DNA of 64,000 nt. Origin: Isoetes taiwanensis. Its lineage: Eukaryota; Streptophyta; Lycopodiopsida; Isoetales; Isoetaceae. The notes beneath the pieces were generated by a model. That model was not told the origin of the DNA. It made no database searches and saw only the letters and a list, made by a program, of their open reading frames with translations. Below, in pieces: positions 1-64,000 of this stretch (position 1 is its first letter; every line of letters begins with the position of its first letter). The stretch lies in assembly GCA_021234155.1 (NCBI GenBank), contig JAJEKV010000032.1, positions 10,484,099 to 10,548,098 on the forward strand, written 5' to 3'. The position numbers were made by a program, and so were the translations under genes.

Positions 1-240
1 TGAGGAATCGGGGAATCCCCATGGACGAGTGGTTGACCCGGTCCGGCGGACAATCCGCACTGATGATTTAACCCTCGTGGGGCGTGGTCCGGATCTTCGG
101 GCTGAACCCGGAGCAGCACTGCATTCGATCCCGCTACCGCGGCCGTTACTAATCCAGAGTAGCCAGGCTTTTTAAATTAGGATTTTGTTCATAGGGCGGA
201 CCGGAGCCCTTAGCGAATAAATATGAGCGAGGCCCAAGCT
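1..240. other. GC-rich edge segment, no assignable gene
   Basis: This block is clearly richer in GC than the sequence after it. It holds only short open frames, for example a 16-codon frame from the ATG at about 21. It could be the end of a gene or repeat whose main part lies outside the window. It stops just before a T tract at 241-263, which would be an A tail read on the minus strand, so a retroposed piece may join here. No product is assigned. Confidence 0.3.
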
Positions 241-263
241 TTTTTTTTTTTTTTTTTTTTTTT
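241..263 (-). repeat. poly-T tract (poly-A on the minus strand)
   Basis: A run of about 23 T sits at the boundary between the GC-rich edge and AT-rich DNA. Read on the minus strand it could be the tail of a retroposed sequence lying to its right, but no recognisable retroposon body was found there. Confidence 0.5.
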
Positions 264-625
264 AATCATATGTTTCTGCTTGTGCCTTATGGGTGTTTTG
301 CACACAATAAGGTTAGTGTCTAAGAGTTGCATGGTTAACTTTATTAGATACATGTGTTAAACATTAAGATCTATTTATGGGGTGCCATGGAAGGATAAGG
401 AGGGCACCATTGACATTACCTTAGTGTTGAAAAGGGAACTTAAGCTATAGCGTAAAAAATAAGACCTATAGGGTATTTTCCCCTTTTCTTTAAAATAAGA
501 GCATATGCCAGTTTAAGGAACCGTGATAATTTATGACGAATTTTAGGGTTTTGACCATAATGTAGCAGGGGAGCCCGACTCCAAATGTGGCTTTGATGAC
601 CCTTTAATGAAAAAATTTTTCTAAG

Positions 626-970
626 ATTGAGGCTGGATATTTGGTAATGGGCTTTAATTCCGATGGCTGGTCTGGTAGCCATACTTCTGAGGATGAATAT
701 GCGCCAGATGTAGAAACGGAAAGAGAACTCCTTTGGTGCAAAAACACAGAAAAATTTGAGAGGTTAAGGATGAATAGGAGAGGTGCTGGTCGCGGCTATG
801 ACACCAAACGTGGCTTTGAAGGAACCAGAGGTGGTTATTTGGCTAAAAGGGGCAGCAGCTTTAATCGAAATCCGGCAGGATTCTACAGAAGCAATAACAG
901 TAATGAACATTTTGTGCCTGAGACACAGCCAAATGAAGAAGATTTGGACTCTGACAATGAAGACCTACAG
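626..970 (+). CDS. orphan exon, RGG-rich protein of unknown identity
   Basis: This is an open 345-nt block, 115 codons in phase 0-0. It runs from a plausible acceptor (TTTTTCTAAG, AG at 624-625) to a good donor (CAG|GTATAA at 970/971). The translation has an acidic start with SGSHTSEDEYAPD, a basic Gly/Arg-rich middle (RRGAGRGYDTKRG, GTRGGYLAKRG) and an acidic end (NEEDLDSDNED). That composition is common in RNA-binding or RNA-processing scaffolds, but I do not recognise the family. No neighbouring exon was found within about 2 kb on either side, so it is either one exon of a long-intron gene or a stray fragment. The exon-like borders and biased composition are visible; its being expressed is inference. 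Confidence 0.4.
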
Positions 971-2850
971 GTATAATGCAATGTAAAAATTTGCTGGGCT
1001 TTTTATGAAAACTTTTTTTAGTATTTGCTTACGGTTGGTGCATGATCCGACCTGTTATAAAGCTGAGTTATTGGTTAACGCTTGCAAATGCATGGAGGTA
1101 AGCATGTTAACAGAATATCTAATACATGCAAAGAGTAAGTACTTTTTGCAATAAGGGTGAACGATATTTCATATTCTGATTTCTGTTGCAGTAAATGGTC
1201 TACCGTGATTATGGGTTATAGATAAAACAAATGGGTTGAATATAGGCCAGGGCAGCCCCTTTGCAAACTGATTACTGGCGTTTCTCTTCTGATAGATTAA
1301 AATGTCTCAGTAGTGTGTTAAGATACTATATAATAAATCCTCTTGTGACCTTAAGACTAGACCGATTTTTTCTGTTTGATAAAGCTGTTTGATGGTTGAA
1401 GATGTTAGACTGTACATGTTTAATAGATTCTCGGACATCAAGAGCAAAGGGTGCATTAGGTGAAGGGCGAAGAGCCAAGAATCACCTAATGTACCTTTTG
1501 GCCTTGGGTCGATTAATGGGAGTCTATCGCTAACGTGCTCATGGTTGGCCGCAGTACGTGGTGATTCTTCTCCTAATGCATTCTCTTTCTTCCGTTATGA
1601 TGTAAGGGTGGTCAAACGGATGTACTAGGTCTAAATGAATCAATGTGGTTGATGGACTTAATCTGCTACAAAGGTTAAGTCAATTTTTGGATTAATGTTT
1701 GGGATAAACAGTTGACTAGGGCTACTTGCTCATATGGTATGATATTTGAAATTTTGTGAAGTTTTGGATATCGTTACACAATGAGAATGGAAGGGCAAAA
1801 CATTCTAGTGATATTTACATAGGTAACAAGCATAACTTTTAACTTATTTGGTATCCAAATCTTACAAGTAGACGCTTATATGCCTTTTGTATTCAAGGGG
1901 AAAGTTTATATGTGGATTACTACATGTATGCATGATCTTCTATTATGTCCGCACCATATTTTCGTTTTTAATTCGCTTGGATAAGCTACATTGTGCAATG
2001 ACAATTCTAGGTTATATACTAAAGTATAATATGGGAAAGGATATTTTGAATGTTGGTTGGGAAACTGGTCCTACTTATCTGTATAGCTTAAATATCCCAA
2101 AGCTGAAATCTGGTAGGTGGTTGTGTGTATAAAAAATGAACCTTGCGGGGTGCAACGATTTAACCGAGAGTCAATAAAGTAGAGTAGCAATGCTACTAAA
2201 CATGTAGTACCCTTTGTCAAAAATGACGGAAGGTATAATACCCTTAAAGGGGAACAGACTTTATTTTCCTAGCATAATAGATGGATATGGGCTTACATTA
2301 CAGTTTTGGAACAAAGACCCTGTGGGTATTTCGATAATGGCAAATTAAGGAACAGTTACTAACACGGGTTGAAGACTAAAATAATAGGAAGGTTGAGTTC
2401 TTAGTGACCATTTAATTGGTTAACTGAGTTTAAAATATTATTGGTTGTTTCTACAGTATGTGTAGCATGGTCACAACTATGGTAATTAAGGAATTAATAA
2501 TGGGATATTGAGGAACCAATATGCATAGTGTGAAGTTATATAGGTTGAAGCATACCTTAATGACTAAGGCTAGAGGCCCATCTTTTCCTCACTGATAGCA
2601 GGAGCTACTATTTGTTGGGAGTATGTAAATACTACAGTAGGTTGTATAAATTGTGCACTAAGGTGACTGCGTATAAACTTTATTTGTCCTTGTAATTATT
2701 TGGGGATGTAAATAGTAAACCTGTTACCCATAGATTGATGTACCAGACTATGATCTGCTAGATTGTAGTATGGAATGATTAGGCTACGGAGGGATTGACC
2801 AAAGTAGTCAGATGAGCTAGTAGGATTGTTGTCCGAACTAGTTTAGTCCG
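971..2850. other. non-coding stretch with a small foldback
   Basis: No convincing exon or element was found. The frame at 1887-2132 has no recognisable motif and ordinary AT-rich composition. A local foldback lies at 1451-1494: GTGCATTAGGTGA pairs with TCACCTAATGTAC. A further related inverted copy lies near 1561-1583. Confidence 0.4.
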
Positions 2851-2915
2851 GGTTTTTTTTTTTTTTTGGTCATTCGCAGTTTTTTTGAATATAAATAAGA
2901 TTTTGAACTCACTCT

Positions 2916-4102
2916 CTAATTCTGAATTTGTGTCGGTTGTGTCTGTATGAAAGAGTTTAAGGTGAAAGCCAGAGTGGGTAATGGAGTGTCATCTAACTCA
3001 ACCAGTTGAAACACACTTGGCTGCACCACTTTTAGAATTTGGTAAGGACCAAACCACCTAAATTTCAATTTCCCTGAAATTTTTTTTTTATTGGAGGAAA
3101 ATTTTTATACCGGGAATCATAAAGAAGAACTAAATCTTCTTCCTTGAATGTTTTTTCCTTGATGTGTTTGTCATGCCAGTGCTTTCTTAACTGTTATCTA
3201 GCAAGAACTCGAAGATAAGCATCTCTGCGAAGCTCATCTAACTGTTGTAATTGATAAACACGCTCCCGAAGAGCAGAAGGTGGATCATGCACAGTGGCAA
3301 GTTTGGAAACGAAGGAACGGAAGAACATACTCAAAAGGCATGAGAGCTTCTTGACCATATACCAATTTAAATGGTGTTTGTCCTGTTGCAATTTTGAAAC
3401 TGGTATTGTAAGCCCACAAAACAATAGGTAACTTTTCCTGCCAATCAGTTCGAGAAACGTCACAAATTTTCTTCAAGAGGTTGATGAGTGTCTTATTTGT
3501 GCTTTCTGCAAGGCCATTTCCTTGCGGATAATAAGGAATACTCTTCCTGTGATGAATGTGCAAATAGTTCGTCAATTCTTTGATCGTTTGATCTACAAAA
3601 TGAACCCCTCGGTCACTGACAAGTTCGATGGGACAGCCGAAGCGTGTGATGACATACGTGTAAAGGACTTTAGCCGTGCTTGCAGCAATATTATCAGGAA
3701 GTGCACAAGCCTCCGCCCACTTAATGGCATAATCTGTGAGAACCAGTATATAGCGAGCACAGGAATGCCGCGCTGGTGGATCCATGGGCCCAATAAAACC
3801 CATTCTCCATTTGCTGAAGGGTAAGGGCGTGGCAACGGGTGTTAAAGGAAGAGCGTCATGAGTCGTGGGTCGACCCACATGCTGACAGACATCACGATTG
3901 CGTGCATAGTGTAGGCGTCCTTGAAGAGCGTAGACCAGAAATAGCCAGCTAAAAGAATTTTGCGTGCCGTAGTATCACCACTAAAATGTCCTCCACCAAG
4001 ACCTTCGTGGTCTTGGCGAACAATATCTGGGAATTCATGAGAAAGAACGCACCGACGCAAAACCATGTCCTTGCCACGCTTATAGAGATGTTCTGCGACC
4101 AT
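2916..4102 (-). pseudogene. gypsy integrase, frameshifted
   Basis: The zinc-binding N-terminus (LYKRGKDMVLRRCV, then HEGLGGGHFSGDTTARKIL) lies in one frame to about 3890. The catalytic core continues in another from 3878 (GRPTTHDALPLTP). In the DDE core the first Asp is replaced (FSKWRMGFIGP where plant gypsy usually has W-G-I-D-F-I-G-P). The second is kept (LVSDRGVHF), and the Glu is kept in QGNGLAESTNK. The C-terminal segment ends in a Thr/Gln-rich tail at the stop at 2916. No chromodomain was seen. Confidence 0.8.
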
Positions 4103-4176
4103 GGTATAGTCACAGACTTCACGAACAAACTATTGACGGCGTGAGCTGAGCTTCTCAGGAGAGAGCGTGGGGTCTT

Positions 4177-4747
4177 CTATCGGTAAGGCACCAGAGAGCA
4201 GATATTGTGATAGTCATGAAACCAATAGGGCGTGGCCGTGACCAAGAAGAGTTGTGCATCCGGAAAAGCATCCGAAACACCCGTGGATGGGTCATGCGTT
4301 TGAATGAGTGAAAGGTAATCAGGCACAACATGTAACTTACCAACCTTATGAATGATTTCGAAGGGAGCAAAGACTTGAAGGAGCAATACCCAGTGGGCAA
4401 TGCATCCCGTGGGCGTGGTTTTGTTGATCAGATAAAAGAGCGCTTGATGGTCAACAAAGAACTTGATTTTACTACCCAACAAGTAATGACGGAACCCATT
4501 GGACACAGAAGATGAGTCCAAGCGCTTCACGTTCCGTGGCAGAATAATTCTTCTCAGCGGGATTAAGTTTCCTGCTGGCATAGCGGATAGGCTTGTCAGT
4601 GTGTGAATCGTATTCTTGAGAAAGAACAACACCGACGGCAATGGCTGAGACATCAACGTGAACGTGAAAAGGCTTGTCCCATTGAGGTGGAACAAGAACA
4701 AGAGCTTGAGTGAGCAGAACCTTCAATTTCTGAAACGCTGCGTCCAC
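4177..4747 (-). pseudogene. gypsy RNase H / connection domain
   Basis: The frame from 4747 starts AAFQKLKVLL and has the connection/RNase H signature (FHVHVDVSAIAVGVVLSQ, then KPIRYASRKLNPAEKNYS). It should be followed by ATEREAL and FLVDHQAL; the latter is in a different frame (FFVDHQALFYL within 4177-4701), so at least one frameshift lies near 4480. It would degrade the RNA of the RNA-DNA hybrid. Confidence 0.8.
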
Positions 4748-4842
4748 CTAGGGATTCCAAGCCCAGGAGGATTCATCACCCGTGAGTTTATGAATGGGAT
4801 CTGCAATGGCAGCGAGCCCTGGAATGAAGGTGGCATAATAAG

Positions 4843-5690
4843 TTACCTTGAACAAGAATGAGCGTGTCTCCTTGATGTTGGAAGGTGCTTGAGCTTTGAG
4901 CACACAACTGATTTTTCAGGGTCTGTAGTGATGCCATCTTTGTTCACCACGTGGCCAAGAAGGACACCTGAAGTGACACAAAAAGTGCACTTTTTGGGAT
5001 TTAAACTGATACCAGATTCATCACATTTTTGGAAAACGAGCTCCAATTTGTCAAGATGGTCATCCATGGAGCTGTAAGCAGAAAAATCATCGTGAAAAAC
5101 TTGCAGAAAGGCATTATCTTTCATGTAATTGTGAAAAACAGAGAGCATAATGCGCTGAAAAGTAGAGGGAGAGTTGGATAATCCAAAAGGCACCACTTTG
5201 TAGGCAAAAATGCCCCATGGCGTGGTGAATGTAGTTTTCAATTCATCCTCAGCCTTGATAGAGATTTGATTATAGCCCGAGAAGCCGTTCATAAAGGAGT
5301 ACATCTCATGGCCGGCTACTATTTCAAGAACTTAATCTGATACATTCCGTGGCCTGATTAAATTTCCGGCCATCCACACAAATACGTATTTTTGAGAGCA
5401 ATTACAATTGGGCTCATTCACTCGGAATGTTTGACCTCGTAAATCAATCCAACAGCCAGCAGTTTATCTATTTCTGCTTTTACACGGTCGCGATAATTGG
5501 GGTTGAGCCCGTACTGTCATTGCTAGATTGGGCGTGCATCTGGTTTGGTGGGAATGGTGAGTCCTCCAAACACTTTCTTGATTCCTCTTAAATCTTTGTA
5601 GCTCCATGCAAAGATATGTTTGAACTTCTTGAAGAGGCTCAAAGCACGAGCTTTATAAGTTTTAGGGAGATTAGCAGCCAACCGGATGGG
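4843..5690 (-). pseudogene. gypsy reverse transcriptase, catalytic residue altered
   Basis: The N-terminal RT part is broken by stops between 5690 and 5310. From 5304 the frame is open and shows the gypsy RT core: SFMNGFSGYNQI, KTTFTTPWGIFAYKVVPFGL, SNSPSTFQR, then FHDDF in place of the usual Y-x-DD box. In motif A the usual catalytic Asp (S-F-M-D-G) is Asn, which should abolish polymerase activity. GHVVNKDGI is the normal end of the thumb region. This copy is dead but easily recognised. Confidence 0.85.
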
Positions 5691-6155
5691 TTAGTTGTCT
5701 CCTAGATCAATGACTTCAACTGCCGGAGTTTGAATATGCGGGATAACGTCTGTGTCTGTGATGGTGTGAGCAGGAGGTTGAAATGCCACTGGAGGTGCAG
5801 CGCTCTGAGTAGTGAAAAAGAGAGGCGGCTGAGGGTCGTCAATTAATGGTTGCTTCATGACGGCAGCTACATCAACAATACCTTGAGGAGTGTCTTCTTC
5901 AGGGAAGATGTCGACACGCTGGATCCGATTGCAAGGTGCAAGATAAGGATCCAACAAGGTGGCAACAACATAGTCTTGATCAAGACTCATATCACCCCAA
6001 GGATCAATATACTCAGGGTAGGAGGACAGAGGGAGACCTGCTGGAGGAGCCTGAACTTGATAAGATTCTGAGGCTTTTCTGAATCACTGTCAGAGAGGGA
6101 TGGTTCAACGTGTTCGATGGAGATGAGTTTATTTGTTTCAAGATCCATCGTGGCA

Positions 6156-6575
6156 TTAAATGCCATTAGTAATGACGAATTGATCAGTAGTCCAGTAATG
6201 AATGCTTTTAGCTTGGCGGTGAAAGGGTCGCCCCACCAGCATTTCATAATCACCCGAATCTTCATTAGCTTTCCAAATGCCAAATTCCAAGGGAAATTTA
6301 AGATCTTCAATACTGATATGGAGAAGAGGAGTGATGCCTTGAGGGCGTGTGATGTGGTCGTTGGCGAGCTTAATGTCATAAGGAGCACGATAAAGTTGAG
6401 TGATGCCCAGTTGTCTCCGAAGTTTGTCCGTAATGAGGTTGATAGCGCTACCGCCATCAATCTGCACATGATTGTAATGTTGATTTCCAACAGTAGCGTG
6501 TATCGTGGGAGTGGAAGTGGCTACTGCTCCGACTAGAACGGTGGGCAGTGGCAACTCTCCTTGAGTGCAGGACAC
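6156..6575 (-). pseudogene. gypsy aspartic protease domain
   Basis: A retropepsin-like segment reads VQIDGGSAINLIT near its middle. The D-G-G-S active-site version is usual in several plant gypsy lineages. It is followed by a typical LLVGRPF-like strand (MLVGRPFHRQA). It would cleave the Gag-Pol polyprotein. The frame is open for 139 codons but is detached from gag upstream and RT downstream by stops. The 5690-5990 minus frame between protease and RT is probably linker. Confidence 0.7.
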
Positions 6576-7119
6576 AGCTTGAGAATGGTAGCAAGACTGA
6601 GTGGAATTTTAATTTTTGTAAGCTCCTCTTGGAGTTCCAAAGGAACATGGGAAAAAAGATCAGCGGGATCCAACGATGCAGGAGTTTGAGGCATAGACGC
6701 AGAGACTTCCTTGAGGAGTTCAACTTCAGCAGCTATGTTCGGATACTGTTGGGTTTCTTGACGTTGAAGATGCATCCTAATGCTGTTGCGCGCGCATGAA
6801 CATTAGCAAGCATGCGTCCTTCAGCAGCTTGCATAAGTTTGAGAATACTCCGGCTCATCTTAGGCATTACATGAGGCATAAGCTTGTCAAGATCAGGGGC
6901 AAAATGGACCGTCTTGTGGGCCTCATGAGGAATAGTGTCCACTGCAAAAGCAGGTTGCATGTCGTGAGGAATAATCTTCAAGGGGCGTGAGCCCCGGGTT
7001 TGGCGGGAGACCAGACCAACCCAATTTGATTGTTGAACTGAAGGATTAAGGGCTTGATATATTTCTTCTTGAGCTTGTTGATCTAGAGCTTTGGATGGAG
7101 CTGCTGGTTGAGGTCGTTG

Positions 7120-8730
7120 TTATTGAGGTGGCAGAGGTGGTTTCTTCAAAACTGGTCGAGGGCCCTGTTTACCATTGGCGACCCACAATTGATAAGCAGT
7201 GAGATGAACTGAAGCAGTTTGATTGGTGCCCAGAAGCTGAACCTGGACCTGAGGAAGTTGAGGGCACGCCGTGGTGGTGTGACCCCATTCTTGACAATGA
7301 TAGCACTGAGCTTTAGAAGGATTGAAGGCGCTGCATGAAGGTTGATCCCTAGATTGCTGAGGTTGCTGAGATTGTTGATATGGTTGTTGCTGATATTGCT
7401 GCTGCTGTGGATATTGTTGAGGCGTGGTTTGAACTTGAAAGACCATTTTTTGCCTAAAGGGTGTAGGATGAGCACGAGTACACTTTTCAGTAGAGTGATT
7501 ACACATATTGCAGCGCTTGCAGTGAGGAGGACCATTGGTAGAATTACATTCGTTGGCGAGGTGGCCTTGATACTTGCAGATGTGCCACCAAATTTGACTG
7601 CGTTGAGGAGGAGCAAACCGATGAGGTTGTACAGTATTTTGAGGAACCATGACGGGAGGCATGAAGGGAAGCTCCGTGAGGGGAACACCACGGGAAGACA
7701 CATTGATAAAATGGTTAACCAATTCAATGGCTTGATCCAATGTCTTGAGGCGCAAATACTCTGTCATAAGACGAATATCAGGCGGAAGATCTTGCAGAAA
7801 CCAAACCAGAATCTGGCTCTGCATGGGATACTCTTTAAGCTTACTCACAAGAATATGGAGACGATCCGCAAAGTCACAGGCAGACTCCGTGGGTGGTTGT
7901 TGAAGATCATTAGCTGCTTCATGAGCTGTTGATCATCATCCGTGGTGCAATAATGAGAGAGAAATGCAGTCTTCATCTCTTGCCAATTTTGTTTCTAGTG
8001 ACTTTTATTTGCCATGAGCCACTGATGAGGAACGCCACGTAGCATGGTGGAAAAAATGTGGAACTTAAGTTGAGGCTGAGAATGGCCATTCAGAATAGCT
8101 AAGGCTTCAAATTCCTCCATGTGAGCCTCACTTTGATCAAGGGGCTTTCCTTTGGCATTCCCAAAGATCGAATATGTGAGCTTGAGATTGTGAATAGGTG
8201 GCGGGATCTGAACTTGTGTATAGAGTGGCGGAGCATAAGTAGGAATATAACCTTGAGGCACGGGCTGAGAACAAGGTGGTGGCATGGAAACCGTAAAACC
8301 AGGAGGTCCCGAGAGAGGGGCGTCAGCGGGCAATGTGCCGTGGGTGCCATCCTCATTTAATTTGAGATCAGTAATGTTGTAAACGGGAACTGAATGGTGA
8401 AAGGAGGGTGAAGACTGGAATTCATGAACATGAGAAGGGCCAAAAGAGACCTGGGGATAGCCCATGCCTTGCTGAGGAGAAGATGGCTGTGAAGGCAAGG
8501 GAGTATGACGACTGTGGTTGAGAATAGTGTTTACAGGTAGGGGGAGACCCCGGCCTGGAACTAACACGAGGAGTAGGAGGTGCCGACTGAGCACGTGAGC
8601 GGAAACGACCTCCTTCAATGTCATAGTTAGAATCATACATTTCACGAGCAACATCTCGGCGTTGATGGCGTTCCAATAGAGCCGCAGTTTGGCTGAGGAG
8701 TTCCTCTGGAGTGAAGGCACGAGCAGACAT
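7120..8730 (-). pseudogene. gypsy gag, frameshifted, with CCHC knuckles
   Basis: Gag would form the virus-like particle. It starts at the ATG at 8730 (MSARAFTPEELL). The sensible frame shifts near 8530 into a Pro/Gln-rich stretch that ends at a stop at 7995, and gag homology resumes around 7930-7848. The C-terminal part has a clear CCHC knuckle (CYHCQEWGHTTTAC) and a Cys/His-rich segment before it, followed by Gln-rich low complexity. The breaks make it non-functional as it stands. The start was chosen because it is the first ATG after the TATA box and begins the gag-like frame. Confidence 0.75.
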
Positions 8731-8810
8731 CTTTGAGGAAGGAAAAGAGAACTAAGACCCGGCAGCGGGGATAGTGTTTAGGGTCTGAGTTTGGGATCAC
8801 CTGCGAGATA

Positions 8811-8820
8811 GCCCTTTATA
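8811..8820 (-). promoter_or_regulatory. putative retrotransposon TATA box
   Basis: TATAAAGGGC on the minus strand lies about 80 nt upstream of the gag ATG. That is where transcription of the gypsy element would start if the surrounding sequence is what remains of its 5' LTR. Confidence 0.4.
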
Positions 8821-9499
8821 AGGACTCTTGAATCAAGCAAGGAAATCTTAGATGAGTGTCACGCGAGATTTTTCAAAGAGAATAGAAGGAAAGATAAAGA
8901 AAGAACAGAATTGAAGAGACAATATGCAGAAAATATGACTTCCTTGATATCAACCTGAGTACATGAACTCTCGTCAAACGGGAGGAATAAAGCGAGACAA
9001 GGCTAAAATCTACTCAAGATCTAGCTCTATTGACATATATAGTACAATGGCCTCGGGCCCAAAATAGGTAGATGGCAGATCTCGGTCAGCAACTCCTGGA
9101 TCAACGCATGAATTCAGGGAATCTGTCAGCACCTTCATTAGTGCACGGAATCCCCCTAAATTAATGCCGCACTTCCCGGGGGCCGTCATTTATCCGTTCT
9201 GGCTCTCTTCTTTGACGGGGGCATGGACCTCTACATGGCTTTGGGGGGGGGGGAGGCGTGTTCTGCTACCTGACGCTTGACCTACTCCCTTGTTTCTGGC
9301 CTATTGCATGGAACTTAAGAATAGTCATGTGCCTATCAACTTCATGATGTGTCTCAACCACTATGTAATTGTTTTCCATAATTAATGATTAAAAAGCTTC
9401 ATTCTCTCTCTCTCTCAAAAAAAAAAAAGGTTCTACCTCCTGGAACGTCACCTCAGGACCTTCTAGTGAAGGGAACATCACTCCCGAGCAGTGGAGGCA

Positions 9500-11456
9500 A
9501 TACTTGCAATAGCTTTACGACCCTCGTGGTGCACAAGCAGCATTACCCCTGTAAGAAGGCCCATTGCTGGAAATCACAGAGTCAGACGTGGACCACGGCT
9601 TACAGCATCTTGCAAATGGGAAAGCGCCAGACCTGGATGGTATGCAGACAGAATTGCTCAAGTGGGCAGAGCCGTCCATAGTACCGGTATTTCCCACCTT
9701 GTTCAACAAGGCATTATAAGAAGGCTTCCCACTGCAGTGGACCAATAGCATAGTTGTTCCCATCTATAAGGCAGGTGACTCGCACTGCCCAGCCAATTAC
9801 TGAACAATCATGGTTAGTTCGGTGTTTGCAAAACTGCTCGCTAGGATTTTCGAGCAGTAGTTGACGAGCTAAGCAGAGGCAGCAGAGGTGCGGGCCCTCA
9901 CCCAGGCAGGATTCAGACCTCGACACTCAACCATTGACTACATCTTCACGTTGCAGACTCTGGTTGAAGACAGCAGGAACTGCCGGCAAGACCTATATTG
10001 TTGCTTCGTGAATTTTGCGAAGGCGTTTAACACTATGCCTCGTGAAAAACTATGGGCAAGATTGCGACAGCTGGGGGGTTCATGTAGATTTGCAAAATGC
10101 AGTGTACAGGTTATATGAGAGATGCTCGGGTCGGTTGCAGCCGACAAGCCAACCATTTGATAGTAGTATTAGGGTTCGTCAGGGATGCCCTCTCTCCCCA
10201 ACATTGTTTGGGCTTTACATTGATCAGTTGGAGAGCTGGCTTGTTGATAATGGGGGCGATGGAGTTCACCTTCTGCATCATATCATCAGTAGTTAATATA
10301 TGCTGACAATGTGGACCTCCTAACTTACACACCAGCGGACATGCAGCGCCATCTCGATGTCCTGGACACATTATGCCAAGCGACTGATATGCACGTCAAC
10401 TTGGCCAAGACTAAGGTGGTCCTCATATCATCTTCACATCAGCCGAGGATCCTCTCCTTCAGTTATCGAGGGCAGAATATGGAAATGGCACTCACATACA
10501 AATATTTAAGAGTGGAATTTCCTTCTACTATGCACTGGGACACATCCGTACGACTACGAGTGACAGCGGGCTGGAAGGCACTATATGCAATGCAAAACAA
10601 TAGTCATAGAGCAGAGTTGTATGATTGGGCCCATCAGTCGCATGTGTTCAAGGTCTTACTGGAGCCTGTCCTTTTATACGGGGTTGAACCAGTAGTGTCC
10701 CTCGCTACCTATAATGACTTGGTGGAAGTGCATAAGGCCTTCTTGGTACGAGCACTAGGGGTGAAGTCCACAGTCCCATATCAAATTCTGATGCAGGAGA
10801 CGGGTTTCTTGCCTCTTCAGAGGGCGCCCCTTGATCGTCACATTGTCTACTTTTAGAAGGTGATCAATATGGACGATGCTCGTCTCCCTAACCTAGCTTA
10901 TATCATGGCAATGGTGCCGTAACACCTCAAGGCCTGCTGGGGGGAAAAGAGAGCTCAATGGTTGGCTAGATGGAATGTGCAGGAGCACAGGTGTATACAT
11001 GTGCAAACAGAGGCAGATCGCCATAGACTGAGGCAATATCTTGACGCTTGCTTCCTCAGCAAGCTCTGGAATGCCAGTGCCCTTGAACAGGTCAAGACAA
11101 CACACTACCAGCACCACATAAATCCCACATTGGAATGAGGCCCCTAATGCTACCTACGTACCCACCTGCCTATGAAAAGACGCAGACTCATTGCCTCTAT
11201 TCGCACAGGGGCACACTATCTTCGAATTGAGATGGGCAGATGGATTGGTGAGCCACGTCAGGACAGGCTTTGTCAATGCTGCCAAATGGGAGTCATTGAA
11301 GATGAATCTCATACCCTTCAAAGATGCCCAGCATATGATCAAATTCGGACGCGCTATGCTGAGTTGGCCAGGCCTAGCCAGCCGCTACATGTGAGATTGA
11401 GCACGGCTTCTGTACGGATGCTGGGATCATACCTTCAAGAAGTCATGGACATGTGA
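9500..11456 (+). pseudogene. LINE reverse transcriptase ORF remnant
   Basis: This is the coding part of the LINE. Open pieces are 9491-9748, 9888-10118, 10015-10296, 10311-10856 and 11172-11456, in changing frames. RT motifs 1-5 lie between about 9620 and 10330. The thumb/linker reads DMQRHLDVLDTLCQATDM. A Cys-rich region near 11260-11330 has C-x-C-C and H-x-L-x-R-C-P. At least four frameshifts or stops separate the pieces, so this is a fossil. Its closest relatives cannot be told by eye beyond the general group with a GCPLSP motif. Confidence 0.8.
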
Positions 11457-11545
11457 GATCAGCTATGTCCTCGGGCATACACTTGACATGTATATATACA
11501 TATATTTTATGATGATGTATGCCTGTACAGTTTGATAGCATTCTT

Positions 11546-11610
11546 ATTACTGCAACGTTTTTTCCCTCGAAAACCCTTCGGGCCGGGGTTTTTTTAACCC
11601 GGACAGTAAT
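11546..11610 (+). other. LINE 3'-end hairpin
   Basis: ATTACTG (11546-11552) pairs with CAGTAAT (11604-11610). Inside, AAAACCC pairs with GGGGTTTT around a TTCGGGCC loop. The same design recurs in the second LINE copy at 27451-27533. Non-LTR RTs often recognise 3' UTR structure, so this may be the template recognition site; that role is inference. Confidence 0.6.
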
Positions 11611-11699
11611 AAGTTTTGTTGCGCTCCTTCTGGGTTCCATAGGCCGATTGGTCTTAAGTGGACGATAAAAATCATTCATTCATTCATTCTTTCTTTCTT

Positions 11700-12340
11700 A
11701 TTTTTATAACAAAAATACTTGGTTGAAGGGTCAACATAGATATTTCTATCATTCTTTCTCTTTCTCTTACTCCCCACAGCCACTCCCCTCAGCACCACCA
11801 TATCAAGATTCCACTATAACAATTCTTGGTATAGTAGTCCACGCCAACAAATCTGGAAGAGCTATATTGCAAAATGCTAAAGGATCCATGAGCAACAATT
11901 AAAAGCGGTAGTTTAGATTTGGGATTAGGGTGTATCCCCATTATGTCCAGAAATGGCCGGTAACTATGACACCTTGCAAGTTACAGGCACCGGAGTACCA
12001 TTCCCATTCCGCACCTGGAGTATGATTTTGCTGATATGGCACAGGCCTGGAACTCCAATTCAGATGGAAAGCTTCTGAATACCATAAATCAGAACATGGG
12101 TTGTCATGTAGGAGATATTTCGTTTATCCTCTTCCTAGTTTTCGTCTGTGCATGTAGCATAGGTTAAAAGGTCATCACAGGTGCAATGGGAATGGTGATC
12201 TCAGAAACGGGTAACTGGAACTTGACACTGTAAAAATTCACGGTGCTGTCCTGATGGGGATACACCCTTAGGCTAATTGCCAAAAATGCTCTTGTAACTA
12301 AGGGGAGATAGGGCTAAGAGTTGGAGGTTCTAACGTTATG
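11700..12340. other. no gene seen
   Basis: AT-rich sequence with a short pyrimidine-rich stretch just after the LINE tail. No frame with recognisable coding content was found on either strand. Confidence 0.4.
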
Positions 12341-12348
12341 GTATAGTT

Positions 12349-12447
12349 AATGTGCCAGGGCAGCCAATTTTGCCTATTAAGGGCCTGGTCAGCCCGTTAG
12401 GGCGAGCCAAGGTTCGAGTCAGACAAAATTGCCCGCCCTGGCACATT
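12349..12447. repeat. imperfect foldback element with flanking direct repeats
   Basis: AATGTGCCAGGGC with AATTTTG at 12349-12372 is the reverse complement of CAAAATT with GCCCTGGCACATT at 12424-12446, apart from a few mismatches. The interior has a Pol III B-box-like GGTTCGAGTC at 12411-12420. The foldback is flanked by CTAACGTTATG (12330-12340) and CTAACGTAATG (12450-12460), 10 of 11 identical, which look like a target-site duplication. It could be a MITE-like foldback or a tRNA-derived piece. Confidence 0.5.
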
Positions 12448-12566
12448 CTCTAACGTAATGCTTCGAGGCAGATGCTATTTAGCTTTGCAGAGAAGAAGCA
12501 AAAAAATCATTGCAAAATTGTAGACTCCAAGAGAGGAGACCATTATCAGAGATAGTATGGGTGGGT

Positions 12567-12682
12567 AATTAGGTGAAATAGCATGTGCGCGAACGTTACT
12601 ACAACTTTTAGATTAATTGACTTCAATTAGGTGAAATAGCCTGTGCGCGAACGTTACTACAACTTTTAGATTAATTGACTTC
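12567..12682. repeat. 58-bp tandem duplication
   Basis: Two head-to-tail copies (12567-12624 and 12625-12682) start AATTAGGTGAAATAGC and end GATTAATTGACTTC. They differ by one base (gcAtgtg versus gcCtgtg), so the duplication is recent. Confidence 0.85.
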
Positions 12683-12707
12683 ACGCTGTGGGGAATCTCA
12701 CCTCACC

Positions 12708-13381
12708 CTAAGGGTGAAATCACACTATGTGCCCTTCCCTCTGCTCAGATGGAGAGTTCGGATGGGCATTGGGCAAGCTTGGTATCACACTATAGCACCA
12801 ATAGAAAATCCATGTCATCAATCTGTGCATAAAGAACAAATTGTACTACTGTTTTAAATCGTTTTCAACCTGAAAGCATATCCACGGAGCTTCAATACAC
12901 CTTCCGTGTCAACCCCAGAAACAGATCTCCAGAAACATATTTTTGGAACAAATTTACGCTTCAAGGATTTGCTGTACGCTAGCAGATTTAGGAGCTTCAA
13001 AAGGCTTGAAGGCGAAACATCAGGTTAAGACAAGCAAGCTTTCAAACGGGAGATCATTTCAAGCTTTTGCTCCTCGATGTGGTGGTGAAAAGCGAACGCA
13101 GGATAGAAAAGCGGCTCAATCAAAACATGATTTCAAGCAAATCTAACCCTAAAATGCATTTCTTCGATGAGTCAATGCTGAGTCGGATGAGTGATGGCCG
13201 GAAATGCCGGAGGGATAGGCACAATCGCCCCTCCCTCATATTTCCCTCGTAGGTGTGCCATGTCACTCTGGGGCAGCGGTAGTGTGATAGGAACTGCGCA
13301 TTCCTCGCTTGCATGGCAGAAACATATTGGCTAATATTTTATAAAGTTGGGGAAGGGAAGATAGTGTGATTCCACCCTAAG
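12708..13381. mobile_element. putative non-autonomous TIR element, about 674 bp
   Basis: The left end at 12708-12739 and the right end at 13350-13381 are 32-bp inverted repeats with about 28 matches; both contain ATCACACTAT and end in CCCTTCCC. The interior holds no transposase-like frame. No clear target-site duplication was picked out, and the ends may extend a little further. A MITE-like DNA transposon is the simplest reading. Confidence 0.45.
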
Positions 13382-13665
13382 TCCCAAGGGTCGGGCGTTA
13401 ATAACAAGGTGCTGCACACGGAGGGTTGCCCTCTGTGTTCCGAGGGTGAAGTGGCTTAAATCATACTTTATGAAAATTGGCCTGAAGAAATCTTTGGTCC
13501 TTGTCATGGAACAAGGATTGCAAAAGCATAAGAAAATACATGTTTCCTTACCATAGAAATGAGAGAATTCCTTGAAGACCTCTGATTGGGTTTTTGTCAC
13601 AGAGAGCAAACATCTGAGGAGCGAGTTTTGTAGAGAAGCAAATCATTGATGCCAAAGCCAAAGCG

Positions 13666-13788
13666 TCTCCTCCATGACAAAAGTTTTTTTGATTGGGATT
13701 GATCCACTGATTCGCCCACCAATGCAAAAAAATGCCATGTTTGCTTGTCTCCTCCATGACAAAAGTTTTTTTGATTGGGATTGATCCA
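13666..13788. repeat. spaced 41-bp direct repeat
   Basis: The 41-bp sequence starting TCTCCTCCATGACAAAAG occurs at 13666-13706 and again at 13748-13788, with 41 bp between the copies. No coding role was seen. Confidence 0.8.
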
Positions 13789-14557
13789 GAGGAATCTAAA
13801 TATGTAATGCATACAGTTTAGTGGGTTGTGTGTTTGGTAGATGAACAGTGTTTACCGAGTCCGGTCACACCAAAATGTAATTTTTTTCTCTGTCTTGACA
13901 GAAAAATTTATATACCTCCTGGACCCCCTGCTTAGACCTGAGAAAAGCACATTATATACCAAAAGAGACTAGATCTAGTGGCAAACTATAGTTCCTACCC
14001 ACAATTTCATTGTTTTGTGCAGCTTGAGATGAATGAATGATTCTGTTGAGGTGGTGTACGATTACTCATGCTCTGTTACATATCTGCATTCCATTGTGCG
14101 ATGAATTATGATTCCGTACAAATAATGCTCTGTAGCGTAGATCTGCTTCTTCAGGATTGATATGATATTTTTTTGTACAACATTGTGATGGGAACAGAAT
14201 GAGCAAATCCCAACCCATTCTGTTCTTTCTTTGGTTGTGCCTGTTTTATATGAAGAATCCGCCTAATTGGATTTAGCAAATGAGCATCACCCAATGTGAA
14301 AAAATCGAAGAACAAACCCAGAAAAATGGATAGAAACGCCATTTCTTACAAAAACAATGCTCTGCCTGACTCTGATTTTTCTTCGGTTGGTCCAATCTGT
14401 CCATCCTTCAAGGATTATACCCAAAACCCATCGACAAATTCTTCAAACAGACGACATAATATACCATTTCCACCAAGCCAAGCACTGTTTTCACACGATT
14501 CAACAAATCCAACGACAGACCCACGTATAAATTCATTTTCTAAAGAATTGAAGAGAA

Positions 14558-14748
14558 GGGCGCCGGAATGGATGTGACAACCGGTTAGACGGTTTGAAAG
14601 TGGCTGTCCAACAACAGGGGCCACCGCCAATTTACACGCTATACTAAGTTTGGAGCAGTCATTAATATATTCTTGGCATATATTGGAATATACCTGAAAT
14701 ATGTCGTAAGCCCACATAGACAAGGGCTTGCCCCCTAGGGGCAACCCA

Positions 14749-14781
<33 letters not shown>

Positions 14782-14801
14782 AAAAGAAAAAGAAAAAGAA
14801 A
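14558..14801 (+). mobile_element. SINE-like retroposon, copy 1
   Basis: About 192 bp, starting GGGCGCCGGAATGGATG and ending in a perfect small hairpin (TTGCCCCC/TAGGGGCAA) followed by CCCA, a run of about 30 A and then GAAAAA repeats. The same sequence recurs at 19240-19437 with a much shorter A run. No tRNA-type A/B boxes were recognised, so it may be a 3'-truncated or LINE-derived retroposon. The long pure A tail suggests that this copy is younger. Confidence 0.6.
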
Positions 14802-16200
14802 ACTAGTGCTCATCTGTATAGCCATTCCATCTTTGGAAGGTTAGCCAATGAGCTCAAGTATTTGGGAGGCTAGATCATAACTTAAACACAAAAAACCTTA
14901 TCGCGTGAGCGGGGGGCTCCCCCAATGGGGGTGTCTACAATCAATTCTCCACATATTTTAGGCAAATATTCCTAGATCATGCCCAATGGGGCTTTTTGCA
15001 CCAATGGACTTGTTGACTATATGCACCAATTATATGCAAATCATGATGCGGACCACAAGTCATGTTAACTACATAGAATGTTATATCCTATGTGCATAAT
15101 TATGTGCCTTTTTCTATAATAGTACCACAAACTTGTTAGATCTAGTTGAGAAAAGAAGGGTTACATAATAGAACACAATGGAGGGCTTTTGGAGGTGGTT
15201 GTTCCAAATGTCACGTAGGTTGTACCTTAATTTGATTGCAAAGTTGCTTTATACTTATATTTATACCGAGCTTGATTGGAGTCCAGCTTCTTATTTACCT
15301 CAAGAGCACTTTGACCACATTTTCTGACATAAGCAACCATTAAAGTGCACTAAAACCAAGTATTAACCCTGTCTCTAGATCAAACTTGCCAAGTTATATT
15401 GTCATGCTTATAAATTTTGACACACAGGTGATAATGATCCCAACTTAACTGGGTCATTAGCTATGCGATGGGAGGAAATGTCAGTTATGTTCGTGCGTGC
15501 TTAGAAACTGGGGCAGTGAATTGGTGGCATGCTAACATGAAACCTAAGTGCCATACTAAACTGTAGATTGAAATTATGCTATCAGCATATAGGGTTTGTG
15601 CGAATAAAGGATAAGCTTAAATTTGATTCTTTTCATTCCATGTAACAGACAAGTCTTTTAAACTTTGTTCATGTTCTCTAGTCGTCATCTAGTTTCTGCT
15701 TCAGTATATTCAAAAGCATTGACAGACCAAATGATATGCAATGCTAGATGCATTTGTTTATATGCCACTACAAGGTAACCAAAAGTTTACAGACACTTTG
15801 CATTTGAGACGGTTTCAAATCCTGCAACTGTGGTTGACAAAAACAACACAGGTTGCTGGAAAAAAGCAGTACATCAAAATGGAAAATATAATCTAAGCCT
15901 TCACATTATGTCCTAAAAAAATTTGTGTGTTATAGACACGACACGTACCCTTATGAGATACCACCAAAGCATCCTGCCACAAAAAAGGTAGTAGCATCTA
16001 AAACTCAAATCTAAGACAAGAATAACTCATTAAGAAATATCATTCATATGTATCAACTGCAGAAAGCACGTTTTTCTCCTCCAACAGGTTCAAGAATCAA
16101 ACTCAGGACATGCAGACTCAAGCAGCGCAGAAAGAAGAGACAGAGGAAACGGGATAAAATATGCAATGTACTATACAACCTTAAAGTAAGAAAGTATGCT
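14802..16200. other. no gene seen
   Basis: AT-rich intergenic sequence. A GC-rich foldback (GGGGGGCTCCCCCAATGGGGG) lies near 14911. No coding frame with recognisable motifs was found. Confidence 0.35.
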
Positions 16201-16213
16201 GGGTCACCTACAA

Positions 16214-17272
16214 ATATGAACCTTTGAACTCTTTTGACATTGTTCCTGATTGCAGTCATAATAGGGCATGCGGAACTATAATCTCAATTCAGGGATCTGA
16301 TCGATGATGTGTGATTTCAGGAGCATCATAGAGATAGAATGGCAAAATGCAGCATATGATTAGAAAAACAGACAAGGGAGCAATTGCAGCCAATGTTCCT
16401 TAGAATGAGGGATGCCAATAGAGTGAGATCAATATTTGGTACCATATGTAATAACTAGACATCAATGCACACATCATCAAGTGCGTTTGATGACTTACAC
16501 GAATATGCCAGCGTTCATCACTCCCGCTCAAACTTGGCCTTGGAAGAGCATATGCTTTCAGTGAATATGTTGCTGCGACTGGTTTGTGGTCGCTGCTTAA
16601 GAAACCATGATATGTGATTGCATAAAAGAGCAACGACTATGCATAACAGCAGCTACAATAGGAACATTGACCTTTACATTCCCTCTCATATAGCTGCAGG
16701 CCTTTTAGTTTACCTGGTTTGCACCTCAGGAACGGAGAAATATGACATGAGCTCTACATCATAGCCTTCCAATGAACGGCACAACACTCTATCACACCAA
16801 GCAGGGATCCATTTCTTGTCATATGAACTCACATGATCCTTCTGCATCTGTAAAAGCAACCAACTATTGCATCATTTGTTATAAGATAAATACTATGTGT
16901 TCCTAATTATGGCATTCAAATAGCAAAAAGAAACTGTTAACATTTTTTCAGGCTCACTGTAATCTAGCATGAAAGGTATTGCAAATCTAAAGAAACTATG
17001 GACAACACACCTTAAATGTTGGTGCAAAGTTTATAGTTCCCTCCTTGAATCCGCAAAACATTCTAGAAGATGATAGTTCTTTAATAAGCTTCCCACAGTA
17101 TCCAGTGTCAATCATTCCTCATGGCAAATTCCGTTAATTTAGTTACACCTTCGTTAATTTAGTTACACCTTTTTGCATACAAGAATAAGTATTCACCTCA
17201 TCATGCTGCAGCAAGTCGTCATACTTTCCAGAGTCAATGCTTTTCGCAACTTCGTTCCAAAGTTCTTTCCTT
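16214..17272 (-). pseudogene. inositol polyphosphate 5-phosphatase, C-terminal exons only
   Basis: Minus-strand exons join in phase: 17197-17272 (RKELWNEVAKSIDSGKYDDL), 17011-17088 (SSSRMFCGFKEGTINFAPTF), 16714-16847 (SYDKKWIPAWCDRVLCRSLE) and 16499-16595 (SSDHKPVAATYSLKA). A short exon near 16214-16258 may follow. The FxEGxIxFxPTxK, PAWCDRVL and SDHKPV blocks are the conserved C-terminal motifs of the family, which removes the 5-phosphate from inositol phosphates and phosphoinositides. The catalytic GDLNYR block and everything N-terminal to it were not found in the 700 bp upstream. All four exons are open with GT/AG borders, so the fragment is recent or still under constraint. It is either a captured fragment or the 3' part of a gene with a very distant 5' half. 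Confidence 0.75.
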
Positions 17273-17299
17273 CTTGAGCATGAAAATTGATAATACACT

Positions 17300-18050
17300 A
17301 TTCAATTCATTATCAAAACTCCATTCCAAATTGTATATTTCAGAATATATTTTGCTGTAATCAGGAACATCCAAATGAACTACCTTGGTGAAAAGTTATA
17401 CAAATTGTTAATGTGCATGGACATATTTACCTTTGCTCTCTAGCTTTGCAAAATTCCACTCTTTTTGGCTGTCTGATTGCCACATCAGCTCCTGGCATTA
17501 TCGTCTTTAGTCTGGGGGTGGTAGCTATGCTTGACATGGTAAGCCTGAGAAGACAGATCTTGAGGCACAACATATGGTGGTGCCCTTGTACTTCTAGATT
17601 CTTCACTTGCCAACGAAGGGTGGTAAGACATATATTGCCCATTTGGTTTTGTGGAAGCCCCAACATCTACCTCCGTTATCTTTACAGAGCTCTCAATTGG
17701 TCATTTTCTTACATATCCATCCATATGTTTAACACGACACCATAGCATAAAACTTGATGGAGGTTGGCTGACAACATCCGTCACCTCTAGGTTCTGCCAT
17801 GGCTGTAAGTGCACAACTATAACAGGTAAATTACTCATAAATCAAGAGTATAAGGATGAGTCAACCTTAGTCACAGGCTGCAGCTGGGAGTTTAAAGAGT
17901 CTTCTTTTTGTTCTTCATCTCCAGAATTAATCTGCTCCAAGTTCTGCCATGCGCGCAAGAGGTTTCTTCAAATAGTCACTATGACATTTTAAACCTTTCA
18001 ATGTCATATGACATTTGATCAAGACATCAAAATGCTTCTTGACAATGCCC
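17300..18050 (-). other. exon-like open segments of unknown identity
   Basis: The minus strand has short open segments with splice-like borders. One follows CTTACAG near 17812 and reads WQNLEVTDVVSQPPSSFML; another reads WQNLEQINSGDEEQKEDSLN near 17950. The shared WQNLE beginning suggests an internal duplication. A further open stretch near 17540-17690 is Ser/Pro/His-rich. No family was recognised. Confidence 0.25.
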
Positions 18051-18059
18051 ATTTGCTGC

Positions 18060-18840
18060 TTATCTTGCAATTATTGATGTCCAAGTAACAATTCTTCGAA
18101 CTGGCAGGTTGTTAAAGATTATCCGTACCTCTAAAAACTGCCCACATTTTGTGTACATACTGATCAAAGCACTATCAATATCCTTCTCAAATTCTTTATT
18201 GGCAATTTGAAGATGTATTTTTAGGCCCCTATCTATGTCTCCTATCCTACTACATGCTTTCAAGCCGAGACATATATAACAAAGATTTGGAGATATTCCA
18301 TCAACCCGCATCCGTGAAAACATTCAAGGGCTTCCACAACAAGCCCATTTTTGACATATCATGAAGTGAGGGGGTCCATGATATGACACTTTGAACTGGT
18401 AACTTTTCAAAGATAACCCGTGCTCTTGACGAGATTCAAATTTGCAATACATGTCCATGCGCAGATAATCTGTTCATGAATCAACCTCCCTTGTTGATTG
18501 CCGATGTCTCAATGCATGCCTTTAGCATTATAACATACACATGCTTTGATTGCTTTTCGCCACCCACTTTGTGCATTTTATGGTATAATTTCAGGGCACT
18601 CTCGGCCTAGCCTCTCATCAACGTGAAGTTGAAAAGAATTGCATTCCATGTATAGATACTTGGTTGGGATACATTGTTAAATGATTGATTTGCTCCAATC
18701 AAACGTCTACAATAAGCAAATAAACGTATTAGATGGTCTTTTAAGGCAAGCAATTGAATCAAGGCCAAATTGCACCATAATAGTATCTTTGTCGTTTTCC
18801 GGATACCGTGTCTTTCTTTACGCAACACTCCTTCAATAGA
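18060..18840 (-). pseudogene. broken PPR protein gene
   Basis: PPR proteins bind organellar RNA. The minus strand shows PLS-class repeat language: FSRMRVDGISPNLCYICLGL, then ALISMYTKCGQFLEVRIIFN and VTWTSIIA, with earlier pieces SIYTWNAILFNFTLMRG and HVYVIMLKACIETSAIN. The pieces lie in different frames, with stops between about 18330 and 18600, so this is a pseudogene of at least four repeats. No E, E+ or DYW tail was seen. Land plants have hundreds of these genes and decayed copies are common. Confidence 0.75.
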
Positions 18841-19008
18841 TGATATACTTTGTCTCTTTGTGCAGCCTACTAGGACCTAGGAAGAACCTAGAGCTACTGA
18901 CTTAGAACATCATTATCTTCGCCATAGTTGCCCGGTGTTGAAGATTAAACCCGACTCTGCGGGTATACTATCATATCCACACGCTTAAACACACCGGGGA
19001 ACCACTTT

Positions 19009-19224
19009 CTAAAGCCTTGGAATGATACGCAGCGGCTTCCATTCTTTCCATAAACTCAAAGGAGATGTTGATTTGGAGACCCATTTTAGGGCTTCTACAA
19101 GTTTGCGTTCACTGCGACCTGCGATAGCGATTTGAACTTGGTTAAACTTGAGGAATTCACGAAGTACATATTTAGCTGGAAAACCCGAGGCTCCAATAGA
19201 TACCTGTGAAACCCGAGGCTCCAA
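19009..19224 (-). pseudogene. saccharopine dehydrogenase-like oxidoreductase fragment
   Basis: The minus-strand frame reads IGASGFPAKYVLREFLKF and then IAIAGRSERKLVEALKW. That matches the N-terminal Rossmann segment (G-A-S-G-F-T-G-K-Y and AGR) of the SCCPDH-like family. The third motif Gly is Ala. Only about 60 residues are present, with no continuation on either side, and the SINE-like repeat at 19240-19437 abuts its 5' side. A short duplicated sequence (ACCCGAGGCTCCAA) at the junction may mark the insertion. It is probably a gene fragment. Confidence 0.6.
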
Positions 19225-19239
19225 AGAGAAGAAGAAGAA

Positions 19240-19437
19240 GGGCGCCGGAATGGATGAGACAACCGGTTAGCCGGTTTCCAAACTGGCTGCCCAACAACAG
19301 CGGCGACCGCCAATTTACACCCTATAGTAAGTTTTTAGCAGTCATTGGCATATTTCTGGCATATACTGGCATATACTTGAAATATGCCATAAACCCACAT
19401 AAACAAGGGCTTGCCCCCCTAGGGGCAACCCAAAAAT
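19240..19437 (+). mobile_element. SINE-like retroposon, copy 2
   Basis: This copy matches the element at 14558-14801 along its whole length, including the GGGCGCCGGAATGGATG start and the TTGCCCCCC/TAGGGGCAACCC end, followed by only five A. Substitutions and small indels separate the copies. It sits just upstream of the TGD4-like gene and next to the dehydrogenase fragment. Confidence 0.6.
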
Positions 19438-19561
19438 GGTTCTAGAGTCGGAGAAAACACCTCCAGATCCCTGAGACCAAGATAAGAGTAAACGTCATTG
19501 GTTTATACAAGACAAGACCCAACCAGTCAAAACACCGCTTCAAGGGGCCTTTACTGCTATC

Positions 19562-22500
19562 ATGGCTTCAGCTATGGCCGCCCAGTTCTGGAACGAAGAG
19601 GTGGAATCCACTCGTTCCCTTGAAGCTGTGGTTAGGGCACTTCCGGCAGAGCCTCCTCCTCTCGCAATGGTGCGTGCAAGCAAACTTTCCCGTTCCCAGC
19701 AGCTCCTTCTTTCGCAACGCCTTCTGAGGCTTCCATTTACACCCTCCTTGGCCCCAGATCTTGATGGCACCACTCCTTCAGGTGGGGTAGTGTTGGATCG
19801 GGTTTTAGCATCTGTCGGTGGCACCACTTGGTAAGCTTTCCTTCCCATGTTTTCAAATGTAAACAGTTCTAGCTATGAACAGAATGTCACAAGAAGGAGA
19901 ATTTTGAAAGTAACTGTTCTGTATTGACTGAGTTAAGACTTAAAATTTCGCTTAAAATTTCTAACTTATCTAGTATCCAAAGGTAGCAGGCTAAATCTTA
20001 GTAACCATTGAGAGCATCAAGGGTTCGTGCCAAACATCAGAGGTATTTTACATGAAGCAGAAGTTATGCATAAGACCAGGCGGGGGAAGATTGGATGCTG
20101 CAATATGGCTTGTGATGTGGCACTATGAAGAGGCAAGAAACCAAATGCATACAGAGTTCAGTGTTCAAAAGCATCTAAAGATGGATGCTTTAGATTGAAA
20201 TCATCTAACGCATCGTAGCATCTACCCTTTTAGTTGCATGAAACATGCGTGGAAGATATGTATAAAATTATTGAAAATTAACGTTAGTCCTACAGAGGCC
20301 GTAAATCTATTAAATAGAAAATACTTACATCAAACCCAAGGCTATTTTCCTGATCAAACCAATGCTACTTTGCTTGGACTGTAAATGATGCTAATTTAAG
20401 GTGATGTTATAACCGCCGTGATCTTATAATATTCATCCAGTCCGGACTGAAAATCTAATGTTAGAGTTTAAGCAATGTTTTTCTTTTTTAAAACGTTTGG
20501 AAGCAGATTATGTAGTTGGTCAATAAGATACTTCTCCAACTTTTTCTCATGATACCCCAGACGATTATGACTTGTGGCCAGAGATTTATTCCCTTGTGGA
20601 ATTGTGGAAAGTCCGATTGAACATGTACCTGCTCTCAGACATACTGTAGCAATTGATTATGCCAGCAATTTTGCTCTCAACTCAAATATTGGATCATAAG
20701 TAACCACAGACAAAACCGCAAGTAACAGCTGATCCAGCCTGTATGACAGTCATGGAAGAAGAATTCCAGACAATCATCTTGCCAAGAAGTTTCATTATTT
20801 GGTGTCTGTACCTTGGCTGCCCGGGTCCATTACACACATTGAACACTTCAATTTTGAGAGAGAGGATATTGAAGAACATAATCTGGACCTTCTACTAACA
20901 AGGTTGGCACATGTAATGCTTGTACAAGTCAAGTCAAAGTCAGCTGGAGGCCATTAACCTAACTTCTATACTTTAACTCATGTAGCGGACTCTGTGCCAT
21001 TCATTACACAGGCCTATATAATAGAAAATCAGATGATGCCATGTCAGCACATTATAACACCAATATATTGCGTGTCTGACAACGTGATGCATGTTTGCTA
21101 CTTAATGTTGTGCCATCAGATGCCATATCAAATGACAGCAGCTCTGATATAAAACATTGCACAAAAACTATAGGAACAATCCGGCAAAAGCATGGAGTGA
21201 TCTAAACTGCCACATCACATAACAGATTTGACTTACAAGCTAACTTAGAGGCTATTGTTTTAGTGAGGGAGTCAAAAACATCATTGAGACTCGAAACTCA
21301 ATGTTCCACTTTCTCCTTTGGTCGCAATCGAAGGTAGTGTTGGTGGTTAATTGGAGTCCATTCACGACCGTCTTGATGGTGGTTCTGGAGTTCCTTCAAA
21401 TTTTCAATTGCATATTTGATATTTGTTGATTTCTATGGTTGGATTGGAAAACCTAGGTGCTCTAATTTCCCCAATATTTTTACAGTAAACCCTATTTTGG
21501 AACTATATGGAATATCAGTAGAGGCTCAGAGCCAGAGAGAATGATTTGTCAAGGCAGTAATGCTTCATGGAAAAGGGGGAATGATATGCTGGTCCTCTTT
21601 TCCATGTTGTCTATCTTTTATGGTACTCCAGTAAATTCAATGATTTGCTGCTGAAAGCTTATTTGCTTCGGTCTATGTACGAAATATAGTTGTTAACAAC
21701 ACTGAATTTGATGCTTGTGTTTTAGGTGGACCACTTTGACAGGTCGCTTCAATGTACAGCGTTTTTTGCAACGGCAAAAAAGTGCTCTGCTAGGAGATAG
21801 CAGAGATAATATATATTCCCAACTTGCAAAGAATAGCAAATGCTTGTTAGACCAATCATTATATGCATTGTGTGCCCGATCAAAGGTGTTGCTTGGCCCA
21901 TCAACGTCTCTCAGCATTGGAGCTGAAGTAGATTCACTTGAATGTTTACCCCTGAGCGTAAATCACACTTGTGGGACCAGTAGGCCCTTGAGAGTGCATG
22001 CCAAATTATCACACAAGGTAAACCATTATTATAGTCGCCTGAAGTTGAATATCTAAGTAACGTGATGGAGTAGCTATTGACCACCCCTATATCATGACAG
22101 CTGAACAAGTGCGGATTCCTCAATGAGCTTGAAATAAGAATGTTGCTTTTCAATTGATGCAGCTTCAGCACCATGGTATCACAATGGAAGCTGCATGGCA
22201 TGAACGCTTTCTGGATGGAAAGACACAGTATTGGGATATTCCACAAGTTCTTTCAGCGGACATAGCATCATCCGGGATAAATTCAGGGCTTCATTATAGA
22301 GTTGGGGTGCATCATAGTTCAGGTGCTCTTCAGAAGGGTGCGGATCTTGATTATGCAAATGTTCCACAAGGTGCTCTTCCTGGTACTTGTGCTCGTGCAG
22401 CCATATCATTGGGGAAGAAGTTTCACATGTGGAAAGAAAGTGGGCAACGTAAAATACGAAAGCCTTATAGGGTTCTTGCTGCATGGCCACAACTTACACT

Positions 22501-23426
22501 CTCTGGTCTAGTAGGTGCGTTTCTTCATATCGTTTTTTCTTTTGCAATTAAGACATCTTGCATTAGCATTATGAATTAACATTGTTCATCCTTAGCACAT
22601 GTTTCAGACAATGCACAAGCATGATATCTTTGGCACTTCCATTGGACCAGCTTATGTAAAGATCATGTAGATTCATACTTACATTTAGCCGTTATCTTTT
22701 CCATAATTCTTTGAACCTACTACTATACCTGCAACATTCTTCATTTATGTTTATCAGCGTGCTGCTTGTGATATGTTCCAAATTGATTGTTAAACCATTT
22801 TTGAATGGTTTTACTTAGATACTACAAGACTAATGAAAGTTGCTGTTCCTGTTTGAGCAGGTGGAGTTCTGAATGCAAATTTAGGGAGGAACATGGATAT
22901 CAATGTGCAAGCTACACAGTCGCTTGATGCACACACTGCAGATTTCTATGAGCAGAAGGTTGCAGCCGACATTTTTGCCTCAGCATGCATTACAGCACAA
23001 GTTGGCCGCTTCCAAAGGTTCCTGTTAGACCATACAAAAGTTGTTGCTCGTATTGACTTGGGAAGAGCATCTGCCCTTACATCTACATTGAGTTCAAGCT
23101 TTTCATTATCAAACCATACACATGACAGTGCAACAGTAGCTATAAGCCTTAAGCAGCAGGTGTGACTATTAAGGCCATAGGTATGGTTATTTTTTGAGTA
23201 ATTGGGGTGCTGATTGTATTTGTCTCAGGTGATTGGGCCGTTTTGTGCTCGTCTTGATTCAAGATTTGCATTGGATGCCTCACTTTGGAGAACGTGGTCA
23301 AATTTGCAAGAAATAACATATGGATTTGACTGCTCGTTAGAATCACTAGGTGCTGCTAAACTAGTAGCCTGGTATTCACCAACAAGAGGAGAAGGTATGG
23401 CAGAGATTCGGCTTTTAGAGAGGTGA
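19562..23426 (+). CDS. TGD4: TGD4 homolog (trigalactosyldiacylglycerol 4), five exons
   Basis: Five exons join in phase to 469 codons: 19562-19830, 21726-22017, 22163-22514, 22861-23159 and 23229-23426 (stop at 23424). All introns are GT-AG. TGD4 is a chloroplast outer-envelope protein needed to move ER-made phosphatidic acid into plastids for galactolipid synthesis; the Arabidopsis protein has a similar length (about 480 residues). Family features seen are an N-terminal RSLEAVVRALPAEPPPLAMV with LSRSQQ, GRFNVQRFL after the first intron, WDIPQVLSADIASS, GLHYRVGVHHSSG, a G-G-V-L-N-A-N stretch and the end VIGPFCARLDSRF. The start is the first ATG of the frame; the ATG at 19574 is an alternative. 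There are no internal stops. This is the best supported functional gene in the window, in plain contrast to the debris around it. Confidence 0.88.
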
Positions 23427-23663
23427 TTGTTATTATTCATTGTTTTTCTTGGCAGCCACATGGTTGGCTCATTATTTTGTTGAATTTTACATTTATGATT
23501 CAAAGCCTATGATGCAAAAGACAAAGGTTAGAGTGGACAAAGAATGGTACATTTTGTGGGAACCTGTCTCTGGCTTATTTCATCATTGTACTTGTACTTG
23601 GAAATCACAATGACAATTTGAACAGGCTTTTGGAGGGAAACTGCGCCCATGCACCTACATATG

Positions 23664-23871
23664 TCTGGGGGGTCACAAGGTCTGGGTGCAACGGTTAAGC
23701 TTGTTTCTTTTTGGGCAAGCAAAGGAGCTGGTCACTCTAAACAAGTTGCCGGCACACAAAGGGTTGCCCTTAAATGTTTGTGAAAAAGATAGGTAAGAAG
23801 TGAAAGGATAAAAAGAAAAATTCATTAGAATAGTCCATTGACGTTGGAATAGAATTTAATAGACGAGGTGC
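23664..23871 (+). repeat. short interspersed repeat, copy 1
   Basis: Starts TCTGGGGGGTCACAAGGTC, passes GTGCAACGGTTAAGCTTG and GCTGGTCACTCTAAACAAG, and ends TTTAATAGACGAGGTGC. The second copy is at 23973-24177. The GGTYYNACGGTTA stretch resembles a tRNA A box, so a tRNA-derived SINE is likely, although no clear B box was seen. Confidence 0.5.
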
Positions 23872-23972
23872 ATCTACATATGTCTAGGGGGAGTCACAAC
23901 TTCACAAGGTATGTCTAGGGGGGTTACAAGGTCTTGGGCACCTACATATGTCTAGGGGGAGTCACAAGGTAG

Positions 23973-24177
23973 TCTGGGGGGTCACAAGGTCTTGGTCCAA
24001 CGGTTAGCTTGTTTTTTTTGGCAAGCAAAGAGCCGGTCACTCTAAACAAGGCGTTGGCCTTAGGCTAAATGTGAGTGAAAGCATTGGGCATAGGCTAGGC
24101 AAGAATGAATGGATAAAAAGAAAAATCCATTAGAACAGTCCATTGAGGTTGGAATAGGATTTAATAGATGAGGTGCC
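23973..24177 (+). repeat. short interspersed repeat, copy 2
   Basis: Same layout as 23664-23871, with GGTCTTGGTCCAACGGTTAG as the A-box-like part and the same end, TTTAATAGATGAGGTGCC. Between the copies, fragments of the head (CACCTACATATGTCTAGG) recur at about 23870, 23908 and 23938. That suggests replication slippage or repeated insertion at one site. Confidence 0.5.
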
Positions 24178-25399
24178 AAAATTAGTGTGAGTGAATTGCT
24201 AAAATTATTTTCATTCTAGTAATGGTGCCCAGCGTTGTCGGCCCTAAATTAAAAACCTGTAAATAATAAGGCAACAATGATATCGAGGTGTTGGTCTAGC
24301 TCCTCCTCCATATTACCCTTTGTGTTGGTATTAGGGATTTTGTGCCATTATTCCATCCAAGACTTTAGAGTTTGCTTCTATTGTATAGCAAAGTGCTGAT
24401 AACAATATGCTTGGGTTTGTTCCAAGAATCCATTGGTTGTTTCTGTTCGAATAATGTAATGGTTTTGTATAAGGAATAGTCATTAGTTTTGTATAAGGAA
24501 ATGTCATAAGTTTTACATTATAAGGGATTTGTGTCTATAGGGGATTTGTAGGCTCTATTGAAGCATCGGTTTGTTTTTATCTCTTCCATGTGTGTCTTGC
24601 GGGTGTTTCATACATTTTCACTTACCAACTAAACCTTGAAACCATGAATGTACAGTTCTTAGAGTTGTCATTAATGTACAATTCTTAGAGTCGTCATTAT
24701 AGGCAAACAAAACGTATCCATATCAACCTTTTCTACCAGTTGCTTAAGGATTACTCAAGGCTTTCCTGGAATACATGAACACTTGCTAATTTCAAGATCA
24801 CAAAGCCTATGGATAGTGGATGCCATCTAAATCCACAAAATGTTTGCTCAGAATGCCAAATAATGAGTGAATATTATGCTAGAAATTACTGTGTAGCAAA
24901 GCAACATAAAGGTCAGCGTGTCTTGCAGAAACCATCATAGTGATTATTGGAATACATGTGGTATAAATTCGTGAGTCTATAATGATAGCTAGATGCCTTG
25001 AGCACAGTATCTGAATAACCTGGTAGAACCCCTAAATAAACTGAGACATCTTTTGAACATCTCTTTCCTGCTCACCATTGTCAATTAAAATCAATTCCTA
25101 TTATGTACTGAATGTATAATCCAGTGCCAAAATGTTTAATAAGCTGTAAGAAATTCTCAAAATGTTAAAAATCATTTGAAAGAGCAATATCCTTGTTAAA
25201 TAGATATATGATGATGTCAGGGAGCAAAAGATGTCAAATGTTGATTTTCTCAGGCTTTAATGCCGGAGTTTCATAATATGACAAATATCACGTCACAAAT
25301 TTCTTCAAGCCAGTCTGCAAAGTTATTACAAGACTGTAACCCAATTCTGTTGCAAGGCTTATAAGTTGTTACAAGATTGTAATCTAATTCTGTTGCTGG

Positions 25400-26250
25400 C
25401 TTATATTTGCATAAGGTACATCACCATACATTGGCATCTTAATGACATTTCTTATAGCCTTTACCAGCAGGTGCTTCTCCAGAATATCAACTAAATTAGG
25501 CACACGGACTGGATAAGTATTGCCAAGATTAAAGAACCTTAGCTGTGCAGGTCCCTTTTTCTTACCTCCATTTCCAGTGCTCTTTGTTGCAGTAACAATT
25601 GATCTTAAGCATCATAAAATAATGTTATCTATGTACGTGAAGTCACATGCTAAATCAATTTGGTCTGGGCCTTGAAAAATGCTGATTGCCCTTGAGTATA
25701 TCCTTTGTGAAAAAGAAGCAAGTCATGTCAGGTCTTCTCCAAAAATCATATACAGTAAAAAACCTCAAACCAGTCTTAGACAATCCGTATATATGATTAT
25801 AACTGTGTGCAATTTCCTCTCCTGCCTTCTTAGTGGCAGTATATAAACTGGTTATTTTATCAGTCCTATCATCCTCTGAGAAAGAAACTTAGTGTTTAAT
25901 CCATACACAGAGCTTGAAGAAGCCCAAAGAGCTGTAGGTTAAGGATTGGCCACCTCACATGCTTCAAAGAGTGTGACAAGGCCAGCAATATTGCTGTGGT
26001 ATATGAGCTCGAGATGCATTACATTAGTAGATGTAACAGGATAAAAAAGTCTCTTGAGCAGACTTATTTCAATGATGTCCCCCTTCAACAATACATGTGT
26101 TATTCTTTAGCAGCAGACCTTGCTTGAGTCTTTTCAAGGATGGATCCTAATAGTCATTACAATTCTTATACCAATGACTCCATCTCCTTGTTTTCCAATG
26201 CAATGGAAGCATGGTGCCCACAACACATGCTGCACCTGTGATACAGATAT
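25400..26250 (-). pseudogene. UDP-glucuronate 4-epimerase (GAE) pseudogene
   Basis: GAE makes UDP-galacturonate for pectin in the Golgi. Minus-strand pieces in changing frames run in family order. They are ICITGAACVVGT (NAD-binding GxxGxxG region), NDYxDPSLKRLKQGLLLKNN, NIAGLVTLFEACEVANPQP, WASSSSVYGLNTK, a degraded T-x-K-K-A-G-E-E-I region, FTYID with a gap after it, then GPAQLRFFNLGNTYPVRVPN and VIKMPMYGDVPYANIS. The catalytic Tyr region (SLYAATKKAG) is disrupted. No introns were seen, as expected since plant GAE genes are usually intronless, so DNA duplication cannot be told from retroposition. The C-terminus after DVPYANIS and part of the middle are deleted. Confidence 0.8.
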
Positions 26251-27099
26251 TTTCAAGCTTAAAATGGTGCCCATAAAGGGAATCTACAACCCCACAACAA
26301 CCCTTAGAAAAGTACCAACATAGATAATTCTTCATTACTACAAAGTTTCTGTAAAAAGGCAATGTCTTCTATCCATGATATAGCAGGCTGGGACAGCTAA
26401 AGATGAAATGCCCTTCAAACTCAACCATAGCAGACCTTAAGTAAAACATGAAAATTACTATGCGAAGAAAAGGAAAGGAAGGAACAAGATACCTGACAAC
26501 CTTCTGATGTTTTTGGAGTTTCGCCCTTGCCCACAGTATCTTTATCTTCCAGCTCCGAATAATCAGCCATCCACATGTACAACTTGAACATTTAAAAAGA
26601 CAAGAACTACAAGCCATAGAATAACTCTGATAAACATTATAGCCTAGAATCATTTTTTGTCTAGTATTTGTTGTAGCCATCATCATGACAGTTTTTTGCT
26701 ACAAAACTCTTTCCAAGTCATTTGTATCCTCCATCCTTTGAGCCAAGACAAACCTACGATACATGAATGTTATCCAGAAGTTCTGAATGAAGTGGGGTTC
26801 TGCAAAGTCCTCCAGGCTTCTGCAAACCGTTGTGAGCATCCGCAAGGTGCTTTCAAAATGGAGCGCTGCATAACTGGCATTTGTAAAGTCCACAAAGTCT
26901 TCTCCTTGGATCTTTGTACAGTGAAAAAAATAATGTTCAAGACAAAGCCGATTATCCCTGGCGTATGTTGGATGCAGACGTGAAGAGGGAAGTCGACAAA
27001 CAAAGGAGATTGGGAAGCCATAGCTGACGTGGATGTGACGTGGGACATCCTAGAATTGTACGAAATCGTGCACCACAGGTTAGGCAACATCACTGTTTA
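26251..27099. other. no gene seen
   Basis: Both strands have frames of about 60-108 codons here (for example 26369-26686 minus and 26657-26983 plus). They lack recognisable motifs, good splice context or biased composition. Confidence 0.35.
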
Positions 27100-27545
27100 T
27101 CACGTTTTTTCATGAAGAGATGTAGGACACTTGCATCTTGCACTGGTGCACGCCGTCTTAGAATTGAAAATGGCAGATGGCCCTATGAGGAGCATGAAAA
27201 CAGGGTAGATCAATGCTTCTAAATCAGAGAAATTGAAGATAAATGCCACATTCTTAAGATTTTTTTAGCATTTGCGACTATATGAACACGATATATTGAC
27301 TTGATTACAACTAACCAACCGCTACATGTGCTCTTGCAGAAGTCGACAGTAGTGACATTATCATTCTAGATCCTAGAGATCCTCAGCAGGAGACATGAAA
27401 TATATCTGGTATCTAACATATTGATATGTACAAGTGTATAGATATATACAGTTTATCAACAGGTCTATTACTGTTAAGGTTTTTTTCCTCAAAAACCCTT
27501 CAGGGAGGGGCTTTTTAACTCAGTTGATAAATTTATGCATGAAAC
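27100..27545 (+). mobile_element. 3' fragment of the same LINE family
   Basis: RTLASCTGARRLRIENGRW matches RLIASIRTGAHYLRIEMGRW of the LINE at about 11180-11240. The 3' hairpin with AAAACCCTTC and a G-rich arm is also shared. All upstream RT is missing, so this is a strongly 5'-truncated copy. Its protein region has a stop where the first copy reads on. Confidence 0.7.
27451..27533 (+). other. LINE 3'-end hairpin, second copy
   Basis: TTTATCAAC (27452-27460) pairs with GTTGATAAA (27523-27531). The inner AAAACCC/GGGG core is as in the hairpin at 11546-11610. The outer stem sequence differs from copy 1, yet pairing is kept. Confidence 0.5.
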
Positions 27546-27699
27546 AATATCTGATCTTTGAGCCCATTGAAGTAAATGTTATGCCACCATGCCAAAGATA
27601 GATATCTATACATATATACAAGAAATTTAATCCGTCCTACGGTGCATGTTCGAGTTTTAGCATGTTCCTACGTGCAAGTTCTTGTAAAAGAATCTCTTG

Positions 27700-28330
27700 A
27701 GAATGCTCTAAATTCATAGATTCTCTAAGATTCTACCAAGGTTCTCTTAGAGGGTTCGTGAGCATTTCTATAAATTTTATAAGATTCCCTCTAGATTCCA
27801 TTAAATTTCCCTAGATTCTCCAAGATTCTATGAAGATCCCCTTAGATTCTCTTAGATTCATTTAGATTTTATCAGATTGCCCTTAGATTCAAAGAGATTC
27901 TATAAAGATTCTGATACTCTAAGATTTCATTAACATTTTCTTAGATTCCCTTAGATTTTATGAAGATTCTTTTAGATCCCCTAGATTTTAAGAGATTAAA
28001 TATTTTCCTAGATTCTCTTACATTTAAGATTTTCTTACATTCTATTAGATTCTTCTGGATTCCTTTACATTCTAGAACTTTTTAGAACATTCTAAGACTT
28101 CCTGGAACATTCTAAGGCTTTCAGTATATTCTAGCCTTACATTCCCGTAGATTCCGCTACATTCTAGAACATTTTAAAACTTATTAGAACAATTTGGAAC
28201 TTTCTGGAAGAATTTTCTTAGGTCCCCTCTAGATTCTCTTATGCTCTAGAACTTTCTAGAAGATTCTAGAACTTTCTAGAGCCTTCGAGAACATTCTAGA
28301 ACCTTCTTGAACTAGCTGGAATGTTATAGT
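27700..28330 (+). repeat. degenerate AGATTC-type array
   Basis: Irregular iterations of a roughly 10-15 nt motif (AGATTCTCTTAGATTCCCTT and variants) grade into ACATTCTAGAAC variants at the right. No fixed period or frame. The same array type appears at 34630-34815, 36130-36545 and, inverted, at 57855-58170, each near an ACAAGTNTTTGTAC end motif. Confidence 0.7.
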
Positions 28331-28395
28331 CTATTTTATCTTAATGGGAATATTACCCTTAAGTATATGTGAAACATAAATATTCATAGAATTAA

Positions 28396-28463
28396 TGCTT
28401 GGTCTAGTGGTTAGAATGGGGGGTTGGGGGGTCAATGGCCAGGGTTCGAATCCCCCACACAAC
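28396..28463 (+). repeat. tRNA-derived SINE head (A and B boxes)
   Basis: TGGTCTAGTGGTTAGAATG is an A-box-like start and GGGTTCGAATCCCCC (28442-28456) is a near-perfect Pol III B box. The would-be acceptor arms do not pair and a G-rich run sits where the anticodon arm should be. It is therefore a SINE-type promoter or tRNA pseudogene rather than a tRNA. Confidence 0.5.
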
Positions 28464-28587
28464 ATAAAATTTTTAAAAGCCTTTTCCTAAGGGATGAGCA
28501 TTCAACTTGGGCCGTAGGATCTTGGACCCGATCAAGGGTCGAGATCTTACGCAACATGAGCCATAGATCTATTACATATAATTTTCA

Positions 28588-28699
28588 AAGTCACGTGCAC
28601 CGTCGGTCAGGATCAGATCAACCTGGACCGTAGGATCGTGTCTAAGTCACGTGCACCGTCGGTCAGGATCAGATCAACCTAGACCGTAGGATCGTGTCT
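28588..28699 (+). repeat. 56-bp tandem duplication
   Basis: Two copies (28588-28643 and 28644-28699) of a sequence beginning AAGTCACGTGCACCGTCGG, differing by one base (CTGGACC versus CTAGACC). The block belongs to the CCGTCGGATC-rich sequence found before the AT-rich end at 28880. Confidence 0.85.
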
Positions 28700-28807
28700 A
28701 TACGGATTATATGTAAACTCCCAAGCCATCTGGGCCGTAGGATACGTCCCAAAGCCACGTGAGCCGTCGGATCTCGAACGGACGGTCGGATAAGCGCGAC
28801 AAACATA

Positions 28808-28896
28808 AGAACATAATAATATATATAATAATATATAAAATAAAATATAATATAATATAATATAATATAATATAATATATATATATATATATATAC
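28808..28896. repeat. AT-rich microsatellite
   Basis: TAATA/TATAA repeats pass into a (TA)n run that leads directly into ACAAGTCTTTGTACTAT at 28892-28908. The repeat looks like an expansion of the TATATATA part of the end motif. Confidence 0.85.
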
Positions 28897-28980
28897 AAGT
28901 CTTTGTACTATCAATGGGGCTATCAACTATGGGTTATGAACATCTGGGAATAAAATACGAGTTATTAATAGAGTTGGATA
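28885..28980 (+). repeat. end-motif region, also found inverted at 56.5 kb
   Basis: The sequence from ACAAGTCTTTGTACTAT through CTATGGGTTATGAACATCTGG is similar to the reverse complement of about 56445-56530. The end motif plus about 50 further bases are therefore shared by two distant sites in opposite orientation. Confidence 0.55.
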
Positions 28981-31900
28981 GCTTAGAATTGAGTTAGAAG
29001 TCATCGCTAAATGACAAAATTCTGTTTGTTCAAGTCGAATTCAGGTATCATAATCTACTGATTTGTCATCATATCCTCTCGCACAAATGGTAGTATGCAT
29101 CTAGTTAAAGTTAAATTCCTTGACTAATAGCCATTCAATGAAGCTCGCCATCATCTATTAGAACTTCTCGGTGAAGACTCCAGTTAATAATACCACTACC
29201 CCTACTGGATAGAGTAATGGTTAGCCCATCAAATGAGCTTTAGAAAATTAAGCAATGTTAAACGCATTATAATTGACCTACAATAGTGAAGATAGAGATG
29301 AAATGCTAATGTGATAAAGAGCTCTTACGAACATGTTCATTGCATTGATAGAGGATGGCATCTTACATACAACAACCACTTCCTTAAGCTTATGCCCATA
29401 GCTTGTGATAGCAAAAAATGTAAGTATTTCCTTTAACATATAGTGATGAAGGCCAAGCACCAAATGCCCTCATTCAAAATGAAAGGGAAGAGGACAAATG
29501 CATGGTAGACAATTTTGGGTGGCTAGAATGGAACCTGTAAGGTTTGATGTTGTTCATAAATACTGAGTGTGAGATTGTCAAAGCTAGGATATTGAAAAAG
29601 TAACGATTATTGTATTAAATGGTCGTGAAACAAACAATCCTTAGGAGAGATAGATAGTATTCTTAGGGAAAGTGGCATTAAGATAGGAAGGCCAATGACC
29701 ACATGAATTGTGGGTAAGTTACATGTTTACAAATATCCTTGATAAACTTACATCTTAGATTTTAGAGTTTAGGCATTTTTGATGAATGTGACGAGTGAAA
29801 AACTATACCAAGTGTTAAGATATAACTTGGATTTGTATTCCTTAACCTCAATGAGTCTAGAGGATACAATATTAGTGATGATGTGTTAATCATATATTGT
29901 AATGGCTTGGGGTTGTTTGTGAAAATTAGTAGGGTGAGCTTGTCGAAACACCGATCAATATGGTGATGTTGCCAAGGTCGAGAAGAGGAGGTAGAACATT
30001 ATTGGTACGAAAAAGCCACAACACTAGGGATAAATTATTGTAGAGGGATAAATGTACATAAATTATTAAGAGGCAATCTAACATTGATATAATGCGAAAA
30101 AGCCACAGCAGGGATAAATGTACATAAATTATTAAGAGGCAATCTAACTTTGATATAATGCAATGATTGCAAATTTTGCCAAACATGAAAATGCGTAATG
30201 CACCTTTACCCCGATAAAGTTCGAAAGGTTCATTTTTGGAATTCTTATTCAACATCTAGGACTTACATATTTAAACATAAATGCATAATAGCATTAATTT
30301 CCATAGGAGTTCATTAGTAACACCAGAAGTAAAGGCACCAAAGTGGTCACTATACACGCCATTATACTAAAGGGTCTTAGGCCAAAGGCACCGAGGTGGT
30401 TATTTTCTTTCATCTTGGGCTAAAGGGACATGGACACACAAAAAAAAAAGGGAGCCATTGTATTAGAAAACCAAGGTAGTCAGTGGATTTCATCTTGGGC
30501 TAATGGGGTATTGAATTTAGAAATAAAGAGTGGTTATAATGTGAGAACCACCAACTATTACCTGCCATAATTGCAAGATTTTAGCTTAGCAGTTCCTATC
30601 AAAAGTGTAACATTGCCCATGTATTCCTGCATGCATAAGTTCCTAACAGCCCATGCATCCATAATTGGATAGCTTAAAATACCCTGCCATCGTCAAGTCC
30701 CATAGTTGATGGACAAAATGGAATGCTGGCTGAAGGAGAAATGCCATCGGCTCGAAATCTTCAAGACTTAAAAACATTCAATGCAAAAAGAAATTGATGA
30801 GTTATAGCTCTTATATAACAAATAGAAATTCTGTAATTCTCTGTTGCAATATGAAGTTTGTTGCAATATATCGATTTAGACAGGCTGTAAATCGGGTCCA
30901 CAATCAACTTTGGCTTGTTTTACAGTGGAATATCTGCAGTGTTCGAGTAAAAACATGGAACTTCAATAGAATAAAATCAGAAATATTCAGACACATTCAA
31001 CTTCAAGACAACAAAAATGTACCATGCACTATACAAAATCTGCGGGGGTTCCGGGATTTGAAAACGACCTGCGCATGTCTATATTACTATATCATATAGA
31101 CTTGAACATCTCAGGTAAGACTGAAGTGAATACACAAAGGAGGCAACGTGTATCAAGTGCAAAGATCCATATTCAGAACAAAGACATTTATGCATGCTGC
31201 CATGGCAGACCATTTGCAGATCGAGACTGGATCTCACCTTTTTTTTGTCTATGAATAAAGAATTTGAACGCACATGCTCACCCTCGTGCTCAAATCATCC
31301 TTAAAAGGAAGGCCCTGGAATTACCAGGGCTTCAGATTCTGACATTTAACCTGGGCATAATAGAAGGATAAACCCAAATGTAGATGCTCAAGAACTTCCT
31401 ATTTACACGTGGATCATCACTGCCTGCAATAAAAGCATGCCTGCCAATTTACTAAATAGATGCGCCAACACAAAGCAACGTAAAATTAGATGCGCCAACA
31501 TGAACATGAAGTAACATAAAGTTGAAAATTTACATGTATAAGATCCACATGTTTCATATGCACATGCAAAGCATCATATGAGAACATAAATACTTGCGAG
31601 CACAAAGATTTCACTTTGCAAATATGGGATTTGAGGAAGGCAGATCTATAAACACTCTCATTAATACTATGGAACTGGTCGGGTCTTGTAGCAATTTGGA
31701 CCAAGAACTTGCTTGCAATAACAAAGCCAACACGAGCATTTGGAGCTATTCTAAGAGATGTTTCATAATTTGCCTCTTTAATTAAGCCAAAATCTCCAAA
31801 GATATGTGAGCTTATTCAAAGTGAGCTAAATAAAACAATGTAACTTTTATAAATTAGATAAAGTAAATTAGATAATAGGTGTTAATGATGTATGGGAGGC

Positions 31901-32150
31901 AACCATCTGCTTCATTGACCTGTCTACAATCACATCATGGCTCATGCCACAGAAACAATTTATCATAGCATTGCAAAATTAAGGCAAACAGAACCACTAA
32001 ATGAATAAGGTACTTTAGTTAGAGATGTGTGCTCACCGAAACAAAGATGCAAAGGACAAATTTAACTCCTGAACCCATCTTTTCCTATCTATTGATTTAT
32101 TAATTACTTTTCTCATCTCTAGGCAGTTGGAAAATATATGCAATGTGCAC
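28980..32150. other. mostly gene-free, with one short tandem duplication
   Basis: No exon could be named. The only clear structure is the 30009-30161 duplication listed separately. Two copies of TTTCATCTTGGGCTAA also occur near 30407 and 30489. Confidence 0.35.
30009..30161 (+). repeat. tandem duplication with internal deletion
   Basis: Copy 1 (30009-30095, 87 bp) and copy 2 (30096-30161, 66 bp) share GAAAAAGCCACA at the start and TTGATATAATGC at the end. Copy 2 lacks about 20 internal bases. Confidence 0.8.
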
Positions 32151-32156
32151 TCACAA

Positions 32157-32450
32157 GCTGGTAGCTCAGTGGCAGGGCACTTGACTTGGTAACAAAAGGT
32201 CCTGGGTTTGCTAGCCAGTCAATTCTTCCCAGTTTCCAATATGATGGTTCCAGGAAGGTGTTCAGTGTATAGATGAGGATCGAAAAGGCTCCAGTCATTT
32301 GCAGCACATGATGGTCACATAAAATTGTTCACCATCATGTTCTTAAGGGCTCTAGTGGTCTTCCCATTAAAAAGCAGTGTTGCAAAAGGCTCTAGTGGTG
32401 TGTCTGTAAGGAGCAGTAATGCAGAATAAGGAGCTCAAACCCATCCATCC
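32157..32450 (+). mobile_element. tRNA-derived SINE candidate
   Basis: The head reads GCTGGTAGCTCAGTGGCAGG (A box), then GGGTTTGCTAGCC (a decayed B box) at 32214-32226, with tRNA-like spacing. The roughly 220-bp body contains GGCTCTAGTGG twice. No A tail was defined. Without a second copy in this window the 3' end is a guess. Confidence 0.45.
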
Positions 32451-33111
32451 TCAGTTTCCAACATCCTTCTTTTCCTAGCAACCTAATAAATTATTCTTTT
32501 AATCATCTAATATATGAATATTAAAGATCTCGCCAGATCTCTCAAAATAGCTGCTCTCCCAGATCCAAAACCTGATCAGCAATAGAAAGGTCAAAAATCT
32601 TTCTGAAGTATCTTCCTAACCTAGCACCCTCAAATCTGACTAAAGAAGCTCTGACACCATAATGCAGAATGAAATAAGTCACTAATAACGTTTATCATAC
32701 ATGCATCTCACTGAACATTTTAACTCCATCCGCATGAGCAAGTTCTTTATGGACTTGGATTGGAACTTAAAGTAGAAAAGCATGGCATGAAAACCTGCGA
32801 GCACTGTTTGTCAGACGATAGTTATCACGTTGCATCTGACTGCCAAATTAACTCCATCTGATGGCCAGAGATCTATGCTGCGGATTTCTTGACCCTAGCC
32901 AAACGTCTGTGAATAGAAAGAGACGCATTAAGCAAAATTGTGAAAGAGTGTAATCTTGGACAAATATAAACATGCAAAATAGGCTTCATGAACTCTCTTT
33001 GTAACATGCACCATCGTTGCCTTTGAAACATTAAAAGTTGAGTTCCTATCCAATCCATTAATTATTCAATTAGATAAAGCTTCAATTATTTACAGAATAG
33101 CAACAACTCAC

Positions 33112-33188
33112 TTGAGCCCATCATCCTGGGGAACTGCTTCAGTGTCAGCCCATTCAGGCCTGCGTAAGATGGGGATTTGCTCTATCAT
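33112..33188 (-). pseudogene. farnesyltransferase / GGTase-I alpha subunit, exon 1 fragment
   Basis: From the ATG at 33188 the minus strand reads MIEQIPILRRPEWADTEAVP and then QDDGL, ending at a donor (CTCAA|GTGAGT, phase 2). Plant protein prenyltransferase alpha subunits start with R-x-E-W-x-D-V-x-P-x-x-Q-D-D-G-P-N. The alpha subunit is shared by farnesyltransferase and geranylgeranyltransferase I, which lipidate CaaX proteins. The expected next exon (P-V-V-P-I-A-Y) is not found in the roughly 4 kb to its left. It appears to be an isolated first exon carried with its splice donor. Confidence 0.65.
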
Positions 33189-34409
33189 AGACCTCTGTAA
33201 ATATTGCCTTAAACAAAGCTTAAGGCTAAGCTCAATCCTGCAAGCTGATTTCAAGAAGTGAAAGAGGCGGATTAAGACATAACAACCACATGCAGCTTCC
33301 TCAAAGATTTATAAGCAGTTGGTAGAAAAACAAGCCCAGAGAAACAAATTACTTAACAAAATCACCGACAAAAGGAATCCCTTTCTTTCCGGCGGATCTA
33401 AAAGTCTGGCAAAGCGCTCGGAACCTAGGCATACATAATTGGAGCAACAACTGAGGAAAAAACCACTTTACCTAGAAATTCAATTCAATTGGAAAATGCG
33501 CAAATAGTGCAAGGCTCGATTGCCGGATAGGTTATATGATCAAAAATCCATCTTGAATTTTGTATCAAAAACACTCCTTTCCCACGGATTGAATGTCTAC
33601 ACAGGGCAGAAGAAGCATCTTAAAGGTAGCCGGTTACCTTTCTTTAACCGAATATGGTACGGAATATTCACTGCTTAAATTTGCTCTGCAAACAACAAAC
33701 CTTTCTCAGTAATGGTCATCAACAACGGGGTTTTGAAACCAGAACAAAAACAAAAGAGATGCCTACGCACGACTTGGAGCCCAAGGGGATATCCTCCATA
33801 GCCAAGCTTGAGATTGGAGGCCTAAAAACATGTCCATTTTGCCGCCGGGTCAGAAATAGTCGGTTGCTACCAAAGATAGCCGAAATGCCCATTCTTTAGC
33901 AAATCTTCCATCGATTAGAACCCAGCCGGACCTAACCAAAATCGCATTTTAGAGCCCACACCCTTCATGTTTGTTAAGAAGATGGCCGAAAACTCTTGGC
34001 ACCGAAAGTATTTGCGTTAATTACATTCTAATGGAACGAAATGTTGAAACTAAACTCTAATGTCGAGCTTCAAATCAATTACCTGGGTTATACAGGGATT
34101 CACAAACGTCGTCGTCATATCCTGCTCTCCGCCATAGCCCGACCACAAGCCAGCCGGAACCGAGAACAGAGAAAAGTGGAAAATATACTTTGGATGATTT
34201 TTTATTAAATGTGCATTGCCACCTCATGAAGGTGGACATTAAATTTATTTGTCCATTAAATTTCCTTTACTTTTAAATCAAGGGAAGAGATTAGAAGCCC
34301 CAATTTCAATGATCTGGATTAAAAGCCCCAATTCTATCACCTTCCCTGCAACTTCCTATCCAAAATTGACGGCCAAGATTTGACCTTCCCTTTTAATCCG
34401 ACGGCCCAT

Positions 34410-34615
34410 ATGAAAAGCCCCAAATAATTTTAATCGACGGTCTAGATAAAATGCCCCAATTTCAAGGGCCCAGATTAAAAGCCCCAAATAAGGGGGGATG
34501 CTTGGGGTGTTACGAGGTGGCACCGTCTGGGCCGTCCATCTCAGAGATGGACGGCCGAGATCAATCTCTACCAACATGTTGGTAGAGCTCATATAATTGT
34601 ATATATATGAGTGAT
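34410..34615 (+). repeat. terminal block of a fragment-carrying element (copy at 34.5 kb)
   Basis: Runs from AGCCCCAAAT-type sequence through GAGGTGGCACCGTCTGG, an inverted pair CCGTCCATCTC/GAGATGGACGG, GCCGAGATCAATCTCTACC, ACATGTTGGTAGAG and CTCATATAATTGTATATATA to TGAGTGATAATG. Nearly the same block ends at 45.1 kb and 50.8 kb, and inverted at 50.83 kb. It seems to be the terminus of a transposable unit. The farnesyltransferase exon lies 1.2 kb to its left, pointing away from it. Confidence 0.65.
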
Positions 34616-34629
34616 AATGATAATGATAT

Positions 34630-34815
34630 AAAGATTCTCAAAGGTTCTATAAAGATTCGCTTAGATTCTTAAAGATTCTCTTGTGATTCCCATAGATTCC
34701 TCAAGATTCTATTGAGATTCCTTTACATTCTTTAAGATCCTATGAAGATTCCCCTAGATTGTCTTAAATTCCCATAGATTCCATAAAATTCCAAGATTCC
34801 AAGAAGATTGTTAGT
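34630..34815 (+). repeat. degenerate AGATTC-type array
   Basis: Irregular AAAGATTCTCTTGTGATTCC-like iterations begin immediately after the terminal block at 34.6 kb. Same type as 27700-28330. Confidence 0.65.
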
Positions 34816-34949
34816 ATTCGATCATATTCACTTCAACTACGACGAAACGATATCAAACCACTACTCATTGGAAAGCTCTCGATGAGAGGAATCCAATGGC
34901 ATAGGTCCCACCGTCATTCGACCCCTTTGCTGCAAGTTACAGGCCTTTG

Positions 34950-35410
34950 AAGATAATTACAAAAAAGAAGCTTCCTCGAAATTCCTTCAATAAATGTTGG
35001 TGCCACCTCATTACTTTTTTATTAAATGAGGATGCCACCTCAACTCCTTTAATAAATAAATTGCAACTTAATAAAAAATCAATGGCCAAGATTTATCCTC
35101 CCCCTTTTGATCCAAGGGCCGAGATTGGCCACACCAAAAAGCACCTTTAGGACCTTCCTTGCACCTTCCCTAAAAAAAATCAAGGACTATGATTTTGCCT
35201 TCCCCCCTTGATCCGACGGTCTAGAGGCATGGTGCATGCCCCATGCATGACCCCATGTAGATCCTAAGGCCATGGTTGTGCCACCTCATTGGCCACCAAA
35301 TAGACGGCTTAGATTAATTTAAATATGTAACCAATCCATGGGTACATCGTTTCCCATGGACACATAGAATAATTATATATATATACAAGTATTTGTACTA
35401 TAAGGGTGTG
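34950..35410 (+). repeat. second terminal block ending in ACAAGTATTTGTACTAT
   Basis: Contains GCCACCTCATT, CCTTGATCCGACGGTCTAG and GCATGCCCCATGCATG, then an AT-rich end with ACAAGTATTTGTACTAT at about 35387-35403. Its inverted relatives are at 56510-56900 and 57110-57330. It is a diverged member of the same terminus class. Confidence 0.5.
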
Positions 35411-36129
35411 TATCAAGCAATTGGTCGCTTGCTAAGAAGTCAAAGTCAAAGCTGCAATCGCAGCGAAATAGAAAAGCATATAAATCTGAGACTGTAGTTA
35501 TTATTGGCATGAAAATGATCTTAATTGTTTTTATTCGCCGGGCCTCGATTCCTGGTGAAGGATGTTCCCTATTTTCAGTGTCCGGGGTGTCTGGTTCAGA
35601 TAAGTTGAATTCAATGTCTCTTCTAACAAGTAGCATTTGTTGAACAATCTACAGGAAATGCATTTCCACACACTTGAAAGCTACTCAAATTGTGAATATT
35701 AACTCGTTCAAGGATTGTTATATTCCCAATTATCTCAATGGGAAGCTCAATTTCTTCAATTAGAAGCTAAGGATCCGCAATAAGTGTATAATGTGCAGAA
35801 TAATTTGACAACTTGGTGAGTATCGTGCCAGATAACTTCTTTGACTATGTGCTCACGTGACTGTTGGTAGTGAAAAGGCGAGAACCCTTAACAATACAAA
35901 ATGGACGACCTCCCCTAGCTATGCCGTTGGAGCTATGGCAAGCAATCGACAAACCCAAAGGAGGGGAGGTGAGTAGCGGGGTTTTTAATGTTAGGACTAC
36001 GTCATTTCTACCGTGCAAAGTCGACTTCCAAGACGGAAAGGGGGCCAGGCGCAAGGGAGGGCAATAGAGTAGCAAGGTTTTGATCGTTGGGGTGGTCCAA
36101 AGGGCGGCACGTGAGTAGCAAGGTTTTTA

Positions 36130-36545
36130 ATGTTATGATTCCTTTAAATTCTATGTAGACTGCCGTAGGTTTTTTAATATTTTATGAAAATTCATGTAGA
36201 TTCTCATAGTTTCTCTTAGATTTTATGAGGTTCCCTTGGATTTTATGAAGATTACTCTAGATTTTCTAAGATTCCATCAAGGTTCTTCTAGACTCTCAAA
36301 GATTGTGTGAAGATGCCCTTAAATTCTCTTAGATTTTATGAGATTCCCTTGGCTATAAAGAGGCCCCTAGATTCTCTAAGAAATTTATGAAGATTCCCTT
36401 AGACGCCCCTAAAGTCTCCAAGATATTATGTAGATTCCCTTAGACCCCTTAGATGTTTTGAGATTGCCCGAGATTCCAACAAGACTCCTTTAGATTCTCG
36501 AAAATTTCATGAAGGTTCCTTTAGGTTCCCTTAGATTTTATGAGC
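36130..36545 (+). repeat. degenerate AGATTC-type array
   Basis: Many iterations of TAGATTCTCTTAGATTTTAT and variants without a fixed period. It is bordered on both sides by GGTGAGTAG/GGTGAGTGG-type sequence (also near 35958 and 36110). Confidence 0.65.
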
Positions 36546-36549
36546 TGCA

Positions 36550-39500
36550 AAGGGGGGCAGGTGAGTGGTAGGGTTTGCCTACGGTGCAAGTTGCTATTTG
36601 TAATTTTTCTAATTGAGTGCCTCTAATAATCTGCAAGACATTCTAAAGTATCTAGTGAACGTTAAGATTATAGGTGTTTATTTATGGTCAATGATTTGAG
36701 ATGCTCATTCATGCTGATTGACCAATAATTGACCATTAACCAACTTTCTGAAGTAGCAGAGTTAAAGTCTATAGGTTTAATTTATGAACCAAATCAATAA
36801 TGCAAATATGTGGTATGGAGGCATCTAAAGCTCGGGTCGATCATGACTATTAAGAGCTTTGATAACTATGAGGATCATGTTGGACATTGATTCTTAGAGG
36901 AGATGACTCGAGAACCTTAGAAAATTTGTTGGTGATATTGAACATTAGCAATTTTATGTGAGCTCGAGACATTTTCTATGTAGTTGGGCGTGTTTTGTAA
37001 ATGGTTTGTGCATAAGAACATACTATGTGTGTGCTATAGTATATGGTTGTAACTGAAGTTCAACCTTTTATCTTTTGATATGAATAACATATTTAGGTGT
37101 GAATTAAGTTTCCCTATTGATCATCTACGACTCATTGCAGCTATATAAGGTTGAACTTGTAAAAAGTGCAGCAAAATTTGCAATTAGAATAACTGGGCAA
37201 TATTCAATTTTATTGTAATATGGGGCAAGGCTGTCTTGAAATAGCAGCTATGTGCAAGATTATTTGATTGATTAAAAGTGGAGAATGGATAATATGATGC
37301 CAATGTGTGTCAGCTCAGACGTTGGAATTCTTATTCAGATAGTTTGCTAGTAGAAAAGCAATATGATATAAAAAGCAAAAAAAAAAATGGTCAAGCTTCT
37401 ATGAAAGACCATGGCAACATGAAACAATATGAGGCAAAATAAGTCATACTAGGCGTGATAGTCACTAGATTAGAGAATGAGCATGATTATAAATCAGTAA
37501 AACTTGGGCGGGGATTATCGCAATTGCAGTTGGAGTAATCATGTTAATCAATGCAATGGATTATTTTACCTTCAAAAACCTATATGGCGGTGTGCAAGCA
37601 ACATTGCATTTTGTGAAATCTATCATAGAACCTCACTACTTCGTGATTCAACATGTATGATCGATTCTTTATTTGCTTGTGTGAATGTTTCTCCACTTTC
37701 AAGCAAGAGTTCTTAATATTGGCGGATAGTATATCTTTGTACGACCTGATCTTTGGACACAACCCTATCCCAAGAAGTGCACTCCAAGTCCATGGAAGTG
37801 TTTGTCGTTCACTCCATGTTCTGTCACAACAAAAGCAAGTGGAATTTTAGAAGCTGCAGATTTGAGATAGTTTATGCATCAATTATTTCAAAATTTGTAA
37901 GCCCATACACCACGATTTTCATCGGCCTATCAATGAGTTTTTATGATAGCAGATAAGAACGTAAATATGTACCTTGCATCATTGTAAATTTAAAGTTTAA
38001 GGCCTCTGGAGTGAACAAAATCTGCAAGAGCTCAGCAAAGGCTCACCTTCTTGGTTTCAAATTACCCTGTAAAACAATAAGTTAGTATTGGTTGTAAATT
38101 AAGGTCTCTTTTGTTAAGTTGACTGCTAACCACTTGGTCGCATCCAACCATGTTCTCCACTTGTAGCAAGTGCAGTGTACAACATTGCATTGACTTCCAA
38201 TTCTATGCATCAGTAGAGTTCTTCGAAACAAATGCATCTTAGATTTGAATCGAGGCTTGTTTCTTGAATGAATTGCTCGATGATGCTTCCAGCAAAATGA
38301 TTCCAGGTATTCAACCTGATTCTACAATCTGAAAATGGTGAATAATCACAAAACCCACTTGTTAACCATGTGATCCTTTGCATGGACCAATAAATAAAAT
38401 GCGCATTGAATTACCTAGCAGCACGTTGAAGAAGTGAAGCACGCATAATGACAGCTTGGTGCTGAGAGCTCTATGAGATGCCAAGCCACGCCTAGAAGAT
38501 AAGAGCAGAGAAGAAGATACATCTGATGATCTGAGGTGGGATTCAGGAAGCTGTTTCCAAAACACACAATATAGTTAAATTCGTTGGCTTGTAGATGACC
38601 AAAAGGCTGAGAATACCTTGCCATCATGAATATCCATTAACGCCTTATATATTAACGCCTTATAATGGCCTACATTGACCATGCTAACCAAGAGCATGTG
38701 CGCAAAAGTTGGCCCCTTATTTGCCCCCGATTTTTTCTCCCTCTCTACAACCTCTGCATGATCAGCTTTTATAAGTAGGAAACAACAAAGAACAACTTTA
38801 CACAAAGTCGAAAATTACCTGGAGTAATGCTGGCAGAAAAATTTTCCTAGTGCCGTTCAAATAGCTAGCACAATCAGCAATTGCAAATACGGTTTCTATG
38901 TTTCAACCACTCGTTTACCATAATCCTAGATAATGAAAGGCATATGAAGTAATAGCATGGTAATTTCCTGTAGGGTTTGCCTTCGCCACCAAATAAAGAA
39001 TCTGAACATGTGGCAAAAAGAATGAAAGAATCTGCACATGGCAAAAACAATGAAATTGCATAAAACATGATGTTTTAAAAAATACAATAATTGTAAAGAT
39101 GGTAGCAATTTAAATCATATGAAACTACATCAGGCTTATAACTCAAGCGTAAAAACAATAGAAGGTCCTGACACTCTAAGAAGGTAATCCCAAGAACACA
39201 TGGAACACGAGCGCACTAGTGTGGTATAATATAGCAGCTGCAGACCCATGTCAATCTGCATTTTAGAATCAAACATATCTAGATTAAAGACATCTTTTAC
39301 CATGCTTAACGAAAGCACACAAGCATCTACTCAACCCATCTAATTGTAAATCACATGCCAGGCTTACTTCATGGCATATAGAATCTTGCCTGTATTTTGC
39401 ATGCATTGAGCAAGATGCGTGCTCCCAATGAATCAAAGTACAGATCCATGAATCATAAGCCCATGTAGTTTGCATGTATTGAGCAAAATGCCCATTCTCA

Positions 39501-39750
39501 CTGAACTAAGGCACTAAGCAGTAAGAACACTACCAAATTCATGGCTGATAATATGAGCATGTAAACTAGAATATGTTTCAGCTTATATCCACAAATAATT
39601 TGCAAGGCACTACATGCCAGATGGCCTGCCTTAATAAGCTATCTAGTTGCCTTAATAAGCAAGCAACCATCCGTTAGATAGACCCCTGAAGCAGCCTCCA
39701 TAGATGCTTCAATTTTGAACATGCATGCGCTCCATAGAAGTTCTCATTAT
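36550..39750. other. no assignable gene
   Basis: Several frames of 60-76 codons exist on both strands (37504-37956 plus, 38362-38805 minus), none with a recognisable motif. A plus-strand stretch at about 37508-37660 is hydrophobic at first (IIAIAVGVIMLINAMDYF) and could be a membrane-segment exon, but no gene could be named. Confidence 0.3.
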
Positions 39751-39759
39751 GCTTCATAT

Positions 39760-40830
39760 TTATGCTAAGCATTTGGAAAATGGTAAGCCTAGCATCATTT
39801 GTGGACCTTCCAATGATCTTTCCGATACATGTTCTTGCACAGAGAATAAAACTTTCTTTTAGAAGATATGGCCATATTTCTACCTGAATGTGATCTTTCC
39901 AATGGACGTTTTTGCGCAAAAAACATAGATTAGTTCTAGGAGTTATGGTCATATTTCTACTCGACTGTAAAACTATAGCAGCAGGAACATTCCCTCATTT
40001 GGCAATGTTGTTGACACATTTATGCTAAGAATTCAGAGAATGGACACCTACCATCAATTGTAGACCTTCCACCGAGCTTTCCGACGGATGGTCTTGCGCA
40101 GGAAACAAAGCTTTGTTTTGGGAGTTATGGCCATGTTTCTAGATGAGTATAAAATTGTGGCAGCAAAGACATTGCTTGATTTGACACTGTTTTTGGCCCA
40201 TTTATACTAAGAATTTAGAAAATGGACGCCTAGCATCAATTGTAGACCGTCCGGTGATCTTTCCAATGGACATTCTTGCGCAAAAAATAGAGGTTAGTTC
40301 TAAGAGTTATGTCCATATTTCTACTCGACTGTAAAACTGTGGCAGCAAGGACATTCCCTCATTTGGCAATGTTAACACATTTATGCTAGGAATTCAGAGA
40401 ATGGACACCTAGCATCAATTGCGGACCTTCCAGCAACCTTTCCGACGGATGTTCTTGCGCAAGAAACAAAGCTTTGTTTTGGGAGTTATGGCCATGTTTC
40501 CGGATGAGTATAAAATTGTGGCAGCTAAGACATTGCTTGATTTGGCACTGTTTTGGCCCGTTTATGCTAGGAATTTGAAAAATGGACGCCTAGCATTAAA
40601 TGTAGACCTTCCGGTGATCTTTCCAATGGACGTTCTTGTGCAAAAAACAGAGGTTAGTTGTAAGAGTTATGGCCATATTTCTACTCGACTGTAAAACTAT
40701 GGCAGCAAGGACATTCCTTGATTTGGCAATGTGTTTGACACATTTATGCTAGGAATTCGGAGAATGGATGCCTAGCATCAATTGTAGACCTTCCAACGGC
40801 CTTTCCAACGCATTAGCTATTTATTTACTT
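39760..40830 (+). repeat. satellite-like array, ~180-bp monomers in an A/B alternation
   Basis: The anchor GACC.TCC recurs at 40063, 40245, 40424, 40605 and 40787, giving spacings of 182, 179, 181 and 182. Monomers alternate. Type A has TCCGGTGATCTTTCCAATGG and CTACTCGACTGTAAAAC; type B has TTTCCGACGGATG and GAGTATAAAATTGTGGCAGC. The real unit is therefore an A+B dimer of about 360 bp. A broken B-like and A-like pair starts the array at 39804-40040. The frame at 40419-40694 lies inside it and is not a gene. Confidence 0.85.
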
Positions 40831-41083
40831 CTTTTAACTTGTTCCCATGTATTGGCAGGTGTATTAGCAGAAGCGCAAGCTAATATGCGAAGCATCTTAC
40901 AACATTTCTTGACCATACCGGAAAGGTCATTTTATTGTCAATGTCTGCAAGTATAACAACTGCTGTAGCATTGTGTACCATGCAATAACTATCAGGTGTT
41001 CACGATGTTGTGCATGGCCTTTCCGTCAGCCTGTTCTTTTTTCCTGATACTATTATATAAGCCCTGCATGACGACAGCTAGGG

Positions 41084-41611
41084 ATCTTGGTTTTGTCCTG
41101 AAGATTATGCTGGCATTATAGATTAGCCTAAAATTATGACAGAAGATAAAACGATTAATTTACCTGGTGATGGGCTAGTTAATGCAACAACAGCAGGACT
41201 AGATTCCAGAGAATGCAGTTCTTGCAGTGGCAGATCCCTATAAAAATAGGTAGTTCAACAAACTTAGCATAAGATAATAAAAATTGTATGCCTTACATAT
41301 AGATGTAAAAAAAACAATTTTGAAAGATTTGCAATCTATGAGCCAAATCAATGCACCTTTAGCATCTTCAGCAGTATCAAAAACGGCCATTTGGAACGCC
41401 AAGATATTTAAGACTCCACTTAGTCTTGTATAGATCCTTAAATATATCTGTCTTTTGGAAATGGACACTTTGAACTCATGAATGCAAGCAGCGGCACAAA
41501 GAGACCAGCTGTATTGCATCTTGGTTTTGTATTGAAGACTATGCTGGCATTATAGATTAGCCTAAAGTTATGACAGAAGACAAAACGATTAATTTACCTG
41601 GTGATGGGCTA
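41084..41611. repeat. 93-bp direct repeat spaced 434 bp
   Basis: 41084-41176 and 41518-41610 are near-identical (ATCTTGGTTTTGT to TACCTGGTGATGGGCT). On the minus strand both carry the end of an exon-like segment and its splice donor (CCATCACCAG|GTAAAT). The left copy belongs to an open exon-like block at 41164-41237. Confidence 0.8.
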
Positions 41612-42053
41612 AGCAAGTAGCAAAATCCAATCCTAACCTTACAAATTGATTGCACCACAGAAAATTCAACCTGTATCAAACAAGTGTAGAACTTGGCATT
41701 ATGTCAGAGAGGCGGTTTTGAATGGCATGGATCGAGAATGACGAGCTAGGACTTGAATAACATTATATTTTAGCAAGACTAGAGACTAGCTTATTGTAAT
41801 GGGCTATGGCTTGCCATAACTCAAAAGTTTTCAAATTTACAACATCTAATGACATAACATTATCCAGCAACTTAGCTTATTGCAATGTACTATTCTTGAC
41901 ATAACTTCAAGTTTTCCAGATTTATAATAACCCATAATGAATTGGGTACTAAATTTGGCATACTTTTAGAAAGAAAAGGACGAGTAAAGTAGAAGTGGCA
42001 AAAATGACATCGACTTCTTAGTTAGAAACTCAGACACACATACCGTAATGCAT

Positions 42054-42731
42054 CGAGGATAGCTGGGCCAGCAAGCACATCACCACTAGCTGCCACCATG
42101 ACTGGATGAACCATTATAGTTGTAAGCATCCAAATGTAAATTGCCGCCTGCATTAGAGTAGTAAGAATCTACACAGGATATTAGTTATAGTTTTGATAAC
42201 GGTCAGCATATTTCTAAAACAATAGGATAGGTGAGGTTACTAGAGCAAACCCTAAAATTGTGAGATCTCAATGTGGCAGATCGCCCCAAATGATTTTCTC
42301 CGTGGGCCAACATCCCAGTTTTGACCTGAGTTATCAGTTCAATAAGCGTTGGAAATATGTGCAGTAATCTAATTTGCAGGCAGTTACCACATTCACGAAT
42401 ATATCGCTCAGCACTGATTCCATTTGCCGTGTAACAAAATCCACTGGGCATGGCAAACAAGCTACATAAATGAGCACCATAATGTTTCGAATCAGCATTG
42501 GATAAACTTACGTTTTGCATTAATAGGACCAAACAGAGAAAATACATGAACACCTAAAGTATTCTGAGCGGTAACAGATGTTATTGCAGTGCAACAATAG
42601 GCGCCGGGGGCAGCACATGCCTTCATGTCTGCTTGAATTCCTGCCCCAGCACCAGAATCAGAGCCAGCTCCTGTGAGCACGCAGAGTACCTTTATTTGCC
42701 CCGACTCTACGCGGCAACGATTGAAGCCATG
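42054..42731 (-). pseudogene. TH1-type HMP-P kinase exons (thiamine biosynthesis), fragment
   Basis: Four minus-strand exons carry N-terminal ThiD homology: 42554-42731 ([20 protein letters not shown] and [11 protein letters not shown]), 42388-42461 (PVDFVTRQMESVLSDIFVNV), one starting at 42325 (VKTGMLAHGENH) and 42054-42147 (PVMVAASGDVLAGPAILDAL). In plants TH1 joins HMP-phosphate kinase and thiamine-phosphate synthase in one plastid protein. The third block diverges from the family after VKTGML and its donor is unclear. The rest of ThiD and the whole ThiE half are not found in the 10 kb downstream. Intron structure is kept, so this came by DNA copying, not by retroposition. It is a fragment and unlikely to be active. 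Confidence 0.75.
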
Positions 42732-44458
42732 CTGCAACCAATGAGCTTTCGTGATTTTCAGGTGAGCCATCTTTCCACTGCGCCAAATCTGTGAAGATTT
42801 ATATGTTCCTGAATCATTTCCTTGCAAGGGTTTCAAATACATACCAGGCAAATGAATCAAAAACTTTAATCCCCGACAAAATGCAACAACTCAATTTACA
42901 ATCCCACATTTGTATCACAGGCCAAGAGATTCAAAGCATTGCAACACAAAAATGCTGGTCTAATGTTGATGTACCTTGCAGTTCCTGTAAAACTATTCAA
43001 TGATCCATGATAGAAGTCTTGATGCATGATGTGATCCACCCTGAAAATGCTGCAAGAAGATCAAACGAGAAATTGGCCTAGTCATGATTCTTGTGATGAT
43101 GCAAATAGAAGAAGGCAAATTAGAAACGTTGATCTAATCATTGCAATACAGAGTAAATGAAAATATCATCAGTGCAAGAAAAGACACATACCATTTGCTC
43201 CAAGCAATAGACATTGGCAAATTGCTCTGCTAGATTGCCAAAATGCTTTTTTCTAGATTGCTCACACTCCCTGGAATGCCATTTTCTTGTCTCCAGCAGG
43301 CTCCATAAACTCTAGTTCTGCAAGAAGATATATAATGCTTCTTTAAGCAAGATGGAATCTGCAACAAATACATTTTGCATCAACATTTTGCATAAAAACT
43401 CACCTACATTGATGAAGCGCTTCTATAATATTAAAATGTAGACCTAGCTATTTGTCATTCTGTAGCTACCATGTTGAACATATACTCCATCCTGCCAAAA
43501 AAAAGAACTCATTTTTGCTCAAACTAAACTGTGAAAATCAGAATATTTGCTACTGGAAATGCAAATAATTTGCAGCAAATGACAGTTGACATCAAACGTA
43601 ATAAAGTAATGATGGAAACATGTCTGTAAAAAAAAATTGTCTTTTCATGCGTCCTCACAGACCACACGGCCCCTGCTTTGGGGTCTGTGAACCAGGCCAC
43701 ACCACTGTTTTGCGAATCATGCCCATTGACCTTACAAACTTGCAAAGCATAGACAAACATTCTACGTATCCCATAGAAAAACAAAAGAGTCTAAAATACC
43801 TAGTCTTAAGAAGCAGGCAAAGCAACTCCAATGGCGGGAATGACATTATCTACTACATCTTCTGTGCATTTGTCAATTGTTCCTGTAGCTTTGCAATCGC
43901 AAAGATCTTGCAGCGGCATAAAACCCAGAACCAGATATACCTACTTCAAGCTTCAAGAGCACCTTTTATCATGCCCCTGCAAGAAGCTATAGACCGACGA
44001 CCAAGCAAAAGGAAACAGAGGTGGCGAAGTTCAGAGTAAGAGCGGAAAGGTTCATCTCCATTCAAAGCTGCCATTGATCAACCGAATCACAATAGAATAC
44101 CACAATCGGGAACCACAGTAGGAAGAAGGTATAGCTAATTAAATGAGCAACCATAAAAGTAAACCAAAAAAGGCAATAATACAAAGATGATAAGATGGAC
44201 TGGAGCACAAAAGGCATAACACAAACTTACACGGATGCACTAGAAACAAGATGGAAAGGAAAAATTAACGAGAAAGCAAAAGAAATATGAGCATTCACAT
44301 ATCCGATTGATCCCAATGCTATACACTTCTTGATCAAAATACAAAGAACAAAGAGTAAAATGCGTGTTCACAAAAAAACGCCATAGGGATCATACGCTTT
44401 ATGGATCAAACGGAGTTCAAACAAACTAGAAGAAACTAATAAAATGAACATACCAAGC
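42732..44458. other. no assignable gene
   Basis: The frame at 43620-44039 (139 codons, plus) and its minus-strand shadows have no recognisable motif. The rest is AT-rich. Confidence 0.3.
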
Positions 44459-44809
44459 TCAACGCTTTCCACCACCACCACCAAGCTTGGGACCTTTACC
44501 AGCGGGACCCTTCTTAACAAAGACCCTTAACTTTAGTATCCGCTTAATTCGACCCTTGATTTCCTTCAGAGCAGCTTCTTCACCGGCAAGCAACACGAAC
44601 TTCGGCCGGCATGGGCATCCTTTTTATCTTTGCTTTCGGTAGAGGGCGATCCATGTGAGCTTGGCGGGGCGGAGCACTGTTATGGAAGTAGCTCTTGCAT
44701 TTTGAATTGATGAAGAGAAAAACGTGAATCACCCCCTCACAAAACGAATGCCACGGCTGGATAGATCTTCGCCCCGGGTGAAGCGACAGAGCTCCTTCTT
44801 CAACACCAT
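44459..44809 (-). pseudogene. ribosomal protein eL24 retropseudogene
   Basis: eL24 is a 60S subunit protein. The minus strand starts MVLKKELCRFTRGEDLSSRG at 44809, then IRFVRG with a frameshift, SSIQNARAT, LRPAKLTWIALYRKQR, EEAALKEIKGRIKR and the C-terminal GPKLGGGGGKR with its stop at 44459-44461. About 40 internal residues (the K-K-R-R-R-x-x-K-K-P-Y-S-R-S region) are deleted and there are at least three frameshifts. No introns are seen across regions usually split, so it is probably a processed copy. It lies directly beside the terminal block at 44.86 kb and reads away from it. Confidence 0.8.
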
Positions 44810-44859
44810 AGCTGCTCCCCGCGAGATGGGATTTGATGGAGAAATCGAATCAGAGGATA

Positions 44860-45125
44860 CCAATTTGGGGCTTTTGTTGTGGGCCGTTCATCTTAGAGAT
44901 GGACGGCCGAGATCAATCTGTACCAATGTTTTGGTACACCAACAAGAGGGGTGCTTGGGGAGTTACGAGGTGGCACCGTCTGGACCGTCCATCTCAAAAG
45001 ATGGACGGCCGAGATCAATCTCTACCAAGATTTTGTGGCATAATCTCTACACCATTTGAGACTCTACATCATTTGTGGCACCCAATATAATTGTATATAT
45101 ACAAGTCTTTGTACTATGAGTGAGT
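44860..45125 (+). repeat. terminal block (copy at 45 kb)
   Basis: Contains TTGGGGCTTTTGTTGTGGG, two copies of ATGGACGGCCGAGATCAATC (near 44898 and 45001), GAGTTACGAGGTGGCACCG, then ATATAATTGTATATATACAA and GTCTTTGTACTATGAGTGA. It combines the GACGGCC block of the 34.5- and 50.7-kb copies with the ACAAGTCTTTGTACTAT end of the 28.9-kb copy. That shows both belong to one terminus type. Confidence 0.65.
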
Positions 45126-45129
45126 GTAC

Positions 45130-48100
45130 GAAGTCGAATATACATACATTGAGAAGTATAAATTTTCCAAATTTCTATAAGGTTTCCACATTTACCAACA
45201 TTCTATTAAGACTACCCAATATTCCTGAGAGATTGTATAAGATTCTAAGTTAAGAGCTGTGGTCTTTTTACTACCAAGAAGCAAGGGAGCACATGGTCAA
45301 AGAAGTTATTGACAGTATTGACACCAGATTCTCAAATTATTCTGTACATTGTACACTTATGAGAGAAAAAAAATTGACATATTGCGGTCTTACCAACAAA
45401 AGAAATCACATGTGCCTTTTGCAAGCCTATCAATGAGATAAAAGAAGATATTGGCAGGATCCGGCCACACATATAAAGCTAGAAAAAGTCGCATAGACAA
45501 AGTGACAAAATCCACTTCCAAAATCCACTTCTAAAACCGACTATCTTATAAAGAAAGCCACAAAAAGCATCCATCGGACTTTTCTCCAGCGTGCCACATC
45601 GTCACCCCGCCTTCTAAAGTTTTCACATTAGCCTACATCTTTTACATGCAACACAAGCGACTGATGCATATGGCAAGGAATAAAGGCACAGGCCAAAAAT
45701 TGCCAAGACCCAAATAGAAAAATCTGAATAGTTAACAAACGCATCTTACCTAATTTCTCAGGCCGGAACATGGATTTTTACTGTCGCAACAGAACCATAT
45801 TTCATTTTTTTACAGCTGGGTTTTGACGGAGAAGAAACTTACGGATCCTCTTGACACACACTATATCAAAGCCAAATCCTCAGCAAGCAGAGCCCAACTA
45901 AGTGTGTCTTCAAATTCAGCATGATTCAATAACAGGCGTCCTTGACAAAGTCGTCCAATTTCATTTAAGCATAAAACTTTGCCATCTCATACACAGACAC
46001 ATAATAATATTTGACAGGTCCACAAAACTTAGAGACCATGTCCAATATAACACTCTAAATTCCGTTAAAAAAGGCTGTACAACACATAAAGCACGTTTCA
46101 GAGCTCGTTTTTGCAACAAATCTAACCTAGCCATTTCAAGAAAAAAGCATAGAAATTAGTGGGACTTATGAGTTAAAAATTAAAAGAATGATCAATCACC
46201 AAATTGAGAAACTTGACGGATCCATAATTGGAATCCAAGCAAAAAAATGGCTTGGCTAGCACACTGCCCAGAGAAACTTCGAGAGACTACTTTGAAAATT
46301 TTGGACGTTGTGAGTGCTTCCAAGGCTTAGGTTTTTTCAACTTTTTTGTTTTATGCCCGGAAAAAACTAATTTAAGGTTCATCACCTGCATCAACAAAAC
46401 TGTCATATTCTGGCTGCATTCTGGTAATAACAGATCACAAGCTATCTACATGGTCATGGAACCTTGAAAAAGATCCTCCAACAATTATCTTCTCAAATAA
46501 GGGATAAAGCATCCAATAGGTTTAATTACACAGACCTCCAAATAATTGCATAGAAAACTGGTGAGAGTCTGCTGCACAGCATACAGATAACATAGTAGAG
46601 AAGAAGTAACAATTGCACTTACACTTCAAGAGCTTCTGATTTCTGAACGAATAAAATATTGCCATTCATTTCAGTATGCTCAGGAGATCACTTCCTTCTA
46701 CAAACAAAATGACCTCAAGATCAGAGATGAAACTGGATGGACATCCAACTTTAAAGCAGTTATCAAGCAAAATGCATAGATGATGAAAGGCATCTTAATT
46801 TATCACCTGATAAATCTGGAAGCAAGAAATAGACAACAAATATACATGAGCCTTTTTGGGTTCTAAAATTTAGTTATTTGATATCTATTAAACATGCTAG
46901 AAATTTAGATCACAGCAGCAAATCTAAGCAAATGATACAGTTTATCAAATTACCAGATAGTTCCATCATCCGCATCATCTACGCAAGGAAGTAGGAAGAG
47001 AAATTAAAAACATGCCACAACCTCATGGCATACACAACAATATTTGCGACCTGGATGGATAGAATGTTAATGCAACCACATTGTATTTATAATTTTAATT
47101 CTTGCATAGCTCATATGTGCAAGAATTGAAATTCAAATGTGCAGGGGTCATTCGTTTACACAACACAATGGCATAAGAACACCTACTATATGTTTTCAGA
47201 ATTATACGAACTTCTGCAAAGATGAAGGTGCAGCAATTTATAAATTTGAAAGGCACAAAAGGCCACAGATGCGGCTACAACATATTCACTAACTACTTGC
47301 TAAAGCCTAGACAACGCCATAGCCCCAATTGCTGGAAAGATGCCTTAGCTGATCTACTTCAACAAAGACACCACCTTCCATGATACAAAAAAGACACCCG
47401 AAATGATTATGCGGCTATGATATTCTCAAGTGCAGAACGAAAGAGATCAACCAAAAACTCAAATGTGTTCTTCGTAGAGAAAGCAAACGTAAAAAAATAT
47501 TACCTGTTGCCAGAGTATAATTGCCACTCTTTCTGTTCGCACCTTCAAAGTTGTGGCCATAGTCAACTTCGGATGACCCTGCAACATGGAGGCACTGTTA
47601 AAAAGTCTTGCATACTAGAATCTAAATTTTGTAAATACATTTTAGAATTAGACAGCCAACAAACACCTTGAAAACAAAGATAGAAATGCATTAAGGCCAA
47701 CCAGAATTCATGTGAGCTTGCTAAAGCAACAAAGGGAAAGCTTTAGAGGCAACAAAAACTTCAGAGAATGCTGGAAAATACCTTCACGTCCATGTTCAGC
47801 ATGCCGCTGCAACCATCCACTGGCCCATATTTCCCACAATAAGCCCTTTGAAAATGTATAACTTTTTCTTTCATTGACTGATAATATGCATAAACATTCA
47901 TCTGGTGAAGAACATATCCTACAGAGTCTCAGATGGGTCGCCATATCTGGCCAGATGAATATTGCCAGAGAGAATAGATCGGAGCAAGAGAATCTGGCCC
48001 AGAACATGTCCTACGGAGTCTCAGAGCCCGATTTACATGGGTCGACATATTTGACCCAGATGAAAATTGGCAGAGAGAATGGATTGCCGGAGCTCTAAAT

Positions 48101-48550
48101 CTCCTAGAAGCTCCGCCATGGCCACCATAGCCATAACAAATGCATAGAAGAATGCAAAAAAGTTTTGTTGATTCTATGAAGTGAGTCGCCATCCTAGGAT
48201 CTAGGATCTGTCTCTTTGCTAGGAATGGAAAAAAGCTCTGTAGATCTGCAAAAACACAAAATATATCAGAAGACCATAGCCATCATTTATTTGGCGGCAA
48301 GAGTACTCAGGCAAAGCGAAGCTCGGGGATTTGACTTGCACCTAACTATCGATCATGGAGAGATTGCTCAAATTAGGCTCTTGGCAGACATAACTATTAG
48401 GAATAAGATTTGTACTTGGCAACATAGATGCAATTTAATAGAGTAAAGCCAATATGTGAGCTAGAACTTGAACCTTTACATCTTTTGCATGCAGAGTGAT
48501 GCAAATATGCAAGAAATAATATTCCATCAGCAGACTTTAAACAATTGCAT
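45130..48550. other. no assignable gene; one 92-bp duplication
   Basis: A short array like AGATTC repeats follows the terminus to about 45245. A direct duplication with period 92 lies at 47910-48093 (GAACATRTCCTACRGAGTCTC start). A small minus-strand exon-like block at about 47513-47589 has AG/GT borders and reads GHPKLTMATTLKVRTERVAI, not recognised. Otherwise nothing was seen. Confidence 0.35.
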
Positions 48551-48552
48551 AC

Positions 48553-50185
48553 CTTATCAGCTGCCAGCTCTGCAATCAATCGGGCACAACGCTTCAATGA
48601 AGAAATCCTTGTTGGGGGATGCTGGGATGGGCCCTCCAGCATTTCATCTAAACTTACTTGAGAATTTCCTGGTGGCATAGAGCCACGACTTGCTAAATTG
48701 GTGGGAGTCACTGGCTTGCTCTTCTGTGGACATCCACTCAGTTTACCTGCCGATAAGGCAGCTCCAGAAGCTCCAAGAGATGTTGGAGGTTCATCTGTAT
48801 AAGCACTTACTAAAACATACTCTCGCTCAATGCAGTCCAGAGAATCAGCAAGTGTCACTGATGACAAAAAACATAAGATCATCTTAAAGGATGCTACTTA
48901 GTCAAAAAGAACCTATTTGAATGTGGTTTTACAAATCTTACCTCCCCTAGAAGAGTCAGCATGATCATGTATTCTTTCAGCATCTGCTGAAAAATCTGAG
49001 CTCCGATTTCTAAATGGCTTTGGACTTTGGCTATCGTGTTTCAATGACAACCTCACACTTAGATCTTTGGACCCGTACTCTGGCTTACCTGATGGAGGGC
49101 TCCTTGAGAAGATCCTCATCTCAATTGGGGGACACTGCTCTAGGTGCCGCTTAGGGGGCACGCCTTCTACTGTTTGCGGCTGGTGCCAAGAATTTTTATC
49201 TAACTTCAATCTGACAATTTGAATTCATTTCCTAGGAACTTTTAGAAAACTTAGGCAATTTAATAATCATCTTTGCAATTCTACATAGCATAAAAGAGTA
49301 AACCAGATTGATCCTACCTCATAAAGCTGTGGCTAAAGAACTCCTCAAACGAAAGACGCTCCACTGAATAATTGACCCCAAAAAAGTTCATCGGTAAATG
49401 CCAATACATCTATTATGCAACAGTCTAGAATTTCCATGCCAAGGTTGCAATTGGAGGTAGTCAAGCACCTGGATTCCTACGCAAGAGCCTGCGGCATATG
49501 TCGATGCAATCAGGGTGAAGTTCAGCCTTAAGGGCTTCCGAATCGTGCATTCCTCTCCCAACATAAAGACGAGGCTACATTAAAAAACAAATAACCTTTA
49601 GGAATAAATAAAAACTTTATTAGGAGTCATGTATGGAGAAAATGGATACCTGAGACCACCAAAGCAGAAACCGTATTGAACGCCAGTCTGAGTTCTCAGC
49701 CCATCTTTTGAGCATTGGAAATAAGAAGAATAGAAAACCAAGCATGTTTGGCACCAGATAAATTATCACAGCTAATAAATATAGAGAAGGACCTCCATTG
49801 TGACCCAACCAGTTCTTGACAGTCCGTGTCAGGCCTGTTGGGTTGTTCCAGGAATATGTATAACAGACAGAGAGAACAATAATCCAAATAACTGAAGCAA
49901 CTAGCTTTATAAAAAGCTGTAGAAATCCTGATAATCTAAGACTGTGGTATGCTTGCACACTCATTACAATATCCAGCGCCCCTAAAAATAGAGCACAAAA
50001 GAGGCCCCAGTTATAACTCGGACAACAACAAAGCATTCAACACAAGACATAGCTATTCTTTCTATACCTTGCAGAAATCGAAGACCAGCAACTGTGATGA
50101 AAATACTGAGCACTTTCTTAAAAACGTCTGAATTAAAAACTGCAGTTGGTGAACCATCTCCATGCCAGGAAATAATAATCATTGC
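48553..50185 (-). CDS. chimeric gene fragment: callose synthase C-terminal part fused to ATG1 kinase tail
   Basis: Six minus-strand exons join with open frame and matching phases: 50068-50185, 49650-49981, 49469-49574, 49318-49373, 48942-49210 and 48553-48857 (donor AAG|GTATGC, so more may follow). The first two encode callose synthase membrane segments (FNSDVFKKVLSIFITVAG, NNPTGLTRTVKNWLG, LLWWSQ). The third opens with callose synthase PRLYVGRGMH and, inside the same exon, turns into the ATG1 kinase end (SEALKAELHPDCIDICRRLL). The fourth gives VERLSFEEFFSHSFM, and the last two give the Ser/Pro-rich ATG1 linker with DSLDCIEREYVLVS. Callose synthase is a plasma-membrane beta-1,3-glucan synthase; ATG1 starts autophagy. 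Neither catalytic domain is present. There are no stops, so a fusion transcript could be translated. Confidence 0.8.
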
Positions 50186-50256
50186 CTGCAACATAATCCC
50201 CTTGTGTTGAGATTACATCAGATCAAACAAAAAAGAGGAAGAATGGGTGATAAATA

Positions 50257-50520
50257 CCTGCTACATTGCTGATAAAATTTCTGGGTAAGGCCGTTGGCAA
50301 CTACGGTGGAAGATTTGGAATGCATTCCGCAGACCTTATGTCTCCGGTGGTAGTGTATAGGCATGCTAATATCATCCTTGCATCCTTCTGCCTGGCACAT
50401 TGCCACGAAGATAGAAGGCAGATGCACCCAAATCACGCTCAGCATGCTTGAGAGCTGTGCTGATCCATGAAAAATGAGCGGATCCGCCATCAGGCGCCAG
50501 TTCTTCTGCAGCTCGGCCAT
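50257..50520 (-). pseudogene. SBP-box (SPL transcription factor) exon fragment
   Basis: The minus-strand frame from 50520 has the first half of an SBP DNA-binding domain: MCQAEGCKDDISMPIHYHRR, HKVCGMHSKSS, NGLTQKFYQQCSR. Zn site 1 (C, C, C, H) is complete. In site 2 the Cys expected in R-F-C-Q-Q-C-S-R is Tyr. The domain stops at a donor-like AG|GTATTT at 50257, close to where SPL genes have their intron, but the second-half exon is absent. Joining this donor to the next callose synthase exon (50185) would shift frame into a stop. It lies within 100 bp of the 50.6-kb terminal block, pointing away from it. Confidence 0.75.
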
Positions 50521-50599
50521 AGCTGTGCGCCGAACACAAGCAGCAGGAAGAACGATTCTCCAGAATTTTCGGTGTAGGGCTTGAAGAAGACAAATCGCT

Positions 50600-50815
50600 C
50601 AGGGATCGAATTGGGGCTTTTGTTGTGGGCCGTTCATCTCAGAGATGGACGGCCGAGATCAATCTCTACCAACATTTTGGTACACCAACAAGAGGGATGC
50701 TTTGGGAGTTGCGAGGTGGCACCGTCTGGACCGTCCATCTTGAAGATGGACGGCCGAGATCAATCTCTACCAACATGTTGGTAGAGCTCATATAATTGTA
50801 TATATATGAGTGATA
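50600..50815 (+). repeat. terminal block (copy at 50.7 kb)
   Basis: Nearly the same as 44860-45060: TTGGGGCTTTTGTTGTGGG, two GATGGACGGCCGAGATCAAT copies, GAGGTGGCACCGTCTGGACC, then ACATGTTGGTAGAGCTCATA and ATTGTATATATATGAGTGAT. It is the right end of the unit carrying the SBP, callose synthase and ATG1 fragments. Confidence 0.7.
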
Positions 50816-50894
50816 GTGATATATATCTATCTATTATCACTCATATATATACAATTATATGAGCTCTACCAACATATTGGTAGAGATTGATCTC
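50756..50894. repeat. long palindrome joining two inverted termini
   Basis: 50756-50815 and 50832-50894 are inverted copies differing by one base and a 3-base indel, with a loop of about 16 AT-rich bases. Each arm is the outermost part of a terminal block, so two termini sit end to end. It could be a hairpin transposon end, two abutting insertions, or a palindromic assembly join. Confidence 0.85.
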
Positions 50895-51060
50895 TACCGA
50901 ATCCATCTTTGATAGGCGGTCGGGCAGTGCCACCTCTTAACACCCCAAGCAACCCCCTTTTGGTAGAGATTGAGGTGTCGCCGTCGGGTGGGTCGAATGT
51001 CTTGAGATCGGCGACCCAGCATTTAAAGCCCCTTTATTTGGGGCTTTTGTTCTAAACCGA
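50832..51060 (-). repeat. terminal block, inverted copy
   Basis: Read on the minus strand this is the same terminus: AAAGCCCC near 51035, a GTTGCTTGGGGTGTTAAGAG stretch, GAGATCAATCTCTACCAATA, then the AT-rich end at 50832. The GACGGCC inverted pair is more decayed than in the other copies. It faces the trehalase sequence on its right. Confidence 0.6.
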
Positions 51061-52690
51061 TTAGATTTAAGAATTTATTCGGGCCATCGATAGGGGAAAA
51101 AATCTCGACGTGTACCATTGATTCATTTCATACGTGTGCGCCCGATGGAGCTATTCTATTGGAAACCACAGATGGGTTCAAGCCCGTGAACAGGCATTCC
51201 CGCTTTGGAGCTCGTCGAGATGCGTAAGTCTATGATGCCCATTCCATAAATGGCATTTGCAAGATCCGGTTCGTCCCCCGCCTTCGTATTGTCCGGTAGG
51301 TTGCACATGGATGTCATGGCCCGAAGCAAATGTCGTTCACCGGGTTAATAATCTTAGCTTGCTTTTTGATATAAAAACCGGATCTATATCGTAATCGCTC
51401 TTGTGCACCACACAATGGCATGCGGTGGCAATGTCATTTGGGAGTGAAGCATCACCGTGGCTTTCTTCGTGATGGAAGATAGGTAACGATTCCACTAATT
51501 GCAGCACCATATGAAATTCAAATAATCAAACCTGGCGAAAATCACGAGGCATTCGTTCCCTATTTGGCGGGGAATCCAAGCCCACCTACGGCATCATCAT
51601 GATCCGAAAGTTACGGCCGGTGCTCCCGGACATTTAACGTAGTATTTTGCAATTAGGTGTGGCGTTTTTTCGGTTTTGAGGCGGTGTTTTTGCTAAGCTG
51701 CGGTAGTGGAGTCGGTGGAAGATCCAGATCGAGATGCCGCCGTGGCGGGTTTGATTTTCACTTAATTGGGAGCAAATATTTCTCTTCAATCGAAAAAGCG
51801 GGTAAGTCTACGCTTATCTTTTCTTCTCTCTTCAAGTTTTTCTTATTTGTTTTGCCTCATTTGTTGATTCATGACGTTTAATCATGCATTCTCCTGCGCT
51901 GCCCATATGCAAGAATGCATGGCAATGCTTCTTGAGATCGCCCCTTAACGAGGAAAAGCATATGTCTTCTCGTGCCTAGGGTTCAATTCTCCAATCTCTT
52001 TTCCCTCGTGCAAAAGCGATCAATGTGTATATGATGAATCTTTCTCTCATATCTTCTTGGTTATATTTTGATATTCATGGAATCGGATCTTAGTAATATG
52101 TTTTGATCATCATAGCATGGCTCAAATGATTTGAGATTTTAGCCATTCATACCGATGATAATACTTAATTTTCCATCATAAACCCTTGCATTCGACCAAG
52201 GAACTAGAGGTCTTCTACCTTTGGAGTAATGAGCAGATTAATGAAAAATCACGTAACCGCAAAACCCCTTATTTGTTGTAAGAAAATTATCCTATGTCCC
52301 GCCAAGACGTAAGCTTCTAGGTTCTTCAAGAGTCAAAGAAATTTGAAATGTGAATTATAGAGCATGTGACCTTACGGTCTTATATCCATTTCAATAATCC
52401 TCCACCGAAGTAAATTAGTCCGGTTCCTATTAAGATTCTTGGTTTGAGGTGCCCGCACAAATAAATTGTTTGATATCTTTGGATATTTTTATTTTCAAGT
52501 GTCATTAGGGTAACATATCCAAGCATTGGCGAGACAAATCGAAGTTCATACCGCGGTTTTGTGAACTCGTTTTTCCCTCTCTCTTTTTCCTTCTTTCATT
52601 GCATTGCAAAAATTCTTCCGTCCGATCTTCCTTTTGCAAATGCATTCGTACTAATATAAGTGTTGGATAATATATCAAGGTTTTGCTTAC
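51061..52690 (+). other. sequence between terminus and trehalase, no named gene
   Basis: No exon could be identified. A donor-like GCGG|GTAAGTCTAC at about 51800 ends a transcribed-looking segment, with a pyrimidine-rich stretch after it. This may be 5' leader and first intron of the trehalase copy. Confidence 0.3.
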
Positions 52691-52699
52691 GAGTATTGA

Positions 52700-55560
52700 T
52701 CTCTTTGGGAATTGATTTATGCGAGAGAAACTCGGGCAATTCTTGAAGGAGTACTTTGCACTGCCTGTGAAGTGATCTATTGCCAAGAACTTTGGGGGAT
52801 TATGTTCCAACGGAAGGATTTTTGCCGTTGGTTAAGAATAGGAAGATCGGGGAATGGGCCCTAAACGTCCATTCCTTATGGCTCAAACTTGTGCGCAAGG
52901 TATCGGATGGCGTCCTTCACCATCCCGAGCAAAGACACGTTACTTCCTTTGCCTCATGTAGTTGTCGTTCCCGGAGCTCGGTTTAACGAGGTCTATTCAT
53001 GGGATAGCTACTTTGGATAATCAGGTGATTTATTTGTTTCTAATCCGTTCGGTTAAATTATGGTTCCTTTTCTTCTAATATGCAACCTGTTTGTGACAAA
53101 AGGGGCTTGATTGTGAGCCGAATCTTTGGACTTTGCCGGAGGAATTGCTGAGAATCTTCTTTTGTTAGTTGAAACGTATGGATTTGTTCCTAATGGAGCA
53201 AGAACATACTACACGAATCGCGGTAATGATCTGTTACTTAAACGTTTTGTATCTTCTCTTTGTGTCCTTTCTCGCAATATTTTATATCGACATAAAAAGA
53301 CATGTGGCATGATCCGTCATTATTACAATTTTTCCATGTCATTGTAAGTTGATCTTTTTTGTAAGTTTATCTTTTTGTTATGTTTGTGTAGCCAACCTCC
53401 TCTCTTTGAGCCAAAGGATTCGAAGTCTTATATGAAGCCTCTGGTGATCGGGCTAGTGGAAAGGGCATTTCTTGTGCTTTTGCAGAGTACAATTTCTGAT
53501 GTTCGGGTATATCCGGAATTCCTCTATTATCTAATAGTTTGGGATATTTGCAAATATTAAGCTCGCCCTGCAATTGCACAGATCTTCACGAAGTCCGGAT
53601 AGGATAACAAAGGTATTGAGCATAGGCTTACCCGATACTGCGCAAAGTGGGATGAACCTCGTCGAGAATCCTTCACCATTGTAAGAATGTGTGTTTATTT
53701 ATTACCTTTTTTATTCAATGCCTTCAACTAACTAAGCTACACAGATGATGAGGAAATAGCAAAATACTTCTCCAATTCAAAGAGCCAACAGAGGCTTTAC
53801 CATGATATTGCCACAGACCGAATCCGGGATTTTAGCTCCGGATGGATGGGGTAAATTGGGACAAATTTGTGGATCCGATTCGACTTTATTGGTCAATCTA
53901 ACGTAAAGCCGTTTTCGGTGATGAGCAAAGCATCTTCGTACCTTGAGGACCTCACGTATCATTCTGTCGACTTGAATGCATTTCTAATGCGGTGTGTAAA
54001 ACTTTTTTTTCTTAATTCAATATATGGTTTGTAGATTTTGAGCCTCATGTCCTATGTCCCGCCAAGAAAATTATCCTACGTCCTTCACCATCTGAGCGGC
54101 AAAGACGTTACTTCCTTTGCCTCATGTAGTTGTCGTTCACGGAGCTCGGTTTAACGAGGTCTATTCTTTGGGATAGCTCTTTGGATAATCGGTGATTTAT
54201 TTGTTTCTAATCCGTTCGGTTAAATTATGGTTCCTTTTCTTCTAATATGCAACCATTTTGTTACAAAAGGGGCTTGATTGTGAGCCGAATCTTTGGACTT
54301 TGCCGAGGAGGAATTCTTTGAGAATCTTCTTTTGTTAGTTGAAACGCACGGATTTGTTCCTAATGGAGCAAGAACATACTACACCTAATCGCGGGTAATG
54401 ATACGTTACTTAAACGTTTTGTATCTTCTCTTTGTGTCCTTTCTCTCGCAATATTTTATATCGACATAAAAGACATGTGGCATGATCCGTCAGATTACAA
54501 TTTTTTCCATGTCATTGTAAGTTGATCTTTTTGTAAGTTTATCTTTTTTGTTATGTTTGTGTAGCCAACCTCCTCTGGCCGAGCCAAATGATTCGAAGTC
54601 TTATATGAAGCCTCGGTGATCGGGAAGCTAGTGGAAAGGGCATTTCTTGTGCTTTTGCAGGAGTACAATTTTCGATGTTCAGGTATATCGGAATTCCTCT
54701 ATTATCTAATAGTTTGGGATATTTGCAAATATTAAGCTCGCCCCCGAATTGCAATGCGGATCTTCATGAAGTCCGGATACGAGGATAACAAAGGTATTGA
54801 GCATAGGCTTACCCGACTACGCAAAGTGGGATGAACCTCGTCGAGAATCCTTCACCACCTTGTAAGAATGTGTGTTTATTTATTACCTTTTATTCTGAAT
54901 GCCTTCAACTAACTAAGCTACGGGGATGAGGAAATAGCAAAATACTTCTCCAATTCAAAGAGCCAACAGAGGCTTTACCATGATATTGCCACAGTACCGC
55001 AGAATCATTTTGGGATTTTAGCTCGGATGGATGGGGTAAATTGGGACAAATTTGTGGATCCGATTCTCGACTTTATTGGTCAATCTAACGTAAAGCCGCT
55101 TTTTTGCGGTGATGAGCAGCATCTTCGCACCTTGAGGACCTCACGTATCATTCCTGTCGACTTGAATGCATTTCTAATGCGAGGTGTAAAACGTTTTTTT
55201 CTTAATTCAATATATGGTTTGTAGATTTTGAGTCGCTAACTGGTTCATCCCTTGCTTTGCCTAGATGGAAAGGAATCGGCCTTTTTGCAAAATTACCGGG
55301 AAGAAATGCGGATTCGCAAAGCACTTTAATCTCGTGAGGCGAAGATAGGAGGGTCATAATTAATTCTATCTTTCGGAGCGATGAGAAGGGGCAATGGTTT
55401 GATTATTGGCTTCCTTCTAATTGTCACAACCCCGAGAACGTCGATTGCCAAAAGATGATCTATACGGGGCGTTATTGAAAGTGTTTAGGGGCTTCCATCG
55501 TTTTGCTTATTCTATACTTTCGATCTTGGTGATATGCAACTTTGAAGATGGCCACCGAAC
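52700..55560 (+). pseudogene. trehalase (GH37) pseudogene with internal tandem duplication
   Basis: Trehalase cleaves trehalose to glucose. Plus-strand pieces follow family order: GYVP-type start ([39 protein letters not shown]), [38 protein letters not shown] at a donor, QPPL after the next acceptor, SQQRLYHDIAT, then VDLNAFLM, KMERNRPFCKITGKK and DEKGQWFDYWLPSN. Frames are broken by many small indels. The PGARF signature and the GARTYYTNR signature occur twice because 52909-54042 is repeated at 54079-55232. GT/AG intron borders remain, so it arose by DNA copying. As it stands it cannot encode an enzyme. Confidence 0.85.
52909..55232 (+). repeat. tandem duplication of about 1.15 kb inside trehalase
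   Basis: 52909-54042 and 54079-55232 are direct copies, from GTCCTTCACCATC to TGTAGATTTTGAG, separated by a spacer containing TCCTATGTCCCGCCAAG, which also occurs near 52291. The copies differ mostly by 1-4-bp insertions and deletions rather than substitutions. Confidence 0.85.
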
Positions 55561-56440
55561 CGCGGTAATCCGGATGAAGTGCTCGGATCCGTAGGGATCA
55601 TGTTGCAAAACCGTCTCCGGGATGATACAAATGCCTCTATTTCGCCTTTTGTTCAGAAAATCAGTCGTTTCTGAGGTTAAAAAGCATACCGGATATGCTT
55701 GGTGCAAAAGTGCGGACTTCTGTCGGAGGATGGATCTATATGCTAGCTTAGGCATTTTGGAGAAACATCCTAATTGTTTTATCTGTAGATGCTCGGAGCA
55801 GATGCTTACTTATCCTGCAATGTTGAGGCACATGCTTACTCCAGTTCCTGCTATAACAAAGATATGGTAGACACAAGTTTCGATTTTGCAGATTTGTATA
55901 CTTAGTTGGAGTTGGACTGTATAGTTGAGGTATACGATGCAGGGGCAGAACTAAAAGTGGCGCAACTCCGACATTCGCACGTAATATCACCTCACTTGCT
56001 CAGTTCTTTTTTACAAGACCTAAGTCAGGATACTTATTTTAACCCGTTGCAACTGTGATGCCTTCTTTTCTCGGATGTCAAACCCTATCCAACTGTCTCT
56101 ATTTGAACAAAAAATATGGAACTTTTTCTTTCTTTTAGTATCAGAAACAGTTTTTAAATTAGTGCAATGTATTGTTGCCAGGCCTGATTATCTTATAATT
56201 TTCTTTAGGCCCCTCAATAGAAGTTCCTGGAAACGAGAATTTGGCCACTCCTGAAGCCAGTACATCGAGACAACCACTGAAAAGGATATATGAAAAGGGG
56301 ATGAGGAGTGATAGCAAGTTCTATGTTCGGCATAAGGAACATAAAGAACCCAAATCACATTCAAGTTGTGCAAAATCATTTGAACTCTATTTGAAGAGGT
56401 GAGTTTGACACAGTATTTTAGCTACAAAATGTTCCATATT
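55561..56440. other. no assignable gene
   Basis: Frames at 55622-55870 plus and 55507-55990 minus have no clear motif. The first 300 bases may be the decayed C-terminal part of the trehalase, but this was not secured. Confidence 0.3.
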
Positions 56441-56444
56441 CCAA

Positions 56445-56900
56445 TCCGTTTATGCCTAGAATTTATTTCCACGTCTTCATAAACCATAGCTCAGTAACCC
56501 ATTCATAGTACAAAAACTTGTATATATACACGTATTAGATGTGTGTTTTGTCATCCCATGCCCATGTTCATAGAGATTCATCCCAGCCGTCCAATCACGA
56601 CATGAAAGGCCAGGATAATGCCACCTCATTGAGGTGCATGGATGGCCATGATGGGCATGCATGGGCATGCATGGGAGCATGCACCACATCCCCAAAGCGT
56701 TGGATCAAAAGGGGAGAATAAATCCTAGCCCTTGATTTTTGTGAAGAAGGTGCAAGGAAGGTGCCAAAAAAAAAAGTTGGTGCAGCAGATCTCAACCGTT
56801 AGATTAAAAGGTGAGCATAAATCCTAGTCATTAACTTTTTAATATTAAATTGATTTTTTTCTTTTAAAGGAGGTGAGGTGGCACCCTCATTAATAAAAAG
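56445..56900 (-). repeat. terminal block, inverted orientation (56.5 kb)
   Basis: Read on the minus strand it ends ACAAGTTTTTGTACTATGAA, followed by a stretch like 28910-28965. Inside lie TCATCCCATGCCCATGTTCA, AGCCGTCCAATCACG, GCCACCTCATTGAGGTG and repeated GGGCATGCATGG. It is possibly the far end of the unit whose near end is at 50.83 kb. Confidence 0.5.
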
Positions 56901-57109
56901 ACACCCTCATTAATAAAAAAGGTAGTGAGGTGGCAAAGTATTTATGAATGGACTTTCTAGGAAGCTTCCTTCTGTTTAATCGTCTTCGAAGGCCCGTAGC
57001 TTGCAGTAGAGGGGTCGGATGAATGTGGGGCCTACGATTTGGATTCCTCTCTCGTCGAGACCTTTCTAAGGAGTGGTGCTTTGGCACTATTTTGTCATTT
57101 GGAGCCGTG

Positions 57110-57330
57110 ATCGATGTGTGATTTTGTCATCCCATGGGTCATGTTCATAGAGATTGATCCTAGCCGTCAAATGACAAAATCAAGGGTTGTTATAATTCCA
57201 CCTCATGTGATGCATGGATGGGCACGATGTGCACATGCATACATATGCACATACATGCATGGGCCATGCACCATGCACATGGGCCGTTAGATGGGGGAAG
57301 GTGAAATCTGGATTGTTCAAACTATAAGAG
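57110..57330 (-). repeat. second copy of the 56.5-kb terminal block
   Basis: GATGTGTGATTTTGTCATCC, ATGTTCATAGAGATTGATCC, AGCCGTCAAATGAC and CCACCTCATGTGATGCATGG parallel 56535-56780. The copies are similar but interspersed differently, so one element lies next to or inside another. Confidence 0.6.
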
Positions 57331-57492
57331 AGGAAGGTGACAAGAGTTAGGTGGCATACATGTGCATGCAAGCATTTAAATATTGTAATCATGAGGTGTT
57401 AGTTGAGGTGGCATGTGCATTTATTTGCCACCATATCTTATCTATATTTAATATATAGATTTTGAGGAGGCATTGTAATTAATTTATGCATT

Positions 57493-57745
57493 TTTTTTTG
57501 CCTTTTAATATAGAATATAAAAATCTTAATGTGAAACGTGGAAAGCCATATCTTGCTTTCTTTTCAAGTTTTCTTTCAAACTTTAACCATGAGGACGAGC
57601 TTGATGTAACTACATGGCAACATTTTTTGCCTTTTATTATAGAAAAACCTTAATGTGGAAGGTGGCAAAGCTATATTTTGTGCTTTCTTTTTTATGTTTT
57701 TTTTCGATCTTTAACCATGAGGACGAGCTTGATGTCATGTGAACT
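57493..57745 (+). repeat. 129-bp tandem duplication
   Basis: 57493-57621 and 57622-57745 share TTTTTTGCCTTTTA, a CTTAATGTG stretch and TTTAACCATGAGGACGAGCT, with several small differences. Confidence 0.8.
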
Positions 57746-57854
57746 ACGTTTGGTTTTCCTTCCACCACCTTTTTTTTTTTTTCTAAACTAAGGGCCTAGA
57801 ATCTTTGGAAAATTATTCCTCTCCTTCTTCTCTGAAGTTCTAGCCCAAGACTCC

Positions 57855-58175
57855 ATGAGCGTCCGCTAAAACTCTCAGACTAGGGGAATCTTCATAGAGT
57901 CTAAAAGCGAATCTAAGGAACCTTGGGAGAATCTTTGGGAACATAGGGGAATCTTATGAGAATCACTGGGGGTATTCTTAAGAAACCTTAGGAAATCTAA
58001 GGGGATATAGGGGAATGTTAAGGGAATCTAGGGATTCTTAAACAAATTCATGTGAATCCCTGTAGAATAATGTGGAATCTTTGTAGGATCTTAGGAAATC
58101 CAAGAGAAACTTTGTAGAATTTTAGGGAATCTACGAGAAATGCATGGGGATCTAGGGATGTTTTAGAATATTGGA
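57855..58175 (-). repeat. degenerate AGATTC-type array, inverted
   Basis: GGGAATCTTAKGAGAATC-like iterations are the reverse complement of the arrays at 27.7, 34.6 and 36.1 kb. It ends 15 bases before the inverted end motif GTACAAATACTTGTATATAT at 58201-58220, the same order as in the plus-strand copies. Confidence 0.7.
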
Positions 58176-58211
58176 CAGATCTTCATGTTGGCCCCTCATG
58201 GTACAAATACT

Positions 58212-58319
<108 letters not shown>

Positions 58320-59640
58320 TCGCCTAGCCAAGACCTTTTGTATTAACTAGACATCCACGGAGCCCTATACTAACTAAATAGGACACTGAATTTATTGAAC
58401 CCTAAAAAGGGAAACCATAGAGGTCACGGACTGAAAATTTTATAACCATATTTCCCATATTCAAGCCATACAAAGTTACGCCAAAAGAATTCTATGCAAA
58501 CCTTTTAATGTTGAAGTAATAACAGCTAATAGATACTGCCATATCCATAAATAAAACCATTCAAAACCCAAACCAATTATGAATAATTCAATACATTAAT
58601 TTTAATCACAAACAATGCCACTTATAGGTTAGGTAATAATTTTATTATTTATGTACTAGTGATTAAGACCACTACCATTTTCCAACCGGATCTTATAATC
58701 CAAATTTAGACCAACCACTTGTAAGAAAGGGAATTTTCCATTCTTGCAAATAAGTGAAATATATCTATCACAAAGAATAGCACGAAATATAGTTAAGGTA
58801 ATTTCTTACCATCCAATTATGTAATATAAAAAACTCACATACAATGGTTTATAAAAATCGTTCATCACCCGGTTACCATCTTCAATCATCATGCAAAATA
58901 ACAATGCGAGGAGAAGAGAGGTCGGTTACTGCGACAAATAGCATTAATTAGCCAAAAGAGGGTAAAAAACACTAATGCTAACGGGTAAGCAATGAACTCT
59001 CTTGGCATTTCGCCCTTTACCCTGAGAATAAAGAATATTACTTAAATAGTCATAAAGCAGGTTTAGAGATCCAAGGAGTATACAAACCTAACCGATCCAA
59101 TTTTGTAAAACATACAATTAACATGAGAGAATTACTAATTAGCTATCATCCGGGATATTTAATAAATTTAATGCATGATTTAACGGGGCTTTTCAATATT
59201 ATTTACCCCATACTAAGTGGACCTAGGATCGGACCATCCAACACGTATATAATAAGACACATACAAGTTAGAATTCAACCAATTGTAAAGCCTATATTTC
59301 ATCAAATCTTTGGGTATACAATTCGGTGGGATGAAAAAGCAGGGTTACAAAGGCGAAAATATATGCTAGAATTTTAACCAAATGCTATGTATAATTTTCA
59401 AAGGCCCGGTCGGATATACACAAAACCTTACTCTATCTCATAGGAATAAGTAATATTTAACTTTGAATTATAGGGAGAATGAAGCTCAAACAATAAGTTA
59501 ACAAAAAGGATATGCAATAACCGGGAAAGGAAATGCTAAATTTCAACACCAAATAACCAAGAATGGGAACTGATTAAATTTGGACTTCATAATCTGTATC
59601 TTCTTCACTTTACGAATCAGCTACCCCTCTCCACAATCTT
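58320..59640. other. no gene seen
   Basis: Very AT-rich. The frame at 59123-59377 has no recognisable motif or splice context. Confidence 0.35.
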
Positions 59641-59651
59641 TGCAGGAGGTA

Positions 59652-60166
59652 TCACGGAATTTTCAAGACATTGAGCCTCTTGGGGGCGTTCACGCATGGA
59701 TTTAAGCTTGGTAGAAACTTCACAATGCGAGAATCATTCTTGTCCCCTGTTGGGATCGGGCCATTTGCCTTGCAAAGCTCAATCAATTGTGCTTTGGAAG
59801 GTTGGGACTTCTTGTGCTCAACACCATTTCTTCTAAGGAATTCTATAAGTTTGGCCCTTATGCGCCCCTTATTGCTCTTTGCCCTCAGTTAGCCCTACCT
59901 TATTCATATCTCGGGGTTTTAAACTAAAGGAGATCATATATTTATAGCTCAACATATCAATCGATTAGGCCATAAACATCGGATAAACAATCGGTTTACC
60001 TATCCATTACAAGACTATTTAGATAAAGCAAGATTAGTCAGAAAAACCGTTACCTGAACACCCTGTCATGAAAGCTTTGTGGCAGATATTTTGCATATTG
60101 TTGATCATCCATATTTCGCAAATAAATTTGTCGGATCAATGGAGTTAGGGATCCGTCTATCGTCAT
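59652..60166 (-). CDS. possible small two-exon gene, 114 residues, SAP-like segment
   Basis: Exon 1 (60054-60166) and exon 2 (59652-59883) on the minus strand join in phase at CAG|GTAACG and CTGAG|GGCAAA. The protein starts MTIDGSLTPLIRQIYLRNMD, passes KYLPQSFHDR, then has a basic helix-rich part (RIRAKLIEFLRRNGVEHKKS, SKAQLIELCKANGP) and ends NAPKRLNVLKIP. The paired L-I-E-x-x-x-x-N-G helices resemble a SAP-type DNA/RNA-binding helix-turn-helix, but the match is weak and I do not recognise the family. Two telo boxes and a short uORF precede it, typical of plant promoters and 5' leaders. The good splice junction, matching phase and leader make it more credible than other small frames here. 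A longer gene with further exons is possible. Confidence 0.5.
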
Positions 60167-60169
60167 CCG

Positions 60170-60193
60170 TCAAAAGCAGCCTCCAAGCTCCAT
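60170..60193 (-). promoter_or_regulatory. short uORF upstream of the 59.7-60.2 kb gene
   Basis: The ATG at 60193 opens MELGGCF and stops at TGA, just 3 bases before the proposed start ATG at 60166. Such close spacing would favour reinitiation or a repressive effect. It is only meaningful if the downstream gene is real. Confidence 0.35.
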
Positions 60194-60195
60194 CG

Positions 60196-60223
60196 TTAGG
60201 GTTTGTAGCTGATGTTAGGGTTT
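60196..60223 (-). promoter_or_regulatory. two telo boxes (AAACCCTAA type)
   Basis: AAACCCTAA (60196-60204) and AAAACCCTAAC-type sequence (60214-60223) lie just upstream of the uORF. Telo boxes are common in 5' regions of plant genes for translation and growth functions. Confidence 0.5.
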
Positions 60224-60229
60224 TTCACG

Positions 60230-61820
60230 ATACCAAATACCACAATATAATGAATAAAGATAATAAAATGAAAAAGAATAATAAAATACCGTAAATAGCA
60301 TACAAGTGTTGACATTTAGAAACTAGCAAATTTACTATCAACCTTAAGCTATGGTTTGTGTATCCAAAAATGGTCTACTTTTATTCTACAACCATTAATG
60401 CAATGGTTCATCTACTTATGTCGAATATCACCACCCTCCTACCACTATCAACCATTACTAATGTTCCATATGACCATGTCATTTGTGGTCTCCATCCATG
60501 TATTCAACAGATTAAATCACCTTAATTATAAAGGCCTCATTTCCAAGAATCTTATATCCCTGTGTCATGGTAGGCATATGTAACTTTTATGTAGACAATA
60601 CCTGGTTAACTCCTTCTCCATGCATCCACATCAAACAACAGCAAACCCTTAGGTTTATCCATTCCCATTCATTTCCTTAACAAATTAGGATTATTATACC
60701 AATTTGTCTAAAAAAATTTGTCTAAATTAGGATTTTCAAATGACTTCCAAATAATTACCCTATGGCATAGCAATATCATGCTCAACATTAAAAACCACAT
60801 ACCAACCTTTACCAATTGCTATAATATTTATATTATGTATATGTTCCACATTTCAACTTTGTGTATTTGACGGGGAAAAAGCCTCGAGATGCCTCAAGAA
60901 ACTTAGACATCCACAAAACCCAAGATTATCAAGCTACCTAGTATATTATATCCCAAGATGAACAAGTGGCAACAAATTACCTTCATCTAAATCAATCTAA
61001 AATATGTCTACTACTAGTGTGGGATACAACCACATTAGAGAAAGCAGTATTCTTGAGAAATACCTTCAAGCCCAAAAACAACAACTTTTTTATTTGATAC
61101 ATGGGTTAAATTATTATTTCAAGGGTACAAGTTTATGCTAACAATTTGTTTCAATTTCCAAAGCCATAGAGATAGATTGATCCCCTTAACTTAAACAAGG
61201 TATCTCCAGCATTTATATGACCCAGTAATTTGTCCATATACCATTATTACTACCAAGATAATACAAACACTTGGATTATAAGACTTAGAGGGAACTAAGG
61301 CTAATAACTAGATTAAGATTGTGTATATATATATATCCCTACCTCCTACCGGAAGGCAGATAAGGTCCCAAATGTTAGCAAAAAGGATTGGAGGATCCCT
61401 TTGCTAGCAAAGGGACCCTCCTGCCGACTGAGAGTAAAAAAAATTCCAAGGGGTATTAGTAAAGACCAAGAATTGGTTGGGGTTACAAAGAGTAGTGTCG
61501 AATAATGCTTATAAATCATAGAATACCATGAAATAGCTAAGGAGGAACACACTATTATACCCAAATAATCTGGATTCAAATTAATTAAGGATATAAACCA
61601 ATTTTATTCTGGTTCCGAGATAGATAACCTTAGAGCTCTTATGCCAAGCATGTAATAGCTGCTATCCTAGGCATGTAATAATTAGAGCTGTCAAATAGGC
61701 CTTACACTAGCAATAATTGAGTAGATATATCATAATTACGTTAAATCCCAATAAATCTTCATTTTATAAGCTATTTCCTGGAGGAAGCCGCCTTTCAGCA
61801 TTCCAAGTCCATATTTCCTT
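60230..61820. other. no gene seen
   Basis: AT-rich. An inverted pair (AAAAGGATTGGAGGATCCC/GGGACCCTCC type) around 61380-61425 forms a weak foldback. No coding frame was found. Confidence 0.35.
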
Positions 61821-61833
61821 CCTATTTTCGGCT

Positions 61834-62105
61834 ATGGCGACAGTGTTTCTAGTAGACGTCAAGTTCGGTCATTTCTTTGGTGAGCAAAAATTACGATACA
61901 TTCATTTATAACTATTTCCTTTGTGGGTCTTAACCGTAATCGAGATTTTTCAGGAAGCCGAGGGAGTATTGCTCGCTCGAGATCAGTATATTGTTGGTGT
62001 GGGACCAAATCAGAAGGAGTATTCCATATATATAGCCACTGTGGGCGGTCGAACATTCTTCACTTAGAATTTGGGAGTCATTTACGAAGGGAAACGACAT
62101 GGTAG
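61834..62105 (+). CDS. weak candidate for a 65-residue two-exon Cys/His-rich protein
   Basis: 61834-61879 (MATVFLVDVKFGHFF, donor TTTG|GTGAGC) joins in phase to 61954-62105 (acceptor TTTTTCAG). Exon 2 has YCWCGTKSEGVFHIYSHCGR, which could hold a metal site, and stops at 62103. Two other frames across exon 2 are also nearly open, so the support is only the splice sites and the Cys/His spacing. No family was recognised. Confidence 0.2.
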
Positions 62106-62504
62106 AAGGGGCGCACTTTTATGTAGTTTGTCTAACCATGGGACTCGCTTAAGCGCCGGGTCTGCGATGGAAACTATCGCGTGAAACCTATTGGTAGCGG
62201 CAACTTGGAAGTTCGATCCACGGCAAACCTACTAAGACTCGGCGTGGTGTCAAAAACGACATGGTGCTCTTGAACCGATCAAGCGTAGCGAACTAGATAC
62301 ATCCGATGATGACACGCCGGCGAAGATGAACCACCATCTCATAAACCTTTTCGTGTCACATTCTTGAGCCAATATCAACCGAGGGCTGGTATATTTATAT
62401 TTAAATTCCATGCATTGTGTTAAGGTTCTCGGTAGAGATTTTTTTTATTATTATTATAACTAGGTACTGGAGAATGAAAACAAGCATCGCTTGATCCACC
62501 AAGG

Positions 62505-62700
62505 GGATATCTGAGTTGTGATTCTTGGACCGGGCAACCAAAAAGAGTTCCACGGTGGCCAAAAGTAGCGAAAATTTGCCTAGGAGGGGTTGGAGCAGTT
62601 TTAAGAAATTGTTTGGTTTAACCCTTGGAGATGTTCTTGAATTTACTTATAATGGAAACATACTAGAGTGGGATATGAAGATCACGAAAGGTCTTTGCAC
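62505..62700 (+). pseudogene. B3 DNA-binding domain fragment, frameshifted
   Basis: VVILGPGNQKEFHGGQK in one frame resembles the first B3 strands (V-x-L-x-G-P-x-G-K). In the next frame, PRRGWSSFKKLFGLTLGDVL and EFTYNGNILEWDMKIT match the GW-x-x-F-x-x-x-N-x-L-x-x-GDV-x-x-F-x-Y core. A frameshift lies near 62560, and the frame ends at a donor-like AAAG|GTCTTT. B3 domains belong to plant transcription factors (REM, ARF, LAV families). Which family cannot be told. Confidence 0.5.
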
Positions 62701-62779
62701 TACTACAGCGTTCGGAAGACCAAGTCTTAGCTTTTTTTTTTTTGTTTTAAATTGTGTCTGTTATAACAAAGCAGGAGTA

Positions 62780-63325
62780 TGAACATTAGTACCAAAATGT
62801 ATAGTTTAAGATCTTGTTTATGTGCCAATTTACTATAACCATTGGCAACAATTTTTGTTGTTTTTTCCAACTGTATTACAGATATGTATTTTGCTTTACT
62901 GCAAAACTTTACTTAATCAAATTATCCAAGTAATAGCATAAAGTTTGTATCAGATATTGACAGAATATAGTGCAGAAAATGACACTAGGATTTATTTACC
63001 TCAAAGAGGTGTTCAAAACTAACCTAAAGCTAGTATTAGATGTCCATAAAATAAAGTGCAAGCAATATCAAGAGTACTGCTTATTCTTAAAGAAAGATCA
63101 ACAGCTAACAAAAAAGATGGTGGTTCTCATGCAAGGGAATCCCTTTGCCAAATACATTACTTTAACTTGATTTTACTCAACTCAAATGCCAAAAAAAATG
63201 ATCACTTATTTAAGTGTTAGGAACTCTTCTTTACTCAAAACCTTGAGTACCATGTGCCAAAAAACATACTTAGCAAAACCTTTGCTAATAACTCAATAGA
63301 TCCCTATGTTTGGGACCACTTTTGT
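62780..63325. other. no assignable gene
   Basis: AT-rich. The frame at 62970-63170 plus lacks a known motif. It may include the decayed 3' part of the Penelope-like element to its right, but no GIY-YIG endonuclease signature was found. Confidence 0.3.
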
Positions 63326-63329
63326 CACC

Positions 63330-64000
63330 TACATTAGAATATTACCAGGATTTGCCCAATTCGAATAACAGTACTTTTAAATCATATTTCAAGCCTGGAA
63401 AATTCTCCTTTCTCAATACCCTGAGAACTTTATGCCATACGTCCTTCTTCTTAAAGCCTTTATCAATAAAGCAATTAATAAGATTCAATAAGTCATCTGC
63501 TGCCCGAAAGGGATTGCTGTGTGCATATAATAATGGTTGGACCTGTGAAATGATCACATTACATGCCATAATATAAGGTCTACAGCTGCTGGCATGTATA
63601 AACCTTGAAGCAATAAAAGGTAAGTTATTTCTTTTGTCAAACTGTATGTATTATACATTCCAACATGTCGGCCACAATATCAATAGTAATGTTTAGGAAG
63701 TCCACTTTCTTCCCAAATGATGTGTCTGGTTGCAATATCTGGTTTCATCCTTGATACCAATGTAATCCATGTTATAAATGCTTATCTTTCTTTGCTTATG
63801 TTGCTAAGCCCAAGAAAAGTTTCGATACTTGGATTATTGATGCTAAGAAGATCATCAATATATCTAAAAGTGAACTTGAAAGCATTTTGCTTCCATAAGT
63901 CTTCCATACGCAATTAGTTTTAAGATAAAATCCGACTCAAAACAAGCAAGATATAGGTTGCACCAACTTTGGGCTTGAAGCAAATCCCATTGGGATGCCT
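63330..64000 (-). mobile_element. Penelope-like reverse transcriptase remnant, cut by the window edge
   Basis: The minus strand begins at the edge with GIPMG (63985-63999), the RT motif before the active site. Further on it has FTFRYIDDLLSINNPSIE with the catalytic YIDDLL at 63846-63863, then KVDFLNITIDI near 63690. Downstream pieces read YAHSNPFRAADDLLNLINCF and KKDVWHKVLRVLRKENFPG, which resemble the tail after the RT core of Penelope-like elements. Stops and frameshifts separate GIPMG from YIDDLL. The G-I-P-M-G plus Y-I-D-D-L-L pair points to this class rather than to gypsy, copia or LINE. The 5' part lies beyond 64000. Confidence 0.6.

Follow-up and report, generated by a model that had tools for sequence, protein, structure and literature searches.

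Fragments of SBP-box, callose synthase and ATG1 genes joined in a probable transposon cargo of the lycophyte Isoetes taiwanensis

How did pieces of an SBP-box (SPL) gene, a callose synthase gene and an ATG1 gene come to lie in a row on one strand of a lycophyte genome, two of them fused within a single exon, and does the resulting open frame serve the plant as a gene? The question arose from a stretch of 64,000 nucleotides of Isoetes taiwanensis (C1037:10484099-10548098, hereafter the window), in which a reading of the sequence alone (the sequence-only reading) had located these pieces at 48553-50520 of the minus strand. The window was compared with the genome as searched here, 1,658,258,908 bases in 1110 contigs; the accessible part of the genome paper describes an assembly of 1658.30 Mb in 204 scaffolds and 909 unplaced contigs, assembled from nanopore reads, with both nanopore and Illumina data used for polishing (PMC8566536). 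We consider the chimera to be most probably (probability about 0.85) the cargo of a non-autonomous DNA transposon with more than 1000 end motifs in the genome, put together by stepwise fusion and carrying a neutral open frame.

The chimera of SBP, callose synthase and ATG1 pieces is genuine. Its coding stretch consisted of six minus-strand exons from 50185 to 48553, with GT-AG introns and in-phase joins (Table 1), which gave a stop-free frame of 1176 nt (392 codons), as the sequence-only reading had held. The half SBP domain named there was recovered with Pfam SBP at 5.6e-13 (49.4 bits, cut-off 27; profile positions 1-47 of 75). Its callose synthase exons were borne out by protein matches, the nine best showing 41-52% identity and several carrying the name of callose synthase or 1,3-beta-glucan synthase, and by a gene of the same genome 98.1% identical in DNA. 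The ATG1 exons were likewise upheld by Pfam MIT_ATG1 (1e-6, over the cut-off) and by two ATG1 genes of the genome, 94-98% identical in DNA. The claim of a fused exon without an intron at the join also held: the sequence was callose-derived to about 49543 and ATG1-derived from about 49542, both points lying inside exons of their sources. The description as a row of three sources stood for their presence and order, but not for their number or for the frame, as more than three sources contributed to a larger unit (element A, Table 1), and the SBP exon (50520-50258), when spliced to 50185, was out of frame and ran into an immediate stop.

The acceptor of exon 5 must precede 49210; an alternative AG before 49179 led to a stop. 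Compared with its parents, the ATG1 part lacked 81 bp in frame. The end of the kinase domain remained below the Pfam cut-off (0.0032 alone and 0.044 in the fused peptide), and the domain remnants comprised about 34 kinase-profile positions and 35 of the 128 MIT positions. No protein among the 35 found, with 8000 candidates of limited length scored, spanned more than 47% of the chimera query.

Table 1. Features of the chimera, its carrier and the neighbouring units (window coordinates).
Feature	Position	Strand	Evidence
Element A, carrier of the chimera (about 5.7 kb)	45094..50806	-	terminal motifs; copies aligned along length
5' terminal motif TATATATACAATTATAT	50790..50806	-	1305 exact copies genome-wide
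Conserved 5' module with GGTAGAGATTGATCTCGGCCGTCCATC repeats	50589..50830	-	repeats in other copies too
5' segment carrying ATG at 50520	50416..50589	-	C1054 match
SPL (SBP-box) fragment, 3' end of exon and 5' part of intron	50217..50406	-	94.2% to C1058; Pfam SBP
Hybrid intron, 5' SPL and 3' callose synthase, join at about 50217	50186..50257	-	pairwise alignments
Callose synthase fragment with introns	49543..50217	-	98.07%, gapless, to C1038 gene
Exon 1 (callose synthase)	50068..50185	-	AG/GT borders, in-phase join
Exon 2 (callose synthase)	49650..49981	-	AG/GT borders, in-phase join
Exon 3, fused callose synthase/ATG1	49469..49574	-	join between 49543 and 49542; in 6 copies
Exon 4 (ATG1)	49318..49363	-	AG/GT borders, in-phase join
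Exon 5 (ATG1), 81-bp in-frame deletion near 49173-49179	48942..49210	-	AG/GT borders, in-phase join
Exon 6 (ATG1, start of MIT domain)	48553..48857	-	AG/GT borders; Pfam
Entire ATG1-derived stretch	48322..49542	-	94-98% to C908 and C1110 ATG1 genes
Further segments common to C1034	46622..48321	-	48321-47575 and 46915-46622
Repeated 3' module (about 260 bp)	45106..45366	-	20 further places starting at window 45360-45366
3' terminal motif TAGTACAAAGACTTGTATATATA	45094..45116	-	1224 exact copies genome-wide
Element B, trehalase-bearing neighbour in head-to-head orientation	50844..56528	+	end motifs; Pfam Trehalase 1.4e-27
Element C, head-to-tail neighbour with RPL24-like and phosphomethylpyrimidine-kinase (ThiD-like) fragments	35378..45101	-	end motifs; Pfam
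Element D	28888..34607	-	end motifs

The host genes had been copied at the DNA level with their introns, and the parents remain in the genome. The sequence-only reading had proposed, as a check on itself, to look for parental genes whose introns match; SPL, callose synthase and ATG1 genes of this kind were found, and its claim was left standing. Two callose synthase loci on C1038, whose exons corresponded to about residues 97-764 in plant protein P0001, were 98.07% (gapless) and 96.3% identical to window 50217-49543. The ATG1 parents, with exons from the kinase to the C-terminus, were located on C908 and C1110 (97.8 and 93.6% identity in the first stretch; 97.2 and 96.8% in the second), and an SPL parent on C1058, 94.2% identical to window 50406-50217, possessed both halves of the SBP domain. 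Introns of the captured pieces matched the parental SPL, callose synthase and ATG1 introns; since they were retained and parent-like, an origin by retro-copying was rejected. The SPL-callose synthase join falls within an intron, and the intron at 50186-50257 is therefore a hybrid. On the 5' side, window 50416-50662 was 94.8% identical to C1054, and the segment 50416-50589 had no Pfam match in three sense frames. Behind ATG1, the two segments shared with C1034 were 89.6 and 92.5% identical to it, and no Pfam match was obtained in three sense frames of 46622-48321.

The 5' motif of element A ended at 50806, with homology to other copies reaching about 50830, and its 3' motif ended at 45094. The element aligned lengthwise with copies on C935 (92.6%) and C322 (85.5%), which matched the window from about 50830 to 44935-44948. 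Exact copies of the two terminal motifs (Table 1) compared with 8 for the reversed 5' motif and 0 for the reversed 3' motif. The common outer edge of the 20 further places of the 3' module was the query end, three copies extending to 45084-45095, and GGTAGAGATTGATCTCGGCCGTCCATC repeats were also present at 44839-45035 and about 34487-34622. Members of the family had variable insides and, beside (TA)n tracts, 5' and 3' ends that recurred but differed from each other. A long direct terminal repeat (44839-45035 against 50589-50780) was considered and rejected, being the 5' end of element C, as was the palindrome at 50751-50899 as an inverted terminal repeat, being two 5' ends head to head.

Pairing of the ends was analyzed for the motifs among the matches listed on contigs C1-C130 (95 5' ends and 74 3' ends) by taking the next motif inward of each 5' end and skipping motifs within 100 nt. 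Among these listed matches, a same-strand 3' end came next for 48 of 88 5' ends (44 within 15 kb; median distance of the 48 pairs, 7.8 kb), compared with a mean of 12.3 and a maximum of 23 in 1000 label shuffles; the other 40 met an opposite 5' end (17), a same-strand 5' end (14) or an opposite 3' end (9). Some units adjoined each other directly: up to 150 nt away from the 95 listed 5' ends, the neighbouring motifs comprised 3' ends on the same strand (16), 5' ends on the opposite strand (12) and a single 3' end on the opposite strand. Two more units, chosen for a 5' and a 3' motif 5.7-6 kb apart, were scanned: one (L044) carried a piece of tyrosyl-DNA phosphodiesterase (1.2e-16), and the other (L045) had no Pfam match. 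At C1067:24636859-24656308 (L013-L015), two units of about 9.7 kb were arranged in tandem; by eye, the first contains an open frame on the minus strand that resembles a piece of a leucine-rich-repeat gene. Neither a transposase nor a Rep/helicase was detected in element A or linked to its ends. As a multi-copy mobile unit holding fragments of host genes, it is a Pack-type gene capturer in the wide sense, its mobility being suggested by the presence of copies at separate places.

Element A had neighbours of the same kind. Window 28888-58221 formed an array of about 29 kb with the same end motifs in head-to-tail or head-to-head joins; one more 3' end stood at 58199-58221. The window contained four exact 5' motifs and five 3' motifs, of which four were exact, where 0.02 and 0.00 were expected, respectively; two additional, weaker 5' matches overlapped 3' motifs. 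In Pfam scans of the units, which covered sense strands, the phosphomethylpyrimidine-kinase piece of element C scored 1e-10, and element D had no match in its three sense frames. The RPL24-like piece (44480-44838, minus strand) was detected in two frames at 0.00062 and 0.023, both below the cut-off; it directly follows element C's 5' module.

The order of assembly was examined in 20 regions around the strongest of 49 matches, shorter ATG1-only pieces (e.g., C1052 and C144) and short SPL-like pieces being left out of the comparison. All 12 copies compared, two of which are pieces in L024, shared the SPL-callose synthase join, at positions that coincided or differed by up to about 25 nt. The callose synthase-ATG1 join was shared by six copies (the window, C935, C322, C1056 and two on C1067), and the join of ATG1 to the C1034-like segment by four (the window, C935, C322 and C1056), in which ATG1 ended at about 4347; in both C1067 copies it ended at 5375. 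The 81-bp deletion was present in three copies, namely the window, C935 and C322 (slightly larger there as assembled), and absent from C1056 and the parents, the C1067 copies ending before the site. Because the joins are common to the copies in this nested way (12, 6, 4 and 3), a stepwise fusion is indicated. The callose synthase piece ended at parent position 4202 in family II (L023, L024, L027 and L028), at 4499 in C1084 and at about 4540 in the six ATG1-fused copies; L025 and L026 (C994) contained ATG1 pieces without the callose fusion. Of the sites at which the window and its callose parent differ, seven could be compared in L023, and three of them had the parental base; the L023 lineage therefore appears to have split earlier. 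The tree of the shared stretch was poorly resolved, with good support for 2 of 10 inner branches. The two mechanistic proposals of the sequence-only reading gained support from these data: capture by a transposon at the DNA level agrees with the kept, parent-matching introns and with joins recurring inside a repeat with conserved ends, and the birth of a new exon by fusion within coding sequence agrees with the same join in several copies.

The copies point to an order that began with the 5' module, to which SPL and then callose synthase were added, before ATG1 entered the callose synthase exon and joined it in frame by chance; another segment was then added, and the 81 bp were lost in frame afterwards. 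At each step the 3' side of the older element was presumably replaced or extended, with the 5' part staying in place, probably through the joint movement of array neighbours or through copying that overran an end. The open frame would then be explained most simply by the youth of the copy, and a function of the protein would be unnecessary.

In the opposite view, the chimera would be a functional novel gene that interferes with autophagy through a membrane-anchored ATG1 linker; this view takes its appeal from the intact 392-codon frame and the canonical splice sites. Three synonymous and five nonsynonymous changes separated the frame from callose parent A, and three and seven from the ATG1 gene on C908 (callose parent B, three and nine; ATG1 on C1110, five and nine). 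When pooled, 6 changes in 273 synonymous sites stood against 12 in 897 nonsynonymous sites (pN/pS about 0.6; Fisher P 0.40), and substitutions in coding (18/1170) and noncoding (14/679) positions gave P 0.46. The chance that 18 random substitutions create no stop was 0.43-0.51, so the absence of stops is likely to be due to chance. With pN/pS not different from 1, the SBP piece out of frame and the kinase and MIT domains mostly missing, interference with autophagy, which the sequence-only reading had suggested as an alternative to neutrality, found no support. Nothing in these comparisons points to a kept protein function, and we regard a working gene as very improbable.

It is still less probable, to the point of being hardly credible, that the joins are artefacts of assembly. 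Such a concern is reasonable for a nanopore-based assembly (PMC8566536, accessible part) in which many sister copies look full of errors, but the joins recurred at separate places, in 4 to 12 copies. The ATG1-bearing sister copies and C1084 were about 87-97% identical to the window, depending on the stretch. Differences from the window in L009, L010, L013, L014 and L022 clustered at CG/CHG and were accompanied by indels. Counted against the window, with a background of 0.22-0.27, mismatches near CG/CHG amounted to 42/52 in C935 (indel events, 21/23), 41/49 in C1067b (10/14), 62/78 in C1067a (15/19), 45/76 in C1056 (8/14), 13/27 in C1084 (6/7) and only 33/83 in C322 (7/28). For the parents, the corresponding values were 5/13 for callose parent A (no indel), 6/22 for callose parent B (3/6) and 0/11 for the ATG1 gene on C908 (0/2), and for the duplicated piece of element B they were 32/83 (14/21). 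C-to-T or G-to-A changes were a minority, 10 to 30 per copy. We infer that most of the differences in C935 and C1067 are base-calling errors at methylated cytosines; the CG/CHG pattern was weaker in C1056 and C1084 and slight in C322, to which this explanation applies poorly. It also cautions that, in an assembly built from nanopore reads, apparent divergence between copies may reflect miscalled bases where cytosines are methylated. All 13 differences between the window and the callose parent recurred in at least one other copy, and the window thus has no private substitution among them. Four other copies (C935, C1056 and the two on C1067) had one G fewer where the two genes are fused, and a genuine loss would disrupt their frame; the missing G adjoins a CG and may be a base-calling error. 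Because copies other than the window look error-laden, their frames cannot be judged.

To which class of transposon the carrier belongs is a separate matter, and the readings weighed here as Helitron and as terminal inverted repeat (TIR) element concern class only; the former is also compatible with the stepwise capture proposed above. The ends agree with the Helitron rule and with the TIR rule in part, and with neither in full. We give about an even chance to a rolling-circle Helitron-type element, which would capture genes by overrunning its stop signal and would also produce tandems. Just outside the motif, 12 of 16 5' ends read ..TATC, the exact edge being ambiguous in (TA)n flanks, and the recurring 3' end, ACTTG, was followed by TA tracts; insertion could therefore fall between A and T. 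The asymmetric ends, the head-to-tail units of about 9.7 kb and the richness of the genome in Rep domains point in the same direction, as does the stepwise capture described for maize Helitrons (PMC3288121, accessible part). Against this, the 3' end read ACTTG instead of CTRR, a constancy that proves nothing because the tails were collected by that motif. When the last 50 nt of six tails were folded, no stable hairpin appeared near the end, where a Helitron has a palindrome of 16-20 bp (10-12 bp from its terminus); with RNA folding parameters, the tail of element C had a 7-bp stem about 28 nt from the 3' end. The 5' and 3' ends shared about 11 nt in inverted orientation, TATATATACAA, which also speaks against a Helitron, and of the 1813 genome candidates for Helitron Rep domains (Helitron_like_N), all 150 scored were over the cut-off, with none tied to these ends.

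The same inverted TATATATACAA favours a Pack-type TIR transposon with TA microsatellites as its target (MULE-related, like SaTar, MuTAnT or TAFT), in which neighbours of an array fuse and move together; this assignment we hold tentatively and at somewhat short of even odds. It would account for ends beside (TA)n and for units joined both head to tail and head to head. Within the window, no end motif lay inside another unit, as in SaTar arrays (PMC5907723), and acquisition by tandem insertion and re-mobilisation has been proposed for Pack-TYPE elements in TIR superfamilies (PMC8903248; both in their accessible parts). The association with microsatellites and modular arrays was observed, although long (TA)n did not stand at every end. 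A long TIR (tens of bp) was absent and the 5' and 3' modules were unrelated, which weighs against this class, and no target duplication of 8-11 bp was readable in the TA-rich flanks. It is possible, though rather doubtful, that the units represent a group of lycophyte DNA transposons not yet described, which combines A|T insertion with TA-microsatellite arrays and builds serial multi-gene chimeras, some of them open and expressible; there, units would often stand end to end, so that the 5' part is kept and the 3' part swapped.

Known systems, as described in the accessible parts of the cited papers, resemble the Isoetes unit in different respects. Maize Helitrons likewise contain gene fragments gathered stepwise and common to related elements, and A|T insertion and a 5' TC, as in those elements, are possible in the Isoetes unit, whereas its ACTTG end without CTRR or a near-end hairpin and its position beside (TA)n set it apart (PMC3288121). 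Association with TA microsatellites is shared with SaTar of guayule and rice (PMC5907723), which also forms end-to-end arrays, and with MuTAnT of Medicago (PMC4486113). SaTar TIRs of guayule measure 40-250 bp (PMC5907723) and those of MuTAnT 47 bp on average (PMC4486113), and non-autonomous copies of the two are about 0.2-1.9 kb long (PMC5907723, PMC4486113); in contrast, the Isoetes units are mostly 5-10 kb, carry pieces of host genes and have no long TIR. The term 'gene fragments' did not occur in the accessible text on SaTar (PMC5907723), nor 'captured' in that on MuTAnT (PMC4486113). Pack-TYPE elements, including Pack-MULE and Pack-CACTA, are similarly non-autonomous and carry and shuffle coding pieces, but are defined in that paper by a TIR and a target duplication, neither of which was seen in the Isoetes unit (PMC8903248). 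A soybean CACTA transposon is also reported to bring gene fragments into new exon combinations (PMC1947982); it belongs to the CACTA superfamily, and the Isoetes ends do not read CACTA.

In flowering plants, transposons are well known to capture genes; the present case comes from a lycophyte. Our search, which reached few subscription papers and therefore shows little, found no publication on gene capture in Isoetes, and the word 'Helitron' was absent from the accessible part of the I. taiwanensis genome paper (PMC8566536). Within one genome, the several fusion steps can be followed from the parental genes through intermediates to the products; since the steps are readable, the way in which such elements collect several genes becomes testable.

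Further repeats were observed in the window. Element B contained a tandem duplication (52911-54042 and 54079-55232, 91.6%) in its trehalase-bearing stretch, and the interior of element C included about five tandem units of 182 bp (39895-40810). In addition, open frames at window 3285-8777 resembled, by eye, those of a Ty3-type retrotransposon.
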